The position numbers were made by a program, and so were the translations under genes. The notes beneath the pieces were generated by a model, which saw only the letters and a program-made list of their open reading frames with translations, was not told the origin of the DNA and did no database searches. 64,000 nucleotides of DNA, from contig NZ_CP091056.1 of the NCBI RefSeq assembly GCF_021535045.1, forward strand, positions 2,232,001 through 2,296,000, read 5' to 3'. Positions 1 to 64,000 of this stretch are shown one piece after another; position 1 is the first letter of the stretch; every line of letters begins with the position of its first letter. This stretch comes from Ornithinimicrobium sp. INDO-MA30-4 (lineage in GTDB: Bacteria > Actinomycetota > Actinomycetes > Actinomycetales > Dermatophilaceae).

Positions 1-1118
1 CCAAGCAAAGGCATCCAGACCTATCTGACCTGTCGCGCGGTGCACGTCTATTCGCTCGGCTCGATGTTGGGCACTCAAGGTGCACGCGAAATCGCCGAGG
101 GTGCGATGGCAGGTCTGACCGGACAACTGCATGACGATGAGCACGGGGTTGGTTCCCTGGTGTCGACCTGGATGGTCGACCACTCGAGGACGCAGCCAAG
201 CAGTGCTACCAGCACGCGTTTGTCGTGTTGGCGGCTTCCAGCGCGACCGCGGCCGGGTTGCCGGGAGCTCGCGAGTTGTTGGACCGGGCTATCGGTGTGC
301 TCACCGACAAGTTTTGGGACGAAGAAGACGCCATGTGCGTCGACCAATGGGACCGCACCTGGAGCACGCTGGACTCCTATCGTGGCGTGAACGGCAACAT
401 GCACGCCGTTGAAGCACTTCTCGCAGCCGCTGACGTGCTCGACTCGCACGAGATTCGCGAGCGGGCACACATGATCACCCGCAATGTCATCTCCTTTAGC
501 GCCACCAACGAGTGGCGCATCCCCGAGCATTTCACTGCCGATTGGGAGCCTGACCTTGAGCTCAACCGGGATCACCCCGACGACCCGTTCAAGCCGTTCG
601 GCGCGACCGTCGGTCACGGGTTTGAGTGGGCTCGGCTGATCCTGCACCTCGAAGCCGCGTTGACGGACGACCTGATCGAGAGCCTTTGAGTCAGCCACCG
701 GGCTGTTTGCCCGCGCGATGATCGATGGCTGGGCGGTCGATGGCGCCGACGGCTTCGTCTACACCACCGACTGGGAGGTGCCCCGGTCGTGCATGACCGG
801 ATGCACTGGGTGGCTGCCGAGGCGATCGCGGCTGCGGCTGCGCTCTACAAGCGGACCGGGCGCGAGGCATACGTCGATTGGTATGAGCAGTGGTGGGGGT
901 ATGTCATCACCCACCTGATGGATCGCGAGAACGGCTCGTGGCATCACCAGTTGGACCGCAACAACGTCGTCACCAACACCGTGTGGCCAGGCAAACCGGA
1001 TCTTTATCACGCCTACCAGGCCGCCTTGATCCCTGCTTTGCCGCTCGCCCCGGCGCTATCGATGGGTGTGAAGGCTGGCCTGTTAGCCGCGGCCGAGGAT
1101 GGTCTGGCAGCGGAGTAG
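1..1118 (+). CDS. AGE-family epimerase/isomerase (5' partial, frameshifted)
   Basis: Resembles N-acylglucosamine 2-epimerase/mannose isomerase-type enzymes (AGE superfamily, (alpha/alpha)6 barrel), cytosolic sugar isomerases. Reading is open from base 1, so the start lies outside the window. Family features include TCRAVHVYSLG near the start, RGVNGNMHAVEALLAA, WRIPEHFTADW, a GHGFEWARL segment with the catalytic-type histidine, and WYEQWWGYV near the end. The protein is continuous only after three frame changes, near 151 (GGGG run), 687 (TTT run) and 780 (GGG run). Each is repaired by changing one base in a homopolymer, so the real gene is probably intact. The substrate (mannose, GlcNAc, sulfoquinovose or another sugar) cannot be decided from sequence alone. 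Confidence 0.8.
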
Positions 1119-1358
1119 CCCGGCGCTGGCCTGCTTAGCAACGTCAGGGTCAAGGCCCTCATCAAGAGCCCGCTGATAGCCGTCAACGGCAAAATCGGGC
1201 CGGTTGATGCCCTCATGCCCGCGCGCTACCTCATATTCGCGCAGGGCTTGGGGGATGCCAGGCTGATTGATGACGGCGATTACTTGCTCGATGAACTCCC
1301 GGGGGTCTAACTCGTGGTGCTGCTCCCAGACTGCCTGCAAGTCTGTTTCCCAAGTCAT
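1083..1358 (-). CDS. Short TPR-type protein, C-terminally truncated
   Basis: A 91-residue protein starting MTWETDLQAVWEQ. It resembles the small actinobacterial tetratricopeptide (TPR_5) proteins of roughly 115-125 residues with an ExVAxLW-DELDPxxFIxxI start, an ARGHEGI motif and a repeat FAVDGYQRALDEGL. It stops at GRG just after the second helix pair, earlier than relatives that continue into another repeat, so the C-terminus is missing or was lost by an indel. The last 36 bases overlap the convergent AGE gene on the other strand. Function unknown; probably a soluble scaffold. Confidence 0.55.
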   Translation of the reverse strand: MTWETDLQAVWEQHHELDPREFIEQVIAVINQPGIPQALREYEVARGHEGINRPDFAVDGYQRALDEGLDPDVAKQASAGLLRCQTILGRG

Positions 1359-1426
1359 CAGGCAACGCTAACTGGTGACGCTAACTGGATGCCGAGGACG
1401 CCTGGCGCATGTCTCCGAGCGCGTTG

Positions 1427-1432
1427 CACAAT
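1427..1432 (+). promoter_or_regulatory. Putative -10 box CACAAT, leaderless start of mmsA
   Basis: CACAAT ends five bases before ATG 1438, with no Shine-Dalgarno sequence between. It fits the leaderless pattern seen at many genes here, although the first base pair is not the TA of the consensus. Confidence 0.35.
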
Positions 1433-1437
1433 GAGGG

Positions 1438-2981
1438 ATGACTTCTCCCTCTGACGCGCTCGCCATCTCCCATTGGTCCGACGGAAAGAGGTTCGCGGGC
1501 ACGAGTGAACGCTGGGCCGAGGTCACTAATCCGGCCACGGGTCAGGTGCGCGGCCACGTCGCCTTGGCCACCGCGGCCGATTCTGCTCAGGTCATCGCGG
1601 CGGCGAAGAGGGCTGCTCCTGCCTGGGCCGCAACTTCGCTGGCGCGGCGCACCCAGTGATTTTTGCCTTTCGCGAACTCTTGAACAGCCGCAAGGCTGAA
1701 TTGGCCGAGTTAATTACTGCTGAGCACGGCAAGGTCTTTTCGGACGCGATGGGAGAGATCGCGCGCGGACAAGAGGTCGTTGAGTTCGCGTGCGGCATGG
1801 GCCACTTGCTGAAGGGCGGTCACAGTTCCGAAGTTTCCACCGGAGTTGACGTGCACTCAAGGCGCGACCCATTGGGGTCGTGGGGTCATCAGTCCCTTTA
1901 ACTTCCCGGCGATGGTGCCTATGTGGTTCTTTCCGGTGGCTATCGCCGCAGGCAACACCGTTGTTCTGAAACCCAGCGAAAAAGACCCATCTGCTGCCCT
2001 GTGGCTCGCTGAGTTGTGGCGCGAGGCCGGGTTGCCGGACGGTGTATTCAACGTGCTCAACGGTGACAAGGAGGCAGTCGATGCTCTCCTTACTTCCTCT
2101 GATGTCGCCTCCATTAGTTTCGTTGGCTCGACGCCCATTGCTCAGTATGTCTATGAACAAGCAAGCATGCACGGCAAGCGGGTTCAGTCGCTCGGTGGCG
2201 CGAAGAACCACATGATTGTGCTGCCCGACGCAGACCTCGATCTTGCCGCGGACTCCGCAGTCAATGCTGGCTATGGCAGCGCCGGAGAACGCTGCATGGC
2301 CATCAGTGTCCTCGTCGCAGTTGAACCGATTGCCGACGAACTGGTCGAGAAAATCAAGGAACGGACCCAAACCCTGTTGATTGGTGATGGCAGCGAAGAA
2401 GCAACAGCCAACGACGATGGCTCCCGAGAGGCCGACATGGGGCCATTGGTCACCCGAGCCCACCGCGATCGGGTGGCAAACCTGATTGCTTCAGGCGAAG
2501 CCGCTGGAGCGAGTGTCGTGATCGATGGTCGCGAGGTGAAGCCACGAGGCGCAACGAATGGCTATTGGTTGGGCCCCACTTTGTTTGACCACGTCGCCAC
2601 CGACATGGAGATCTATACCGAGGAGATCTTCGGCCCGGTGCTTGCTGTGGTGCGAGTGAAGTCCTATGACGAGGCTGTTGCACTGATCAATGCCAATCAA
2701 TACGGCAACGGCACTGCCATCTTTACCAACGATGGTGGTGCTGCCCGACGTTTCGAAAGCGACGTACAGGTCGGCATGATCGGTATCAACGTTCCAGTCC
2801 CAGTGCCGGTGGCTTACTACTCCTTCGGTGGTTGGAAGCGTTCGTTGTTTGGCGACACTCATGCGCACGGTGCCGAAGGGTGCATTTTTTCACCCGTGGC
2901 AAGGTAGTGACGTCTCGTTGGATCAATCCGGCAGCCCGCCCGACCGGCGGCCTGGAGTTGGGATTCCCGCGAAATACTTGA
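1438..2981 (+). CDS. mmsA: CoA-acylating methylmalonate-semialdehyde dehydrogenase (frameshifted)
   Basis: Aldehyde dehydrogenase superfamily, MmsA/IolA group. It oxidises (methyl)malonate semialdehyde with NAD and CoA to propionyl- or acetyl-CoA in valine or inositol breakdown. Visible are SHWSDGKRF at the N-terminus, [15 protein letters not shown], the glycine-rich [13 protein letters not shown] turn, the catalytic cysteine in [16 protein letters not shown] and the C-terminal [15 protein letters not shown], all typical of the family. The reading frame changes near 1655, 1865-1890 and 2880, each fixed by one extra G in a G run. After the last fix the protein ends [13 protein letters not shown]...LGFPRNT at 2981. 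The stretch [13 protein letters not shown] near residue 320 is longer than in most relatives. It stands alone with its own promoter. Confidence 0.9.
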
Positions 2982-3126
2982 AACTATCACTCAGATGAGC
3001 CAGGAGCTGGTCCGCTCCTTGGACCGCGAGCACGTATTTTACTTGTGGTCAGCGCAGCGGCAGATCGAGCTCGGAAATGGCGGCCATCGTGGCTGGCTGT
3101 AAGAAGCGTGGGCTGTTACCGATCGA

Positions 3127-3132
3127 TAACCT
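3127..3132 (+). promoter_or_regulatory. Putative leaderless -10 box TAACCT
   Basis: TAACCT matches TANNNT and lies exactly six bases upstream of GTG 3139, with no ribosome-binding site. This supports GTG 3139 as both transcription and translation start. Confidence 0.5.
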
Positions 3133-3138
3133 AGTCTG

Positions 3139-3754
3139 GTGACCCAGTTTGATGATATTCAGCGCCTGGTGCGTCTGGCCCGCCGCCGACTGGCTGACGT
3201 TGATATCGCACTTGCGGTGTCGACATCGGCGGCCAGCAAAGCACTGGCCGAGGTCGCGGAGGCCGTCGCCCAAGCTCAGATTTTGTTGGATGTTCCTGGT
3301 GATGGGCTTAAGAAGCCTGACGCCGTCGCGATTAATCAAACGGTGCTGGGCATTTCTCCTGCGCCCATTGGCTGGGTGGGGGTGATCCGTGACCCAGACG
3401 TGCCGCGCCCCGAGTTGTTGCTGGCGAGCACTTAGGTGAACTGATTGAGTCAGCCCGAGAGTCCTTGCGGCTCGACGTAGTGAGTATCGGCACGGAGCCG
3501 AGCCCAGAAGTTGATCTATGGGTGGAGACACAACCCGCCCTGAGCCATCACGTGCAATCGCCGACCGCGATCTGGCGCGGGGTGGCGAATGGGGGACCGC
3601 CAAGGTGAGTGCTGGCGACCAGTGGCAAAACCGATTTGCCGCGCTTACTGGCGAAGGGCATCCGGCGCCATCGCTACTCGTGGGCATCGGCTTTACTGAG
3701 ACTCATGTCGTTGATGCTTATGCCGCGGCCCTGGTGTCGGCTCCGCCGCAGTGA
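3139..3754 (+). CDS. Hypothetical protein (probably one frameshifted gene)
   Basis: I do not recognise this protein. The first 98 residues are helix-prone and alanine-rich (RLVRLARRRLADVDIALAV). They are followed by KKPDAVAINQTVLGISPAPIGWVGVIRDP, which looks like a real domain. After 3430 sensible coding continues in a second frame (LGELIESARESLRLDVVSIG...SPEVDLWVETQP) to about 3600, then in a third frame (DQWQNRFAALTGEGHPAPSLLVGIGF) to the stop at 3754. If these belong together the product is about 205 residues, with two indels near 3430 and 3600. The long opposite-strand frame here has low-complexity Arg-rich translation and is rejected. It lies just upstream of the alarmone synthetase. Confidence 0.4.
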
Positions 3755-3802
3755 TTGGATCGCTCGCTCCTCAGTAGGCGTGCGCGTGTCCGTGCGTCGG
3801 CA

Positions 3803-3808
3803 TACATT
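3803..3808 (+). promoter_or_regulatory. Putative leaderless -10 box TACATT
   Basis: TACATT (TANNNT) is followed by exactly six bases and then GTG 3815, with no Shine-Dalgarno. It decides the start of the alarmone synthetase in favour of GTG 3815 over the upstream TTG. Confidence 0.55.
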
Positions 3809-3814
3809 GGCAGG

Positions 3815-4576
3815 GTGAACGAACCGATCAGCGAAGATCACCTCACCGCTCGCGAGCATCAGAACCTCGAAGAACACCCTCCGACACGCCTTGATCTGAC
3901 GCGCTTCTTGATGTCGTACAAATTTGGCATTGACGAGATTATGACCAAGGTCAATGTGCTGAAGGAGGAGTTTCAGTATGCGCACGACTACAGCCCGATC
4001 GAGCATGTCAGCTCCCGGCTAAAGTCGCCTAGTGCGATTGTTAAAAAAGCCCGCAACATCGGGGCGCCGATTACTATTGCTGGCATCCGGGCGAACATCT
4101 TCGATATCGCGGGCATAAGGATTACCTGCAGTTTTGTATCTGACACCTACTCCATGCGAGACATGCTGATTGCGCAACCCGATGTTGAGGTGGTGGTCGA
4201 GAAGGACTACATTGCCAACCCTAAGAGCAATGGGTACCGCAGTCTGCACCTCATATGCCGCGTTCCGGTTTTCATGTCGGACCGCGTGGAGTATGTGTAT
4301 GTCGAGGTTCAAATCCGAACGGTGGCGATGGATTTTTGGGCCAGCCTTGAGCACAAGATCTACTACAAGTTCCAACACGACGTGCCGTTGCGCCTATTGG
4401 ATGAGCTCAAGGAAGCAGCTGACACTGCACACCGACTCGACTTGTCGATGGAGGCAATGCACGACGAAGTGTTGGCCCTTGAGGCTAGTGCGGGGCCCGA
4501 AAGCGCCCAAGAGCAACGCGACGAAGAGGTGGCCTATATCGCCCAACTCTTTCGCTCTGGCGCCGCAAAGTCCTGA
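3815..4576 (+). CDS. Small alarmone synthetase (RelA/SpoT-like GTP pyrophosphokinase)
   Basis: A 253-residue protein with a lone (p)ppGpp synthetase domain, the architecture of RelP/RelQ-type small alarmone synthetases. It would transfer pyrophosphate from ATP to GTP or GDP in the cytosol. Visible motifs are SSRLKSPSAIVKKA (around residues 66-79, substrate-binding basic segment), FDIAGIRITCSF (96-107, with the conserved Asp of the Mg site), NPKSNGYRSLHL and VEVQIRTVAMDFWASLEHKIYYK, which carries the conserved Glu. There is no HD hydrolase and no TGS/ACT regulatory region. The C-terminal 50 residues are helical and acidic. The ORF is intact, with start GTG 3815 chosen for the -10 box six bases upstream. 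It could be confused only with long Rel, whose other domains are absent. Confidence 0.92.
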   Translation: MNEPISEDHLTAREHQNLEEHPPTRLDLTRFLMSYKFGIDEIMTKVNVLKEEFQYAHDYSPIEHVSSRLKSPSAIVKKARNIGAPITIAGIRANIFDIAGIRITCSFVSDTYSMRDMLIAQPDVEVVVEKDYIANPKSNGYRSLHLICRVPVFMSDRVEYVYVEVQIRTVAMDFWASLEHKIYYKFQHDVPLRLLDELKEAADTAHRLDLSMEAMHDEVLALEASAGPESAQEQRDEEVAYIAQLFRSGAAKS

Positions 4577-4605
4577 GTTTCCGGCACAGTTAGAGCCCTG
4601 ACCGC

Positions 4606-5124
4606 TTGGCTTTATCGGCTGAGCGGTGGCACGCAGAACGGGTAGAGAACGGGCATACACCCACGATGGCGTGTGTAGAAAAGCGAGAGAACGTGCGCGA
4701 GACGCTGACAGACCGGAACGGTCGGTATGACGAGGTCATTGTCGATGTTGCAGGGCATGACTCCCGCGAACTGCGGACCACGATGCTGGCCGCGCACCAA
4801 ATCATTGTCGTCTCACGCCCCAGCCAGCTCGACCTGGACACCCTGGAGCACATGAGCGAAGTCGTCGACCAAGCACGGGATCTCAACCCCGACCTTGAAG
4901 CACTAGGACTTCTGACTCAGGTGCCTACTAACCCGAGCGTGACCGAACGAGTCGATGGGGGAGCCTACCTAGCAGACTTTCCCACGCTGAAACCGTTGAG
5001 CAGCGTGATCTTTGAGCGAAAGGCCTACCGAGACGTCATCTGCGAAGGGCTCGGCGTCGTGGAATGGTCCAACCCCAAAGCCAAAGCCGAAATCGAAACT
5101 CTTGTAGCGGAAGTGGAGAAGTAA
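4606..5124 (+). pseudogene. ParA-family ATPase lacking the Walker A region
   Basis: The translation ENGHTPTMACVEKRENVRETL...DEVIVDVAGHDSRELRTTML...RPSQLDLDTLEHMSEVVDQARDLNP matches the middle and C-terminal parts of plasmid-type ParA partition ATPases, including the Walker B-like VIVDVAG and the QLDLDTL segment. The N-terminal deviant Walker A (KGGxGKT) and about 50 residues are missing. Only 30 bases separate it from the alarmone synthetase gene, so there is no room for them. Without the P-loop it cannot bind ATP normally, and it is most likely a leftover of an integrated plasmid or element. The following gene starts directly after its stop codon, as partner genes of parA do. Confidence 0.75.
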
Positions 5125-5436
5125 ATGGTCAAAAGACGCACCCCACCAGTGCCCAATGTTGATCGCGCTGCAGCAGACGCATTCGCGGCCGGTGCCGACC
5201 CCCAACCGCAACAAATACCCCAGCCGGCTAGGTCGACCGTTGCCACGGATCCTGTGTCGACCGAGGCTCTGCCGAACTCGATGTTGCTGCGCTTCAAAGG
5301 GGAGAAAGTTGAAGCACAGCAAATCGCGGACCTCGCGATTCACCACGACCGCTCCAAGCAATACATCGCCCAGCAGGCACTCCAACGCGGACTAGCCGCG
5401 ATGGCACAGGAAGCAAGGATCGGATCCGGAGACTAA
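5125..5436 (+). CDS. Small basic protein downstream of parA remnant, likely DNA-binding partition partner
   Basis: 103 residues, starting MVKRRTPPVPNVDRAAADAF. Its ATG follows the parA stop with no gap, so the two were translationally coupled. The N-terminal half is Pro/Ala/Gln-rich and likely disordered. The C-terminal half, SMLLRFKGEKVEAQQIADLAIHHDRSKQYIAQQALQRGL, has the beta-strand plus two-helix pattern of ribbon-helix-helix or CopG-like proteins. By position it would be the centromere-binding partner of ParA. No catalytic motif is visible. It is intact even though its ParA partner has lost its N-terminus. Confidence 0.55.
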   Translation: MVKRRTPPVPNVDRAAADAFAAGADPQPQQIPQPARSTVATDPVSTEALPNSMLLRFKGEKVEAQQIADLAIHHDRSKQYIAQQALQRGLAAMAQEARIGSGD

Positions 5437-5667
5437 CAATGGGGGAGGCTACTGACTGTGACCGAAGCGCGCAGGGTATGACCGATCCCCAGTCAGAGCC
5501 CTCCCAGCCCAAAAGTGCTGCGGGATACAACGACGGCACAGCCCAGATATGCCCTGAAGGCTAACCAGCACTTCTTCACTGCCACGGTGATAATTGGAAT
5601 TGGTTCGTGGGCAAAGTGGGTTGGCCTCGGGGGCCAAGCGTTTGGGAACGGCCCCCGAGGCTATTGC

Positions 5668-5793
5668 CTACCGCAGGTTGAATGCTCTCTGGCATTTACC
5701 GCAGCGGATCAGACCCGGGCTGTACCCGCCGATAGCAAACTTGCTACGGCAGTTGGGGCAGGTGACGGTGTAGCCGCCTAGTCTGCGCTTCAT
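5668..5793 (-). CDS. 41-residue zinc-ribbon protein
   Basis: The protein starts MKRRLGGYTV, then CPNC, a 17-residue loop, CGKC and a short tail ending FNLR. Two CxxC knuckles at residues 12-15 and 31-34 form a complete zinc ribbon. The start is set by a strong GGAGGA ribosome-binding site seven bases upstream of ATG (positions 5791-5793). Upstream in-frame codons lack any such signal, although the frame stays open for another 66 codons. No other domain is present. It could be a small transcription-associated or ribosome-associated zinc protein, or an adaptor in the surrounding mobile DNA. Confidence 0.6.
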   Translation of the reverse strand: MKRRLGGYTVTCPNCRSKFAIGGYSPGLIRCGKCQRAFNLR

Positions 5794-5940
5794 GTCGTGT
5801 TCCTCCAATGAGTCTTTGATGACCCTGTTACGGAACTGAACGAAGCCTCGTCGGTGAGCCCTGTTCTGACGGGGCGCAACATAGATGTACTCTCGAATTT
5901 CACCTGCCACAGTGAAAGTAAATACGAAAGCCGAATCGGC

Positions 5941-5962
5941 AATAGCCCGATTTCGGGCTATT
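5941..5962. promoter_or_regulatory. Perfect inverted repeat AATAGCCCGA / TCGGGCTATT
   Basis: Ten-base perfect arms separated by TT, lying 150 bases upstream of the zinc-ribbon start. Without a T-run on either side it is more like an operator or attenuator than a terminator. Confidence 0.4.
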
Positions 5963-6002
5963 CGTGTGTTCCTTATCGCATGATCGCACACAAGTACGGC
6001 GA

Positions 6003-6060
6003 GTTACATCCGTGTAACTACTACATGTAGAGGCTGGGGCCTCGGCAATTGCCTACATGT
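6003..6060. other. Cluster of short palindromes
   Basis: Contains GTTACA-tccg-TGTAAC (6003-6018), the perfect palindrome CTACATGTAG (6021-6030), and a partial second copy CTACATGT at 6053-6060. The 5794-6148 stretch has no convincing gene. These palindromes and the 5941 hairpin are its only visible structure and may be operator or recombination sites. Confidence 0.35.
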
Positions 6061-6148
6061 TGGGAAATGCCCGACTCTCATTCTAAGATGGGGGCTGCTT
6101 TTAGTCGCAATTGAGTCCCACTCATCACTCCTCGCAACCAGTTCCAAG

Positions 6149-6256
6149 GTGGCCTCGAGAGGGGTGGAGTTGCGGTCGCTCAAAGAGGTGTTAGACACGA
6201 ACACTGCTAGTGGCCAACTGTTTTTCAGTATCGTCGCTAGCATCGCTGAGTTGAGG
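6149..6256 (+). pseudogene. Fragment of a serine recombinase (resolvase)
   Basis: About 36 codons reading RGVELRSLKEVLDTNTASGQLFFSIVASIAEL. These match the core of resolvase/invertase catalytic domains (the RSL...DT.TA.G.LFF...A..AE segment before the long E helix). Both the N-terminal serine region and the C-terminal HTH are gone, and the translation turns to noise at VGSGRRW. It is the remains of a recombinase, related in kind to the intact one at 18879. Confidence 0.7.
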
Positions 6257-6344
6257 GTGGGCTCGGGGCGAAGGTGGTGGGGATACCCAATAGGCGCCCG
6301 ATGCTGCCCACTTCTGGTAGTAATAACCTCCGAAGCTCTACTTA

Positions 6345-6734
6345 CTAGTGGTGTTGTTCGAAAATCTTGTCCTGCTGGCTTTTGGACCTTTGGCCAGCGC
6401 AAGGTAGCGAGCCGACAACATAACAACCAAAGGTGCGAATGGTTAAGTAGATGACGATGGGCAAGCCCAGCAACTGGCCTGACGCCAGAAGCACCGATAC
6501 GCCCTCCATCCCGGCCATGACCGGACGATCTGGACCCGGCGTTGACGCCGTCAGCAGCAAGGCTAGGGGCAGCGCCACCATCCCCTGAAACAAAGTGCAG
6601 TAGGCACCAACCTTCGGTCCCCAGTGCCTCCAAGCCGCTGAGCATGCAAACCATGTCGCGCCGCAGGCCGCGAGAAATCCCCACCCGTGACCGGTCGCCT
6701 CACCCAGCACATGCTGGTACTCCTCTATCCCCAC
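6345..6734 (-). pseudogene. DUF7010-like membrane protein, C-terminally truncated
   Basis: 129 residues with hydrophobic helices around GFLAACGATWFACSAA, KVGAYCTLFQGMVALPLALLL and LLGLPIVIYLTIRTFG. The pattern resembles the actinobacterial DUF7010 family of about 190-residue multi-pass membrane proteins. The tail GSLPCAGQRSKSQQDKIFEQHH is unlike a membrane protein, so the last helices have been replaced. The truncation meets the resolvase fragment region, consistent with a rearrangement breakpoint. Function unknown. Confidence 0.45.
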
Positions 6735-6973
6735 TTGAGCGCCTCCACCCGTCTCGCCGATGAGATCTGATGGTAGCTATCACTTTGCGCCTCGACCGCA
6801 AGATTCGGCACTCCACGCCTCACACCGCGAATCGTCACCGATTGGGGATCCGCTTGCGGCGAATCATTTAATCGCTGAGGTAGCCGTAGTCGGCGACCGC
6901 CGCGGACACATTGCTCATCAGCCGCTCAATGTCAGACCCTCCATGCATGCTGTAGGTGTCCTGAGGAGGGCCT

Positions 6974-8055
6974 ATGTCCGAGAAACAGTACCGCGACAAG
7001 ATCGCGACCATCAAGAAGCAGCAGGGTACGGAGGAGAAGGCGATGGCCAAGCGCGCTCCGCGGCCGCCAAGCATCGTGCCGACGCGTCCAAGGAGCTCGC
7101 CAGGATCACCCCTCGGACGAGTGAGTCGATGGCCCGCACGTATCGACGCAACTCTGACAGTGCCGAGCGTAAAGCCATCGGGGAGGACACCAAGGTCGCC
7201 AAGGCTTCCACCAAGCTAGGGAATCTCGCGAGGGACTTGGCGACCGCTCAAACCAACCTCGACCGGGAGATGCAGGCGGCTATCCGACGCGACGAGACCA
7301 AGCGCAAAGCCGCCAGCAGGGCTGCTGACCAGGCAGACGCCCGGCGGCGCCAGTCTGAGAAAACCCATGCCCGCGAGGTGGCGCGCCTGTCGAGCCCCAC
7401 CGTGCGCTACGTGCACGAGTTGCGGACGGTGCCGGCACCCAAGGCTGAGCAGTTGCGGGTGCTCTACCTCACCGCCAATCCCGAGCAGAACTTGCGCACC
7501 GACGCCGAGGTCCGTGGTGTCCAGGACCAGGTCCGCCGCGCCCTGCATCGGGATCTGATCACGATTGACTACCGCCCAGCAGCCACCGCAGATGACTTGA
7601 TCGCCGGACTTAACGACCTGCGGCCCCACGTCGTGCACTTCTCTGGCCACGCCGGTGACGCTGCTCTACTGTTCGACAACGGCAGCGTGGAAGCCCCAGA
7701 GGGCCGGGACGTGCCATACGATCTTCTTGCCCGTGCTTTGGGCGCTACCGACGTCCCTCCGGTGCTGGTCGTGCTCAACGGTTGCGACACGCTTGCTGGT
7801 GCAGATGTGCTTCTTGAGTCGACCGCAGTGATCGTGGCAACGGCCTCCTCGATCAGCGATTTAGCAGCCTCCGTTTTCGCGGCGAAGTTTTACGCAGCCA
7901 TCGCCGCGGCCCAGACCATCGGTGCCGCAGTGGACCAGGGAAGCGTCTCTGTCGACTTGGCCGGGCTCGATGAGGGCTGGAAACTTGACGTTCTGGCCCG
8001 CACCGACGTTGACACCGCCCAGCGCGTCCTCGTCCAGGTATCCGCCGCTGACTAG
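6974..8055 (+). CDS. Coiled-coil CHAT-domain (caspase-like) protein, one frameshift
   Basis: About 360 residues. The N-terminal 150 are Ala/Lys/Arg-rich coiled coil (AAAKHRADASKELARI, ARTYRRNSDSAERKAI, TKLGNLARDLATAQTNLDRE). A CHAT peptidase domain follows from LRVLYLTANPEQNLRTDAEV. The caspase-type dyad is present: His in VHFSGHAGD (about residue 225) and Cys in VVLNGCDT (about residue 270). The start ATG 6974 has a GGAGG ribosome-binding site. The frame changes near 7051, repaired by one G. CHAT proteases are activated by partner sensors in bacterial conflict and cell-death systems. Here the only close partner is the membrane protein downstream, so the trigger is unknown. Confidence 0.8.
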
Positions 8056-8211
8056 GGCTCGCCGATCGGATGAAGGTGCTCAGCCGCCGTTACGGGGATG
8101 CGACGCACTGACCATTCCCCACATCCGCATGTGGGCCATCTGCGAGTTCTGTTGAACCGTTCCCGTATGAGGATGCCCATATGATGATCCGTCGCTGGCA
8201 CGATAGGGACC

Positions 8212-8679
8212 ATGGGTTCGGAATTGAATGAGGGACCGTCTAGTAAGCGGGGAAACACCGGTGAGTGCCAGGTAGTCACTCGCCGATACAACCGGAATCT
8301 GCTGCTCCTGATGTGGGGACTTTGGGTTGTATCGAGTATTGCTCTCGCGTGGGGCTGGGCCACCCAGAGTGACGATGACCTCTCACTGCTGGGATATGGG
8401 TGGGCCGGCCTAGCTCTGCTTGGTGCCGTCGCCCTGCTCTTCTCAGCCCGCGAACGATTCGTCGTTGACGAGGTTGGTGTCCACCGGCGCGGAGCGCCGA
8501 GCAAAACCGACCCGATCACATGGGCGAAGATAGATCGGATCAGACGCGACTCTACTGACCAGAGAAAGAGTCGCTTGCGGTTCGAACTGAGTACCCTGAT
8601 ACCCAAGGCATCACCACCGCGCATCGACATCGATTGCACCGACGCTCAGTACCAGCAGATCCTCAAATGGCACCCTTAG
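8212..8679 (+). CDS. Two-helix membrane protein with bPH-like domain
   Basis: 155 residues. A hydrophilic N-terminus is followed by two membrane segments (NLLLLMWGLWVVSSIALAWGW and WAGLALLGAVALLFS, residues about 38-84). A cytosolic beta-rich region follows (RERFVVDEVGVHRRG, ITWAKIDRIRRDS, KSRLRFELSTL), with the pattern of bacterial PH-like (DUF2581/bPH) domains. It lies 156 bases after the CHAT gene on the same strand and could be its membrane partner, which is only a guess from position. Confidence 0.55.
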   Translation: MGSELNEGPSSKRGNTGECQVVTRRYNRNLLLLMWGLWVVSSIALAWGWATQSDDDLSLLGYGWAGLALLGAVALLFSARERFVVDEVGVHRRGAPSKTDPITWAKIDRIRRDSTDQRKSRLRFELSTLIPKASPPRIDIDCTDAQYQQILKWHP

Positions 8680-8972
8680 CTGACAGTCTGAGGGCTAGGG
8701 GGATCGAGTGTCTCAGCGCCAGGGGTCGCGTCCCACAAGCCGATCGATGACCGGAACAGGCTGGTTTGCGGGACGAGGTTCAAGCGGTCCGTCCGGCCTC
8801 CTTCTTGTCGAGCACTGGTCAGTTGCGGGTGGCGTCGCGGGTGTGGTGCTGGCTCCGGCGGGGCAGGTGATCGCGGTCCCACCGCGACGGGCCGACGAGC
8901 GCTGCACGCTCAGGTGACCCTCGTCGGTGGCCGGTGGGAGATCTTGCTCCTGACGTGACGTGAGGTTATAGC

Positions 8973-9785
8973 GTGAAGAGCATGACCAGCACCGAACGCC
9001 GACAGTGGGGCATCGGCGACGTCGCCCGACGTACCGGCGTCACCGAGCGCACCCTGCGCTACTACGAGGAGCTCGGCCTCCTGGCTCCGGACCGCGACGC
9101 CGGCGGCCGCCGCCGATACGACGGCGATGCCCTCGACCGGCTCTACCGGGTCCGGCTGCTCCGCGAGCTGGGCACGCCTGTGGCCGACCTCGACCCCGAT
9201 GCAGACGACCTGCTGGCGCTGACCCGCCGGTACCTGGCCGATCTCGACGCCCGGCTGGCCGACCTCGCCAGGGTGCGAGAACGGGTCCGGGCCGTCGAAG
9301 ACCGACTCCTGGACGGTGACCGCCCCGGCGACGAGGCCCTGCTCGACCTGCTCTCGGGCCTGACGGCCGATGAGCCCGCGCTGACCCGGCGGATCACGCT
9401 GCTCGTGTACCGCGACATCGCGGCGGGGCACGCCTACCTCGTCGACGTCCTGGGTCTGGCCCCCGGGCCGATCGGCTACGACGGCGACCGGGCGGTACAC
9501 GGCGAGGTCCACGCCGGCGACGGCGTCGTATGGCTGCACCGGGAGGCTCCCGAGCACCGGATGGTCTCGCCGCTGACCACCGGCACGGTCACCGCCTCGC
9601 TCGCCGTCCTCGTCGACGACGTCGACGCCCACCACGCCCGCGTGGCCGCGACCGGCGCCGCGATCGACTACGAGCCGACCGACATGCCCTACGGCGTCCG
9701 CGAGTACAGCGTGCGCGACACCGAGGGCCACCTCTGGTCGTTCCAGACACCGCTCACCGAGCTCGACGAACAGGAGACCCCATGA
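8973..9785 (+). CDS. MerR-family regulator fused to a VOC domain
   Basis: 270 residues. The N-terminal MerR winged helix shows WGIGDVARRTGVTERTLRYYEELGLL...RRRYDGDALDRLYRV, and the dimerisation coiled coil runs to about residue 150. The C-terminal half is a vicinal-oxygen-chelate fold (GHAYLVDVLGL, VHAGDGVVWLHREAPEH, GVREYSVRDTEGHLWSFQTP), with the ligand-site Glu/His replaced or shifted relative to enzymes. It is probably a one-component sensor in which the VOC domain binds a drug or metabolite. GTG 8973 has GAGG seven bases upstream; ATG 8982 is an alternative. From about 8935 to 10170 GC content jumps well above the neighbours, suggesting recent transfer. It overlaps the next gene by ATGA. 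Confidence 0.85.
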   Translation: MKSMTSTERRQWGIGDVARRTGVTERTLRYYEELGLLAPDRDAGGRRRYDGDALDRLYRVRLLRELGTPVADLDPDADDLLALTRRYLADLDARLADLARVRERVRAVEDRLLDGDRPGDEALLDLLSGLTADEPALTRRITLLVYRDIAAGHAYLVDVLGLAPGPIGYDGDRAVHGEVHAGDGVVWLHREAPEHRMVSPLTTGTVTASLAVLVDDVDAHHARVAATGAAIDYEPTDMPYGVREYSVRDTEGHLWSFQTPLTELDEQETP

Positions 9786-10170
9786 CCCATCTGACTCCCT
9801 ACATCTGCGTCGCCGACGCCCGAGCCGCCATCGAGTGGTACATCGCCGCGCTGGGCGCCGAGGTCACCTACGAGCCGATCGTCATGGACGACGGTCGGGT
9901 CGGCCACTGCGAGCTGGCGATCGGCGAGGCGCACTGGATGATGTCCGACGAGTTCGACTCGGCTGGGGTAGCCGCCCCGACCCGGCGCGCGGGTCGGCGG
10001 TGTCGCTGCACCTCACGGTCACCGACGTCGACGCGACCGCCGCGCGCGTTGTCGCGACCGGGACATCGATGGCGCGCGGCCCCGAGGACAGTCCGCCCGC
10101 CGGGCGGGTGGCTGTCTTCGTCGACCCGTTCGGTCACCGCTGGTTCCTGAACCAGCCAGCCGAGAACTGA
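9782..10170 (+). CDS. VOC-family protein (bleomycin-resistance/glyoxalase type), one frameshift
   Basis: A 129-residue VOC protein: MTHLTPYICVADARAAIEWYIAALGAEV, DDGRVGHCELAIGEAHWMMSDEF, then after a frame change near 9980 (one C missing in a CCCC run) GSAVSLHLTVTDVDATAARVVATG and AVFVDPFGHRWFLNQP. This is the PhnB/glyoxalase-like group that binds or modifies small toxic compounds. Its ATG overlaps the MerR-VOC stop codon, so the pair is co-translated and the regulator probably controls it. The very GC-rich codon use is the same as in the upstream gene. Confidence 0.8.
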
Positions 10171-10540
10171 TTCAGAGCCGCGCAGCCAGGCGAGTCAGTC
10201 CCCGGTCCAGTGCGTCGAGACACACCCGTCTCCCAGAGACCACGAGCAAGGACGTTTAGGCCGACGGGTCGCGAGTCAGCAACGAGACATCGTCCTCCTG
10301 CGCTGGCTCCGCCGCCAACCGCGGCCGTGCGCAGCTCCGTGCCGTCCCGTGACCGATCCCCTGCGGGACGATTCGCTGGGCTTCGGATCCCTGCGGTCAG
10401 CGACCCTGAGTTAGCTCCGGTGGGCGTTCCCGCCTGGGACTGTGTGTGGAGTGCGCACGAGTGGATCTGCGAGAGTTCGGTGCAGAAGCGCTTTGAGGGT
10501 GGTCTTCGCAGCGGTCGGTTTCTGGATGGAGGGATGTGTC
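10171..10540. other. Intergenic stretch without recognisable gene
   Basis: 370 bases between the VOC gene and the pterin dehydratase gene. GC content falls back from the island level. Only the ribosome-binding site GGAGGG just before ATG 10541 is recognisable; I see no convincing coding pattern, RNA or repeat. Confidence 0.5.
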
Positions 10541-11211
10541 ATGAGTGATCAGTCGACGTTGAGCGGGGTGCAGGTGCGCGGCGCGGGTATCGATGACTGG
10601 CGACAGATCCTGGGCCGTATCAAGGCTCGGTTCTGTACAGGCGATTTCGCCACCGGACTGGCGCTGGTGAACAAGATCGGTGATGCCGCAGCGTCTGCCG
10701 ATCACCACCCGGACATCACCCTCACCTACACCGACGTGATCGTGTCGCTCTTCTCGCGCGACGTGGGAGGTATTACTGCTCGCGACGTCGATCTGGCTCG
10801 ACGGATCAGCAGCTACGCCGCCGAGCTGGGGGTTTTGGCTGACGTGCCGGGTTTGACCCAGCTCGAGGTTGGCCTCGACACCGCTAGGGGAGAGCATCTC
10901 GCTCCGTTCTATGCGGCTCTTCTCGGCGCAGAGATCCAGCGTGGCGAACCGGTCGACCCCAGCGGACAGGTTCCCACGGTGTGGTGGCAGGACACCCAGG
11001 GGGTCGACGAGGCTTGGCGCTGCCCGAGCAGTCCTTCGAGCAGCGCTGGCACTTCGATGTCTGGGTCAGCCACGACGAGGGCGAGTCTCGCCTTCGCGCT
11101 GTCCTGGACGCCGGTGGACGCCTGGTCAGCGATGCAGGGGCACCTGGCTACTGGGTGGTCGAAGACGCCGACGGCAATCGCTCCTGCATCTGTACGTCCT
11201 CTGGACGCTGA
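10541..11211 (+). CDS. 4a-hydroxytetrahydrobiopterin dehydratase fused to a VOC domain, one frameshift
   Basis: Residues 1-105 are a pterin-4a-carbinolamine dehydratase (PCD): DDWRQILGRIKARFCTGDF, ADHHPDITLTYTDVIVSLFS with the conserved histidine pair, and RDVGGITARDVDLARRIS. After a linker a VOC-like domain follows (LGAEIQRGEPVDPSGQVPTVWWQDT, then in another frame LALPEQSFEQRWHFDVWVSHDEGESRL, APGYWVVEDADGNRSCICT). One indel near 11005 in a G run joins the frames. GGAGGG sits eight bases before the ATG. Such PCD-VOC fusions exist in actinobacteria. The role is pterin recycling or a pterin-linked activity, since no aromatic hydroxylase is nearby. Confidence 0.8.
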
Positions 11212-11457
11212 CGCCATTGCTCACGCGCCGACCCGAAACCCTTGAGCACGCCATCGCCACGACGGGATCGTCACGCTTGACCGGTGCAGGATGCTGACGC
11301 GGTCATGATTCGGGGCGGCCTGACCGCTTGTTGGTATCGAGTCCGGCGTCGCCGTACCGGTCGCGGCGCCTTGGCAGACCGACCGGGTTGGTCGTCGTAT
11401 GGCGATCCCTCATCGGCGAGGACGGCATGCGGGAGGCAACCGATTTGGCGAGTGCCC

Positions 11458-11937
11458 TCACTCGTTCGATGTGCGTACGAGTTGGCCGCCTTTGCAGGTA
11501 GGCACCTCGGTGAAGCCGAGCTTGGCTGGAAGTGAAGATGGAACCAGAGCGCGGCTTCCCGGATCGAGCACAGCCACAGCCCCCTGTTGATCTACGTACC
11601 TGACTGACTCTCGCAAAAGAAACCGCGCGATGTTGTCGTCGTGCTTGCTCGGTTTGACGAACAACCTCCCGATCACCAACAAAGGTTGCGCCTGTCCGCC
11701 CAGCTGCGCGGCGAGGTCACGCACCTAAGCGACGTCCGGTGGCTCATAAATCTGCACGTGACCAACGACGTTCCTTGTGGGTGCAGCGCTCACCGGCGCT
11801 TGGTCGAACACCCACGAGACCTCGGCGTCCGTCTCCTGCAGCCAGTGCAGCGGCTCTAAACTCTCGACTGTATCGTCGAGTTCGCTGATGATTTCGCAAA
11901 GGCGCACTAGGTCTTGATTCCTGCGGTCACGAATCAT
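11458..11937 (-). pseudogene. GNAT acetyltransferase with in-frame amber codon
   Basis: From ATG 11937 the translation MIRDRRNQDLVRLCEIISELDD...WVFDQAPVSAAPTRNVVGHVQIYEPPDVA reaches TAG at 11725-11727. It then continues in the same frame with VRDLAAQLGGQAQPLLVIGRLFVKPSKHDDNIARFLLRESV...AVLDPGSRALVPSSLPAKLGF. Together these form a typical N-acetyltransferase: beta 4-5 with the acetyl-CoA loop partly altered (normally Q/RxxGxG/A, here KPSKHDDNIA), then the last helix and strand. Unlike most breaks here this is a point nonsense change, not a homopolymer indel. The gene looks truly inactivated, unless the stop is a base-call error. Confidence 0.65.
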
Positions 11938-12079
11938 GGCTGAGGACACTACCGGTCTAGGGCACCCAGTTCGACGGCGCAGAGCTGCCAGCCCCGGTGC
12001 GGGATACCCCATGACGACGGGTTCAGGCCTCGAAGATCGAGGCCTTGACTCGTCCATCGGCTGAACCGAGAGTTGGGTC

Positions 12080-12502
12080 ATGACCGTCGACCGTTCCGAT
12101 CTCACGTTGCCAGAAGCAGACCGCCGTGAACTCATTGGTTGGACGACCGATTGCGTGAGGCGCCTCTTGCCGATCTTTAAAAGCGCGGCACCAAGTGACA
12201 CGCGCTTGCTGGAAGCACTTGAAGGTGCCGGTGCGTTTGCCCGACAAGAGTTGAGCGTCGGGCCCATGCGGAAGTTCGCGTTCGGTTGCCACGCCGCCGC
12301 CCGCGAGGTCGATGACTCGGCCGCCGAAGCCGTGGCTAGAGCATGCGGTCAAGCGGTCGCGGTCGCTCACATGGCTGGGCACAGCCGAGAAGTCGCACGG
12401 TATACGCGCAAGGCGCTGGGGGCCGACGCGAGATCTGAGCTTGATTGGCAGCGCGCCAATGTGCCTGCGCGTTTCACAACGTACGTCTATAGCGACGCCT
12501 AG
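12080..12502 (+). CDS. Putative immunity protein (Imm-5-like)
   Basis: 140 residues, all alpha: DRRELIGWTTDCVRRLLPIFKSAAPSDTRLLEALEGAGAFARQELSVGPMRKFAFGCHAAAREV...AEAVARACGQAVAVAHMAGHSREVARYTRKAL. The layout of Trp-x-x-Asp/Cys, APxDxRxxEAL and AAxAAHxAxHA segments matches the Imm-5 family of polymorphic-toxin immunity proteins. There it would bind and neutralise a cognate nuclease-type toxin tip. No toxin gene with a matching tip is visible next to it, so it is an orphan immunity gene 800 bases ahead of the RHS array. The ORF is intact. Confidence 0.6.
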   Translation: MTVDRSDLTLPEADRRELIGWTTDCVRRLLPIFKSAAPSDTRLLEALEGAGAFARQELSVGPMRKFAFGCHAAAREVDDSAAEAVARACGQAVAVAHMAGHSREVARYTRKALGADARSELDWQRANVPARFTTYVYSDA

Positions 12503-12586
12503 GTCCATGGTCAGTACACCTAGGCCAGAAGCGTCCGCAGAGGGATCGCCGACCGGGAGGCCGTAACTGAAGAACCAGGGCGGGCT

Positions 12587-12808
12587 TCAGTTACTTTTGT
12601 TGCGCGGATGGTTCTTGGCAGCGCGTTCGTTCCCCCGCTTGTAGTTGCCGGTCTGTCTGGCCATCAGCTCTTGCGGGTCTACGCCTTCAACATCGGTGAG
12701 GAATCGCTTCGCGGCGGTGCCCCGCAGTGTCGTCGCGAGCCGTCCGTGGTGACTGATGAGGACGTCGTCTCCCACGACCCGGTAGGTGAAGCCGTGAGGT
12801 GTGACCAT
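12587..12808 (-). CDS. Conserved small actinobacterial protein
   Basis: 73 residues: FTYRVVGDDVLISHHGRLATTLRGTAAKRFLTDVEGVDPQELMARQTGNYKRGNERAAKNHPRNK. The YRV..DGDV.I.HHGR.A..LRG..A..FL.DV pattern and the basic GNYKRGNER tail recur in uncharacterised actinobacterial proteins of about 70 residues. A beta-rich head followed by a basic tail suggests nucleic-acid contact; function unknown. Start GTG 12796 or ATG 12808 are both possible; I keep the longer one. Confidence 0.65.
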   Translation of the reverse strand: MVTPHGFTYRVVGDDVLISHHGRLATTLRGTAAKRFLTDVEGVDPQELMARQTGNYKRGNERAAKNHPRNKSN

Positions 12809-13229
12809 GGTCAGCAGTCTGGCACCCCAGCCGCCCTAATGCGCGGATTCCAGAGCCGGCGTCAGGAGGACGAGACCGGAAGGTGGAGCGACTCACCGCA
12901 AGGGGAACCCCAAACGACGAACGCGGACGTCAGGGGCTCGTTCTGCTTCGATGCGGAGCTCGTCGTCCCGTAGCACCTGTCCGGTGAAGATTCCCGCAGA
13001 GGTGCCTCAATCGGAGCAGCGCACCACGAGCAAGAGACCGCGTTGATCCATAACTCTGTGTTCGACGATGAGCAGGACGTCTAGCCCGTTGCTCGGTGAC
13101 GGCCGTTTACGGAGCAGACTGGTCGTCTGGGGTAGGGGAGTGGGGGTTTGTGCTCGCCTGTTGGTCCGAAATATTGACTCCTAACTAAATCGGTCCGATA
13201 CTCGCGGGAAGAGTATTTTCGGGTCACAG
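12809..13229. other. Intergenic stretch before the RHS array
   Basis: About 420 bases without a convincing gene. The only visible structure is ATACTC-gcgggaa-GAGTAT at 13198-13216, an inverted repeat upstream of the resolvase stub. Confidence 0.45.
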
Positions 13230-13255
13230 CATGGTCGATAGGCATGGTCAATAGG
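13230..13255 (+). repeat. Tandem direct repeat, 13-base unit x2
   Basis: CATGGTCGATAGG followed at once by CATGGTCAATAGG (one mismatch), ending eight bases before ATG 13264. Together with the inverted repeat at 13198 it may be a recombinase operator or the remnant of a res site. Confidence 0.4.
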
Positions 13256-13263
13256 GGAGTGGG

Positions 13264-13313
13264 ATGGTTGAATACGGATACGCCAGAGTGTCCACGGCGG
13301 ATCCGTCGGTCGT
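13264..13313 (+). pseudogene. N-terminal stub of a serine recombinase
   Basis: ATG 13264 reads MVEYGYARVSTADPSV. This is the exact opening of resolvase/invertase catalytic domains (Y.RVS with the nucleophile serine). It is cut after 16 codons where RHS repeat sequence begins (GTTTGAACGC at 13311). A GGGGAG ribosome-binding site precedes it. The stub marks the left breakpoint of the RHS array. Confidence 0.75.
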
Positions 13314-13970
13314 TTGAACGCACCCAAATCGGTGGCACCACGACCACTAACTCGGTCCTGGGTGTCATGTCGTCCACTGACGCCACGGGTACCCGCAACT
13401 ATGTGTCCGCGCTCCTGATGGGCGTGTTTTAGGTGAGGAACGAGCTAACGGGGACTGGCGGTACTACCTCACCGACTACCTCGGATCCGTCATCGGTGGC
13501 ACCGACCAGAATGGGTCACGCACCGAGTCCTACGGGTACGGCGCCTACGGCGAGTACCAATACGGCACTGGTGGTGGCACCGACCTCATCCACTGGCGCT
13601 ACACCGGCGCCTGGCTCGACGGTAACTCCGTCACCGGTAACGGGTTCTACAAAATGGGTCTGCGCTACTACGACGATCAAACCGGGCGGTGGGGCCAAAC
13701 CGACCCGCTCGAGCGCGTCATCAACCCCACCCAACCCGCCGAAGCCCAACCGTATAACTACTCCGGCTGCAACCCCACCAACCAAACAGACCCCACCGGA
13801 GCAATATCGCAGGGTTGTGGACAAGGAATAAGCGGCGGGTTGACGGCCGGGATTGCTGTCGGATTGGTTTTGGTCCTTTTGCCGGTGCAGCGACAGCGGC
13901 GGTAGCCGGCCTGTACGGCTGTGGTGCCAATCTGATCCTGCAAGGATCGACTGGCTACTCTTTTCCTTAA
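13311..13970 (+). pseudogene. RHS C-terminal cassette 1 (frameshifted)
   Basis: This is the shortest repeat copy. It starts inside the repeat right after the resolvase stub and has a two-base GT insertion near 13402 that breaks the frame (NYVSALLMGVF). The core resumes through GLRYYDDQTGRWGQTDPLERV and DPTGA. The tip starts AISQGCGQGISGGLTAGIAVGLVLV; adding one T in the TTTT run near 13880 lets it continue FAGAATAAVAGLYGCGANL...STGYSFP to TAA 13970, about 59 residues with GCG near each end. It has no start codon of its own. Cassettes 1 and 2 still share DNA into the tip as far as GGTTGTGGA. Confidence 0.65.
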
Positions 13971-13992
13971 CAATTTGACGAGGAGAACGGTA

Positions 13993-14382
13993 ATGATACG
14001 GGAGCATCCGAAATGGGGCATACTTTTGTTTCTCGTCGGCGGTTTGGCGCCGATTCTGCTGGCAGAATGGGATTTCCTCGGAGCAGCACTAAAAGCACTG
14101 TCGACATTATTTATGCTTGCCGGCGGCGTATGGTTACTGATTGGACATAGAGGTGTGTCGAGTGAAAAGATAGCTCGCGAAAAAAACAGGACGTTGACTG
14201 TATTCTTCATTCCGGCCTGTATCGTTTTTTCTCTCGGTATAGTTTCTATTACCTTAGGTGTGCTGACACTCAATGATGGCCGCGATAATTATGCTGGTGC
14301 TATTGGTTCGGCCTTGATCGTTTTAGCACTTGCCTACGCAGTGTACGGTGCGCCAACTCCAGAGTTCTCCTCTGGCGAATAG
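13993..14382 (+). CDS. Four-helix membrane protein, candidate immunity for tip 1
   Basis: 129 residues, start ATG 13993 with GAGGAG seven bases upstream (longer in-frame starts lack a site). There are four membrane helices: WGILLFLVGGLAPILL, LSTLFMLAGGVWLLI, VFFIPACIVFSLGIVSI and AGAIGSALIVLALAYAVYG, in a hairpin-like 2+2 arrangement with a basic loop SSEKIAREKNRT. It starts 22 bases after the end of tip 1, and codon use is clearly AT-richer than in the repeat, as is common for toxin-immunity modules. No family recognised. The immunity role is inferred from position and from the same arrangement in the other cassettes. Confidence 0.55.
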   Translation: MIREHPKWGILLFLVGGLAPILLAEWDFLGAALKALSTLFMLAGGVWLLIGHRGVSSEKIAREKNRTLTVFFIPACIVFSLGIVSITLGVLTLNDGRDNYAGAIGSALIVLALAYAVYGAPTPEFSSGE

Positions 14383-14675
14383 GCGGTAATGACGGAGAAG
14401 GATTTGCTTTGCACCACAAGCGCCCGCACGGAGAGGGGCCTTCTTCATGTAACGGTCCCCAAGCCTGTGTTGACGGCACTGGCGAGTCCTTCACCGCGTC
14501 GCGCAATACTCCAGCCGGGTGAGCATGCTGAATAGTCTGACTTCGTACATTACTGCTGTTGGGGGTTAGTTGTCTGTTTGGGCCCAGAGGCGGTGGGCTG
14601 CCCCCATAATTTAGGGCCAGTTGTTGTGTGAGTTGTCTTGTCGCCCGGTTCTCGGGCAGGAAGACTGGTCTCATC

Positions 14676-14852
14676 ATGACGAAGAAGAACATCAAAAGAC
14701 ACACTCCGGAGCAGGTCGTGCGCAAGCTGGGGCTGGCTGATCGGATGCTGGGCGACGGCTCAGACGTCGCAGCGGTGTGCCGTGAGTTGGGGGTGGCGGA
14801 GCAAACGTATTACCGGTGGCGTAACCAGTACGGCGGCTTGAAAGCCGACGTA
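14676..14852 (+). mobile_element. IS3-family transposase orfA fragment
   Basis: ATG 14676 reads KRHTPEQVVRKLGLADRMLGDG...VCRELGVAEQTYYRWRNQYGGLKADV. This is the HTH half of IS3-family (IS407-like) OrfA proteins, ending in the typical YYRWRNQYGG. After 59 codons it is replaced by RHS repeat sequence. The rest of orfA, orfB and both terminal repeats are not recognisable, so only a fragment is left. Insertion or recombination of this element may have created the breakpoint of cassette 2. Confidence 0.8.
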
Positions 14853-14855
14853 CTG

Positions 14856-15604
14856 GTTACAACGACCGTAACCAGGCCACCAGCCTGGAACACCGGTACG
14901 GCCAGAACGCACAAACGGCTACCTATGACGGCACCTCCCAGTTTGAACGCACCCAAATCGGTGGCACCACGACCACTAACTCAGTCCTGGGTGTCATGTC
15001 GTCCACCGACACCACGGGCACCCGCAACTACGTCCGCGCCCCCGATGGGCGCGTCTTAGGTGAGGAACGAGCTAACGGGGACTGGCGGTACTACCTCACC
15101 GACCACCTCGGATCCGTCATCGGTGGCACCGACCAGAATGGGTCACGCACCGAGTCCTACGGGTACGGCGCCTACGGCGAGTACCAATACGGCACTGGTG
15201 GTGGCACCGACCTCATCCACTGGCGCTACACCGGCGCCTGGCTCGACGGTAACTCCGTCACCGGTAACGGGTTCTACAAAATGGGTCTGCGCTACTACGA
15301 CGATCAAACCGGGCGGTGGGGCCAAACCGACCCGCTCGAGCGCGTCATCAACCCCACCCAACCCGCCGAAGCCCAACCGTATAACTACTCCGGCTGCAAC
15401 CCCACCAACCAAACAGACCCCACCGGAGCAATATCGCAGGGTTGTGGACTCGCTATTGCTGGCGCTGGTCTCGTGGCATTTGGTTTTGGTTTAGGGTTAG
15501 CGGCTCTGATAGCAGCGCCGACGTTATCTGGAGCCCTTTTATGGCTAGGCATGGACGTGGCTTCAGTACCAGGCGCAGTCGACAAATTGAAAAGCGAATG
15601 CTGA
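14856..15604 (+). CDS. RHS C-terminal cassette 2 with hydrophobic tip
   Basis: The repeat starts abruptly at GTTACAACGACCG behind the IS fragment, in a different frame from it, and runs open to the stop: YNDRNQATSLEHRYGQ, GTRNYVRAPDGRVLGEERANG, YGAYGEYQYGTGGGTDL, RYYDDQTGRWGQTDPLERV, YNYSGCNPTNQTDPTGA. The unique 58-residue tip begins AISQGCGLAIAGAGLVAFGFG and ends AVDKLKSEC. It is Gly/Ala-rich, strongly hydrophobic for about 40 residues, and carries one Cys near each end. No nuclease, deaminase or protease motif is visible; membrane insertion is the likeliest action. It has no start codon of its own, so it would need recombination onto a full-length RHS gene to be secreted. Confidence 0.7.
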
Positions 15605-15625
15605 CCTGTTCAGGAAGTAGGAAAC

Positions 15626-15832
15626 GTGGACGAATTTGATGCGGAGCCGGCGAAAGAGCCCGTGAACCATGGTCTCTTGTTATTGCGCATGGCGATCGGG
15701 GCCATTCCGATGCTCTATTTCTTGCAATCCGGACCAAAAGCGGTAGGAGTGATTGTAGCAATAGTCCTGGGGGTCGGCTATGTATCGGTGACTATTCACT
15801 GGGTTCTTTGGAAAACGGGTCGTGTCGGATAG
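15626..15832 (+). CDS. Two-helix membrane protein, candidate immunity for tip 2
   Basis: 68 residues from GTG 15626, with an AGGAA ribosome-binding site. An acidic N-terminus (DEFDAEPAKEP) is followed by two membrane helices (LLLLRMAIGAIPMLYFL and AVGVIVAIVLGVGYVSVTI). It lies 21 bases after tip 2. It has no sequence similarity that I can see to the immunity candidates of the other cassettes, only the same size class and topology. Confidence 0.5.
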   Translation: MDEFDAEPAKEPVNHGLLLLRMAIGAIPMLYFLQSGPKAVGVIVAIVLGVGYVSVTIHWVLWKTGRVG

Positions 15833-15935
15833 TGCGACAGACATTCGGACTTGTTGACGCTAGGTCAGTTGGTTTGGCAGCGACTGGGTTCGGCACAATT
15901 TCCTGCGTTGTCTCTAACGGTGATATTTTTGAGAA

Positions 15936-16906
15936 TAACTCCTACACCTACGACGCTAACCCAACAGGAGCGCGTGGGAGTACGGGACACGAGACACCGT
16001 GAACCAGTACACCGCGGAATACAACACTGCCGATCAAATGACGTCAATGACTGGCCCGCAAGGCACAACAGACTTCACTTATGACGAGGTGGGCAACATG
16101 ACCGGTGACACTGCTGGGTCGGTGATCAGTTACAACGACCGTAACCAGGCCACCAGCCTGGAACACCGCTACGGCCAAAGCGCACAAACGGCTACCTATG
16201 ACTGCAGCAGCCAGTTTGAACGCACCCAAATCGGTGGCACCACGACCACTAACTCGGTCCTGGGTGTCATGTCGTCCACTGACGCCACGGGCACCCGCAA
16301 CTATGTCCGCGCCCCCGATGGGCGCGTCTTAGGTGAGGAACGAGCTAACGGGGACTGGCGGTACTACCTCACCGACCACCTCGGATCCGTCATCGGTGGC
16401 ACCGACCAAACCGGGCAGCGCACCGAGTCCTACGGGTACGGCGCCTACGGCGAATACCAATACGGCACTGGTGGTGGCACCGACCTCATCCACTGGCGCT
16501 ACACCGGCGCCTGGCTCGACGGTGACTCCGTCACCGGCAACGGGTTCTACAAAATCGGTCTGCGCTACTACGACGATCAAACCGGGCGGTGGGGCCAAAC
16601 CGACCCCCTCGAGCGCGTCAGCAACCCCACCCAACCCGCCGAAGCCCAACCGTATAACTACTCCGGCTGCAACCCCACCAACCAAACCGACCCCACCGGA
16701 GCCTGTAGCGCCGAGGTCGCATCGGCAGGGTTTGCTCTCGACGCACTCGCGCTTGGTATGACAGGCATCTCCGCTTTTCTGGGCACCTCTACCGGTGCAC
16801 TATTGAGCTTGGGCCTGACAACCCTGTCGGATGGGCAGCAGCCGCCGCAGGTTTCGCCGTAGCCGGACTCGCGATCACAGGGTATTGCCTTGCCACTGGC
16901 TACTAG
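15936..16906 (+). CDS. RHS C-terminal cassette 3 with hydrophobic tip (frameshifted)
   Basis: The longest upstream extension: a TYDAN-type RHS repeat near 15945, then (other frame) VNQYTAEYNTADQMTSMTGPQGTTDFTYDEVGNMTGD, then the common core to DPTGA. The tip begins ACSAEVASAGFALDALALGM. As written it stops at 16862, but one extra C near 16817 continues it as PDNPVGWAAAAAGFAVAGLAITGYCLATGY to TAG 16906. This gives 68 residues with Cys at positions 2 and 63, matching the other tips. In the corrected frame it overlaps the next small gene by 17 bases. Confidence 0.65.
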
Positions 16907-17069
16907 AAAAGAGACTCTAGCCAGTCTGCTGTTCCTACTACTCGGCGTGGGAGGGCTCCTCGGAGCGATAATGAATGGCAGTCCGTGGTTCCTTGTGCCC
17001 TTGGGCGTAGGTATGTTCGTGCCCTTGGCGATTCAGTCTCGCGTCCGGCGACGGAGTACGGGGACTTGA
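16890..17069 (+). CDS. Two-helix membrane protein, candidate immunity for tip 3
   Basis: 59 residues from TTG 16890 (LPLATRKETLASLLFLLLGVGGLLGAIM, then SPWFLVPLGVGMFVPLAI, then the basic tail QSRVRRRSTGT). It has two membrane helices and the same size as the other immunity candidates. The TTG start is a guess; a GTG further in would shorten helix 1. It follows tip 3 directly, as in the sister cassettes. Confidence 0.4.
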   Translation: MPLATRKETLASLLFLLLGVGGLLGAIMNGSPWFLVPLGVGMFVPLAIQSRVRRRSTGT

Positions 17070-17230
17070 GTGTCTATGTATCGCACCCCACGACCTAGCG
17101 CGGGGCCCAACACAACTCCCGTAAGAAGTCAGATTCCGAGACACATGATGTTAGTACGAGCGCTCGGCGTCTAAAATTTGTTCGGTTACGGTGAAACACA
17201 TCAGTCCTTCTGACTAGTTCGATCGTTAGG

Positions 17231-18075
17231 TGACGTCAATGACCGGCCCGCAAGGCACAACAGACTTCACTTATGACGAGGTGGGCAACATGACCGGTGA
17301 CACTGCTGGGTCGGTGATCAGTTACAACGACCGTAACCAGGCCACGAGCCTGGAACACCGCTACGGCCAAAGCGCACAAACGGCTACCTATGACTGCAGC
17401 AGCCAGTTTGAACGCACCCAAATCGGTGGCACCACGACCACTAACTCGGTCCTGGGTGTCATGTCGTCCACTGACGCCACGGGCACCCGCAACTATGTCC
17501 GCGCCCCTGATGGGCGTGTTTTAGGTGAGGAACGAGCTAACGGGGACTGGCGGTACTACCTCACCGACCACCCCGGATCCGTCATCGGTGGCACCGACCA
17601 AACCGGGCAGCGCACCGAGTCCTACGGGTACGGCGCCTACGGCGAGTACCAATACGGCACTGGTGGTGGCACCGACCTCATCCACTGGCGCTACACCGGC
17701 GCCTGGCTCGACGGTAACTCCGTCACCGGTAACGGGTTCTACAAAATCGGTCTGCGCTACTACGACGATCAAACCGGGCGGTGGGGCCAAACCGACCCGC
17801 TCGAGCGCGTCATCAACCCCACCCAACCCGCCGAAGCCCAACCGTATAACTACTCCGGCTGCAACCCCACCAACCAAACCGACCCCACCGGCGCCATGTC
17901 GTGTGTCGGGGCATGGGGGTCAATGGGTCTATCGGTAGTAGGTTTGGGAGTTTCGTGGTTCGGTGCAGCCACTACCGCTTGGACGGGAGTTGGCCTGGCT
18001 GTAGGAGTGGCGGGTCACTACGCCGCCTTAGGAGCAATCGCATACTCAGCTAATGGAATTTCGGAAAGTTGCTGA
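17231..18075 (+). CDS. RHS C-terminal cassette 4 with hydrophobic tip
   Basis: Homology to cassette 3 begins at TGACGTCAATGAC (17231) and the frame stays open to 18075. The common core is nearly identical to copy 3 (one change: DHPGSV for DHLGSV). The 60-residue tip begins AMSCVGAWGSMGLSVVGLGV and ends YSANGISESC. It again has paired cysteines (positions 4 and 60), many Gly spaced three or four apart, and no charged residue before the last ten positions. No enzymatic motif is visible. ATG 17239 is the first in-frame ATG but has no ribosome-binding site. Confidence 0.7.
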
Positions 18076-18099
18076 AACGGAGAGAGAGGTGCTTCAAAT

Positions 18100-18282
18100 A
18101 TGTCCAGAGAAAGTTTGTCAAAAGGCGCTACAGTAGTCTCGCTTGCCTTACCAGCAATAGTCTTTTTCTACTTTGCTTTTAACGGCAAAAACAATGCTGG
18201 CAGAGTAGGGGCTGCCCTTTTGGGAATAACGTGTCTAGGGTTCTTATTCTTGGCCGTTAGGAATTTAAAGTCTTCCGAATAG
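18100..18282 (+). CDS. Two-helix membrane protein, candidate immunity for tip 4
   Basis: 60 residues with a good AGAGAGAGG ribosome-binding site. The N-terminus MSRESLSKGATVV precedes helix 1 (SLALPAIVFFYFAF), a basic loop (NGKNNAGR) and helix 2 (VGAALLGITCLGFLFLAV). It starts 24 bases after tip 4. The low GC content contrasts with the repeat. Confidence 0.5.
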   Translation: MSRESLSKGATVVSLALPAIVFFYFAFNGKNNAGRVGAALLGITCLGFLFLAVRNLKSSE

Positions 18283-18301
18283 AATAGCAATTGTCCGTGC
18301 A

Positions 18302-18532
18302 TTGGTGACTGGGAACTGCTTGGTCTTGGCCGACGAGTCCACCGGAGCGCTTAGTTGTGGAGTGAGCCTGTTGGGCGCGGGGGTGAGCGGTTTCACGCTC
18401 GAAGTTGCCATTCTTGGGGCAGGTGCGACCATTGCTTCCGGTGGTACGTTGGCACTCGGAGCAGCCGCCGTGATCGGAGCCAGTTATGTGGGATTTGTGA
18501 TCTCGGGCGCAAGTGCCGTGGAGGCCTGCTAA
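18302..18532 (+). CDS. Bare RHS-type tip 5
   Basis: Only ESTGA (from DPTGA) remains of the RHS core, reached from TTG/GTG at 18302-18305 through the unrelated stretch VTGNCLVLAD. The 61-residue tip ALSCGVSLLGAGVSGFTLEVAI... ends ISGASAVEAC. It has Cys at positions 4 and 61, a Gly/Ala-rich core and alternating Gly patterns, so it belongs with tips 1-4. It is the terminal, most reduced cassette. Confidence 0.6.
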   Translation: MVTGNCLVLADESTGALSCGVSLLGAGVSGFTLEVAILGAGATIASGGTLALGAAAVIGASYVGFVISGASAVEAC

Positions 18533-18534
18533 CG

Positions 18535-18705
18535 GTGCTTCCGCGTAGGACAGCCCTGCTCCTTGTAGCCCTTTTCTTAATGCAGATAGTTTTCGCGGCC
18601 ATCTTCTTCTGGCAAGAAAGGCGGACTGAGTATCTAGTGTGGATGATAGTAGCCATCGGGGGTTGTCTGGCGGCGGCGATGATGGTTGCGCGCCAGAGAG
18701 ACTAA
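18535..18705 (+). CDS. Two-helix membrane protein, candidate immunity for tip 5
   Basis: 56 residues from GTG 18535, two bases after the tip 5 stop codon, so translationally coupled. Helix 1 is ALLLVALFLMQIVFAAIFFW, followed by a charged loop QERRTEY and helix 2 LVWMIVAIGGCLAAAMMV, with a basic end ARQRD. Same design as the other candidates. Confidence 0.5.
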   Translation: MLPRRTALLLVALFLMQIVFAAIFFWQERRTEYLVWMIVAIGGCLAAAMMVARQRD

Positions 18706-18731
18706 AAAGCCTGTGTCGTTTAACTAAAGGT

Positions 18732-18877
18732 TGATGAGACAGTCGGCCGCCTCCGGCCGGACGTGAGTTGACGTGCTCGTGATGACTCGCTCCGGTGTCT
18801 CATGAAGTTGCCTCAACACGAAGTGACTCGGTTCTTCCCCTTCTAGGGTTTTATGAGGCACTATAGGCCGATGAGGC
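18732..18877. other. Res-like cluster of ATGAGRCA half-sites upstream of resolvase
   Basis: Related short motifs recur: TGATGAGACA (18732-18741), its inverse TGTCTCATGA (18796-18805), TTGCCTCA (18808-18815), TATGAGGCA (18852-18860) and CGATGAGGC (18869-18877). The first two form an inverted pair, and the last two are direct copies touching the resolvase start. Serine resolvases bind such multiple half-sites in their res region. A GC-rich hairpin (CGGCCG-cct-CCGGCCG near 18744) lies between the first two sites and may end transcription of the RHS array. Confidence 0.5.
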
Positions 18878-18878
18878 T

Positions 18879-19484
18879 TTGGGGTACACGCGAGTCAGCA
18901 CCGCCGCCCAGGACGCGCAACTGCAACTCGATGCTCTAGCTGGCGTAGGAGTGGAACCCCGTGACGTGTTCTGCGATGTGACGTCGGGCAGCAAAAGCGC
19001 GGCGCAACGCCCCGGAATGCGCCGCCTCCTGGATTACGCCACTGAGGGCGACACAGTCGTCGTTTGGCGAGTCGACCGGCTCGGCAGGTCTTTGATCGAT
19101 GTGTTGAACACCGTGAACCTCCTCCGTGAGTCCGGCATCGAGCTTCGTTCCGTGCAGGACGGCATCGACCCCGCCACGACGAGTGGTCGGCTGATGTTAA
19201 ACATGCTGGCGACGTTGGCCGAGTACGAGCGAGAGTTGATCACTGAACGGGTCAACGCGGGCATTGCCGCTGCCCGAGCCACGGGGACTGTCTTCGGCCG
19301 GCCCCCTGTTGATCCAGGCATGATCGCCCAGAAACTCGACATCGTTAACGATGCTCGCGCTAAAGGTCGCTCCGCTGAAGACGCCGCGAAACTCGTGGGC
19401 TGGTCTCGGGCCACGTTCTACCGTCACCAACACAACACCGAAACCCAAGCCGCCGCGACGCCGCACGAGCGGTCAGCGCACTAG
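18879..19484 (+). CDS. Serine recombinase (resolvase/invertase family)
   Basis: About 201 residues. The catalytic domain opens GYTRVSTAAQDAQLQLDAL (the serine of RVST is the nucleophile), followed by DVTSGSKSAAQRPGMRRLLDYATEGDTVVVWRVDRLGRS (with the catalytic Arg pair), RSVQDGIDPATTSGRLMLNMLATLAEYEREL and a C-terminal HTH (GRSAEDAAKLVGWSRATFYRH). The codon given as start is TTG. ATG 18871 would be in frame if one T were missing from the TTT run, giving MRLLGYTRVST. It is complete and probably active, and the res-like motifs directly upstream suit auto-regulation. It flanks the RHS array on the right. Confidence 0.9.
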   Translation: MGYTRVSTAAQDAQLQLDALAGVGVEPRDVFCDVTSGSKSAAQRPGMRRLLDYATEGDTVVVWRVDRLGRSLIDVLNTVNLLRESGIELRSVQDGIDPATTSGRLMLNMLATLAEYERELITERVNAGIAAARATGTVFGRPPVDPGMIAQKLDIVNDARAKGRSAEDAAKLVGWSRATFYRHQHNTETQAAATPHERSAH

Positions 19485-19504
19485 CGATCCCCGGTGTTCC
19501 TTTA

Positions 19505-19722
19505 GGGTCTAGACCCGTGTACGGGTTTCTGGGGTCTACCCCAGAACAACACAATCCAGATGTGTGCATCTAGGGACCTTCCTAAACGCACACTGCTCAT
19601 GCTCGGTCAGCAATCAGATCGTCTTCTCAGCCGACGTCCTCCAGAACAGGGTCTAGGCCCCAGATGCACGTTACCCAGGGTGGTCGGGCATTTCGTAACA
19701 GATCCGGGGGGCGGGTGTACCC
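19505..19722. repeat. Cluster of GGGTCTA-CCC palindromes
   Basis: The 19485-19840 stretch has no gene but several related palindromes: GGGTCTAGACCC (19505-19516), CCCGT-gt-ACGGG (19514-19525), CTGGGG-tcta-CCCCAG (19529-19544), GGGTCTAGGCCCC (19649-19661) and GGGTGTACCC (19713-19722). Three are next to a CCAGAA(C/G) motif. A repeated operator, a recombination site or hairpins in a leader RNA of the downstream restriction gene are all possible. Confidence 0.5.
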
Positions 19723-19840
19723 CAGAAGCACAGGTCTACATGGGTGCACGTAAGAATTCTTTTGGACACAGATCGCACGATCGTCTTCGTCCAAACGCCA
19801 ACGTTTTAGCGACAACTGCCACCGAATCTTCCATTCCGAC

Positions 19841-21942
19841 ATGCGCTTGATCCCAGCGGGTTCTAGCAGCGGATGGGGCAGGTCCTCTTATGCCGTTGTG
19901 CCTGTAGTTTCGCAAACGTCACCCTCGCTGAAGGAGTTAGTTGTGGCCAATTCACAGGAGGTCCGCCTGCCTGCCGTGATCACCGAGCGGCTCCTCGAGA
20001 TCCCGGACTACCAACGTCCCTACGCTTGGCGGGAAAAACAGCTCTCCGACCTTTGGGAAGACCTCGACCTCCTCGGCCCGCATAAGAGTCACTATGCGGG
20101 GACGTTGGTGCTGCGCGACATCTCGGTCAACAATGCGCCGAGGACGTCTATGGCCGACGACGGAACCAACTGGAGACACTGTGAGGTCGTCGACGGGCAG
20201 CAGCGCCTCACCACATGCCTCCTGCTACTCGACCGCATCCGACGCCGACTGGACATCCTGGCTAAGGCTGGCGTCGAGCACGCTGCAGCCATGTCCACGA
20301 TGCTCCACGGCAAGTACGGCATGGTCAGTATTGACAACGCCATGCGCCCTCGTCTGCGGTTGGGGGCTGGTCTGAATAACTACTGGGTCAACACCTCGCT
20401 CGGCACGGGCCACCACGTGGGACCAGCGCTCATTTCCGGTGAGGAGCGGCTGCGTGACGCCGCGGCCTTCTTTGACGCTCGTCTCGCCACCCTGGTGACA
20501 TCGGAACCGAACGACGAGTTCCTCCGCCTCAAAGACTTGCAGAGTCGGGTGACCGCGGGTCTGGGGTTTCTGGTCTATGAGGTGCAGTCCCTAGCCGAGG
20601 TTGGCGTCATCTTTGAGACGTTGAACGAACGTGGCCGCGGCCTTAGTGATCTGGAGAAGACTAAGAATTATCTGCTTTATCTGGCCCGCACCATGAGCGA
20701 TGGCAGAGCCGAACAGCTTGCCGAACTCATTAACGATGCTTGGGCCGAGATATTCACCAACATCGCGGGGCAAGCACGTGACGCTGACGATCAACTGCTG
20801 CGTGCGCACTGGTTGGCGACCCAGAACCCGGACCGACGGGGTGGAAGCAGATCGCCTCGGTAAAGGTAGCATTCGACCGCAGTAACTACATTTCCGGAGC
20901 GACCCGGCTTGTGCCCCGTGAGAAGGCAGCCCAGGATCAGGACGAGGCATGGAACCGGCTCTCGGCCGACCTCAAGTCTTACGTCACTGGCCTACGCAAG
21001 TGCTCTTTCTTTCTCAAGGAGATGTTCGATGGAACGGCTAACCTCGACAACTTCACTTCCCACCAAGACGAAGCACGGCATGCTAGTGCAGCACTCCAAC
21101 GATCAGGTGTCGTAGCGCCATATCGACCACTGTTGTTTGCCGCCAGACTGAGGCACCCGAATGACGGTGAGTTCTACGCCCAACTCGTCGCCCTGTGCGA
21201 GAAATACTCGGCTCGCGTCTTTGTCATCCGACAGCGCCGCCTGAACGCGGGGGAGGCTCGATTGCTGCGACTTGCGCACGACCTTTACTCCACTCCTGAA
21301 GGCGAAGATAAACGAGAGTGTATCCTACGTGAGGTCGCCGCGGTTATTTGGCGCTACGCATCAGACAATGAGGTCACAGCAACCCTTGAGTCAATGGATG
21401 AGAACTGGTACGCGCGAAGGGGTCACAAGTACTTCTTGTACGAATACGAACTCAGCATTCGTCAGCATGATCAGGAATTACCCCCGCTGTCGCGCTTCAC
21501 TACTGGCGCAGGTGAGCAGCGGACAACGGAGCACATTCTGCCGCGGCACCCAGCACCCGAGGATAAGTGCTGGTGGGACCATTTCACGGAGGAGCAGCAC
21601 GCTGCCCTGGTGAACTCACTGGGCAACCTAGTCCTTACCTATGACAACTCCGCATACGGCCGAAAGTGCTTTACTGATAAGCGTGGCCAGGCCGCCGGTC
21701 CTGGCGTCGACGTCAAGAAGTGCTATGCCCAGGCCGAGCTGAGGCAAGAGCAAAGACTCGCCCACCACGACCAGTGGACGCCTGAAGTGATCAACAAACG
21801 CCAGCTTGTCTTCGCGTCTTGGGCACTGGAACGGTGGTCTATCGAATCTCCGTCTGTAGCTGAGCTTACCGAGGACGTGGAAATAGAGGCCGAGGACGAC
21901 AGTGCGGTGGACCTTGACCAGAACGACCTGGGAGACCCGTGA
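19841..21942 (+). CDS. DUF262-DUF1524 protein, GmrSD-like type IV restriction enzyme (one frameshift)
   Basis: About 700 residues. The N-terminal DUF262 (ParB/Srx-like NTPase fold) has LEIPDYQRPYAWREKQLSDLWEDL, EVVDGQQRLTT with the DGQQR nucleotide-site signature, and FETLNERGRGLSDLEKTKNYLL. The C-terminal DUF1524 carries an HNH-type nuclease: TEHILPRHP, a Trp-rich WWDHF spacer and NSLGNLVLTYDNSAYGRKCFTDKR. This is the layout of GmrSD and related enzymes that cut modified phage DNA. One indel near 20838 joins the frames through WKQIASVKVAFDRSNYISGATRL. Start uncertain: ATG 19841, GTG 19898 or GTG 19943. It stands alone next to a resolvase and the RHS array, an accessory (defence) setting. Confidence 0.85.
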
Positions 21943-22168
21943 CGCCGATCCTCACTCGTTGACCAGGCTGGGGTTCTAAGACGATCTTCTGTAAGACACG
22001 TAGTCGAGACAATCTGACGGGTTGATCCGGGCGCTACACACAGACCGACTCGCAGAGGTCTAACTTTCTTACCAATGTGTAGGTAAATAAGATAAGGATC
22101 TCAACCTGGCCACGGTCAGGAGAACAGGCCGGACTGTCTAGCCACTGGCCAGATGTTTGGGCACCTGC

Positions 22169-23455
22169 TCAAGCGCTGACGTAATGAATGCCCGAGAACT
22201 GTTGCCGCCAGGCGGTGACTCGGGCGGCTGTCTCACTGGGGTTGGTGTCGTCAGCGAGGCCGTCTGCGATCAAATCCGCTAATTCAGCCATGTGCTCGGT
22301 CTTCATGCCGAGGCGGACGATCTCCGAGGTGCCAAACCGTAGCCCGTTCATGTCGCCGTTAACGGGATCGATCGGCAATCCAATACCGCAGGTCAAGATG
22401 CCAGCGAGGCGCAATTGCTTCGCGGCGGCTTGACCACCACCCCAGCGGGCCGCCTCGAGAGCAAACTGGTGGGAGATTGTCGGCACGCCGTTGGCCGTAT
22501 AGGCCGGTAAGCCACGCTCCTGCAACTCATGAGCCAGGGCTGCGGCGGTGCTGACCATCATGTCCGCATACGCCGCGCCGTGGGTTTGCCAATCGAGCAT
22601 GGTGACCGCCAACGCGGCCGATTTGGCTGCGTCGAAGTTGGCGGTCAGGCCAGGGAAGGCGATGGCTTCGAGGCGTTGAGCGATGTCGGCATCGTTGGTG
22701 ACGATCAATCCACCGGCCGGCCCGCCGAGGCTCTTGTAGGTGCTCATCGTCATCAAGTGCGCGCCCTGATCCAGCGGGTTTGGCCAAGCGCCGCCGGCGA
22801 TCATCCCGCAGAGATGAGCGGCATCAAACAGCACTGTGGCCCCGACCTCGTCAGCGATCTCGCGCACAGCGGCAACCGGATGATGCTGCAGGTTAAGACT
22901 GGAGCCGATGGTGATCATCGCTGGCTTGGCCTCGTGGGCCAGGGTGCGCAGCGCGTCGATGCCGACCGTGTAGCCATCGGCATTGACAGGAGCGTCGATG
23001 GTATTGAGGCGGAACATCCCTGCTGAGCCGCCTGCGTGGTGGGTGACATGGCCACCGATGCTGGCCGGGGGCGCGATAATCGTGTCGCCGGGCTCAGCAT
23101 TAGCCATGAACGCATACAGATTGGCTATGGCACCGGAAGGCACTCTGATCTCGGCGTATCTGGCGTTGAAGACCCGGGCGGCCCTCTCAGCAGCGATGAC
23201 CTCGATCTCTTCGATCGCCTCCAAGCCCATCTCGTACTTATCGCCGGGATAGCCCAGGGATGGTCTGGAGCCGAGGCCGGCGCTCAGCATGGCTTCGGCG
23301 CGTGGGTTCATCACATTGGTGGCCGGGTTGAGATTGATGCAGTCGCGATCGTGAATGTTGTGGTTTTCCGCGATTAGCGCATCGATAGTGGCGTTAACGG
23401 TTGAAGCCTCAGCGGTGGCTACGCGGGCTGAGATCTCATCGATCCGCGTTTGCAC
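22169..23455 (-). CDS. Serine hydroxymethyltransferase-like PLP enzyme
   Basis: 428 residues, fold type I PLP enzyme of the SHMT group. PLP contacts are visible: DAAHLCGMIAGG (Asp211) and the Schiff-base lysine in MSTYKSLGGPAGG (Lys241). SSLNLQHHP occupies the place of the SHMT SAYPR segment. The N-terminus INLNPATNVMNPRAEAMLSAGLGSRPSLGYPGDKYEMG differs from canonical GlyA (LIASEN..S). This suggests a paralogue acting on another beta-hydroxy amino acid (such as a 2-methylserine- or threonine-aldolase-like reaction) rather than the housekeeping GlyA. The ORF is intact, with a GTG start. It follows the methyltransferase/sigma genes on the same strand after 43 bases. Confidence 0.75.
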   Translation of the reverse strand: MQTRIDEISARVATAEASTVNATIDALIAENHNIHDRDCINLNPATNVMNPRAEAMLSAGLGSRPSLGYPGDKYEMGLEAIEEIEVIAAERAARVFNARYAEIRVPSGAIANLYAFMANAEPGDTIIAPPASIGGHVTHHAGGSAGMFRLNTIDAPVNADGYTVGIDALRTLAHEAKPAMITIGSSLNLQHHPVAAVREIADEVGATVLFDAAHLCGMIAGGAWPNPLDQGAHLMTMSTYKSLGGPAGGLIVTNDADIAQRLEAIAFPGLTANFDAAKSAALAVTMLDWQTHGAAYADMMVSTAAALAHELQERGLPAYTANGVPTISHQFALEAARWGGGQAAAKQLRLAGILTCGIGLPIDPVNGDMNGLRFGTSEIVRLGMKTEHMAELADLIADGLADDTNPSETAARVTAWRQQFSGIHYVSA

Positions 23456-23498
23456 GATCGGTGGCAGCCAGGGACGGGAGCTCAGAGCAGGGTGGTGG

Positions 23499-24110
23499 TC
23501 ACCGGATCAGTCTGTCTTGTTGGGTTGGCGAGCGCCAGAGCGCCGCGGAGGACTCCAGGTCGAGCAAAAAGTTCTTAGCGGCAATCCCGCCCCGGTAGTT
23601 GCCCCGGGTGCCATCGGCCCTAGTCACTCGGTGACAGGGCACCACGATCGGCAATGGGTTGGTCGCACAGGCTGTCCCGACGGCGCGCACCGCCCGCGGG
23701 CTACTGGTGGCGGCCGCGACCTGCGCATACGACTGAGTAGTGCCATAGCCGATCTGCTGCAGTTGATGCAGAGCCTCGCGTCGATAGCCTGCAGACAACT
23801 GCCAATCCAGAGGTATGTCGAAAGTCGCGCCATCGCCAGCGAAGTAGCGATCCATCTGGCTGGCGGCTGTGTCCAACCGGCGCGGAGCCATCAGCACTCG
23901 CGGGCTGACCTGGTCGGCCAGTTGCTGCAGGACGCCTTCGAGGCCCTCGATCGCGAAAGCCACTCGGACCAGCCCAGCATCAGTGGCCGCTAGGAGCACC
24001 TGGCCGATTGGGGTGTCGATGCTTCGGTAGGCCACGTCGAGCAGATGTTGTTGCTCCGCGGTCGCCCGAAGTTGGTTGTTGAGTGCGGCCAGGGTCGCTT
24101 TATCGCTCAT
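23499..24110 (-). CDS. ogt: O6-alkylguanine-DNA methyltransferase
   Basis: 203 residues. The C-terminal suicide alkyl-acceptor domain shows REALHQLQQIGYGTTQSYAQVAAATSSPRAVRAVGTACATNPLPIVVPCHRV, with the acceptor Cys in PCHRV and an RGNYRGGIAAKNFLLDLE end. It transfers alkyl groups from O6-alkylguanine to itself. ATG 24110 has a GGAGGA ribosome-binding site and overlaps the end of the sigma gene by 11 bases, so the two are co-translated. The N-terminal 25 residues (SDKATLAALNNQLRATAEQQHL) are an extra amphipathic helix not needed for catalysis. It could act as an anti-sigma-like contact for the co-encoded sigma factor; that is inference. Confidence 0.88.
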   Translation of the reverse strand: MSDKATLAALNNQLRATAEQQHLLDVAYRSIDTPIGQVLLAATDAGLVRVAFAIEGLEGVLQQLADQVSPRVLMAPRRLDTAASQMDRYFAGDGATFDIPLDWQLSAGYRREALHQLQQIGYGTTQSYAQVAAATSSPRAVRAVGTACATNPLPIVVPCHRVTRADGTRGNYRGGIAAKNFLLDLESSAALWRSPTQQDRLIR

Positions 24111-24603
24111 GACAAGTCCTCCCAAGGTGTGTTTTGCGCAGGGCAGCGACGCCATCGGCGGAGGCTCGGCGCGCTGCTGCCTCGGAGCCGCCCAGCAACT
24201 CGGCGACTTCGCGATGAGCCAAGCCGCCAAGGTGGTGATAAGCCACCGCGAGCCGTTGCTTGTTGGGCAGATCGCGCATCGCTGCGTAGAGGTCATCGTG
24301 TCCGTGGGCGACGTCCGCATCGGCGGGTGCCCCGGCACCATTCCGATCAGCCGTTTCGCCAGGGTCGTCAACCGGTAGTGGTTGACGGTTGCGCCGGCGC
24401 ACGAGGTCGATGGATCGTCGATGAGCGATGGTGACCAACCAGGCTTCAGCGTTGGCATCTGCAGGCAACTGCGGATAGGCGCGGAGCGCCGAGATGAACG
24501 TCTCTGACCAAGCATCTTCGGCGTCGTCGAAGCCCGCGACGGAACGGCATACTCGCAGCACTTTGGCGCCGTGATCTTGCACGAGCACCTCGAATGGCTT
24601 CAC
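24100..24603 (-). CDS. ECF-type RNA polymerase sigma factor
   Basis: 167 residues. Region 2 is visible as DHGAKVLRVCRSVAGFDDAEDAWSETFISALRAYPQLP...WLVTIAHRRSIDLVRRRNRQP. Region 4 is visible as DLYAAMRDLPNKQRLAVAYHHLGGLAHREVAELLGGSEAAARRASADGVAALRK. Start GTG 24603; no good ribosome-binding site. It sits between two alkylguanine methyltransferase genes on the same strand, which suggests control of an alkylation-damage response. No separate anti-sigma gene is present. Confidence 0.85.
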   Translation of the reverse strand: MKPFEVLVQDHGAKVLRVCRSVAGFDDAEDAWSETFISALRAYPQLPADANAEAWLVTIAHRRSIDLVRRRNRQPLPVDDPGETADRNGAGAPADADVAHGHDDLYAAMRDLPNKQRLAVAYHHLGGLAHREVAELLGGSEAAARRASADGVAALRKTHLGRTCHER

Positions 24604-24640
24604 GCGGGGCCAGCCCGCAACAGCTCATCGAAACGGGGCG

Positions 24641-25156
24641 TCACCATAGGCGCATGGCTTTGTCTGCGACGGGCGTTTCCAACTCCAACAAGAAGCGTTT
24701 GCGATCGAGGCCGCCCGCATACCCGGTGAGTGCCCCGCTAGCGCCGATGACCCGGTGGCACGGCACGATGATGCTGATCGGATTGCGGCCATTAGCTGAG
24801 CCGACCGCTTGGGCCGCCCTGGGGTCGCCGAGTGCGTTGGCGATCGCGCCATACGTGGTGGTCTGGCCAAACGGGATTTTGACCAACTCGGCCCACACCC
24901 GCTGCTGAAACTCTTGGCCCTTAGGCGCGAGAGTCAGATCAAACTCGGTGCGCTCACCAGCAAAATACTCGGACAGTTGAGTGCGGGCATCGGCGAGGTG
25001 TTCGTCATCACGTGGCCCCAGGACGTCCATTTCGGGCTCACGCAGATGCCTTGGGAAGTACACGCCGTTTAGCCCAGCCTCGTCGCCAACCAGCGTCAGA
25101 TCGCCCACGGGGGAGGGCATCACACTGTGCACCTGGGTCATCGCGAGTGTGTCCAT
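24641..25156 (-). CDS. ogt: Second O6-alkylguanine-DNA methyltransferase (Ada/Ogt type)
   Basis: 171 residues from ATG 25156 (or 157 from ATG 25141). The N-terminal domain has VMPSPVGDLTLVGDEAGLNGVYFPRHL, then LSEYFAGERTEFDLTLAPKGQEFQQRVWAELVKIPFGQTTTYGAIANALGDPRAAQAVGSANGRNPISIIVPCHRVIGASGALTGYAGGLDRKRFLLELE, with the acceptor Cys in PCHRV and the Arg-finger region RAAQAVGSANGRNP. It is more canonical than the copy at 23499. It is first in a minus-strand run with the sigma factor and the second methyltransferase, and has a 157-base divergent promoter region shared with the small membrane-protein gene at 25314. Confidence 0.9.
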   Translation of the reverse strand: MDTLAMTQVHSVMPSPVGDLTLVGDEAGLNGVYFPRHLREPEMDVLGPRDDEHLADARTQLSEYFAGERTEFDLTLAPKGQEFQQRVWAELVKIPFGQTTTYGAIANALGDPRAAQAVGSANGRNPISIIVPCHRVIGASGALTGYAGGLDRKRFLLELETPVADKAMRLW

Positions 25157-25301
25157 ATCTAGTAGACGCGCCGGAGGACGCCGACGTGAGGTTAGTCTGC
25201 CAACTTTTTCACCTCGGTGCGGGGATGCTGCCGTGAGCGCTCCTCGACAGCACTCTGGCCGAGGAGCCGACCCCGGCGAAAACGCCACTAACGGACCCGG
25301 C

Positions 25302-25307
25302 TAGATT
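25302..25307 (+). promoter_or_regulatory. Putative leaderless -10 box TAGATT
   Basis: TANNNT exactly six bases upstream of ATG 25314 with no ribosome-binding site; it selects ATG 25314 over the upstream TTG. Confidence 0.5.
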
Positions 25308-25313
25308 TTGATT

Positions 25314-25685
25314 ATGACTTTTCCATTGAGCCGTGCCCTGTCCGCCGCCACTGCCGCCTACGCAGTCTTTGCCCTGGTAAAGCCACGCCACCTCGGCGAT
25401 GCGCTGAAGGCGCCGGAGGGGCAGAAGCCCGCGGTCGACCTTGTCGCTTACACCTACGCAGCCCGCGACATCCCGGTGTCAGCAGTTGGCATGTTTGCTA
25501 GCTCGCCGACTTTGGTGACGGCGTCGATGGTCATGCGTATTTTTACTGACTTCGCCGACGCGACCGTTTTGGGTAGTAACACGAAAGACCCCGAGGCCCG
25601 CAAGAACGCATTGATGATCACGACAGGCTGGGGTGTCCTTAACACCGCCGCGCTGTTGATCGACCGTCGCTCGCTGAAGAAGTAG
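25314..25685 (+). CDS. DUF4267-like membrane protein
   Basis: 123 residues with hydrophobic segments ALSAATAAYAVFALV, IPVSAVGMFASSPTLVTASMVMRIFTDFADATVLG and NALMITTGWGVLNTAALLI. The spacing and the RDIPVS....A..........R.ftDfaDa pattern resemble DUF4267/DUF4345-like four-helix proteins. The C-terminus is basic (RRSLKK). Function unknown. It is intact and lies between the divergent alkyltransferase operon and the convergent alkB. Confidence 0.6.
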   Translation: MTFPLSRALSAATAAYAVFALVKPRHLGDALKAPEGQKPAVDLVAYTYAARDIPVSAVGMFASSPTLVTASMVMRIFTDFADATVLGSNTKDPEARKNALMITTGWGVLNTAALLIDRRSLKK

Positions 25686-25697
25686 TCCAAGGGCCGC

Positions 25698-26285
25698 TCA
25701 CGGAAGACCTGTTTGGCGAATGGTGATGTTGAGCCGGCCGCTAAGTCCTAAAGCAGGGTCGGCGGTGCCAGGCCGTGTCATCGGGACGCCGTGAAAAGCC
25801 ATGCGCGACGGACCGCCAAAGACCAGCAGGTCACCCGAAGCTAACTCGATGTCCTGCCAGGGTTTGTTTTTCGTCTCGATGTTGCCAAGCCGGAAAACGG
25901 CGGTGTCGCCGAGGCTGAGGGACACGATCGGCGCTTGGCAGGTCTCGTCTTTATCTTGGTGAAGGCCCATTTTGGCGGCGTGGTCATAGAAGTTAACCAG
26001 CGCCATGTCTGGGCTAAAAGACTCGGTCATGGGGTTCCCGTGCTCGTCAAAACGCAGGTGCTCAGTCATCGCACTGACGTCGTGAATCGCAGTTGCGGCC
26101 AACGAAGTGAGCGCCTCGGGCATCTGGGGCACGACGACGCCAGCACTGCTCTCGCGCCGATAACCCTCGGATGTCCACCGGATACCCAGCCACACTGTCT
26201 GCACCGACATCGGTCGACCGCCGGGGGTCTGCCCGGGTCGCATCGGCACTGGTCCGCGCGCCCAACCGCGGCATCGTTGCACCAA
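25698..26285 (-). CDS. alkB: AlkB-type alpha-ketoglutarate-dependent DNA dioxygenase
   Basis: Fe(II)/2-oxoglutarate dioxygenase that removes methyl groups from 1-methyladenine and 3-methylcytosine. Visible are PVPMRPGQTPGGRPMSVQTVWLGIRW, FSPDMALVNFYDHAAKMGLHQDKDE (iron ligands His and Asp of HxD), GDLLVFGGPSRMAFHGVPM (third His ligand) and LSGRLNITIRQTGLP with the RxNxTxR 2-oxoglutarate-binding arginines. Family similarity continues upstream in the same frame to about 26384 (EHIVWGATARSS...GAVHIPGWLTLSQQIEL), so the true start is probably beyond 26285. No ATG/GTG is available there, possibly because of an indel. It neighbours two alkyltransferases and a sigma factor, an alkylation-repair cluster. 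Confidence 0.88.
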   Translation of the reverse strand: MVQRCRGWARGPVPMRPGQTPGGRPMSVQTVWLGIRWTSEGYRRESSAGVVVPQMPEALTSLAATAIHDVSAMTEHLRFDEHGNPMTESFSPDMALVNFYDHAAKMGLHQDKDETCQAPIVSLSLGDTAVFRLGNIETKNKPWQDIELASGDLLVFGGPSRMAFHGVPMTRPGTADPALGLSGRLNITIRQTGLP

Positions 26286-26449
26286 CTCGATTTGCTGAGA
26301 CAGAGTCAGCCACCCGGGGATGTGTACTGCCCCGGTGCTACTTCGCGCGGTTGCGCCCCAAACAATGTGCTCACTTGCCCATCATGACCTGCGCCACCGA
26401 CATACCCGGGGCATGTGCTTGAGACGGGTTCCACGGTCCGCCCTAGTGA

Positions 26450-26455
26450 CACAAT
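26450..26455 (+). promoter_or_regulatory. Putative leaderless -10 box CACAAT
   Basis: Six bases upstream of ATG 26462, without a ribosome-binding site. The box lacks the leading TA, so it is weaker than the other examples. Confidence 0.35.
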
Positions 26456-26461
26456 CACTAC

Positions 26462-27074
26462 ATGCCTGCAGCAGCGCCTCCATCAGTGATCCCCAGCATC
26501 CCGTCCGGCAGCGTTGGCTGGATTAACGCCGAGCAAATGCTCGAGATCGACCGCATCATGATCGAGGATCTACATATTCTGCTGATCCAGATGATGGAAA
26601 ATGCCGGTAGCAACCTGGCCCGGGTGGCCATTCAGACCGCATCCCCAGCAACTGCTGTCGTGTACGCGGGCAGTTGCGGCAATGGTGGTGGCGGCCTGGT
26701 CTGTGCTCGTCACCTGCACAATGCCGGTGTCGCGGTTGAGGTTGTCTTGAGTGTCGACCCGCAGACGATGACGGAGGTCCCGGCTCAGCAGCTCGACATT
26801 GTTCGCCCCATGGGCATCCCGGTATTCGACTGGCTCGATTGTCAGCCTGGACGCACCGACTGGCTTGAACACCACAACAGGCAGGGCTGATGGCCCGGTC
26901 GTCAACGCCGACGCAACGATGACCCTGTGCTTGCCGAAGGTTGGCCTGCGCGGGTCGCCGCACATTGGGGACCTGTATCTGGCCGATATCTCCGTGCCAG
27001 CCTCGGTCACCGAAGAGATCAGCGGCGTCACCGCACCACCGTTCGGCCTCGGACGAGTCCTTAAACTCGCCTGA
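26462..27074 (+). pseudogene. NAD(P)HX epimerase-like (YjeF_N) protein with internal deletion
   Basis: The N-terminal part SVGWINAEQMLEIDRIMIEDLHILLIQMMENAGSNLAR and GNGGGGLVCARHLHNAGVAVEVVLS matches actinobacterial NAD(P)H-hydrate epimerases. After PVFDW the frame changes and continues directly as SIVSLDAPTGLNTTTGRADGPVVNADATMTLCLPKVGLRG...GDLYLADISVP to the stop at 27074. In relatives about 35-40 residues, including the catalytic VDALLG segment and the following helix, lie between these two parts; here they are missing. This is more than a base-call indel, so the enzyme is probably inactive, unless an assembly collapse removed the segment. No YjeF_C dehydratase is attached. Confidence 0.7.
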
Positions 27075-27087
27075 CGCTTGCCCGGTA

Positions 27088-27122
27088 TCGCTATATGGCG
27101 TTATCATCGTTATATGGCGATA
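27088..27122 (+). promoter_or_regulatory. Tandem ArsR operator candidate
   Basis: Two 16-base direct repeats, TCGCTATATGGCGTTA (27088-27103) and TCGTTATATGGCGATA (27107-27122), 14 of 16 identical, each with a CG..TATAT..CG imperfect palindrome. The second covers ATG 27114. A -10 box TATCAT (27102-27107), exactly six bases before that ATG, lies between and under the repeats. A repressor bound here would block both transcription and translation start. Confidence 0.55.
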
Positions 27123-27400
27123 GGTACTGAGCAGATGGCGCAGGTGTTTGCGGCACTCGGGGAGCCCTCACGGCTCGAGATTGTGCGACACCTTTTCACC
27201 GGTGAGCACCGGGTCACGGAGCTGACCGATCACTTAGGGTTGGCGCAGTCCACGGTCTCAAAACACCTGGTGGTGCTGCGTGAGTGCGGCATAGTCGATG
27301 TCCGCACCGAGGGCCGCTCGTCGATGTATTGCCTTCCTGACCCCGACGCGACGGCCCGAGTGTTGGATGCTGCCAGCGCGTGGATCGAGGCCGGGCATGA
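27114..27400 (+). CDS. ArsR/SmtB-family metal-responsive repressor
   Basis: Winged-helix repressor: MAQVFAALGEPSRLEIVRHLFTGEHRVTELTDHLGLAQSTVSKHLVVLRECGIVDVRTEGRSSMYCLPD. The ELCVC metal motif of ArsR/CadC is absent, so sensing may use other sites (for example alpha-5). As written the frame runs on without a stop into the efflux gene. Adding one G to the GGG run at 27393-27395 would end the protein ...EAGA with TGA 27398-27400, overlapping the ATG of the transporter. I therefore treat them as two coupled genes. Start ATG 27114 fits a leaderless promoter. Confidence 0.8.
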
Positions 27401-28316
27401 GCCACGATCACGACCACCCCCGAGTGTTGCCGACGCAGGCAAGCACTGGCGCAAGCTAGCGGTCGTCCTGGCCATCACTGCCACGGTCATGGTGGTGGAG
27501 GTCATCGGCGCCATCATCTCTGGCAGTGTCGCGCTGCTGGCCGATGCCGCCCACATGTTGACCGATGTCGCTGGGCTGTCATTAGCGCTGGTGGCTGCCT
27601 TGCTGTCTCGCCGACCGGTCAGCGATCAGCGCACTTGGGGGTTCCGCCGAGCAGAAGTCGTCGCTGCTGCGGCCCAGGCGGCAGTCTTGCTCGCGGTCGG
27701 CACCTATGTGCTCTACGAGGGCATCAGCCGACTCTTCAACCCGGAGCCGGTCGCTTCGGGAGCCATGGTCATCTTCGGTGTCATTGGCCTGCTCGGCAAT
27801 GCCATTGGTATCGCGATTTTGACTGGCTCGCGCGGAGACAATCTCAACACTCGAGCGGCGTTCCTTGAGGTCATCAATGACGCTCTAGGGTCGGTGGCCG
27901 TGCTGGTCGCAGCCGGGTTTATCTATTGGTCCGACTTCTTGCGGGCGGACGCGATTGCCTCAATCTTGATCGGCGTGTTGATCATCCCGCGCACCCTGCG
28001 ACTGCTGCGCGACAGCATTGACGTCCTGTTGGAGTCGACGCCCCGCGGGTTGGATCTCGGCGATGTGCGCGCTCGGATGATGGACGTCGACCACGTCCAC
28101 GCCGTCCACGACTTGCACGCCACGCAGGTCGCGACTGGCCTGCCAGTTTTGACTGCTCACGTAGTCGTTGGCGAAGAATGCTTCCATGACGGGCACCTCA
28201 AGAGCATGCTCGATGAACTGCAAAACGCGATGGAGTCAGAGTTTGATGTTGAGCACTCCACGATTCAATTCGAGTGCTACCAGCATGCTGAGCATGAGAC
28301 GGGCGCGCACCCCTAG
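27397..28316 (+). CDS. Cation diffusion facilitator (CzcD/ZitB-type) metal exporter
   Basis: About 306 residues if started at ATG 27397, whose first residues are histidine-rich (MSHDHDHP), typical of CDF exporters; one C missing in the CCCCC run joins them to the rest. There are six membrane helices with the TM2 metal site ADAAHMLTD (HxxxD). The equivalent TM5 site reads EVINDALGS, with Glu where CzcD/ZitB have His. The cytoplasmic C-terminal domain is VHAVHDLHATQVATGLPVLTAHVVV...HSTIQFE. It would exchange Zn(II), Cd(II) or Co(II) for protons, controlled by the upstream ArsR. An alternative reading is a natural ArsR-CDF fusion, as the raw frame suggests. Confidence 0.85.
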
Positions 28317-28333
28317 ATGTGTCTGAGTGCTGA

Positions 28334-28678
28334 TTAGCCGCGCGGTGAGTACATGATGACCGCGACGCCGACCAGGCAAATCATCGCTCCGATCACATCA
28401 AAGCGGTCGGGGCGAAAGCCGTCCAGGGCCATCCCCCAGGCGAGCGAGCCAACAATAAAAATGCCACCGTATGCGGCAAGCAAGCGCCCAAAGGACGCTT
28501 CAGCCTGCAGGGTCACCAGCAAGCCATAGAGCCCGAGCGCCACAATGCCGCCACCGACCCAGAGCAACCCTCGGTGCTCACGAATCCCCTGCCAGACCAG
28601 CCATGCTCCGCCGATTTCAGCCAGCGCGGCAAAGCCAAAGAGCACCAATGAGCGAACAATGGCGCCTAGCTCAGGCAT
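28334..28678 (-). CDS. YnfA/UPF0060-family membrane protein
   Basis: 114 residues with four helices: [59 protein letters not shown] and [21 protein letters not shown]. The motifs [20 protein letters not shown](I/V)FI and [25 protein letters not shown] are those of UPF0060, small SMR-like inner-membrane proteins of uncertain transport role. The ORF is intact, convergent with the CDF gene and 18 bases from its stop. GAGAGCTTGAG before the ATG may serve as ribosome-binding site. Confidence 0.9.
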
Positions 28679-28692
28679 CTCAAGCTCTCAGT

Positions 28693-29381
28693 TCACTGTT
28701 GCTGATAGGCAAAACGGCGGAAAGCGCTGGCGGCATCATTGGTGAGGTGACCGCCGTGGCCGAAGTAGGCCGCCCGGAAATCGCGCTTGGCCAACTGCAC
28801 GATCGACTGCTTGACCTGCTCAGACTTTGGGTTCATTAGCCCGGGATAGACCTCGCCAGAGCGGTTGACCATCGCCGCATCACCGGCGAAGAGCAGCCCA
28901 CCGGCGCGATCCAGCAAATAACTGACGTGCCCAGGCGTGTGCCCAGGGGTGCTGATAACAGCCCAATCTTCGGGCAGACCTGCTGTGCCGTCGGCCACCA
29001 ACTCGGTCGCGACCGAAAACCCCTCGGCTTTTGGCAAGAATCTAAATGCTCCACCTAGCGGGCCGAGCGCATCCTTCAACGGTGGCGGGGTGACGGGCTC
29101 CAGTCCGTGTGGCACTCGTGCATCGCGTGCCGACATCGTGACCGGAGCTTGGCTATGGTCTTTGACCGCTCGTGCGCTGCCAGTGTGATCCGGGTGTGCG
29201 TGAGTGATCAAGACGGCCTTCAGGTCAGACCAGGTCCGGCCCATCTTTTGAGGCCAGACTCAATGACACCGACCTTGCCGGGCACGCCGGTGTCGACCAG
29301 CGTTACTCCTTCGTCGCCATCAATTAGGTAGGCGCTGGCGCCAATCGGCAACTGAATAATGCCGCGGGCTACGTACCGCAT
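28693..29381 (-). CDS. Metallo-beta-lactamase fold hydrolase (frameshifted)
   Basis: From ATG 29381: MRYVARGIIQLPIGASAYLIDGDEGVTLVDTGVPGKVGVIESGLK, then after one missing A near 29247 MGRTWSDLKAVLITHAHPDHTGSARAVKDHSQAPV...VISTPGHTPGHVSYLLDRAGGLLFAGDAAMVNRSGEVYPG. All zinc ligands of the family are present: HAHPDH, the His in GHTPGH and the Asp in GDA. The C-terminal GHGG supplies the last His. About 229 residues, cytosolic; substrates of this glyoxalase II-like group vary. It lies directly upstream of ynfA on the same strand (14 bases between). Confidence 0.85.
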
Positions 29382-29429
29382 ACAGAGTCCTTGCTGTGCG
29401 TGGTTTGCGGGTAGGCCAAGTGCCTGTGG

Positions 29430-29848
29430 TCAGGCCTCTTTGTCACCCATATTGTCGGTGTTCATCCACATCAACTCCCAGACGTGGCCGTCGAGGTCGG
29501 CGTAGGAGCGTGAGTACATGAAGTCGTTGTCGTCGGTGCGCACGTCCTTGCCGCCAGCGGCCACGGCCTTGTCGACCAAGTCGTCGACGCCTTCGCGGGT
29601 GGAGACCCGGAGAGCCAAGAGGTGCTGAGTGTCCGCCTTGGCGTCCCCCACCGGCCGGTCAGCGAACGAAGCAAAAAGTCGCGCTGCAGCAGCATGGCGA
29701 AGGTCGAGTCGTTGAGCTCAAGGCATAGCGCATTTTCGTCGCAGAAGTCTTCGTCGAAGGTGTAGCCCAATGAGGTGAAAAACTCACGGCTGACATCGAC
29801 ATTTGCAATCGGCAGGTTCACGAACATCGTCTGGTGCATAACTGTCAT
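29430..29848 (-). CDS. VOC-family lactoylglutathione lyase-like protein (frameshifted)
   Basis: MTVMHQTMFVNLPIANVDVSREFFTSLGYTFDEDFCDENALCLELNDSTFAMLLQRDF then, with one more T in the TTTTT run near 29677, FASFADRPVGDAKADTQHLLALRVSTREGVDDLVDKAVAAGG...DNDFMYSRSYADLDGHVWELMWMN. This is the predicted enzyme-related-to-lactoylglutathione-lyase group of VOC proteins (about 139 residues). The final LDGHVWELMW carries the C-terminal metal-site Glu. GAGGATGG precedes the ATG. It is a single gene with no clear partner. Confidence 0.82.
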
Positions 29849-30107
29849 CCATCCTCGTTGAAGTTCCCCTCATCCTAGGGGCCACCCACGACATACCGGG
29901 TGTATCAAACCCCACCTACGGGCCCCCACCCATGCGGGTGTGCCCCCTTTGATGTCTAGTGCTTAGCATGAAGCCGCGGCCAGGACGGCGTCCGCCCGCC
30001 TGCCACGGCTTTGTCAAAAACTCCTACTCGACATGGTTCCTGATCTCTACTGACCAGGACTACTTGCGCCAGCGAATCCAACCCACTCACATCATCCGGA
30101 GGACACC

Positions 30108-30962
30108 GTGGACTATCCCCAGCAACTACCACCCCAAGAACAGCAATGGCCCGGGTCAACCACCAAGATGGACCCACCCGCCGATCATGGGGAAGCCAGT
30201 TATGTCGGTCGGGAGCGGCTGACCGGGCTCCGAGCGTTGATTACCGGGGTGATTCGGGAATCGGGCGCGCCATCGCGATTGCCTTTGTCAAAGAGGGCGC
30301 GTCCGTGGCGATCTCATTCCTGCCACAAGAAGGCGACGACGCTGATCTCACCAGACAAGCGATCGAAGACCTCGGCGGCACGTGTGTGATGTTGCCTACC
30401 GACCAACGCACCGAAGCAGCGAACGTGCAGTTGGCCGAACAGGCCGTGGAACAACTCGGCGGCATCGATGTCCTCATCAACAACGCTGGCTATCAAATGG
30501 CCCAGTCCGGCGACATTACTTCCTTCCCCGAAGGACAATTTGAGCAGGTGTTCACCACCAACCTGTTCGCCGCATTCTGGCTAACCAAAGCCGTGGTCGC
30601 CAGCATGAGCGCAGGGGTTGCATCATCAACACCACCTCGATTCAGGCATTTGACCCTCCGAACCTCTATTGGACTACGCAGCGACAAAATCCGCATTGAA
30701 CAACTTCACCGTCAACCTCGCTGCACAACTGGGCCCGCGAGGTATCCGCGTTAACGCGGTCGCACCCGGACCCATCTGGACCCCCTTGATCCCCAGCACT
30801 TTCGATGCCGAAATGGTCCAAAACTTCGGTCAAGACACCCCGCTTGGCAGGCCCGGACAACCCACCGAGGTAGCAACTGCTTACGTCTTCCTTGCCAGCC
30901 CCGACGCCAGCTACATCAGCGGCACGGTCCTTGGGGTCACCGGTGGCAAAGCCGTGTTTTAA
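30108..30962 (+). CDS. SDR-family oxidoreductase (YghA-like, frameshifted)
   Basis: GTG 30108 has a GGAGG ribosome-binding site. The long N-terminal extension [34 protein letters not shown] is typical of the YghA/general-stress SDR group. The Rossmann motif appears as ALITG...[17 protein letters not shown], followed by [40 protein letters not shown] (catalytic Ser, Tyr and Lys) and the end [17 protein letters not shown]. Indels near 30248 (G run) and 30615 (G run) split it into three frames. About 284 residues, NAD(P)-dependent, cytosolic. It is followed 50 bases later by the catalase gene, suggesting a stress-response pair. Confidence 0.85.
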
Positions 30963-31012
30963 CAGACTCTCTATTTCTTCTGACATCAACCCAATCCAGC
31001 GAAGGCAGTCCC

Positions 31013-33226
31013 ATGTCGAAGCAAACAGAACGTCCATTGCCCGGTGCTCCTCGTCGCAGGCACCGGCCATGGCCGAACCCACTTCTCCCGGTAGCATGCC
31101 ACCACCTAAGTCAGACCAGGCTGGTCCGGCTCGTGTTGGCCCAACAGGTAGGGAGACCGAGCTGAGCGCTGACGTTTTGGCGCAACAGGGTCAATGGCTC
31201 ACCACCGCCACTGGCACCCGATTGCGCGACACCGATCACTCACTGAAGGCAGGGCGCCGCGGACCAACTTTGCTGCAGGATCACCACCTACGAGAGAAGA
31301 TCACTCACTTTGATCACGAGCGAATCCCAGAGCGAGTGGTGCACGCTCGGGGAGCCGCAGCGCACGGAGTTTTCGTGGCCAATGGAAACGGAGAAGGCAT
31401 ATGCCGGGCACAGTTCCTGCGCCAGGGAGCACAAACGCCGGTGTTTACCCGGTTCTCCACAGTGCTGGGCTCTCGGGGGTCGGCCGACACTGCGCGAGAC
31501 ACGCGTGGGTTCGCGGTGAAATTTTACACCGGTGAGGGCACCTTCGACTTAGTAGGCAACAACATCCCGGTGTTCTTCATTCAAGACGGAATTAAGTTTC
31601 CAGACGTAGTTCACGCCGCGAAGCCACATCCGGATCGGGAAATACCCCAAGCTCAGAGCGCGCACGACTCGTTTTGGGATTTTGTTTCACTCCATACCGA
31701 GGCCCAACACCACACGATCTGGAACATGTCGGATCGAGGCATCCCACGGTCGTACCGGACCATGGAGGGCTTCGGTGTGCACACGTTTAGGCTTATCAAT
31801 GACGCAGACCAGACGACGTTGGTGAAGTTTCATTGGAAACCGCGCCAAGGCGTGCACTCGCTGTTGTGGGAAGAGTCGCAACTGGCTATGGGGATGGATC
31901 CCGACCTTCATCGCCGAGACCTAGCCGACGCCATTGAGGCTGGTGCCTTCCCCGAGTGGGACCTGGGGGTGCAGGTGTTTCCCGACAGCGAGGATGAGAT
32001 GTTCGAGGGCATCGACCTCCTCGATCCGACCAAGATCGTGCCCGAGGAACTTGCCCCGGTGCAGCTGCTCGGCACAATGACCCTTAATGCCAACCCGACG
32101 AACTACTTCGCCGAGACCGAGCAGGTGGCTTTCCACGTGGGCCATTTGGTTCCGGGCATCGATGTCACCAACGACCCGCTGTTGCAGGTAAGGCTCTTTT
32201 CCTACATTGATACCCAGATCACCCGTCTCGGCGGGCCCAACTTTAACCAATTGCCGATCAACCGTCCGCACGCTCCGGTCAACGACATGCTGCGCGATGG
32301 AATGCACCAAGCGCAGTGCATCAGGGTGTCGCCCCTATCGGCCGAACTCCCTCGATGGGGGATGCCCGTTCACAGCAGGATCTGACCAGGGTGCCTTTGT
32401 TGACGTGCCGGTGGAGGTCTCGGGTGGGCGCAAGGTCCGAGAGGTTCCGGCCGATTTCGATGATCACTTCAGCCAAGCTCGCCTGTTCTTCCGTTCGCTC
32501 ACAGCGGTAGAGCAGGATCACGTGATTGGCGCCTACACCTTCGAATTGGGCAAGTGCTACGAGCAAAGCATCAAGGAGCGCCAGTTACAAGCGCTAGCCA
32601 ACATCGACCAAGGGCTATCTGGGGCTGTCGCCAGTGGGTTAGGGCTGACAGCGCCCGAGCCCTCGCTTCCACTGGTGACGAGACGCCCAGCCCCGCTCTG
32701 TCTCAGGTCGGTGGCTCGTGGCCCGTCGAAGGTCGCCAGGTTGGCATTGTGGCAGACGCGACGAGTAGCAGTAAGGATATTGAGACGTTGCGTGGGGAGT
32801 TAATGAAGCGCGCAGTAGTCCCCTTGGTAATCGCACCGGTGGGGGCACCCTGAACAACGGTGTGGTCGTTCAACGCACTTATGCAACGGCACACTCCGCC
32901 GAGTTTGACGCCTTGATCCTGGCTGGCGAGGCGCGTCCGGGCCAAGATGCAGTGCCGTCTTTGGATGCCAAAGCTGGAGCCAGCGAATCGACCCTTGACC
33001 CCGGGTGGTCAAATTGGTCGGGGAGGTGTGGCGTCACGCGAAAGCGATCGGTGCCCTTGACCATGGCGCAGCATCTTTGAGCGCCGCAGGTGTGCCCACA
33101 GACGGGGCCGGGGTTGTGACCGACCAGGCACCGAACTCTGTAGCATCGGACATCATCAAACTGCTCGAGGGCCATCGCGTGTGGGATCGCTTCACCCCTA
33201 GCCCCCGTCGCGCCGAAACCACCTAG
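31013..33226 (+). CDS. katE: Large-subunit catalase (HPII type, five frameshifts)
   Basis: Heme catalase of clade 2 with a C-terminal flavodoxin-like (DJ-1/PfpI) domain, about 735 residues. The catalytic His lies in [16 protein letters not shown], the Asn in [20 protein letters not shown] and the heme-ligand Tyr in [45 protein letters not shown] is unmistakable. The C-terminal part continues in other frames: [33 protein letters not shown], then [23 protein letters not shown], then [19 protein letters not shown], then [27 protein letters not shown]. Frame changes lie near 31040, 32325, 32700, 32850 and 33005. ATG 31013 ([13 protein letters not shown]) is the likely start. Confidence 0.9.
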
Positions 33227-33285
33227 GGCGGCTATAGGACTGCTAACTCCTGAGGGTGGTTTCGACGTGGCGCGAAGTCGAACTT

Positions 33286-34391
33286 TCAGATGTCCTTGAT
33301 GTAGGTCGCGACTTGGTCGACTAGGGCTTTCTGATGATCCTCCAGTTGGTGTCCACCCATGCCGCCCACGACCGGCAAGATCGCATCTTCGAGGACGTGT
33401 ACTCCAGCAAGCGTCTCGATGGTGGCGACGCCACAGAACGGGACATAAACCGGGCTGTAGCCACCCTCTTGGATCATCACGATCCGGCCCTGGACCGTCG
33501 AGGTCGACGCGTTTTTCACTGTCTCCGTAAGGTCGATAAAGCCTCGTGAGGTGATCAATTGCCGCGACAGCGGGTCCATCGCGTTGGCATCAAACCCGCT
33601 GGCCACCAAGATGAGGTCTGGAGCAAACGCCTCCAGGGCGGGGCCAATCACCTGCTTGGCGGCATACGCGTAGCCCTCGTCGCCAGTGCCGGTCGGCATC
33701 GGGATGTTGATGTTGTAGTTGATGCCTGCTCCGACGCCGCGGTCTTCCAACAAGCCAGAGTTAGGCGGGAAGCAGCGGTCTTGGTGCAGCGAAATCGTCA
33801 ACACACTGGGGTCCTCGGCAAAGATGGCCTGAGCGCCGTTGCCATGGTGGACGTCCCAGTCGACGATCGCGACCTTCTCCATGCCGAGGACTTCGCGGGC
33901 GTGCTTGGCCGCGATTGCCACATTGTTGAAGATGCAAAGCCCATGCCGGTTTCGGCGATAGCGTGGTGTCCAGCGGGGTTGACCAGCGCATACCCATTGT
34001 CGACGTCGCCGTTCACGACGGCCTCAGTCATCGCGATAGCTGACCCGGCGCCGCGAGCAGCGATCTCGAATGCACCTTTGCCGAATGGTGAGATCCCATC
34101 TCCGGCGTCGCCGCCTTTGGGCAATTCGCTTTCGCGCTTGATGCGTTCCACGTAGTCAACGGTGTGAACACGCAGGATCTCTTCGTCCGTGGCGTTGCGT
34201 GGGCTCACCCGGGTGAGGTGGTCGATAAGACCGGAAACGCAAACCAACTCGTGCATGCGTCGTTTGGTGTCCGGGTGCGCGACGTGATGCGCGATGGGCT
34301 GCAGCCCTGCCAGCGGATCGGCAGGAAACATCGAACCGCTGCCGGTGTCGTGCCAACCAAAAATTTCGTCCCAAAGGTAACCGGTCGTCAT
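33286..34391 (-). CDS. Class II histone-deacetylase-like amidohydrolase (one frameshift)
   Basis: About 368 residues. The family signatures are YLWDEIFGWHDTG, HPDTKRRMHELV, NPAGHHAIAETGMGF (the catalytic His pair), AIVDWDVHHGNGAQAIF (zinc ligands Asp and His), SLHQDRCFPPNSG and LILVASGFDANAMDP (third zinc Asp). It would remove acyl groups from acetyl-lysine, acetyl-polyamine or other amides. The frame shifts near 33930, where CIFNNVAIAAKHAREVLG joins. ATG 34391 is preceded by GGAGAG. It lies downstream of, but is separated by a strong terminator from, the glsB gene. Confidence 0.88.
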
Positions 34392-34530
34392 CACACTCTC
34401 CTGGAGTCATGGCTGGAGTCGGCGGTGAAGCCAGCCTGAAGGCGCCTGCCCCCTCACGGTGCAGCGCGTGTGAAAAACGTAACGTACGTACCCGAACGAT
34501 CGCACGGGTTTCGTAGATTTTGGCCGAGAC

Positions 34531-34574
34531 AAGAAGGGGCGTATGTCGGTGATATCCGACATACGCCCCTTCTT
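34531..34574. terminator. Strong bidirectional terminator hairpin
   Basis: A 19-base perfect stem (AAGAAGGGGCGTATGTCGG with its complement) around a six-base loop TGATAT. It sits 16 bases after the glsB stop on the minus strand and ends transcription before the deacetylase gene's promoter. Confidence 0.85.
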
Positions 34575-34589
34575 GCTTTACGAAATGAG

Positions 34590-34853
34590 TTACTTCTTCT
34601 TGGCGACAGCGCCTTCGGCAACGCCGATCAACAGCACAGCGAAGACAACCGCCAGGATGAAGCCGAGGATGTTCAGCTCCATGATGTCGCCGGTGCCCAA
34701 GAAGCTAGCGACCAGTCCGCCAAGGATGGTGCCGACGATACCGAGCACGAGGGTCATGACCAGGCTGAGGCCCTGCTTGCCGGGCTTGATGAGGCGCGCG
34801 AGGGCACCGATGATGAGGCCGGCAACCAGGAAGCCGAGGATGTCAAAGAACAT
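34590..34853 (-). CDS. GlsB/YeaQ/YmgE-family membrane protein
   Basis: 87 residues with three hydrophobic helices: ILGFLVAGLIIGALARLI, SLVMTLVLGIVGTILGGLVASFLG and ILGFILAVVFAVLLIGVA. The GxxxGAxARxxxPG..G....T...GI.G...GG pattern is that of the transglycosylase-associated/YeaQ stress-induced membrane proteins. The end is basic (AKKK). Ribosome-binding site AGGAGTAC upstream of ATG 34853. It is monocistronic, closed by the strong terminator, which fits a highly expressed stress gene. Confidence 0.92.
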   Translation of the reverse strand: MFFDILGFLVAGLIIGALARLIKPGKQGLSLVMTLVLGIVGTILGGLVASFLGTGDIMELNILGFILAVVFAVLLIGVAEGAVAKKK

Positions 34854-34941
34854 GGGTACTCCTAAAGAATTGGGGACTTCGAAAAGGTATGTCTCGAACT
34901 AGACCGTCTCTGATCATAACTCACTGTTGACCCTTCCCCTG

Positions 34942-34947
34942 CATAAT
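34942..34947 (+). promoter_or_regulatory. Putative leaderless -10 box CATAAT
   Basis: Near-consensus -10 (CATAAT) ending exactly six bases before ATG 34954. There is no ribosome-binding site, so ATG 34954 rather than an upstream codon is chosen. Confidence 0.55.
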
Positions 34948-34953
34948 GCGCGT

Positions 34954-36636
34954 ATGGGCCATCTAGAAGTGCAGGAAGTGGGGTTTGCCCTGCCCGATGG
35001 GCGGGTGTTGCTGAACGATGTGTCGTTCCGCGTGGGTGAAGGGGCCAAGGTTGCGCTAATTGGGCCTAACGGTGCTGGCAAGACAACGCTGACGAAGATC
35101 ATCTCGGGGGAGTTGGCGGCCGACAGCGGTCGAGTCGTTCGCTCCGGCGGGCTGGCGGTGATGTCTCAGTTCATCGGGTCGGTGCGCGACGACTCGACGG
35201 TTCGCGACTTGCTGGTGTCGGTGGCACCTAAAGCCATTGCCGATGCAGCACTTGAGATTGATCGCACTGAGATGCTGATGATGGAGCGTGACTCCGAAAA
35301 GGACCAGATGGCGTATGCCCAAGCTCTCTCGGACTGGGCAGACGTCGGCGGGTATGAGCACGAGACGTTTTGGGATGTCGTCACCACCGCGGCACTGGGC
35401 GTGCCCTTTGATAAGGCTCAATGGCGCAAAGTCACGACGCTGTCCGGTGGTGAGCAGAAGCGCCTCGTGCTTGAAGCCCTGCTGCGCGGCAACGAAGAGG
35501 TCTTGCTGCTCGACGAGCCAGACAACTACCTCGATGTCCCGGCTAAGCGCTGGCTCGAAAGCGAACTCATCGCGTCGCCCAAGACGGTGCTCTTCATTAG
35601 CCACGACCGCGAACTATTAGACCGGGTAGCCACCAAGATCGCCACGGTTGAGCCCAGCGCGGGCGGTAACTCCGTATGGATCCACCCCGGCCGATTCTCG
35701 ACCTATCAGCAGGCTCGCGAAGATCGAAATGATCACCTGGATGAGTTGTTGCGTCGCTGGGAAGAAGAGCGCGCCAAACTCAAAACGTTGGTTCTGATGT
35801 ATCGCGAGAAGGCTGCGTATAACTCCGACATGGCTTCCCGGCTGCAGGCAGCTCGCACTCGTTTTGCCCGGTTTGAAGAGGTTGGTCCACCCGAGGCTGT
35901 GCCGGTGCGGCAAAGCGTGCGGATGAGGCTGAAGGGTGGCCGGACCGCCAAGCGCGCCGTCATGGCGGAAAAACTGGAACTCACCGGGCTGATGAAGCCG
36001 TTTAATGCTGAGTTGTGGTTTGGCGAGCGGGTCGCGGTGTTGGGGTCGAATGGGTCCGGTAAGTCGCACTTCTTGCGGCTGTTGGCCGCTGGTGGGTCGG
36101 ACCCGGATATCGAGCACCAACCGGTCAGCGACGTGCAGCCCGAGCCTGTCGCGCATACCGGAGTGGTGCGGTTGGGGTCGCGAGTCAGGCCTGGCTGGTT
36201 CGCCCAAACACATGATCAGCCGTCATTGCAGGGCCGCACGTTGCTCGAGATCCTGCACCGCGGCGATGAACACCGCGACGGGCGAGGCCGCGAGATGGCT
36301 GCCCGCGCTCTCGATCGGTATGGCTTGGCGCGGGCGAGTGAGCAAAAGTTTGAGCAACTCTCTGGCGGCCAACAAGCACGTTTCCAAATCTTGCTGCTTG
36401 AGTTATCCGGTGCGACGTTGTTGCTGCTGGATGAGCCCACGGACAACCTTGATCTGCACTCCGCCGAAGCGCTCGAAGATGCCCTCGACACCTTTGAGGG
36501 CACAGTCGTCGCAGTCACCCACGACCGCTGGTTTGCCCGCGACTTCGATCGATTCTTGGTGTTCGGCTCTGATGGCTTGGTCTTCGCCTCGGATGAACCG
36601 ATTTGGGCTGAGACTCGGGTGCAGCGCAAGAGGTGA
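34954..36636 (+). CDS. ABC-F family ATPase
   Basis: 560 residues with two ABC domains and no membrane part. Domain 1: LIGPNGAGKTTLTKII (Walker A), TTLSGGEQKRLVLEALL (signature), VLLLDEPDNYLDVP (Walker B). Domain 2: VLGSNGSGKSHFLRLLA, EQLSGGQQARFQILLLEL, LLLLDEPTDNLDLHS, followed by THDRWFARDFDRFLVFG. The inter-domain linker (residues about 250-330, helical and charged: REDRNDHLDELLRRWEEERAKL) is the P-site tRNA interaction motif region of ABC-F proteins, which act on ribosomes as translation factors or antibiotic-protection proteins. The ORF is intact; which subclass it belongs to cannot be settled here. Confidence 0.92.
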   Translation: MGHLEVQEVGFALPDGRVLLNDVSFRVGEGAKVALIGPNGAGKTTLTKIISGELAADSGRVVRSGGLAVMSQFIGSVRDDSTVRDLLVSVAPKAIADAALEIDRTEMLMMERDSEKDQMAYAQALSDWADVGGYEHETFWDVVTTAALGVPFDKAQWRKVTTLSGGEQKRLVLEALLRGNEEVLLLDEPDNYLDVPAKRWLESELIASPKTVLFISHDRELLDRVATKIATVEPSAGGNSVWIHPGRFSTYQQAREDRNDHLDELLRRWEEERAKLKTLVLMYREKAAYNSDMASRLQAARTRFARFEEVGPPEAVPVRQSVRMRLKGGRTAKRAVMAEKLELTGLMKPFNAELWFGERVAVLGSNGSGKSHFLRLLAAGGSDPDIEHQPVSDVQPEPVAHTGVVRLGSRVRPGWFAQTHDQPSLQGRTLLEILHRGDEHRDGRGREMAARALDRYGLARASEQKFEQLSGGQQARFQILLLELSGATLLLLDEPTDNLDLHSAEALEDALDTFEGTVVAVTHDRWFARDFDRFLVFGSDGLVFASDEPIWAETRVQRKR

Positions 36637-36886
36637 TGCCGTTGCGAACTCAAGACCAGCGTCCACTTGGTTAGATACAAATCGCTGTTTAACCCCCTCT
36701 AACGGTGGGTTCGTTGAGCGTTAAAGTGATTAATCTAGCGCGGGAGAGCAGTTTGTTGAGGTCTGACAATGCCCAACCGGCGGGAACAGAACGCGGCCGA
36801 GTTCGCTGCACTCACGACACGCTGGTGCACCAATGAGCGGCAAACGGCTCGCACCGACCATCCTTTAAGAGTTTGAGGAGCACATC

Positions 36887-38068
36887 ATGAAGGCACTGAC
36901 CTGGCAGGCGAAGAGCAAGGTTTCGGTTGAGGAGGTCCCCGACCCCCAGATCGAGCAACCCAACGACGCGATCATTAAGGTCACCTCGACGGCTATCTGC
37001 GGTTCCGATCTGCACCTCTATGAAGTCTTGGGCGCGTTCCTCAAGCCGGGCGACGTGCTCGGTCACGAGACAATGGGAGTGGTCGAAGAGGTCGGCCCGG
37101 AAGCGGGCAATCTCAAAGTCGGTGACCGGGTGGTCGTTCCGTTCAACATCTCGTGTGGCTCGTGCTGGATGTGCTCGCGAGGCTTGTACGCCGCGTGTGA
37201 GACCACCCAGGTCCGCTCTCAGGGCAAGGGTGCCGCGTTGTTCGGGTTCAGCGAACTGTATGGGTCTGTCCCCGGAGGTCAGGCCGAGTACCTGCGAGTC
37301 CCGCAGGCGCAGTTCGGTCCGGTCAAGGTCCCTGAAGGGGTCGCCGACGAACGCTTCCTCTACCTCTCGGACATTTTGCCGACCGCGTGGCAGGCGTTTA
37401 AGTTCGCCGATGTCCCGGAGGGCGGGACCGTTGCCGTGTTCGGACTCGGCCCGGTCGGTCAACTCGCCACCAGGATCGCGCAGTATTTCGGGCGCAGGGT
37501 GATCGGGGTGGACCTGGTCCCCGAGCGCCTCGCGCTCGCGCGCAGTCGAGGTGTTGAGGTAGTAGACCTGTCGGCCGTTGACGATGTCCCCGGGGCGATA
37601 TTAGACCTCACCAACGGACGAGGGGCTGATGGCACGATCGACGAAGTTGGTATGGAGGCGCACGGCTCGCCGGTGGCTGGTGCGGTGCTTAGTGCTGCCG
37701 GGCACTTGCCCGACGCTATCGCTAAGCCAGTCACCGACAACATGGGCGTCGACCGACTTGAAGCTCTGGTTACTGCGATCAAATCGACCCGGCGTGGCGG
37801 GACGGTCTCCGTCTCTGGCGTGTATGGCGGGGAAAAGGACCCCATGCCGATGATGGAAATATTTGACCGCGGTCTCACGATGCGCTTTGGTCAGTGCCAC
37901 GTCCGTCGATGGACCGACGACATCATCGGTGTCCTTGAGGAAGATGGCGATGTGCTTGGTGTCGAAGACCTCGCAACCCACCGCGTCCCGCTGACCGAGG
38001 CGCCCGCGGCTTACGACATGTTCCAAAAGAAAGAAGATGGGTGCATCAAGGTGATTCTCAAGCCCTAG
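36887..38068 (+). CDS. Zinc-dependent alcohol dehydrogenase (formaldehyde dehydrogenase-like)
   Basis: 393 residues, medium-chain dehydrogenase, intact. Catalytic zinc ligands: Cys in TAICGSDLHLYE and His in GHETMGVVEEVG. The structural zinc lobe is CGSCWMCSRGLYAAC. The nucleotide-binding Rossmann motif is VFGLGPVGQLATRIAQYFG, with an acidic residue later (VIGVDLVPERL) favouring NAD. The insertion GFSELYGSVPGGQAEYLRVP and the GHLPDAIAKPVTDNMGVDR region resemble the glutathione-independent formaldehyde dehydrogenase/FdhA-like group, but the substrate is open. GAGGAG lies seven bases before the ATG. It ends at a perfect terminator. Confidence 0.92.
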   Translation: MKALTWQAKSKVSVEEVPDPQIEQPNDAIIKVTSTAICGSDLHLYEVLGAFLKPGDVLGHETMGVVEEVGPEAGNLKVGDRVVVPFNISCGSCWMCSRGLYAACETTQVRSQGKGAALFGFSELYGSVPGGQAEYLRVPQAQFGPVKVPEGVADERFLYLSDILPTAWQAFKFADVPEGGTVAVFGLGPVGQLATRIAQYFGRRVIGVDLVPERLALARSRGVEVVDLSAVDDVPGAILDLTNGRGADGTIDEVGMEAHGSPVAGAVLSAAGHLPDAIAKPVTDNMGVDRLEALVTAIKSTRRGGTVSVSGVYGGEKDPMPMMEIFDRGLTMRFGQCHVRRWTDDIIGVLEEDGDVLGVEDLATHRVPLTEAPAAYDMFQKKEDGCIKVILKP

Positions 38069-38081
38069 CAGCCCCAAGAGT

Positions 38082-38128
38082 GTTGGTCGGATGGCTCAAG
38101 ATGTCGACGATTGAGCCATCCGACCAAC
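38082..38128. terminator. Bidirectional terminator between convergent genes
   Basis: An 18-base perfect stem, GTTGGTCGGATGGCTCAA and its complement, with an 11-base loop. It lies 14 bases after the alcohol dehydrogenase stop and 29 bases from the end of the convergent SDR gene, and serves both. Confidence 0.85.
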
Positions 38129-38156
38129 TCGATGATGTGGAAGTCGACGCTGCGTT

Positions 38157-38842
38157 CTAAGCGAACGAAGAAGCCTCAACTTCATTCTGGCCCGACTCGA
38201 TGGCCGCAATAACGGCGTCAACAACAACCTCAGGCTCTAGCCCCTCGGGCAGTTTCGGAGCTTCCCCGGCTAGGGGGCGCGTTGCCAGACCAGTTTCGGT
38301 ATGCAGAGGTCGCACATCGATCACGGTGATTTTTGCGCGGCGCAACTCACGCACCAACGCCTGATCTGCGGCGGTTAGGGCCGCTTTGCTCGCGGCATAG
38401 GCGACCATACCCGGTAGCGGCTTTTCGGCGACCACGGCCGAGATGTTGACCAAGAACCCGTTGGCTTCGCTCAGCATCGGCGTGATGCGGCGAGTGAGCC
38501 AGAGCGGCCCAATCACGTTGGTCATAAACAGGTCTTCGATGACGGCATCGTCGGTATCGGCTAACGGACCAAACGCGACGACGCCCGCAGCGTTGATAAC
38601 GCCGTCGAGCGCCCTAACTCGACGGCTGCCTCAACCACTCGATCGCCGAGTGTGGCATCGCTTAAGTCGCCTTCGACGAGCACCGCGCCGGGGATTTGCG
38701 CGGCGTCGAGCTTGTCGCGATCACGGCCAACGGCGATGACCCTCGCTCCTTGTTCGGCTAGTTTGCTCGCGATCCGCGAGCCGAGTGCACCACTGGCTCC
38801 AACGACGGCAATGACGGCTTCATCAATCTGGTGACCTGGCAT
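38157..38842 (-). CDS. SDR-family oxidoreductase (one frameshift)
   Basis: About 228 residues. VIAVVGASGALGSRIASKLAEQGARVIAVGRDRDKL is the nucleotide-binding Rossmann start. After an indel near 38613 follow GVINAAGVVAFGPLADTDDAVIEDLFMTNVIGPLWLTRRITPML, LVNISAVVAEKPLPGMVAYAASKAALTAADQALVRELRR (Ser, Tyr and Lys of the active site) and VIDVRPLHTETGLATRPLAG. It probably uses NADP. ATG 38842 follows a leaderless -10 box. Substrate unknown. Confidence 0.85.
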
Positions 38843-38848
38843 TTCTTC

Positions 38849-38854
38849 AGAGTA
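38849..38854 (-). promoter_or_regulatory. Putative leaderless -10 box TACTCT
   Basis: On the minus strand TACTCT, six bases (GAAGAA), then ATG 38842. It matches the TANNNT-N6-start rule seen across the window. Confidence 0.5.
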
Positions 38855-38910
38855 GAGGACCCCGTTTTCACGCTGTGCGGGACCCCCTGTTTTCGCTTCG
38901 CCCCGCGCTC

Positions 38911-38916
38911 TAGAGT
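38911..38916 (+). promoter_or_regulatory. Putative leaderless -10 box TAGAGT
   Basis: TAGAGT, then exactly six bases, then ATG 38923, with no ribosome-binding site. It is back-to-back with the minus-strand box at 38849-38854, giving a 57-base divergent promoter region. Confidence 0.5.
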
Positions 38917-38922
38917 GAAGGC

Positions 38923-39240
38923 ATGGAGATCAAAGACGCAGCCGACGTCAGCACCGCCCCGATCGTTGCGCTGGGGCTGGTGGGTGGCTTTTTATCCGCG
39001 CGCGAGACCGGCATTCGTCCCCTGGGCGGTGTGGTTTTGGCCGCTGCTGGTGGGTATGCGGCGCGCACCTGGGCCGCTCGCGATGGCGTGGGCACCGCAG
39101 CCGGCTTGCTCGGTCTGTATGTCGTCGGCTTCGGTGCCTCCCACCCGCTTGCCAAGAAGATGGGGGCTTGGCCAGCGGTGCTGAGCGTGACCGCGGCAGT
39201 TGCCGGTGCGGCCTACGCGGTTTCTGACTCTGCTCAGTAG
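38923..39240 (+). CDS. Small glycine/alanine-rich membrane protein
   Basis: 105 residues: STAPIVALGLVGGFLSA, RPLGGVVLAAAGGYAARTW, GVGTAAGLLGLYVVGFGASHPLA and WPAVLSVTAAVAGAAYAVSDS give four short hydrophobic segments. The sequence resembles uncharacterised actinobacterial membrane proteins annotated only as hypothetical. Its end overlaps by seven bases the end of the convergent hydrolase gene. Intact; function unknown. Confidence 0.7.
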   Translation: MEIKDAADVSTAPIVALGLVGGFLSARETGIRPLGGVVLAAAGGYAARTWAARDGVGTAAGLLGLYVVGFGASHPLAKKMGAWPAVLSVTAAVAGAAYAVSDSAQ

Positions 39241-40042
39241 CCTTTAGCTCGCCGGATGACCTCATCCGCCACCAACCGCGGATGTGTTTCAGGCAGCCAA
39301 TGGCCACCTTCGACCTCGAGGTAGCGATAGGTCGCATTCACATAGTGCGAGGTTCGCTGCGCACCAACACGGCCTAAGGCAGCGTCGTCGCGGCCCCACA
39401 CGTGTTGTGGGCACCAGGAGCGACCGGTCCTAACTCGGGAGAGCGGGATCGCTCGGTACCACTGCATTGGGCCAGTCAGACTTCCGGGCGCGGAAAATCG
39501 CTTGGCATAGCGCTTTGCGTGTTCTTTGGGCAGGCCAGAGCCCCGGTAGAAGCGGTAGAGCCGCGGTGCAAGGACGCGTTCGGGCAGCGCTGGCAGTTGA
39601 AATAGGCCTATGTAGTAACTCATCAACGCCTGATTGCTGCGCAGCATCGACCAACTCAGAGCCGCCGGATGCGGCGTCGAGATCACCGTGACAGTCGAAA
39701 CCCGGTCGGCATGCCGAGAGGCCAAATGCCAAGCAACCGCGCCACCCCAGTCATGGCCGACGATGTGCACTTTCGTCAGTCCGGCCTCATCGAGCAGGGC
39801 GATGACGTCCAGGGCTAACTCATCTAGCCCATAGTCGCGGCGACGTTTGGGAGTAGCGGTGTGCGCATACCCCCGCTGGTCCGGCGCCAAGGTCCGCAAA
39901 CCGGCCTCGTGCAGCAACGGCGAAATCGTGTCCCATGCTGAATTGTCTTGCGGGAAGCCGTGCAGCAGGACAGCGGTCTCGCCGCCGCCTGGTCCGCCAT
40001 CAGCGACCGGAAACTGGAACGTGCCCCTCCGAAAGCGTCCAC
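39234..40042 (-). CDS. Alpha/beta hydrolase, epoxide hydrolase-like (one or two frameshifts)
   Basis: From GTG 40042: MDAFGG, then after one G in the GGGG run near 40028 TFQFPVADGG...TAVLLHGFPQDNSAWDTISPLLHEAGLRTLAPDQRGY. HGFPQ is the oxyanion region and GHDWGGAVAWHLA holds an Asp nucleophile, the sign of epoxide hydrolases and haloalkane dehalogenases rather than Ser esterases. The cap domain contains LYRFYRGSGLPKEHAKRYAKRF. VWGRDDAALG and GGHWLPETHP give the acid and the catalytic His. About 270 residues. A second indel near 39415 is possible (RTGRSWCPQ in place of a P-rich strand). Confidence 0.82.
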
Positions 40043-40130
40043 ACCCTTAGTCTGCCCCTCGCCTGCCTAATTCGCCACGGTTGGTCACGCCGAGCGTTGG
40101 GCGGCGCGGGCCAATCTGTGTCCTACATCT

Positions 40131-40825
40131 TCATAAACCAGAGGGTATGTCTTGCGCTGTGGGATGAGGCATCTTCAGATCGATGGTGAACCAGGGCAGC
40201 ATCCATTGGGCCAGCGGCCCAATGGCGAGGGCATAGATCACGGTGGCCACACCGAGTGCTCCGCCGAGCGCGAAACCCAGCGCAACGACCGTCACCTCGA
40301 TGCCAGTGCGGACCAAACGGATTGACTTGCCGCTGACTCGAGAGAGCCCAGTCATCAGCCCGTCGCGGGGGCCGGGGCCAAGTTGTGAGCCGATGTACAT
40401 CGCGGTGGCGACGCCGTTCAAGAAGATGCCGCCCAGCATGAGCGCGATGCGCGCCCAGAGCGATTCGGCTTCGCCAATCGTGGCCAGCGTTGCATCTGCT
40501 GCAATGCCGACCAAGAACGCGTTGGCGATGGTCCCGAGGCCCGGCTTTTGCTTCAGCGGGATCCACAACAGGAGCACAAAGGCAGACGAAATGATGGTCA
40601 TCGTGCCGAAGCTGACCGGGATAAAGCGGATCAAGCCGGTGCTCAACACGTCCCAGGGGGTTGCGCCCAGCGTGCCACGTAGGACCAATGCCAGGAAAAG
40701 CCATACAGGGCGAGCCCGGCGAGGAGTTGGACCAGTCGGCGGGGCATCTGGCCAGCGCGGATCTGCTCGATGGGGCCAAGATTGGCTAACTGACGGCGCT
40801 GCTTTGGAGTGGTCTTCGTGCTCAT
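40131..40825 (-). CDS. YczE/YyaS-family membrane protein (one frameshift)
   Basis: MSTKTTPKQRRQLANLGPIEQIRAGQMPRRLVQLLAGLALYGFS then, after an indel near 40690, LALVLRGTLGATPWDVLSTGL. Further helices are FGTMTIISSAFVLLLWIPLKQKPGLGTIANAFLVGIAADATL, IALMLGGIFLNGVATAMYIG, GPGPRDGLMTGLSRV and GIEVTVVALGFALGGALG. PGPRDGLM is the hallmark of the YczE family. About 230 residues in the membrane, function unknown. It is divergent from a MocR regulator, the usual arrangement for this family, so the regulator probably controls it. Confidence 0.85.
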
Positions 40826-40915
40826 ACAGCCATCATGACGCACGATTGGCCTTGTCCTAAATAGCCAATTTGAAAAGGTGGTCTGGTTGGGGGTGAATCG
40901 CTTGGGCGCCGGGTC

Positions 40916-40921
40916 TAACCT
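40916..40921 (+). promoter_or_regulatory. Putative leaderless -10 box TAACCT
   Basis: TAACCT ends six bases before ATG 40928 with no ribosome-binding site. The divergent yczE-type gene starts 102 bases away; operators for both should lie in 40826-40927. Confidence 0.5.
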
Positions 40922-40927
40922 TGCCCC

Positions 40928-42407
40928 ATGACCGGCCCTGCCTCCTTGACGCATAGTGCGCGCACGCTCTCGGCGAGCGCGGTTGCCAAGGTGTTGACGG
41001 GCACGCCACTCGAGCCGCCGATGTATGCGGCGCTCGCGGGCCGATTGCGTCGCGCCTTCATCGAGGGTCGCCTCCCCGCGGGGGCACGGATGCCGAGCGA
41101 GCGAGAGTTGATGACGGCTCTGGAGGTCAGCCGCACGACGGTGACCAGGGCATACCAAGAGTTGCGGGACTCGGGTCACCTGCGGACGACGCAGGGCTCG
41201 GGGAGTCGCATCTTTGTCCCCGACGTGCCAGGCGGCCGCGTCGATCATTTGCTGTCCCCTTCGGGCACGATCGAGGATGAGATCGACCTGACGACAACGG
41301 CTCCTTCTGCTGCACCACTGGTGCCCGAGGCCTTCCAGATTGCCGCCGAAAAGGTGGTGGATTATCTGCCAGGCACGGGTTACTACCCCAGCGGGCTGCC
41401 GGTCTTGCGCGAAATGGTCGCGGCGAGGTTTACCCAGCGAGGGCTGCCAACTGATCCAGACCAGATCCTCATCACTTCGGGCGCTCTGGGTGGAGCGGCT
41501 ATCGCGGCGCAAGCGCTCCTGGCGCCGGGGATCGAGTGTTGGTGGAGAAGCCGTGCTACCCCAACATCATCGAGACGCTTAAGGGCTGCGAGCGAGGATC
41601 GTGCCGCACGCAATCGATATGAATGACTCAGGGCAGGAGTGGGATGCCGAAGGCATGGCCGCACTGCTGCGGCTCACGGGTGCTCGGTCGGCCTACCTCG
41701 TGCCTGACTTTCAAAATCCCACCGGCATCCTGATGGATGATGCCCAGCGTGAGCGGGTTGGGGCAGCGCTGCGCCGGGCGCGGGTGGTGCCAATCATCGA
41801 TGAGTCGCCCGTGGAGTTGTCGCTGCAAGAACGTGCGATGCCGTTGCCGCTGGCCGCCTATGTGCCCGACTCGATCACGGTTGGCAGCGTGAGCAAGGTC
41901 TATTGGTGTGGGCTGCGGATCGGCTGGATGCGCCTGCCTAAATCGCGGATAGCCAGCATGGCTCAGGTGCGTTTGCGTCTCGACCTCGGGGCCCCAGTGT
42001 TGGAGCAGTTGGCTGCGGTGGAACTGATGGCCAGGCACAAAGAGTCGCGGGAGTATCGGCGCTTGCGAGAGAACACCTCGATGGAAGCGCTGCTCGCCGG
42101 GATCCATCGCGAGTTGCCCGACTGGAAGGTAGCGCGACCAGCTGGCGGTGGCTCGCTGTGGTGCGAGTTGTCGGATGCGCGCTCCACCGCGCTGGTGTCA
42201 GCAGCCCGCAAATATGGAGTAGTGCTGGCTTCGGGGCCGACGTTTGCTCCCGGCGGTGGCCTTGACGATTGGCTCCGTCTGCCCTTCGTGCTGTCCGAGG
42301 AAGTGCTGGCAGGTGTGCCAGCGCGTTTGGCTCAGGCGTGGGCAGACACCACGGCTGGCCAGCCCCGAGTGGGCTGGGGCCAGACCGCGGCGCCGATTAT
42401 TGCTTGA
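40928..42407 (+). CDS. MocR/PdxR-type regulator (GntR HTH fused to aminotransferase, frameshifted)
   Basis: About 493 residues. Residues 30-100 are a GntR winged helix: YAALAGRLRRAFIEGRLPAGARMPSERELMTALEVSRTTVTRAYQELRDSGHLRTTQGSGSRI. The rest is a fold type I aminotransferase domain: YYPSGLPVLREMVAARFTQRGLPTDPDQILITSGALGG, DFQNPTGILMDD and the PLP lysine in VGSVSKVYWCGLRIGWMRLP. One or two indels between 41540 and 41605 split it. Such proteins use PLP or amino-acid adducts as signals. The divergent YczE-type gene is the likely target. Confidence 0.88.
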
Positions 42408-42416
42408 GAGTTTTGC

Positions 42417-42709
42417 TCAGATGGGATTGAGCGGGTGGATCGCGACCTCGCCAACGAGCGCGCTGCCGAGCACCTCAAAGCCTTGGCGATGTGTGGCGTC
42501 GTCATGTGCGCATCGAGATCGGCCTGACTGCGCCACTCTTCGACGGTGATGAAAACGCCTGGTGCGACGGCCGACTCATAGGCGGTGTAGGCGAGGCAAC
42601 CATCTTCGCTCTGGGTGGCGCTGGCGAGTTCGGCGAGGCCGGCACGGACGGCGTCACCCATCTCGGGGTTCGTCGGGATCTGGGCGACAACATGCAGGGA
42701 ATCAGTCAT
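42417..42709 (-). CDS. Antibiotic biosynthesis monooxygenase (ABM) domain protein (one frameshift)
   Basis: MTDSLHVVAQIPTNPEMGDAVRAGLAELASATQSEDGCLAYTAYESAVAPGVFITVEEWRSQADLDAHMTTPHIAKA is a classic ABM/YgiN dimeric alpha-beta barrel, with the EDGCL, EEW and HMxTPH motifs. After one T near 42478 the end reads FEVLGSALVGEVAIHPLNPI and stops at 42417. The unedited frame instead runs into the MocR gene. 96 residues, probably a quinone or aromatic monooxygenase or a sensor. Confidence 0.82.
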
Positions 42710-42714
42710 GCCTC

Positions 42715-42720
42715 ACCGTA
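42715..42720 (-). promoter_or_regulatory. Putative leaderless -10 box TACGGT
   Basis: On the minus strand TACGGT, five bases (GAGGC), then ATG 42709. The spacing is one base shorter than the rule, and GAGG could also act as a weak ribosome-binding site. Confidence 0.35.
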
Positions 42721-42771
42721 GCCCTGACCTGGCTGATCCGCCCGGCGGATGTGCGGCTCTTTGCCTGAGGC

Positions 42772-43848
42772 TCATCGGCTTAGTGGTTGAGGTGGCCTCC
42801 ACTGCCACCCGGCTTCAACGCCGTTTTCGCGAAACCCAATAGCCGCATTAATAGCGATCATGTGGGTGTTCTCGGCTGCGCTCCATGTGTGCACCCGCTC
42901 AACGTCAGGGTGGTGCTCGGCCATTTCGCGCAGGTTGGTGACTTTGAGTGCTCGACCAAGCCGATGGCCCCTGTGCTCGCGTAAGACCAGAGTGTCGCCT
43001 TGGACAGCGGCCACGCCCGTAGGCATGACCTGCAAAACGGTGTATCCAACGATCTCTCCCGAGGCCTCGTGAAGCACAACGGTGGTGACGGCTACTTCGC
43101 CTCGCTCGGCAGCCCGCGACTCCCGAGAGCGGAGGCGCTCGGCGGTCTCCTGGAAATCTCGATCATCGAAACCAGCATTAGGCGCTTCGTGCGGCATCCG
43201 GTTGCGGATTGCCACCATCGCGTCCACGAGATCTTCCGGCGTCGGGCCGCGCCAAGTCTTGGTCGCATACCCCCGAGTTTTTGAATAGCTGAGTTGGTGG
43301 CAGCGCTGCAGCCCCTCCTCGACCTGCAGCAATTGAGCGGCTGAAGCCTGCTCGAGGGTGAACCCTTCCCCAATAGCCAGTCAGACCAGTCATCGCGCGG
43401 CACAGCGCCAGTGCCGACTGACGGGGTGAGCCAAGCAGCCTCTTGAGGGTCATTTGGCCATGGTCGGGGATCCAGCACTGCACGCTGCTGGCACCGCTGG
43501 CCAGCAGCGCCTCGCGAGTGACCCGCCATAATTCATCGGCGAGGATAGACGTGAAGTGCTCGTTGGGAACAGCCATGTTGAAGTATCCGATGGGTCGATC
43601 GGCAGCCTTATCCCACCAGGCCACCACGGTGCCCACCGCCTGCTCGCTATCCGGGCTAGCGCATAGATCTTGCCGGTGTATTGCTGACTCGCGTAGTCCT
43701 TTGAGATGGATTCAGCACTGGAGCCCCAGTCGTCGTGGCCGGATTCCTGCATATGCACGCGATGCTGCAGTTCAGCGACCGCCTGCATGTCCTCGCTCGG
43801 CCCAGCGTCTGACTCCGGCACTGCCACGATCCCCACCTGATACGTCAT
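42772..43848 (-). CDS. Two-domain GNAT acetyltransferase (frameshifted)
   Basis: About 355 residues over three frames. The N-terminal GNAT reads MTYQVGIVAVPESDAG...AVAELQHRVHMQESGHDDWGSSAESISKDYASQQYTGKIYALARI, then VVAWWDKAADRPIGYFNMAVPNEHFTSILADELWRVTREALLASGASSVQCWIP. The C-terminal GNAT reads WRGPTPEDLVDAMVAIRNRMPHEAPNAG...AVTTVVLHEASGEIVGYTVLQV, VQGDTLVLREHRGHRLGRALKVTNLREMAEHHPDVERVHTWSAAENTHMIAINAAIGFRENGVEAGWQW. The C-terminal domain keeps a complete acetyl-CoA loop (REHRGHRLGRAL); the N-terminal one is degenerate. Frame changes lie near 43640 and 43370. Substrate unknown. Confidence 0.82.
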
Positions 43849-43854
43849 TTCGTG

Positions 43855-43860
43855 ATCTTA
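43855..43860 (-). promoter_or_regulatory. Putative leaderless -10 box TAAGAT
   Basis: On the minus strand TAAGAT, six bases (CACGAA), then ATG 43848; no ribosome-binding site. A good TANNNT match. Confidence 0.5.
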
Positions 43861-43864
43861 GATC

Positions 43865-44073
43865 TTATTCGCCGTCATCGGCGGAGTAGAAGACTTCGTC
43901 GACGGGGACATCAAAGTGCTCGGCAACGCGAAAGGCCAGGGATAGCCGAGGATCAAAGTGGTTGTTCTCGATCGAGATCACGGTCTGCCGGGTGATGCCA
44001 AGGATCTTGGCCATCTGCTGCTGCGACAGCCCTCAGCCTCGCGCAGCACTTTGAGTCGATTGCGCAGCGGCAT
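43865..44073 (-). CDS. XRE-family small transcriptional regulator (one frameshift)
   Basis: About 70 residues: MPLRNRLKVLREAEG, then after one indel near 44028 LSQQQMAKILGITRQTVISIENNHFDPRLSLAFRVAEHFDVPVDEVFYSADDGE. This is a lone lambda-repressor-type HTH of the YozG group, with LSQQxxAxxLGxTRQTVxxIExxxxxP as recognition region. The ATG overlaps the stop of the upstream membrane-protein gene (TGATG), so the pair is coupled. The membrane protein may sense a signal and the regulator autocontrol the pair. Confidence 0.8.
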
Positions 44074-44481
44074 CACTCACCGCCTTGGCGTAACAGTCGC
44101 CAGTAGCGAAAGCCTGCGTCGACCATGGCCAGCACCAAAAGACGATGAGCGGGATATCGGCGAGATCAAGGATGGAGGTGATGGCTAGACCCAAGCCCAT
44201 GGCGATCACCAAGTCGAGGAAGGCACCGGTTGCAGCCACGCGGATCCAGTGGGTCTCGATGGTGTCGTCAGCGTATGCGGGTTGGGTGCCTTGACCTTCG
44301 CCCAGCACGATCGCGCTCAGCGCGACCAAAGTTGGAGCCATGACCACCGTGAAAACGGCAAAGCTGAGCCAAAGCTATCGCGGGTCAACCCTGCAACTGC
44401 CCCAAGTGCAGCAGCTATACCAAGGCCAGCCGCTGCCGCCGTCGCCCAGCGTGTCCTCTTGTCCTGAATCGCGAGTTGCAT
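44073..44481 (-). CDS. Membrane protein paired with XRE regulator (frameshifted)
   Basis: About 135 residues: MQLAIQDKRTRWATAAAAGLGIAAALGAVAGLTRDSFGSALPF, then VMAPTLVALSAIVLGEGQGTQ, then AATGAFLDLVIAMGLGLAITSILDLADIPLIV, and after another indel VLAMVDAGFRYWRLLRQGGE with TGA overlapping the XRE start. Four membrane helices in the pattern of DUF2178-like proteins that usually travel with a YozG-type regulator. GGGAGG precedes ATG 44481. Indels near 44360 and 44145, the first in a run of T/A-rich bases. Confidence 0.65.
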
Positions 44482-44626
44482 GATGCCTCCCATGTAAGAC
44501 TTCCCTACATCCAAGGTAGCCCTGTGGTGCCAATGTGTCAAATAACTCTTACATAGCCATGGCCGTCGGCTAGCCACGGTGTGCGATGAGGTGAAATGGG
44601 CGGGATGTGGCCTGCAAAACAGCACA

Positions 44627-45070
44627 TCAAGCCCAATTCGCCTCATCGCAGGCGGGCAGGCGGGCAGGCGGGCCACCACGCAGGCGGGCAGGCTGTCGGA
44701 GCCGGGCACGGGCCAGGCATCGAGGAGGCTTAGGCCCGAGCAAGACCAAGACAACACCCGCAAGCCCCAGGAAGAACGTCAACGCCAGCAGCGTGATCTT
44801 GGGCCACGGGCTCACGACCAAGTGCTCAGCCTCAATGGCCTTCACTCCCACATGCATGCGGCCGCTTTGAGTCAGCATGATGATGCTGGCCCCGAGCAAC
44901 GCGATAGCCGGCAACAGCAGCACGTTGGCACCAAAGATGGGCCACCAGCGCACAAGGAGGACGCTGACAATGACCAGTGCCATTGCCGTCCGCGACCATG
45001 CCATCGTGGTCCGCTCCGGCTGCAGCCCAGGGTCAACCCCCGCAGCCGTCACGTTCTTGGCCAATGGCAT
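44627..45070 (-). CDS. DUF202-family membrane protein
   Basis: 147 residues from ATG 45070: GLQPERTTMAWSRTAMALVIVSVLLVRWW, then ANVLLLPAIALLGASIIML and PWPKITLLALTFFLGLAGVVLVLL give three helices. LQPERTxLAWxRTxxAL is the DUF202/YidH hallmark. The tail after VLLG is Pro/Arg-rich and encoded by a short tandem repeat (44648-44693), so it is probably a recent expansion or a frame artefact. The ATG overlaps the stop of the preceding DUF202 gene; such pairs are typical. Confidence 0.82.
   Translation of the reverse strand: MPLAKNVTAAGVDPGLQPERTTMAWSRTAMALVIVSVLLVRWWPIFGANVLLLPAIALLGASIIMLTQSGRMHVGVKAIEAEHLVVSPWPKITLLALTFFLGLAGVVLVLLGPKPPRCLARARLRQPARLRGGPPARLPACDEANWA
44648..44693. repeat. Tandem repeat, 8-base unit GCAGGCGG
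   Basis: Three perfect units, an eight-base interruption, and almost two further units, within the 3' end of the DUF202 gene. The unit is not a multiple of three, so copy-number change alters the reading frame of the C-terminus. Confidence 0.7.
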
Positions 45071-45447
45071 CAAGTCACCAAGACGAGCACGATGATCACG
45101 ACGGAGCCCATAGCGCCTGTCAGGCCAAGGAGGGGCGCAATGAGTGGCACCGGCAGCGGCCGCTTGGCCCGAATTGCCCGCTCGACGCCGATCCATCGCA
45201 CGAAGGCACCACCGCTCACCAACATGCCAAACACCAAGAGCAAGATCGAGACGGCTTGGCGATAGGGCGTATCGAAAGCTCCAAACGCTTCAACGGCCAC
45301 ACCGCCGGCTTGCAGAGCGAGGCCGGTGCGGATCCACGACAAAAAAGTGCGCTCATTGGCCAGACTAAAGCGAGGGTCAGGGGTCTCGCCGCCAGGCATG
45401 AGGCGCTTCGCCAGTTTGCCGCGCTCGTCGAGAGTCTCATTGCTCAT
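45070..45447 (-). CDS. DUF202-family (YidH-like) membrane protein
   Basis: 125 residues from ATG 45447: PDPRFSLANERTFLSWIRTGLALQAGGVAVEAF, then YRQAVSILLLVFGMLVSGGAFVRWIGVERAI and VPLIAPLLGLTGAMGSVVIIVLVLV. RFSLANERTFLSWIRTGLAL is the DUF202 signature. The box TAACCT lies seven bases before the ATG. It is intact and followed directly by the second DUF202 gene. The two small proteins probably form one membrane complex of unknown function. Confidence 0.88.
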   Translation of the reverse strand: MSNETLDERGKLAKRLMPGGETPDPRFSLANERTFLSWIRTGLALQAGGVAVEAFGAFDTPYRQAVSILLLVFGMLVSGGAFVRWIGVERAIRAKRPLPVPLIAPLLGLTGAMGSVVIIVLVLVT

Positions 45448-45457
45448 GCCAAGCAGG

Positions 45458-46821
45458 TTACTCCGACTTATCCTCATCGCTGCTGGTTTGCGGCCCCTTG
45501 CTCTTGCGCCCGCCCGTGAGTTTTGACGCCTGATCGCGCGTGTACTTAAACCCGCGGCGCAGTCCCGTCGGTGGGAGTCCGCGAGCGATCAGGTTGCTGG
45601 GGAAAGCGCCTCAGCCGCGGGCAGCATGTCCCGTCGCAACAACTCCGAGGTGCCAGCAACAACGCGCTGGGCACCACTCATCTGCTTGGCCAGCCTGGCC
45701 CGATCTTCAAGCCCTAGCGGCTCGATAATCTGCTCAACAGCCACCAAGATCGAGCCGCGCAGCAACCACAACGATGTCTGCGAGTTGGCATCAACCATCA
45801 ACAACTCGGTGAGTATGGCGCGCGCCTCACGGGCTACTTCAAGGCTCTCGGTCAGGGCTCTCTCGACTTCGTCCTGACGGCCTGCCGACTCAGCCTCCAA
45901 CAACTCACCGAAGCCATCCACGCAGGTGGCGACATTGTCCAGCACGATCGACAAAGCGATTCGCGCTTCTTCCCCGAATCCGTCGTCGGTGGACTCGTGC
46001 TCTGGGGCCTCCTTGCGCATGGCGACAAAGAGCGCACGAACGGCGAACGAAGAGGCATCTAGGGAGTCAAGACGTGAGCGAAGCACAGTTGCGGTGTTGG
46101 CCGAGCCGATCGCCCGCGTGTTAAGTCGCAGGCTTTCTTCGACAGCAAAGACTGCCTGTTCGGCTTTTCGGTCGTCGAGCCAGCATCACGCGAGTGCGAG
46201 AGCAGCGCCATCAACTGCGCCTTCGTCACCGGGCCTTCACTGAGCGACCAACTGGCACCCCGCAACACCTCGGCCTGCCGGCGAGCCACTTCACGCACAT
46301 TCAGCACAGCGGCTTCGGTCGGCACGCAGCGGCAGCAACAAGTTGAAGGCCACTCCGACACCGGCGCCAATCAGGGTCGTGAAGATCCGAGTCTCGACGG
46401 CGATCTCCTGGCCGCCTACAGCCAAAATCAGCATGGCGCTGATTGCTGTCTCCAGCTTTTGGTCCCCCAGGCGCAAAATATTGGCGGCGAGTAGTGCCAT
46501 GGCGATCACCAGCGCCAGACTCCACCACGTCAGGCCGACCCAGGTTGAGACTCCCACTGCAATGAAGACGCCCGTCAACACGGCGCCAACTCTCACCATG
46601 CCCATTTTTATTGTGGCCTGTGGCGAGGTCTGGACGACCAAGATCGCTGTCAAAGCACAGGTCAAGTCGATGGGGCCGTCGACAAGGAACAGCGTCATGA
46701 GGTACGACAAGACCGCCGCGGTCGTGAGGCGTGCGATGGTCAGCAGCGCAGGAATCACTGGTTCGCGAGTCCGCCAGCGCGTGGCTATAGCGTCTTGGGC
46801 TGACCCGATCAAGGCATTCAC
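45458..46821 (-). CDS. FUSC-family (aromatic acid exporter-like) membrane protein (frameshifted)
   Basis: About 450 residues. The N-terminal membrane half shows RTREPVIPALLTIARLTTAAVLSYLMTLFLVDGPIDLTCALTAILVVQTSPQATIKMGMVRVGAVLTGVFIAVGVSTWVGLTWWSLALVIAMALLAANIL...ETAISAMLIL and TRIFTTLIGAGVGVAFNLLLP, the FUSC pattern. The C-terminal half is a cytosolic helical domain (EARIALSIVLDNVATCVDGFGELLEAESAGRQDEVERALTESLEVAREAR). Indels near 46320, 46150 and 45600 are needed; the corrected end reads GLRRGFKYTRDQASKLTGG...DEDKSE to TAA at 45458. Likely an efflux protein. Confidence 0.8.
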
Positions 46822-46889
46822 GCGACTGGTCAGGACAACTCCAACCTTGGGTTTAAGGAAATCTCAAATCTAGCTGTCAGTAGGTCTCG

Positions 46890-48309
46890 CTAGAAGGTGT
46901 TGTGCATCAGCCTGAGCACTTCGGCATACCGGTGGATGATCTCAGCGTTCTCGGCGGCGACTCCGGGCTCTGGAGGCAACTCGGCAACCAGGCTGATGGG
47001 CCACTCCGGTGGAGCGTCACTGCGGCTGAGTGCCCAAGCGGCTTGGCGGGCTGCCCCCAGGGCGACATATTCGCCCGGCTCGGGCACCACAACGGGCAAG
47101 CCGAAGAGCTGGGCGGCGACCTGTTGCACGGCTTGCGAGGCCGAAGCGCCACCGATTAAGAACACCCGATTGGCTGACGCGCCTTGGGCTCGCAGGGCCT
47201 CGATGCCGCTAAGCAGGTTGAGCAGCATCCCCTCGACGGCTGCCCGGGCGAAGTTGGCCGGGGTCATGTTGTCCCGGTCATTCCGGCCATCGTGCCGGTC
47301 GCAAACGGCAGATCGGGTGTGCGCTCGCCGTCAAGATAGGGCAGCAGCGTCAATCCGCCAGCCCCTGGCTGGGCGCTGCGGGCTAACTCGTCCAATTCAT
47401 CCAGCGAAACACCAAGCATGTCCGCGGCGGCGCTCAGCACTCGGGCGGCATTAGGAGTGCAGACCAACGGCAGATAGCGCCCGGTCGCATCGGCAAATCC
47501 GGCAACAGCGCCGCTGGCGTCGAGGGGGCAGGAGTTCTGACACGGTGAAGGCAGTGCCCGAAGTGCCCAGCGAAACGACAACATCACCGGGCTGGAGGCC
47601 AAGCCCCAAAGCCGCACCCATGTTGTCGCCGGTGCCCGCGCCAACGACCATGCCATCGTCAGTGGTGCCAGCGGCTTCGTTGGCAGCGAGCACCCGTGGA
47701 GCCTCAAACGCTCGCCCCATCGCCTGATGCATCAAGCCCAGGTCGTATTCGCCAGTGCGCGCAGACCAATAGCCTGTGCCCGAGGCGTCGCCGCGGTCGG
47801 TGGTCCAACCGGTGAACCCGCCCCGGTCTTTCAGGATCTGGCCGGTCAACCAGTCGTGGGGAGGACCACTGTCTTGGTGGCCTCAGCTGCACCCGGTTCA
47901 TTTGCCGCAAGCCAGCGGACCTTTGCGACCGTGATCGCGGCCAGCGGCACGGTGCCAACTCGCTCTGCCCATACTCCTGGCCCGCCTAACTCCGCTACCA
48001 AGTTTGCTGCGTCGGGAGCCGAGCGGGTGTCGTTCCACAAAGGGCATCGCGCACGACGGCGTGACTGGCATCGAGCGCGACCAGGCCGTGTTGCTGCCCG
48101 CCAATCGAGATGGCACTGACGCCATCAAGTAAGCCGTTAGCGCTCGCCTCCTCAAAGGCTGTCCACCAAGCCGACGGGTTAACGCTCGTGCCGTCTGGGT
48201 GACTGGCCCGACCTTGTCGCACCACCTCGCCAGTTTCGGCGTTACAGACCACGACTTTGCAGGACTGAGTCGAACTATCGACGCCTGCGACCAGGACTGG
48301 CTCGCTCAT
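46890..48309 (-). CDS. xylB: Xylulokinase (frameshifted)
   Basis: FGGY-family sugar kinase, about 473 residues. From ATG 48309: [127 protein letters not shown] and [54 protein letters not shown] binds phosphate and GQQHG is specific for xylulokinases. Indels near 48020, 47850, 47530 and 47265. It would phosphorylate D-xylulose and is co-transcribed with the polyol dehydrogenase just upstream. Confidence 0.9.
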
Positions 48310-48333
48310 GCGGTGCCTTTCAAAGGTGGACCA

Positions 48334-49803
48334 TCACTGGTTAGTGAGATTCTCCACGCTAGTGCGTGCGCCATGCTCGTGCAGGGAAGCTAGAGCGGCG
48401 GTGTATTCGGTCGTAAACCGCTCGTTCTCCACTAGGTTGCCGAACAAGTCGGGCGCTCGCAAGAAGGCGAGCGGGTCTTCCTTCTGCTTGGCAGCTGCCG
48501 CCATGACGCGGTCCCTGATGCGGTCCACTACCTCGATGGGCTCACCGTTTTCATCCACGCCCTCGGCGTAGCGAGCCCAGGAGGCCACGATCATGGCGGA
48601 GTGGGTGATCTGTCCACCGCTGGCCAGGTTTTCGTTGATGACCGGCACGAGCCACTTGGGGATGCGGTCCGAGCTCTCGGCGCACAAACGCTTGAGTGTG
48701 TCGCGAACGTTCGGGTTGGCGAAACGCTCAATCAACTTCTTGCGGTATGCGCTCAGGTCGGTGTCCGGGACAACCGGCAGGGTCGGGATGCCCTCGTCAG
48801 CCATGTAGCCCGACAGGAAATTCACGAATACCGGGTCCTCACATACCTCGTGGGCGTAGGTATAGCCGCTCAAGAAACCGACATAACTCATCGCTTGGTG
48901 GCTGACATTGAGCAAGCGAAGTTTCATCAACTCAAACGGAACGACGTCTTCGACGACCTGGACGCCGACGTTTTCGAGTTGTGGCCGCCCACTAGCGAAT
49001 TTGTCTTCCAACACCCATTGAGTGAACGGCTCACACGACTGGCCAGCCGTCTTCGACGCCGGTTTCTTCTTTGAGTGAGGCAATGTCTTCGGGCGTGGTG
49101 ACCGGAGTGATGCGGTCGACCATGCTGTTGGGGAAGGGGACCTCGGCCTCGATGTAGTCGGCCAGTTCGGGGTCTTTGAGCCGCGCAAAGCGCTGACGGC
49201 GTGGTGGGCGACCTCGCCGTTGCCCGGCAAGTTGTCGCATGACATCACGGTGAAGGGTGGAGTGCCCGCGGCGCGACGAGCAGCTAGCGCCGCGATGATG
49301 TAACCAAACGCGGTGCTGGGGGTGGCGCCGTCTTTAAGGTCGGCCTGGATCGAGGCGTCGGAAGGATCAAACTGCCCGGTGGCCTGGTTAATCAGGTAGG
49401 CCACCCTCGGTGATGGTCAAGGAGACCACGCGGGTGGCGGGATCGGTCATCGCGTCCAACACTGCCTGCGGGTTTGAAGGTGCGTGCAGCATCTCAATAA
49501 TTGACCCAAGCACTCGCGACTCGAGGCGTGCGTCTGGGTGCTTGATGGTCATCGTGTAGAGGCCATCTTGCTCGTTGAGCGTGTCGACGATCTTGGTGTC
49601 GTGCGGCAAGACTCAACCCCACAGATACCCCAGTCGAGGCCCTCCCCGGTGTTCATCAACGCATCGACGTACATCGCCTGGTGAGCCCGGTGGAAGCCGC
49701 CAACCCCGAAGTGAACGATGCCGCGGGTGACCTTGCTGCGGTCGTAGGAGGGCACAGCGACTGCCGAACCCAACTCGCTGAGAGTGTTGTTTGACAGTTT
49801 CAT
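48334..49803 (-). CDS. Mannitol/arabinitol-type polyol dehydrogenase (frameshifted)
   Basis: Long-chain mannitol dehydrogenase family, about 490 residues. From ATG 49803: VPSYDRSKVTRGIVHFGVGGFHRAHQAMYVDALMNTGEGLDWGICGV, YTMTIKHPDARLESRVLGSI, TVMSCDNLPGNGEVAHHAVSAL, FPNSMVDRITPVTTPEDI, WVLEDKFASGRPQLENVGVQVVEDVVPFELMKLRLLNVSHQAMSYVGFLSGYTY, where the KxRLLNxxHQ segment holds the catalytic Lys-Asn-His. It oxidises mannitol to fructose or D-arabinitol to D-xylulose. The xylulokinase next door favours arabinitol. Indels near 49605, 49400, 49195 and 49045. Promoter region shared with the divergent SorC regulator. Confidence 0.88.
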
Positions 49804-49910
49804 ATTCGCTTCACGGCTCCCGTGGATAGACCTTAGACCTCTGTGTCCTGCACGGCGAGCCGCTACTAGTGCTCCGCTCGAGGGCTGACCCCCACAACCT
49901 CGCCGCGGAC

Positions 49911-49941
49911 GCTCAAATGAGCACCCCTATGCACTGTTGAG
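49911..49941. promoter_or_regulatory. Operator candidate in polyol operon/sorC intergenic region
   Basis: GCTCA-AA-TGAGC (49911-49922), with its half CTCAA repeated in inverse as TTGAG at 49937-49941, midway in the 249-base divergent promoter region. SorC-family regulators bind such spaced inverted repeats; no experimental consensus for this one is known to me. Confidence 0.3.
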
Positions 49942-50052
49942 TATTGGGCGTACCCTCAGTGCTTGTCAAGAAGTCTGACGGGATCCACCGTATGTCCAGA
50001 TGGGCGTAGGAATGAAGATCGCGGAGCGGCAAATCTCAGGAAGAAGGAAGCA

Positions 50053-50994
50053 GTGTCGACAGCCACGAGCCAAGCCGAATTGCTGCTCATGGCATCCATT
50101 GCGCGCCGCCACTATTTGCGTGGCGAGTCAAAGATCGAGATCGGCGAGCACTTCGGATTGAGTCGGTTTAAAGTAGCGCGCCTTCTTGATGCTGCTCATG
50201 ACAGTGGCCTGGTCCGGATCGAGATTGCACCTGCAGAAGGCCTCAACCTCGATCTATCCGCACGCGTGAAGGAAGAGTTTGGCCTGAGCGACTGCGCTGT
50301 CCTGGCTCCCGGCGCCACCACGCCGGATGAGATCAATCAAGCACTGGGGCGGGTGGCGGCTGGTCTGTTGGCCGAGACGTTGACGGACAAAGATGTCGTA
50401 GGTTTGCCATGGTCTCGGTCCGTTTTGGCAATGTCTGAACATGTTTCAGGCTGGCCCGCGGTCAAGATCGTTCAATTGAGTGGTGGCATGGAAGTCGCGG
50501 GTTACGACGCCAGTGCCGTTGAGCTCATCCGCAGCGTTGCTCGATCGTGCAACGGCGAGTCGGTGATCTTCCATGCGCCGTTCTTGCTGGACGACGCCGA
50601 AGGAGCCGAGGCTATGCGCCGCCAGTCTTCCGTTGGCTCGGCCTTGGAAGCGGTGGGTGAGGTGACGCACGCTGTCGTTGGCGTAGGCCAGTGGGCGTCT
50701 GGGTTCTCGACGATCTATGAGATTGCTGGCGACAGTTCGCTGGCCGAGGCTGCAGAGTCTGGCGTCGTCGGTGAGTCTGCTGGAGTCTTCTACGACTCGG
50801 CCGGAGCGCCAGTTGAGCTCGAGATCACCACGCGGATGATCAGCATCACCGCAGACCAACTCCGAGCCATACCCAACGTCTGGGCGCTCGCCGCTGGTGC
50901 GACCAAGGCGCAAGCCATGGCCGCGGCTATCCAGGGGCAGTTCGTCAACTCGCTCGTGATTGACGAAGGCTTAGCTAACGCTCTCGTCGACTAG
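50053..50994 (+). CDS. SorC-family sugar-responsive transcriptional regulator
   Basis: 313 residues, intact. N-terminal HTH: LLLMASIARRHYLRGESKIEIGEHFGLSRFKVARLLDAAHDSGLVRIEI. The C-terminal SorC sugar-phosphate-binding domain follows: LGRVAAGLLAETLTDKDVVGLPWSRSVLAMSEHVSG, VKIVQLSGGMEVAGYDASAVELIRSVAR, HAVVGVGQWASGFSTIYEIAG and VVGESAGVFYDSAGAPVELE. Start GTG 50053 with GGAAGAAGGA upstream; longer in-frame starts have no such site. Divergent from the polyol dehydrogenase/xylulokinase operon, which it probably controls in response to a phosphorylated polyol or xylulose 5-phosphate. Confidence 0.92.
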   Translation: MSTATSQAELLLMASIARRHYLRGESKIEIGEHFGLSRFKVARLLDAAHDSGLVRIEIAPAEGLNLDLSARVKEEFGLSDCAVLAPGATTPDEINQALGRVAAGLLAETLTDKDVVGLPWSRSVLAMSEHVSGWPAVKIVQLSGGMEVAGYDASAVELIRSVARSCNGESVIFHAPFLLDDAEGAEAMRRQSSVGSALEAVGEVTHAVVGVGQWASGFSTIYEIAGDSSLAEAAESGVVGESAGVFYDSAGAPVELEITTRMISITADQLRAIPNVWALAAGATKAQAMAAAIQGQFVNSLVIDEGLANALVD

Positions 50995-51148
50995 GCGATC
51001 AGCCGCGTGACCGGTGTGGTTCACGCTTCAACTTGTATGCCGTAGGGTTGGCAGCAGCAGTCCGCCCAGTCTTGCCGCGGGCTTGCTCCTCATCGCGTTT
51101 GGAAATCCGCAGAGGCCGCGTTCGTGACGATGACCGTCACTCCCTAGC

Positions 51149-52634
51149 GTGCCGGGCGAGACAGATGCACTTTTTGAGAACTTTCCTGTGCCTAGCAACA
51201 CCTTCGCCGATCTCGGCGTGCCCACTTCGCTGACCCGTGTGCTTGAGCCGCGCGGCATTGTCAGCCCCACCCTATTCAGGCCGCCACGCTGCCTGACTCC
51301 TTGGCTGGTCGTGACGTCCTCGGCCGTGGCCGCACCGGCTCGGGCAAAACCTATGCGTTCTTGCTCCCCATGGTGGCCCGACTGTTGGAAAACCCGCGGC
51401 GCCGTGCGCCCAAGCGCCCCCGTGCGCTGATCTTGGCGCCGACGCGCGAGTTGGCCGGCCAGATTGCCGAGTCGCTCAAGCCCTTGGCTGCTGCCTCGGG
51501 CCTCAAGGCCATCACCGTCTTTGGTGGCGTTGGCAAGGGCCCTCAACTGAAGGGCCTGCGCGAAGGCGTTGACGTCTTGGTGGCCTGCCCCGGACGCCTT
51601 GAAGACTTGATGAGCACCGGCGACGTCATGCTGGACGCCATCGAAATCAGCATCCTGGACGAGGCTGACCACATGGCTGACCTGGGCTTCCTGCCCGGCG
51701 TCAAGCGGATCCTGGACAAGACCCCGCGTGATGGGCAGCGCATGCTGTTCTCCGCAACCTTGGACAACGGCGTTGATGTCATCGTCAAGAAGTACCTCAG
51801 CCAGCCAGTGCGGCACAGCGCGGACTCTGAACAGTCCCCGGTGAGCAAGATGAACCACCACGTGCTGCACATCGACCGCAACGACCGCCTCGATGTGCTG
51901 GTGGACTTGGCCGGATCAGCTAGCCGCTCGGTGATCTTCACGCGCACCAAGCACGGCGCCAAGAAGTTGGCTAAGCAACTCAACGGTCGCGGCGTCCCCG
52001 CTGCCGAGTTGCATGGCAACCTGGCGCAGAACGCCCGCACCCGCAACATGGACGCTTTCCACGATGGCCGTGCAGTGACCCTGGTCGCTACCGACATCGC
52101 GGCCCGTGGCATTCACGTGGATGACGTCGCACTCGTGATCCACTCGGACCCGCCCGTTGAACACAAGGCATACGTGCACCGCTCTGGTCGCACCGCCCGT
52201 GCCGGCGCTGAAGGCAGCGTCATCACGCTGATGACCGATGAGCAGGTGCGCGATGTGCGCGCGCTCACCAAGGCTGCTGGCGTGAAGCCGACGACCACCA
52301 GGGTCAAGGTTGGTCACCCACTGTTGGCCGAGTTGGCTCCCCGCCCAGAAGGCGGCGTCCCAGCCCGTGAGCCGTTGGTCTTGAAGTCTGAACAGCCTGC
52401 TGGTCAGCAGGGGGCCGTGGTGGTGGCAAGCCCCGTAGTGGTGGCGGTGGCCGCAACGGCTCCCGCCCCCAGGGTGGCAACCGCAATGGCAGCGGACGTT
52501 CGGGACAGGGCGGCAACCGCAACGAAGGCGGTCGCCCCGGTGCTGGACGCTCCGGCTCCGGCCGCCCGCAAGGCCACGGCTCGCGCTCTGGTGGTGGCCA
52601 AGGTCAGCGTCGCGCCACGCGCTCCGCTGGCTAA
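51149..52634 (+). CDS. DEAD-box RNA helicase with RGG-rich tail (frameshifted)
   Basis: About 495 residues. The Q-motif region TFADLGVPTSLTRVLEPRGIVSPT precedes an indel near 51278. Then come GRDVLGRGRTGSGKTYAFLLP (motif I), LAPTRELAGQIAESL (Ia), CPGRLEDLM (Ib), ILDEADHMAD (II), LFSATL (III), VATDIAARGIHVDD (V) and YVHRSGRTARAG (VI). Near 52408 one G in the GGGGG run restores a Gly/Arg/Asn/Ser-rich tail (RGGGKPRSGGGGRNGSRPQGGNRNG...) ending at TAA 52634 instead of the Val/Ala-rich artefact. Likely acts in RNA unwinding, ribosome assembly or decay. Start GTG 51149, alternatively GTG 51188. Confidence 0.9.
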
Positions 52635-52649
52635 CAGTTTTAAACAAGT

Positions 52650-52681
52650 CTGCCCGCTCACCCATGAAGGTGAGCGGGCAG
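52650..52681 (+). terminator. Rho-independent terminator
   Basis: Perfect 13-base stem CTGCCCGCTCACC / GGTGAGCGGGCAG with a six-base loop, followed by TTTG, 15 bases after the corrected helicase stop. It also lies just beyond the end of the convergent aldo/keto reductase gene. Confidence 0.85.
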
Positions 52682-52706
52682 TTTGCATTCTGCGAGTGCT
52701 GCTTGA

Positions 52707-53716
52707 TCAGGCGACGCGGCCCTGAGGAGCTGTCTCGGCCGTCTTGGCGGGGTCCTTCTCAACGACGTCGCCCAAGACGTCATCGATCTTGGACATCACC
52801 GAGACATCTAGCTTTACCCCAGCAGCCTTGACGTTTTCGCGGACCTGCTCGGGGCGAGATGCACCGACCAACGCAGCAGCCACGTTGTCGTTTTGCAGCA
52901 CCCAAGCGACACCCAACTGAGCCATCGACAGGCCCGTTTCTTCGGCGATGGGCTTCAAGTCCTGGACGCGGGTGAGCACATCATCGTTCATGAAGCGCTT
53001 GATCATGTTGGCGCCGCCCTTTTCGTCCGCGGCACGCGAGCCCTCAGGCGGTGCCTGGCCGGGCTGATACTTGCCGGACAAGACGCCCTGGGCCATTGGG
53101 CTCCAGACAATCTGGCTTACGCCAAGCTCGGCAGACGTCGGGACAACCTCGTCCTCAATGACGCGCCACAGCATTGAATACTGAGGTTGGCTAGAGATCA
53201 GCTGGAAGCCCATCTCCTTGGACAGTGCAACACCGGCGCGGATCTGCTCAGCAGTCCACTCGCTGACGCCGATGTAGTGAGCCTTGCCCTGACGGACGAT
53301 GTCGGCGAAGGCCTGCATCGTCTCTTCGAGTGGGGTCTCGGTGTCGAACCGGTGAGCCTGGTAGAGGTCGACATAGTCGGTCTGCAGGCGCTGCAGCGAC
53401 CCATCGATCGACTCCATAATGTGCTTGCGCGACAGGCCGGTGTCGTTCTTGCCACCGGGACCGGTAGGCCAATAGACCTTGGTGAAGATCTCAAGGTCGG
53501 CGCGACGCTGACCCTAAGTGCCTCACCGAGCACCGACTCGGCGACCGTGTTGGCGTAAACATCTGCGGTGTCGAAGGTAGAAATGCCTTCGTCCAGAGCC
53601 GCGTGGACGCACTGAGTCGCGACGTCGTTTTCGACCTGCGAACCGTGCGTCAACCAGTTGCCATAGGTGATTTCTGAGATCTTCAAACCGCTGTTGCCGA
53701 GGTATCTAAATTCCAT
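52707..53716 (-). CDS. Aldo/keto reductase (one frameshift)
   Basis: About 336 residues. MEFRYLGNSGLKISEITYGNWLTHGSQVENDVATQCVHAALDEGISTFDTADVYANTVAESVLGEAL holds the catalytic Asp and Tyr (DTADVY). After an indel near 53510, LEIFTKVYWPTG provides the Lys and MESIDGSLQRLQTDYVDLYQAHRFD the His. QYSMLWRVIEDEVVPTSAELGVSQIVWSPMAQGVLSGKY is typical of the AKR6/AKR14-like (potassium-channel-beta-related) group, and GASRPEQVRENVKA binds the cofactor phosphate. It reduces aldehydes or ketones with NADPH; no partner gene. Confidence 0.9.
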
Positions 53717-53722
53717 ACCCTC

Positions 53723-53728
53723 ACCGTA
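53723..53728 (-). promoter_or_regulatory. Putative leaderless -10 box TACGGT
   Basis: On the minus strand TACGGT, six bases (GAGGGT), then ATG 53716. GAGGG in the spacer is too close to the ATG to be a usual ribosome-binding site. Confidence 0.45.
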
Positions 53729-53769
53729 TGCCTGACCGCTGACAGTCGCGCGGCGACCCCTATCAACGA

Positions 53770-54884
53770 CTATCGGAGCTCGGCCGCAGTCTCTTCGACC
53801 ATGGCCAATACAACCTTGCGCAGGTCGCCACCGGACTCAGCCGCCAGCGCGTGTTGTCGCTGGTAGCCCGCTCCGCGCTTGATCATCCCGGGGATCCGAG
53901 CCAACTCCTCCGAGCAGTCCAAATCGGCAGCAATCGGGGCAAGCCGCTTCGTCATGTCGATGAGATCATCAGTGACCAGTCGCTCAGAGTTGTCCGACCC
54001 CGTGATGACGATGGCATCCAAGCCATAGCGGGCTGCCCGCCACTTGTTCTCCTGGACATGCCAAGGCTGCAGCGCTGGCAACTCTTGACCGTCGTCTAGC
54101 TTGCGGGAAGCCTCCTCCACCAAGCACTGGATCAAGGCGGTGATCGCGCCGATCTCGTGAATCGTGCTGACCGAATCGCAGTTGCGATATTCAAGAGTGC
54201 CCAGGTGAGCAGCCGGTCGGACATCCCACCGGTTCTCGCCCAGGGCATCGATCACGCCGGTGGTCATCATGTCTTCGACGAACGACTCGTACTCGGACCA
54301 CTGAGTGAATTGAAGGGCAAACCTGCGGTCGGCAACTGCTGGAAAAGTTGCGAACGATGGGAGGCAAAGCCCGTGTCTTCGCCCTCCCAAAACGGTGAGT
54401 TCGCCGAAAGCGCCAACATATGGGGGTATGCGTGGAGCAGCGATGACATGAGCGGCAGGGCCTTATCGCGACTCTCGATGCCGACATGTACGTGCACGCC
54501 ATAGATGACCATCTGGCGGCCCCAGTGTTGGGTGCGGTCAAGCATCTTTTGGTATTTTGAGCCCTCGGAGACGCGCTGCGCTCGCCAACTGCTGAACAGG
54601 TGGGTGCCAGCGGCTAAAACGCCGAGGCCATGCGACGCGGCAACCTTCTGGATCGACGACATCGCCGTCCGCAGGTCGCGCTCGGCGTCGGCGACGGAGT
54701 GGCAGACGCCCGTCACCATCTCGACGGTGTTGGTCATGAATTCGCCGGTTACCAAGGGCGAGTCGAGTTCCTCGACCACCTGCGGTCCAAGTGGCACCAG
54801 CTCGCCAGTCACTGAATCAACGAGTGCGACTTCCCACTCCACCCCCAGTGTTGACCGCGGCGATTGTGCAAAAGAGATTTGCAT
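53770..54884 (-). CDS. GCS2-family carboxylate-amine (glutamate-cysteine) ligase (one frameshift)
   Basis: About 371 residues of the YbdK/GCS2 family. STLGVEWEVALVDSVTGELVPLGP (Glu of the metal site), GEFMTNTVEMVTGVCHSVADAERDL, AAGTHLFSSWRAQRVSEGSKYQKMLDRTQHWGRQMVIYGVHVHVGIESRDKALPLMSSLLHAYPHMLALSANSPFWEGEDTGFASHRSQLFQQLPTAGLPF, then after an indel near 54330 QWSEYESFVEDMMTTGVI...WDVRPAAHLGTLEYRNCDSVSTIHEIGAITALIQCLVEEASR. It ligates glutamate to cysteine or another amine with ATP. The role could be gamma-glutamylcysteine, ergothioneine or another gamma-glutamyl product; no neighbour decides this. Confidence 0.88.
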
Positions 54885-54975
54885 GCGTTGAGCACTCTCC
54901 GTTGGAGCAACATTTCAAAATCTATTGTGCGGCATAACCAACGGTATTGGTCACCGTGTCTTGTTCGAGCGCAGT

Positions 54976-54981
54976 TAGGCT
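54976..54981 (+). promoter_or_regulatory. Putative leaderless -10 box TAGGCT
   Basis: TAGGCT, six bases, then GTG 54988. It supports GTG 54988 as the start of the MoeB-like gene even though one base is missing in the following CCC run. Confidence 0.5.
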
Positions 54982-54987
54982 GATCGA

Positions 54988-56112
54988 GTGAAGCCCTTGT
55001 CGAGATTGGCCCCGAGTTAGATGCTGAGGCGCTGGCTCGATACTCCCGGCACCTGTTGGTGCCAGGCATTGGCATCGAAGGGCAACGCCGACTGGCTAAT
55101 GCATCGGTATGCGTCGTCGGGGCAGGCGGTCTGGGCAGCCCGGTCTTGCTCTATCTGGCCGCCGCGGGGGTTGGCTCGCTCACGGTCATTGACCACGACG
55201 TGGTTGATCTCAGCAATCTGCAACGACAAGTGCTGCATCGCACCCAAGATCTTGGTGAGCCCAAGGCGCTCAGTGCCGCCCGGGCAGTAGTCGATCTCAA
55301 CCCACTCATCAAGATCACGCCGCTGATCAGCGAACTGAACGATGACAATGTGGTCGACGTGCTTAGTGGGCACGACCTAGTGATTGACGGGACGGATAAT
55401 TTCGCAACTCGCTATCTGGTTGGTGACACCTGCGCTGACCTGGGCATGCCTGTGGTGTGGGCAGCCGTTTTGCGCTTCGATGCGCAGATCGCGACCTTTA
55501 TGCCGGAGCCGCTGGTAGCCGCCGAGGACGCCACGAGTCTGCGCGATCTGTTCCCCATGTTGCCACCCCGGAGGCGACACCATCGTGCTCAGACGCTGGA
55601 GTGTTGGGCATGCTCACCGGCCAAGTGGGCTCGATCATGGCTGGAGAGGCGATCAAGTTGATCACCGGAGCAGGGGAGCCATTGGTAGGTCGCGTGTTGT
55701 TGCTGGACTCGGCCAGTATGCGGATGCGCGAGGTGCCGTTGCGGCCTCGGCCTGTGGGTGCGGTGGCCTCGGCTCCGAAGGCGACATCGGCGCCCGAACG
55801 ATTCGACGCGATCACGCCCGCTGAGCTCGCTGCCCAGCGCGATGCCGTCACCGTGCTGGACGTCCGCGAGCCGGGAGAACACGCGCTGGGCCTGATCGAC
55901 GGAGCCCACGCCATACCCCTGGATGAGGTGTTGACCTGGGAAGACCTGGGTGCTCTGCCCGATGGGCCACTCGTGGTCACCTGCAAGTTGGCCCGCGTGC
56001 GCGGCGAGCAGCCACGCACTTGAGATCATTGGGGCACGCCGACCTCTCGCTACTTTCGGGCGGCATGGTTGCGTGGACTGAAGAGATCGACCCCAGCCTG
56101 ATCCGTTATTAG
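54988..56112 (+). CDS. moeB: MoeB/ThiF-type adenylyltransferase with C-terminal rhodanese domain (frameshifted)
   Basis: E1-like enzyme that adenylates the C-terminus of a MoaD/ThiS ubiquitin-like sulfur carrier; the rhodanese domain supplies sulfur. GTG 54988 MKPLVEIGPELDAEALARYSRHLLVPGIGIEGQRRLANASVCVVGAGGLGSPVLLYLAAAGVGSLTVIDHDVVDLSNLQRQVLHRTQDLG gives the ATP site, GTDNFATRYLVGD the acidic loop and ATPSCSDAGVLGMLTGQVGSIMAGEAIKLI the thiol cysteine. The rhodanese part is ITPAELAAQRDAVTVLDVREPGEHALGLIDGAHAIPL...LVVTCKLG, with the active Cys, ending LSLLSGGMVAWTEEIDPSLIRY at 56112. Indels near 54994, 55560 and 55998. The moaD gene follows after eight bases. Confidence 0.9.
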
Positions 56113-56120
56113 GAGCGCTC

Positions 56121-56358
56121 ATGCCAACACTGCGCTATTTTGCCGCCGCCGCTGAGGCCGCCGGGACCGAAAGAGAAGAGATCTCGGCCGACTCCGTGAG
56201 CGCCGCGCTGGAAGCCGCAATTGAAGCCCACGGACCCAAGTTGGCCCACGTGATCGCGCACAGTTCGTTGCTGCTCAAGGGCCAATATGGGGGATCGGTC
56301 AATGGGACTGGCCGCGGATGATGTGTTGGACGTGCTGCCGCCCTTTGCTGGCGGGTAA
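56121..56358 (+). CDS. moaD: MoaD-type molybdopterin synthase small subunit (one frameshift)
   Basis: About 79 residues: MPTLRYFAAAAEAAGTEREEISADSVSAALEAAIEAHGPKLAHVIAHSSLLLKG and, after one indel near 56313, LAADDVLDVLPPFAGG ending at 56358. The beta-grasp fold and the terminal GG, which MoeB adenylates and which becomes a thiocarboxylate, are as expected for MoaD. The uncorrected frame ends at GTGRG and lacks the functional tail. It sits directly behind the MoeB-rhodanese gene. Confidence 0.88.
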
Positions 56359-56513
56359 AAAGGGCCGTGAAACCTTGACGGTGGCGGCCAAGTCCGAAAC
56401 GATTGCAGGATTGTGATCTCAATCACTCTCCTGTGATGTATCGGGGCGCGCACATCTGATTCCTCTCACTGACCGGCAAATTCAGCCTCGAGTCCGGTCA
56501 GGAAGGCACGGAC

Positions 56514-58045
56514 ATGACTACTCCTGTGAATGAGCCAGGCTCGACCGGCAGTGGCCCCCGCCCGGTGATCCCGCCAGCAATCCTTGCCCGATACGGCGCC
56601 AGGGTGTTGGAGCCCACCACCGCTGCGCGCACCAAATCAGGGCCACTGCAGCCCACGGCATACATCGGCAGTGTGCTGTTGGTGTTTGGGGTTAACGGGG
56701 GAACCGGCCAAAAGTGATGGCTGAGTTGGCTCAGATCGGCCAGGAGTTTGGCTTCACGCCGCAGATCGAGCAGGGCGGCAAGGGCGAGCCTCCATCAAGC
56801 GGGGACGCGGGGCAGATTCTCGAGCGGTTTTGGCCGACTCGGGTCATCCTGGTGTTAAACGATTCGGCGACGCCGCCGATCGATGCGTGGCCGGTGCTGC
56901 AGCGTCTGCGGCAGAAGGGCTTTGGGGAGTCCGATGTTGCGTTGAATCACCTGCTGACTCCTGAGCCTTATTGGATGTCGATGCCCTACTGGATGTCCAT
57001 GCCGTATTGGATGTCGATGGGCAGCGAAGGGGCCACCATGTCTTACGCGCAGCCAGGGACAGGGGGCAGAACGCCGGTAGCAGTGGTTGCTGCGGACCCC
57101 GCCCTCAACGCCAGGCCAGCGGCGTCGGCGCCCGTGGTCGTGGTTCCGGACACCAGGCTGGGCACACATCCGTGGTTCAACGCCAATGTGGAAGATCAAA
57201 TCGTTGCCAGCGGGGTAAGACTCGGGATTGACGGCCCACTCGCGGTGCCACCGGGTCCACCCAGTGCGACGATCTCAGGGTCACTTCCGCAATATGCCGG
57301 GCACGGCACATTCATCGCCGGCCTCGTGCGCCAGGCCTGCCCGCAGGCCAAGATTCTCGGGCTTCCGTTGATGGAAGACGATGGCATCGCCGAGGAAGCC
57401 TTGGTGCTGAAGAGTCTGGCCTTGCTGGTTGTGCGACACATCGATGCGGTGCAGCGCGGTAACGCAAGCGAGGTGATCGACGTGCTGTCTTTGTCCCTGG
57501 GTTACTACCACGAGAGCCCTGCGGACGCTGCGACCGATGCTGTTTTTGGGGGCCTGCTTGAGGCCTTTGGTGATTGGGGAGTCGCCGTCGTTGCGGCAGC
57601 TGGCAACCAATCAACGACCGCACCGTTCTTCCCCGCGGCCTTCGCCAACCCGAGCGCTTCGTCGACTGGTCGGGTGCCGCTCGTCGCGGTGGGCGCCTTA
57701 AATCCCAATGGCGGCACCGTCGCAACCTTCAGCAACGCTGGGCCGTGGATTGGCTTGCATCGACTCGGTGCCAATCTTGTGAGCATCATGCCGGTCACTT
57801 TGGACGGGGCTACCCAACCGGCTTCGAGCCACACTCGCCAAGGCTATGAGCGAGCCACGATCGACCTGGATGACTTCTCTGGCGGGTTTGCCATTTGGAG
57901 CGGCACTTCGTTTTCCGCGCCGGTTGCCGCGGGCGAAATCGCGGCGCTGTTTAGTCAGTCAAAGGCGCCCTCAGGCAACAGCCAAGCGTGGATTGACCGA
58001 GGCGCAAAGGTCGTTCAGGGCTTGCTGCGAGGTGAAAAGAGATGA
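56514..58045 (+). CDS. Subtilisin-like S8 serine protease with YWMSMP repeat (one frameshift)
   Basis: About 510 residues from ATG 56514; the first 66 (VNEPGSTGSGPRPVIPPAILARYGARVLEP...YIGSVLLVFGVNGG) join the rest through one missing A near 56710. Numbered from GTG 56714, the triad is Asp146 (VVVPDTRLGTHPWF), His197 (GHGTFIAGLV) and Ser399 (SGTSFSAPVAAGE), with the oxyanion Asn in AAAGNQSTT. There is no Sec signal peptide, so it is probably cytosolic. Residues 86-103 are three copies of YWMSM(P/G) between the N-terminal domain and the protease domain. Its stop overlaps the sigma-factor start (ATGA). By context it is the executor or processing protease of the sigma/CHAT operon. Confidence 0.9.
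56969..57022 (+). repeat. Triple 18-base coding repeat (YWMSMP x3)
   Basis: Three tandem units TATTGGATGTCGATGCCC, TACTGGATGTCCATGCCG and TATTGGATGTCGATGGGC, differing at synonymous sites except the last codon. Purifying selection on the peptide, not recent slippage, is suggested. Confidence 0.85.
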
Positions 58046-58653
58046 GTGCCGAGCAGGGGCAACTGTTAACCGACCGAGCAGCGGCGGCCTTCACCGACTA
58101 TCGCGCTGGCCAGGTTTGGCGGATGGATGAGCTTGTCGACATCCTGACCCCGGTGATGTGGCACGTGGCCCGTGCCTGCAGGTTGGACGCAGCAGCCAGC
58201 GAGGACGTCGTTCAAACGGTGTGGCTCAAAGTGGTTGAAAAGGCTGAATCGATCAAGGATCCGCAGGCAATCGTGGCTTGGGTGATGACGGCTACGAGGC
58301 GAGAAGCCTGGCGAGTCGCCAAGCGGGCGGACACAACCAGGCCAAGCGAACTGACCACCACGATGGACTTGGGCAAGGACGAGCCGCTGGGTATGGCTCC
58401 ACCGCCGGATCCGCTCGAATCTGCCATCAACGGCGACCGCGCTCAGGTGCTGTGGTCGCACTTCAGCCAACTGACGCCCCGGTGCCAGGAGTTGCTACGG
58501 ATGGTGTGTTTCGCGGACCGCCCCCACTACGAACAGGTTGCCAAAGATCTGGGGATGCCGATGGGGTCCATCGGCCCAACCAGGGGCCGCTGCCTGACGA
58601 CATTGCGATCAGCACTGAGCAAAGACCCACATTGGAGCGTGTGTGATGAGTGA
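58042..58653 (+). CDS. ECF-type RNA polymerase sigma factor in CHAT operon
   Basis: 203 residues, intact. Region 2: VDILTPVMWHVARACRLDAAASEDVVQTVWLKVVEKAESIKDPQAIVAWVMTATRREAWRVAKR. A linker of about 40 residues follows, then region 4: LWSHFSQLTPRCQELLRMVCFADRPHYEQVAKDLGMPMGSIGPTRGRCLTTLRSAL. ATG 58042 overlaps the protease stop, and its end overlaps the next gene by eight bases. It probably drives its own operon when released; the neighbouring unknown protein could be its anti-sigma partner. Confidence 0.9.
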   Translation: MSAEQGQLLTDRAAAAFTDYRAGQVWRMDELVDILTPVMWHVARACRLDAAASEDVVQTVWLKVVEKAESIKDPQAIVAWVMTATRREAWRVAKRADTTRPSELTTTMDLGKDEPLGMAPPPDPLESAINGDRAQVLWSHFSQLTPRCQELLRMVCFADRPHYEQVAKDLGMPMGSIGPTRGRCLTTLRSALSKDPHWSVCDE

Positions 58654-59133
58654 GCACCTGCATGAAGAGCAACCGCTCGATGACTATGACTTTGACCTGA
58701 TGGCGGAGTTGCGAGCGATTGTTGAAGCTGGCGACCCGCCACCGTCCGGCCTTGCTGATCGGGTGAAGTTTGAGTTGTCTTGGGCGGCGTTGGAGGCTGA
58801 GGTGGCGCAGTTGCAGGTGTCTGAGTTAGTTGGCGTTAGGTCTGAGGAGGTGTATGCGTCTACCGACACGATCACCTTCACTAGCAGCTCGGTGAGCCTG
58901 ATGATTCGGGTTTCCCAAGAGTCAGCGCAGGCGGAGACGCGAAGGGTCGATGGCTGGCTCACGGAGTCCGGCGTCCAAGTCGACCTCTTGGTTGACGGAC
59001 GGACTTTCGTCACCAAATCCGACGAGAACGGGCGATTGGTGTGGAAGGCATCCCAACCGGCATGGCGAAGTTCTTCATTCACCTGGACACGGCGGTGGGG
59101 CAGCCCGTCATCACTCCGGCGGTCCAAGTGTGA
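58646..59133 (+). CDS. Unknown protein between sigma factor and CHAT protease (one frameshift)
   Basis: About 162 residues. The acidic N-terminus (SEHLHEEQPLDDYDFDLMAELRAIVEAGDPPPSGLADRVKFELSWAALEAEVAQL) is helical and could clasp a sigma factor. A beta-rich part follows (TDTITFTSSSVSLMIRVSQESAQAETRRVDGWLTESGVQVDLLVDGRTFVTKSDENG). After one T near 59037 it continues GVEGIPTGMAKFFIHLDTAVGQPVITPAVQV, like a CarboxypepD/Ig-type sandwich. No membrane helix and no zinc-binding anti-sigma motif. It is fixed in position in this operon, overlapping the sigma gene and abutting the CHAT gene, so an anti-sigma or protease-substrate role is the best guess. Confidence 0.65.
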
Positions 59134-59136
59134 TTG

Positions 59137-61689
59137 GTGAGTAACGAGGTGCGAGATCTGCTCGCTGAGGCTGAGGCCACGTTGGACGCTGCCCGGGAGT
59201 CGCTCAGCGCCTACAACACGGATTCTGCGGAGAAGTCCATCGCGCAGGTATTGGATCTTGTCGCAGGATGCGTCAAGGAAGACCCGTCCACTCAGGCCCG
59301 CGCATTAGCAGTCGAGAGGCAAGCCCTCATTAGTCGAGCCTGGGTCGTCTTCGAGCGCGAAGGTTTGCTCTGCGCCATGAATGGTTTGGAGACGATCCGA
59401 GCTGAGGCAGGGCCCGGTGAGGACTCGGCAAACTGTGACATTCAAGCCGCGATGCTCTTGGGCAGGAGCGGTGAAATGGCTAGGGCCCTAGGCGCATTGC
59501 GTAGAGCAGACGGCCAGGGCGTAGTGCTGCCGCCGGGCAACCGGATGCGACTCCTCCTGAGCCGCGGCGCTCTTGCAAGTCAACTTATGGAGTTGACCAA
59601 TGCTCGCGAGGATCTATCTAACGCAGTCGAGTTGAGCATCGAGATTGATCAGCCCAAGGGCTTATTTATGGCGATGCACAACCTCGGCTATGTCGAATAC
59701 CTGGCTGGCGACTTGCCGACTGCGCTGCGGTTAATGACGGAAGCAGACGCGCTCGATGTCGACGTGGACCGAAGCGAGTCACAACTTGATCGGGGACGAG
59801 TTTTGCTCGAAGCTGGTCTGGTGAGCGAAGCTCACGGGGCGCTGGAGGAGCGCGTTCACTGGCGAGAGACGCGGGATCAGAGCGTCAATTGGGTGAAATC
59901 GACCTTGAGTTGGTACGCGCCGCGCTGCTGAGCGGCAATAGTGCAGAAGCGATTGACGTCGCAAGCAGGGCAACCCGCGGATTTCTGGCCCGAGCAGAAG
60001 GCGGTTGGCGGCGCAGGTCCGTGCTGGCCACGTTGGAGGCAATGGGGGTAGCGGGACAGCGGCCGCGCGCACGAGCGAGGTTGGCTAGTGCCTTGCGAGA
60101 GGTCGCGACCCAAACGGAAGACCAGTCGCTCCTGCGGCGCAGCCTGCTGGTCGAGGCGCAAGCCCTCGTGGACCTCGGTGACACCAAAGCGGCCAAAGCG
60201 GCTTTCCACGACGCGGAGCCGTTGATCGGTTCGCCATTGCTATCAACCCGGCTCCAGGCGCTCTGGGTGGCTGCCCAAACTGATTCTGAGCGGGCGCGCG
60301 AATGGCTGGAGGTTGCTGCTGGCGATATCGCGGCGACGCAAAAGCGGGCCGCTGGTCTGGACGTTCGCACCGCTATGGCCGTGCACAGTAGCAATCTTGC
60401 ATCAATGGATGTCGGTTGGCTCACGCGCGCGGACCCGCCGATGTGATCGAGCGGGCCGAAGTATGGCGAGACTTGGCGGGTTCGCTAGCGCCCAGTCGGC
60501 CGCCGCACAATCCCCAGCACCGACAATTGCTAAGCGCACTGCGGCGTGCCCAAGCCGACCTCAGGTCTGCGGTGCCGGGTGAAGAGACCGAAGCTGCCCG
60601 CATACGTCTGGTTGAAGCAGAGCTAGCCGTTCGGTCATCAGACTGGTCCACCAGCGGGGAAGGTGCCCAAGCGACGAGCCAGACGTGGCGCTATCCCGAG
60701 CTGCAAGAGCGCGTCGATGCCGAGGGCGTCGCGGTGCTGATGATCTATGTAGTGGGCGGCCTTGCTCACGGAGTCGCGGTCCTGCCTGGTGAGAAGCCTC
60801 GGGGTGTCGAGGTGGGGGACTTTGCTGACTTGAGCACTGTGGCGCAAACGGTGCGGGGCGACTTGGGCGTGGTGGGCAGCCTGCCGCAGGCCAGCCCGTT
60901 GCGGGCTCCGGTGATGAACTCGTTGAAGCATGGGGTGGGGGTGCTGGACCGGGCCCTCTTGGGTGGTCTGCCGCAAGTTGCTGAGGACCGAACGCCACTC
61001 GTGATCGTGCCGCCTCCGCAATGGTTGGGCCTGCCGTTTTCGATGTTTCCCAGTCGGGTTGGCCTGGCCACCTCGGTGTCGCGCTCAGCATCAGCTTGGG
61101 CTAGAGGAAAAGCTGAATTGGTTGCGAACCCGCAGGTCATGGCACTGTCGGGGCCGCAGCTCGCGTTGGGCGCAGAAGAAGTGCGCTCAGTCAGGAGATC
61201 TGGACTGGGCAAAAAACCAGTGGTGGTGACTCCGCCTCGATCGCTGAAGCGCTCTTGGGTTTTGCCCAGTCGGACCTGGTGCATGTTGCGGCTCATGGCG
61301 AGCATCACGCAGAGAACCCGCTGTTTTCGACCCTGCAGATGGCAGATGGCCCACTCTTTGCTCACGACCTCGAAGGGCAGCCGATGCGCAGTCGGCATGT
61401 GGTCTTGTCGTCCTGCCACGGCGGGGTGGCCCGAGCGCGGGGTGGCCAAGAAGCACTCGGTATGACGGCAAGTCTGTTGGAACTGGGTGCAACCACGGTC
61501 GTTGGTCCGGTGAGTGCAGTGCCCGAAGCTGTTGCGGCCTCAACGATGGTGGACTATCACCGAGGTTTGGCGGCTGGAGTGGAAGCCTCTCAAGCGCTCG
61601 CCGACGCCGTCGCCGATGCAGACCCGTTGGCGGGGCTCTTCAGTTGTTTTGGCTCGCAGTGGCAGGTGCAGGCGGAGGTTCGGCCGTGA
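59137..61689 (+). CDS. TPR-CHAT caspase-like protease (frameshifted)
   Basis: About 850 residues over four frames. The N-terminal 480 residues are helical repeats of TPR type (DLLAEAEATLDAARESLSAYNTDSAEKSIAQVLDLV, MAMHNLGYVEYLAGDLPTALRLMTEADALDV, LELVRAALLSGNSAEAIDVASRATRGFL). The C-terminal CHAT domain starts near VAVLMIYVVGGLAHGVAVLPG. The dyad His lies in LVHVAAHGEHHAENPLFSTLQMADG (about residue 719) and Cys in VVLSSCHGGVARARGGQEALGMTASLL (about 759). FAMTLVGP-type strand TTVVGPVSAVPE follows. Indels near 59900, 60415 and 61195. GTG 59137 begins three bases after the previous stop. It should be the effector or trigger protease acting with the S8 protease. Confidence 0.85.
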
Positions 61690-61800
61690 ATTGGCCGTAC
61701 GAAAAGATTTCTTTGTCGGTGACTGTGGTGCTCAGCGCCTTTCGGGATATTTCTGCGGGCAGCACCGGCTGTCTGAATTTTTGGGGTGCCCTGATGGGAA

Positions 61801-61806
61801 CATACT
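61801..61806 (+). promoter_or_regulatory. Putative leaderless -10 box CATACT
   Basis: CATACT, six bases, then GTG 61813, without a ribosome-binding site. The 123 bases between the CHAT stop and this start hold nothing else recognisable. Confidence 0.5.
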
Positions 61807-61812
61807 GACGAA

Positions 61813-63221
61813 GTGAGTGCACCCGAGTCTTTTGTGACCTACCGATCTCGCGCTGGCCGCGGGGTGATCGTCGCTGCGACGCTGGGCAGTGGCATGACCT
61901 TTTTGGACGCTACAGTCGTCAATGTCGCACTGCGCACTATCGGCGAGGATCTCGGCGCTGATCTGGCTGACCTGCAGTGGATCAGCAATGGCTACCTGTT
62001 GTCCCTGGCCGCGCTGATCTTGCTGGGCGGCTCGTTGGGCGACCGCTTGGGCGCCGTCGCATCTTTTTGATCGGAGTCGTCTGGTTTGCGGTGACATCCC
62101 TGCTCTGCGGGCTGGCGGTCAATCCTGAAATGTTGATCGTGGCCCGATTGCTTCAGGGGTTGGCGCCGCGATGGTGACTCCAGGGTCGCTGGCGATGATT
62201 CAGGGTGCCTTTGCTCCGAAAGATCGAGGGCCCGCGATTGGTGCCTGGACCGGGCTAGCTGCCATCTCGAATGCACTCGGTCCGTTTTTGGGCGGCTTCC
62301 TGATCGACTACGCCTCGTGGCGCTGGATCTTTTTGATCAACGTGCCGATTGCGGTGGCGACCGTTTGGCTGACGCGACGCTGTGCCCCGAAAGCCGCGAC
62401 GAGCGGCGAGTGCCGTCGTTTGACGTGCTCGGTGCCCTGCTGGCCGCTGCCTCCTTAGCCGGTGTCACGTATGCGCTGATCGAGTGGGGGACGCCGACCG
62501 CGGTGATCTTGGGGTTGATCGGGCTGGTGGCCGCCGCCGCATTCATCGTGACCGAGCGGCTGGCCAAAAACCCGATGATGCCGCTGGAGTTGTTTGCTAA
62601 CCGCACCTTCAGCGCCGCCAACATCGTCACCCTGCTCGTGTATGCGGCGATGGGGGCCATCTTCTTCTTCGTCGTGCTGCAACTGCAGACCGTGACCGGC
62701 TATTCGGCGCTCGCGGCCGGTGTCGCGACGCTGCCGATCACCGTGTGCATGCTGCTTCTGGCTGCGCCCGGTGGGAAGTTAGGCGCCCGGATTGGCCCAC
62801 GGATCCCGATGACCTTTGGCCCCCTGGTGATGGCTGGTGGTATCTGGTTGCTGGCCGGGATTGGCGCTGACAGCACTTTGTCATCGACGTGCTGCCTGGC
62901 ATGACGATCTTTGGGCTGGGGCTGGCATTGACCGTCGCTCCGCTGACCGCGAGTGTGCTGGCTGCGGCACCCGACCGTCGAGCCGGGATCGCCAGTGGCA
63001 TCAACAACGCCGTGGCGCGCAGTGGCTCGTTGCTGGCGGTCTCTGCTTTGCCGCTGGTGGTGGGTCTGTCCGGGGATGACTACAACGTGCCCGCCGCGCT
63101 GGATGCGCAGTATGGTCTGGCCATGTGGATTAGTGCTGTCCTGCTGGCCCTTGGTGGTGTCATGGCCTGGTTCACCATCCCGGCCGGGATGCAGGAGATC
63201 GAAGAGAATGTCGGCGCATGA
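61813..63221 (+). CDS. MFS drug exporter, DHA2/EmrB-QacA type (frameshifted)
   Basis: About 471 residues, 14 membrane helices over five frames. The family motifs are MTFLDATVVNVALRTIGEDLGADLADLQWISNGYLLSLAALILLGGSLGDRLG (motifs D1 and A), RIFLIGVVWFAVTSLLCGLA, VARLLQGLGAAMVTPGSLAMI, GPFLGGFLIDYASWRWIFLINVPIAV (motif C with GGxL) and ASGINNAVARSGSLLAVSALPLV. Indels near 62055, 62165, 62395 and 62875, mostly in G or C runs. Proton-driven export of hydrophobic compounds. The ATG of mobA overlaps its stop (ATGA). Confidence 0.9.
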
Positions 63222-63817
63222 AGGTCAACGCGATCGTGCTGGTTGGCGGTGCCGGGCGCAGGCTGGGCGGCGTCGACAAAGCTGGTCTGCAGGTGGGTGG
63301 CGTGAGCCTTTTGGGGCGAACGCTCGGAGCCATCCAGCCCGTTACGGAGTCGGTTGTCGTGGTGGGGGAGACGGCTGAGCGTTCGAGCCTGCTCGCTTCG
63401 CTGCGTGAGGCCGTGACCTGGACTCAGGAGCGGCCCGCTGGTGGTGGACCCGTCGCAGGCGTGATCGCTGGGTTGAGTGCCGTGCAAGTCGATCGCGACT
63501 GGACCTTGCTTCTCGCTGTCGATCAGCCTGGGGTGAGGGCCGTGCTCCCGGCGCTGGTCGCAGCAGCCGAGCAGGCTGAGGTTGATGTCGAGGCAGTTGC
63601 GCCGATTGATGAGTCCGGGCGCACGCAATGGCTGCTGGCCGCATACCGTACTGCGGTTTTGCGTGAAGCGCTCAGTCAAGCAGGGACAGGGCACAATCAA
63701 GCGCTGCGGTCACTGCTCAAACCACTGCGTATGCAGGAAGTCGCGGTTGATCCCGCCGACCTGCGGGACGTCGATGAGTGGGTCGACGTGCAGGCCTGGC
63801 GAGAGCGTTTGAGCTAA
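63218..63817 (+). CDS. mobA: Molybdenum cofactor guanylyltransferase
   Basis: 199 residues, intact. NTP-transferase fold with the signature NAIVLVGGAGRRLGGVDKAGLQVGGVSLLGRTL (GTP-binding loop GGxxxRxGxDK), VVVGE, GGGPVAGVIAGLSAV, LLLAVDQPGVRAVLPALV (DxP metal site) and HNQALRSLLKPL. It attaches GMP to molybdopterin to form the dinucleotide cofactor. It overlaps the MFS stop by ATGA and its own end overlaps moaA on the other strand by four bases. Gly-rich loop variant GGAGRRLGG in place of GGxSxRMG, still compatible with activity. Confidence 0.88.
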   Translation: MKVNAIVLVGGAGRRLGGVDKAGLQVGGVSLLGRTLGAIQPVTESVVVVGETAERSSLLASLREAVTWTQERPAGGGPVAGVIAGLSAVQVDRDWTLLLAVDQPGVRAVLPALVAAAEQAEVDVEAVAPIDESGRTQWLLAAYRTAVLREALSQAGTGHNQALRSLLKPLRMQEVAVDPADLRDVDEWVDVQAWRERLS

Positions 63818-64000
63818 CCGCCGATTGCGCTCATCGGTCGGCCTGGCTGCAAGAAGCCAGGCTCGTTAATGCCGTGACCAGGCAACTTAGCGCCGATGCT
63901 GGCGCGGAACAGGTCCGCCAACTCTTCGTCGCTGGCGCCTTCGCGCAGGGAGTGCGCAGATCGGTCTCATTTTGTGCGAAGAGGCAGTTGCGAAGTTGGC
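63814..64000 (-). CDS. moaA: GTP 3',8-cyclase MoaA, C-terminal end (partial, frameshifted)
   Basis: Only the last 62 codons are in the window. On the minus strand: RNCLFAQNETDLRT, then (after an indel in the CCC run near 63954) LREGASDEELADLFRASIGAKLPGHGINEPGFLQPGRPMSAIGG. The ending RPMSAIGG, with the conserved C-terminal GG tail that reaches into the active site, is diagnostic for MoaA, the radical SAM enzyme making the first pterin intermediate. The N-terminal CxxxCxxC iron-sulfur motif lies outside. Convergent with mobA. Confidence 0.85.

Follow-up and report, generated by a model that had tools for sequence, protein, structure and literature searches.

A row of RHS toxin-tip and putative immunity cassettes without a detected parent gene in an Ornithinimicrobium genome, with some cassettes near-identical in O. 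laminariae

How does a genome come to carry five different RHS toxin tips in a row, with no full-length RHS gene found to present them? The locus that raises this question lies in a window of 64,000 nucleotides (the whole stretch of DNA analysed; contig NZ_CP091056.1, positions 2,232,001 to 2,296,000) from Ornithinimicrobium sp. INDO-MA30-4, a relative of Ornithinimicrobium laminariae. Four RHS core ends are arranged there as direct repeats with starts at window positions 13312, about 14856, about 15917 and 17231, and a profile search places TIGR03696 (Rhs_assc_core) above its cut-off in all four. Every core is closed by the motif TDPTGA, right after which the sequences diverge, and each of the five tips is followed by a small hydrophobic open reading frame that is a putative immunity gene. 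The anatomy described in an earlier, sequence-only reading, with four core ends passing at DPTG into unrelated tips and then into small membrane-protein genes, and a fifth, bare tip with a small gene of its own, is thus confirmed. The same reading spoke of an identical core of 500 bases; the copies do have 487–489 bp in common and are near-identical, but they differ from one another at 10–19 bases, and because their start points differ they are partial and of unequal length.

All of the features lie on the plus strand. Core copy 1 (13312..13800), which is partial and carries a frame break, leads into tip 1 (13801..13902, read to the first stop and also frame-broken) and putative immunity gene 1 (13993..14382), preceded by a GAGGAG assigned by eye. 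A truncated IS3-type OrfA (HTH_Tnp_1, 14676..14846) is located immediately 5' of core copy 2 (14856..15427), which is followed by the hydrophobic tip 2 of 58 residues (15428..15604) and putative immunity gene 2 (15626..15832). Core copy 3 (15917..16700) precedes tip 3 (16701..16862, read to the first stop, frame-broken) and putative immunity gene 3 (16890..17069), and core copy 4 (17231..17892) precedes tip 4 of 60 residues (17893..18075) and putative immunity gene 4 (18100..18282). The bare tip 5 (18335..18532), in which the sequence ESTGA, picked out by eye, is a trace of the DPTG boundary, and putative immunity gene 5 (18535..18705) close the array. The five putative immunity products are of 129, 68, 59, 60 and 56 residues with 4, 2, 1, 2 and 2 hydrophobic spans by a simple window count; their frames are all open, and four of them begin no more than 30 nt past the preceding stop. 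Tips 1 and 2 have their first seven residues in common. The G+C content is 60.6–62.6% in the cores, 50–53% in cassettes 1, 2 and 4, 60% in cassette 3 and 58% in cassette 5. Across eight core comparisons dN/dS ranges from 0.04 to 0.22, so that the copies look as if they had diverged while protein-coding. Two aspartates are found in each of the four cores, placed like the pair of the Rhs toxin Tse5; this predicted cleavage pair, assigned by eye from the motif, is spaced by 29 residues in the array cores and by 23 in Tse5.

The quality of the assembly determines how the interrupted frames of core 1 and of tips 1 and 3 can be read. Of 19 non-RHS O. laminariae open reading frames of at least 150 residues with a match in this genome, 10 are split here into two or more frames; the assembly is therefore judged to be indel-noisy, which makes the three breaks uninterpretable, and a pseudogene reading of them was dropped. 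Misassembly of the repeats is less likely, as the corresponding position of the independent O. laminariae assembly holds a syntenic array with two cores in tandem.

A parent gene was sought with the core and with the TIGR03696, RHS_repeat and DUF6531 profiles, and no full-length RHS gene was detected in this genome. TIGR03696 exceeds its cut-off only in the four array copies, one further match (C1:135162-135251, E 0.017) staying below it; RHS_repeat occurs only inside the array, and DUF6531, the N-terminal plug of RHS proteins, has no match at E 0.1. O. laminariae, whose genome is 99% complete, likewise yielded no RHS shell (TIGR03696 searched at E 1e-6), RHS_repeat being confined to its array and DUF6531 absent. 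As a positive control, the congener G007 matches all three profiles. These searches agree with the earlier description of cassettes without a parent and speak against its proposal of a resident full-length RHS with a changeable active tip. The full-length gene that it would have had elsewhere was found in neither genome; what does exist is a related long gene of this core type in G007, the nearest one found, which is 77% identical and interrupted by an IS3-type element. By marker genes the genome studied here is 74.86% complete, and a parent gene could therefore sit in the missing DNA.

Comparison with O. laminariae provides insight into how the cassettes may travel. The array of that species holds a different tip set, and one orthologous core (core 3 here, core B there) bears a different tip in each species. 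Tip 2 and putative immunity gene 2 differ from their O. laminariae counterparts at 1 of 405 sites (one codon of the tip, none of the 68 codons of the immunity gene) versus 72 of 1442 sites (5%) in the rest of the alignment (hypergeometric, 2e-7). Since the near-identity reaches just 13 bases upstream of the tip, this cassette did not bring a long tract of core along, and the exchange through core copies put forward in the sequence-only reading gains no support from it. A block of 1306 bp with two cassettes has 4 differences between the two species; in O. laminariae it forms part of the array, whereas in this genome it stands 57 kb away from the array, where O. laminariae has an unoccupied site. 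The 200 bases next to it on either side are 97.0 and 98.5% identical, as against 93 and 96% for the longer flanks. The block has GTGTAA and TTACAC ends. With tip 2 and its partner on the one hand and this block on the other near-identical in diverged surroundings, some cassettes appear to have moved recently between species. A serine recombinase gene near the array (18879–19484) was considered as the shuffling enzyme and set aside: no part of the sequence that can be aligned with the O. laminariae locus includes it, and neither end motif of the moved block occurs in the array of the window.

The array tips are of one class: they are short and hydrophobic and rich in glycine zippers. In the family sample, a small transmembrane open reading frame stands behind 18 of 19 short hydrophobic tips, two near-identical copies of tip 2 and two frame-broken tips included, versus 9 of 55 long ones, the class having been defined after the window tips had been seen; outside the two arrays, one of 13 short hydrophobic tips (L136) is without such a frame. 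The 19 tips are 34–91 residues long, and summed over them the motif GxxxGxxxG occurs 31 times against 9.0 ± 3.3 in shuffled sequences, with none of 500 shuffles reaching 31. The tips probably insert into membranes. Tips of this class also end long genes: a Janibacter melonis plasmid has an RHS gene annotated at 1437 aa with a 62-residue tip and, 10 nt beyond it, a two-span frame of 56 aa, and open frames of 1114–1611 aa with such tips are present in four other genomes (G055, G048, G106 and G032). In the O. laminariae array, the bare tip is 61% identical to tip 4 over 54 residues; tip 5 resembles the Janibacter tip (38% over 39 residues, in a small comparison), but a search of 195 other genomes at E 0.001 gave nothing for it, and tip 2 was not found in plasmids. 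Pfam returned nothing above cut-off outside the shell parts for the frames with tips 2–5, the five immunity-side frames and relatives, the shell parts having RHS_repeat and DUF6531 or CBM96 domains. For tips 2, 4 and 5, three relatives' tips and immunity proteins 1, 2, 4 and 5, NCBIfam gave only matches below cut-off and PADLOC a single one at chance level. A PDB sequence search with copy 4 returned two salivary gland proteins and nothing else; neither Tse5 nor any other solved Rhs toxin was matched.

The preferred explanation, with a probability of about 0.68, is that the arrayed C-terminal tip/immunity cassettes are displaced parts of a surface RHS (YD-repeat) toxin, kept in a lineage that has lost the full-length gene or never had one. 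In such a toxin the aspartate pair of the core would sever the tip from the shell just past DPTG, the released short glycine-zipper tip would insert into the target membrane and the tiny membrane protein encoded downstream would block its own tip. Cassettes would be gained or replaced by recombination with DNA of other strains or species, most likely via the flanking core copies. As there is no shell gene, the cassettes would be without an export signal, and it is proposed that the toxins are silent and that only the immunity genes could act.

Why such an array is kept can be answered in several ways. The membrane immunity genes may form a bank that guards against RHS-armed neighbours or plasmids with the toxins as passengers, a conceivable if rather doubtful reading. 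The open and mostly tightly spaced immunity frames, the 68 identical codons of immunity gene 2, the recent sharing of cassettes among shell-less genomes and the armed Janibacter plasmid are all consistent with it, but tip 2 is preserved as well as its partner (1 change versus 0), so that nothing indicates selection on immunity alone. A wider version seems unlikely. In it, monoderms would stably maintain RHS tip/immunity islands that have no parent gene, and shell-less species would trade cassettes with other species as an immunity library against such neighbours and plasmids; one or more of the routes of movement would bypass the core, as with the 1306-bp block, which would have fused its tip to a small membrane protein. 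That the array is decaying debris without a present role, its frame breaks being real pseudogene mutations, is still less to be expected; the breaks themselves, the insertion-sequence fragment inside the array and the partly degenerate displaced tips of Serratia (PMC2935791, as far as its available text goes) point that way, while the similarly split neighbouring frames, the open O. laminariae copies and the near-identity of cassettes between species argue against it.

Two further readings concern movement. Little credence is given to the cassettes being mobile units of their own, moved in trans by a recombinase or transposase without homologous recombination. The block does have defined ends: in the 18 kb of the O. 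laminariae locus, read along the plus strand, its two motifs occur once each, at the block ends; here it is flanked by GC on both sides, and the block-free O. laminariae site is continuous except for one base. Yet this is a single case, no recombinase frame was seen inside the block, both motifs are absent from window positions 12401–19600 and no flanking duplication surrounds the block in the O. laminariae array. A silent reservoir, from which recombination through the core would swap the active tip of a resident full-length RHS, is very improbable: the likeness of the core copies, the incompleteness of the genome and the evidence for main–orphan recombination reported in Salmonella (in the available part of PMC3967940) favour it, but no shell was found either here or in the nearly complete O. 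laminariae genome.

Little was found in print on RHS toxins in this host group, and the available texts among the literature matches listed do not describe short glycine-zipper RHS tips in Actinomycetota; the locus points to a class of such tips with tiny transmembrane partners. In the species pair, one core with different tips, cassettes that are near-identical in diverged surroundings and a two-cassette block at a mapped site can all be compared. If arrays persist without a delivery gene because of immunity, they would offer a simple test bed for the retention of orphan immunity genes.

Among known systems, known here from the available parts of the papers cited, W-TIP is a small hydrophobic predicted pore toxin with RHS among its listed repeats (Zhang 2012, PMC3482391); it is described from Proteobacteria only, and its Wx[ST]IP motif is absent, by eye, from the 19 tips. 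Glycine zippers are common to the array tips and to Cdz bacteriocins (PMC5380434), TelE (PMC10434224) and EsxX (PMC12744356), and Cdz has a small transmembrane immunity protein, as putatively here, but these three use other delivery systems, and the available texts describe no relation to RHS cores for them. BiTLP, a YD-shell protein of a Bacillus, has by description a comparable hydrophobic, membrane-damaging C-terminal domain, and immunity genes lie downstream of almost all bacterial teneurin-like proteins; the available text (PMC13018210) describes no arrays of them. The pore-forming Tse5 likewise has a membrane-inserting tip behind a core with an aspartate pair, insertion and pair being predicted here, but its tip is of 149 residues and T6SS-delivered (PMC10684867). 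The orphan Rhs of Salmonella (Koskiniemi 2014, PMC3967940) combine, as putatively here, an Rhs fragment with an immunity gene and have no start or export signals, whereas here five cassettes stand in a row and no main rhs was found with which they could recombine. The closest likeness is to the rhs tips of Enterobacteriaceae described as displaced or "dissociated" (Jackson 2009, PMC2935791), whose arrays have near-identical core repeats of varying length, dissimilar tips and, in part, tips lower in G+C; those fragments follow a full-length rhs with the same core, whereas here no shell gene was found, the host is actinobacterial and the tips are all of one physical class. The anatomy of the array is that of the known displaced rhs tips of Enterobacteriaceae, and the analysis departs from the earlier, sequence-only reading in the undetected parent, in the class of the tips and in the apparent movement of cassettes between species.

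The end of the RHS core occurs in the window as four direct repeats starting at 13312 (copy 1), about 14856 (copy 2, after a truncated IS3-type OrfA), about 15917 (copy 3) and 17231 (copy 4), and all four exceed the cut-off of TIGR03696, the profile for the core, in a profile search. The starting points are unequal, and the common part is 487–489 bp long, with 10 to 19 base differences between any two copies. Every copy ends in ...TDPTGA and then switches to a tip unrelated to the others, except that tips 1 and 2 have their first seven residues in common. Small ORFs of 129, 68, 59, 60 and 56 aa follow tips 1–5, respectively, and tip 5 lacks a core except for a trace of the boundary. The sequence-only reading had described repeats, a DPTG switch, tips, small ORFs and a bare fifth tip, and all of these are present.

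The window's genome, assembled in two contigs and 74.86% complete, has TIGR03696 matches over cut-off in the four array copies only and one weaker match elsewhere (E 0.017); RHS_repeat is confined to the array, and the profile search gave no DUF6531 (N-terminal plug) match anywhere in this genome. The sole named relative found when genome contigs were searched with the core is Ornithinimicrobium laminariae Arc0846-15, of the same genus, whose 99% complete genome has TIGR03696 (E 1e-6) and RHS_repeat matches confined to its own array and no DUF6531 match. As a positive control, the congener G007 matches all three profiles, and its long RHS gene begins with CBM96 and DUF6531, has a core 77% identical and is interrupted by an IS3-type element. 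The next closest core among the sequences searched (56% identical) belongs to a Janibacter melonis plasmid, in an uninterrupted RHS gene with DUF6531, RHS repeats and, by eye, a putative export signal at its start. Downstream of that gene and its presumed immunity gene lies a second small hydrophobic ORF of 66 aa (plasmid locus L147:5668–5868), possibly a spare immunity gene. Because no full-length gene was found in the window's genome, the tips should be silent, and the immunity genes alone could act now.

Core 1, tip 1 and tip 3 are frame-broken in the INDO-MA30-4 assembly, and these breaks may be either pseudogene mutations or indel noise of the assembly. For comparison, we took O. laminariae ORFs, other than those of RHS, that are no shorter than 150 aa and have pieces more than 70% identical in the window or the DNA before it; of 19 such ORFs, some possibly spurious, 10 fall into at least two frames in the INDO-MA30-4 assembly, three have an in-frame stop only and six are clean. 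Two adjacent ORFs in different frames at 19841–21942 together resemble one gene, presumably of the DUF262 type, consistent with indel noise. Eight comparisons among core copies gave dN/dS values from 0.04 to 0.22; the copies appear to have diverged mostly while protein-coding, which would be compatible either with a parent gene lost only recently or with capture of copies from lineages having one.

The O. laminariae array sits between the same neighbours, with 85 to 94% identity in six blocks that align around the locus. About 8.7 kb upstream of the array (4640–13311) had no alignment to the O. laminariae stretches used for comparison, so the region from 4640 to 22160 seems to be variable. A serine recombinase of the resolvase/invertase type (PF00239; 18879–19484, plus strand) lies directly 3' of the array, outside the portions that align with the O. 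laminariae locus. The core following imm2 is orthologous by position and sequence; it carries tip 3 in the window and a different tip in O. laminariae, the alignment stopping at DPTG. The tip2-imm2 cassette differs between the species at 1 of 405 sites, compared with 72 of the other 1442 sites of the alignment (core 2, 29/572; core 3, 42/784; spacer, 1/84; hypergeometric 2e-7). Since the identity starts 13 bases 5' of the tip, no long core tract came with tip2-imm2, and so short a tract would count against simple exchange driven by the core, unless a longer one was later overwritten by conversion between core copies. The tree of the cores is mixed, at support values of 54 to 89, with 22 differences between window core 2 and O. 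laminariae core A and 29 between cores A and B.

A 1306-bp block holding two O. laminariae cassettes is present, with 4 differences, about 57 kb from the array in the window's genome. Its ends are GTGTAA and TTACAC, and its sides are continuous in O. laminariae except for one base. The flanks are 93% identical to O. laminariae over 769 bases and 96% over 1929. Identity reaches 97.0 and 98.5% in the 200 bases adjoining the block on its two sides, a reason not to overstate block transfer. The block's tip lacks an RHS core and continues in frame into the greater part of a small membrane protein, giving a 136-aa fusion (contig G000:C1 2188486–2188896, or L012:8487–8897 of the fetched locus, minus strand); the same membrane-protein gene is uninterrupted in O. 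laminariae (84 aa).

TIGR03696 matches at E 1e-6 were found in 63 of 186 family genomes. The tip survey covered 79 core matches: 4 from the window, 2 from O. laminariae, 1 from G007 and 72 from loci chosen from the family list (E values up to 1.8e-10 with two rows omitted, plus a few weaker matches that lay in the chosen loci). Tips exceed 100 aa in 55 cases, and 19 of the 24 shorter ones are hydrophobic (GRAVY above 0.3), length and GRAVY cut-offs having been picked after the window tips were seen. Counting the tips that have the start of an ORF with a hydrophobic span no more than 150 nt past their end gives 18/19 short hydrophobic, 9/55 long and 2/5 other short ones (Fisher 1e-9, the rows not being independent), and 12/13 short hydrophobic ones when the two arrays are left out. 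The motif GxxxGxxxG occurs 31 times in the short hydrophobic tips, against 9.0 ± 3.3 in shuffles, and 10/19 of them have cysteine in both the first 12 and the last 20 residues, against 3/55 long tips. Net charge is negative in 17 of the 19, and all nine presumed immunity proteins compared are neutral or positive. A class-level sample of 40 matches, about every fourth among the matches listed and thus thinner than the family survey, held three short hydrophobic tips, with a hydrophobic ORF after 3/3, against 5/37 long ones. Six family genomes (G031, G032, G106, G107, G108 and G185) likewise have more than one core in a single stretch, and most of these arrays are without this tip class: tips are not hydrophobic in G032 C26, G185, G106 C1, G107 C24 and G031, and short hydrophobic tips number two in G107 C2 and one of two in G108 C28.

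In Tse5, aspartates D1141 and D1164 are reported to make the cut, four residues after the second (PMC10684867). Two aspartates lie, by eye, at similar places in the window cores, spaced 29 rather than 23 residues apart. If the cores are cut after DPTGA, as predicted, the intact tips released would be 57 to 66 residues long in the two arrays. To judge from composition, a freed tip could insert into the membrane, and the partner genes are candidates for small membrane immunity proteins; a monoderm target's membrane would probably be reachable without a translocation machine. Tip 4 and the bare O. laminariae tip share 61% identity across 54 aa, and their presumed immunity proteins gave no mutual match at E 0.01.

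A 2009 paper described arrays of displaced tips whose anatomy is very similar but which follow a full-length gene (PMC2935791). Orphan tips recombining with the main gene have been reported in Salmonella (PMC3967940), and membrane-active hydrophobic tips behind YD shells are known from Tse5 (PMC10684867) and from the Bacillus protein BiTLP (PMC13018210). The novel elements are the lack of a parent in the two species, cassettes measured to be nearly identical between them, the off-site 1306-bp block and a putative class of short glycine-zipper tips.
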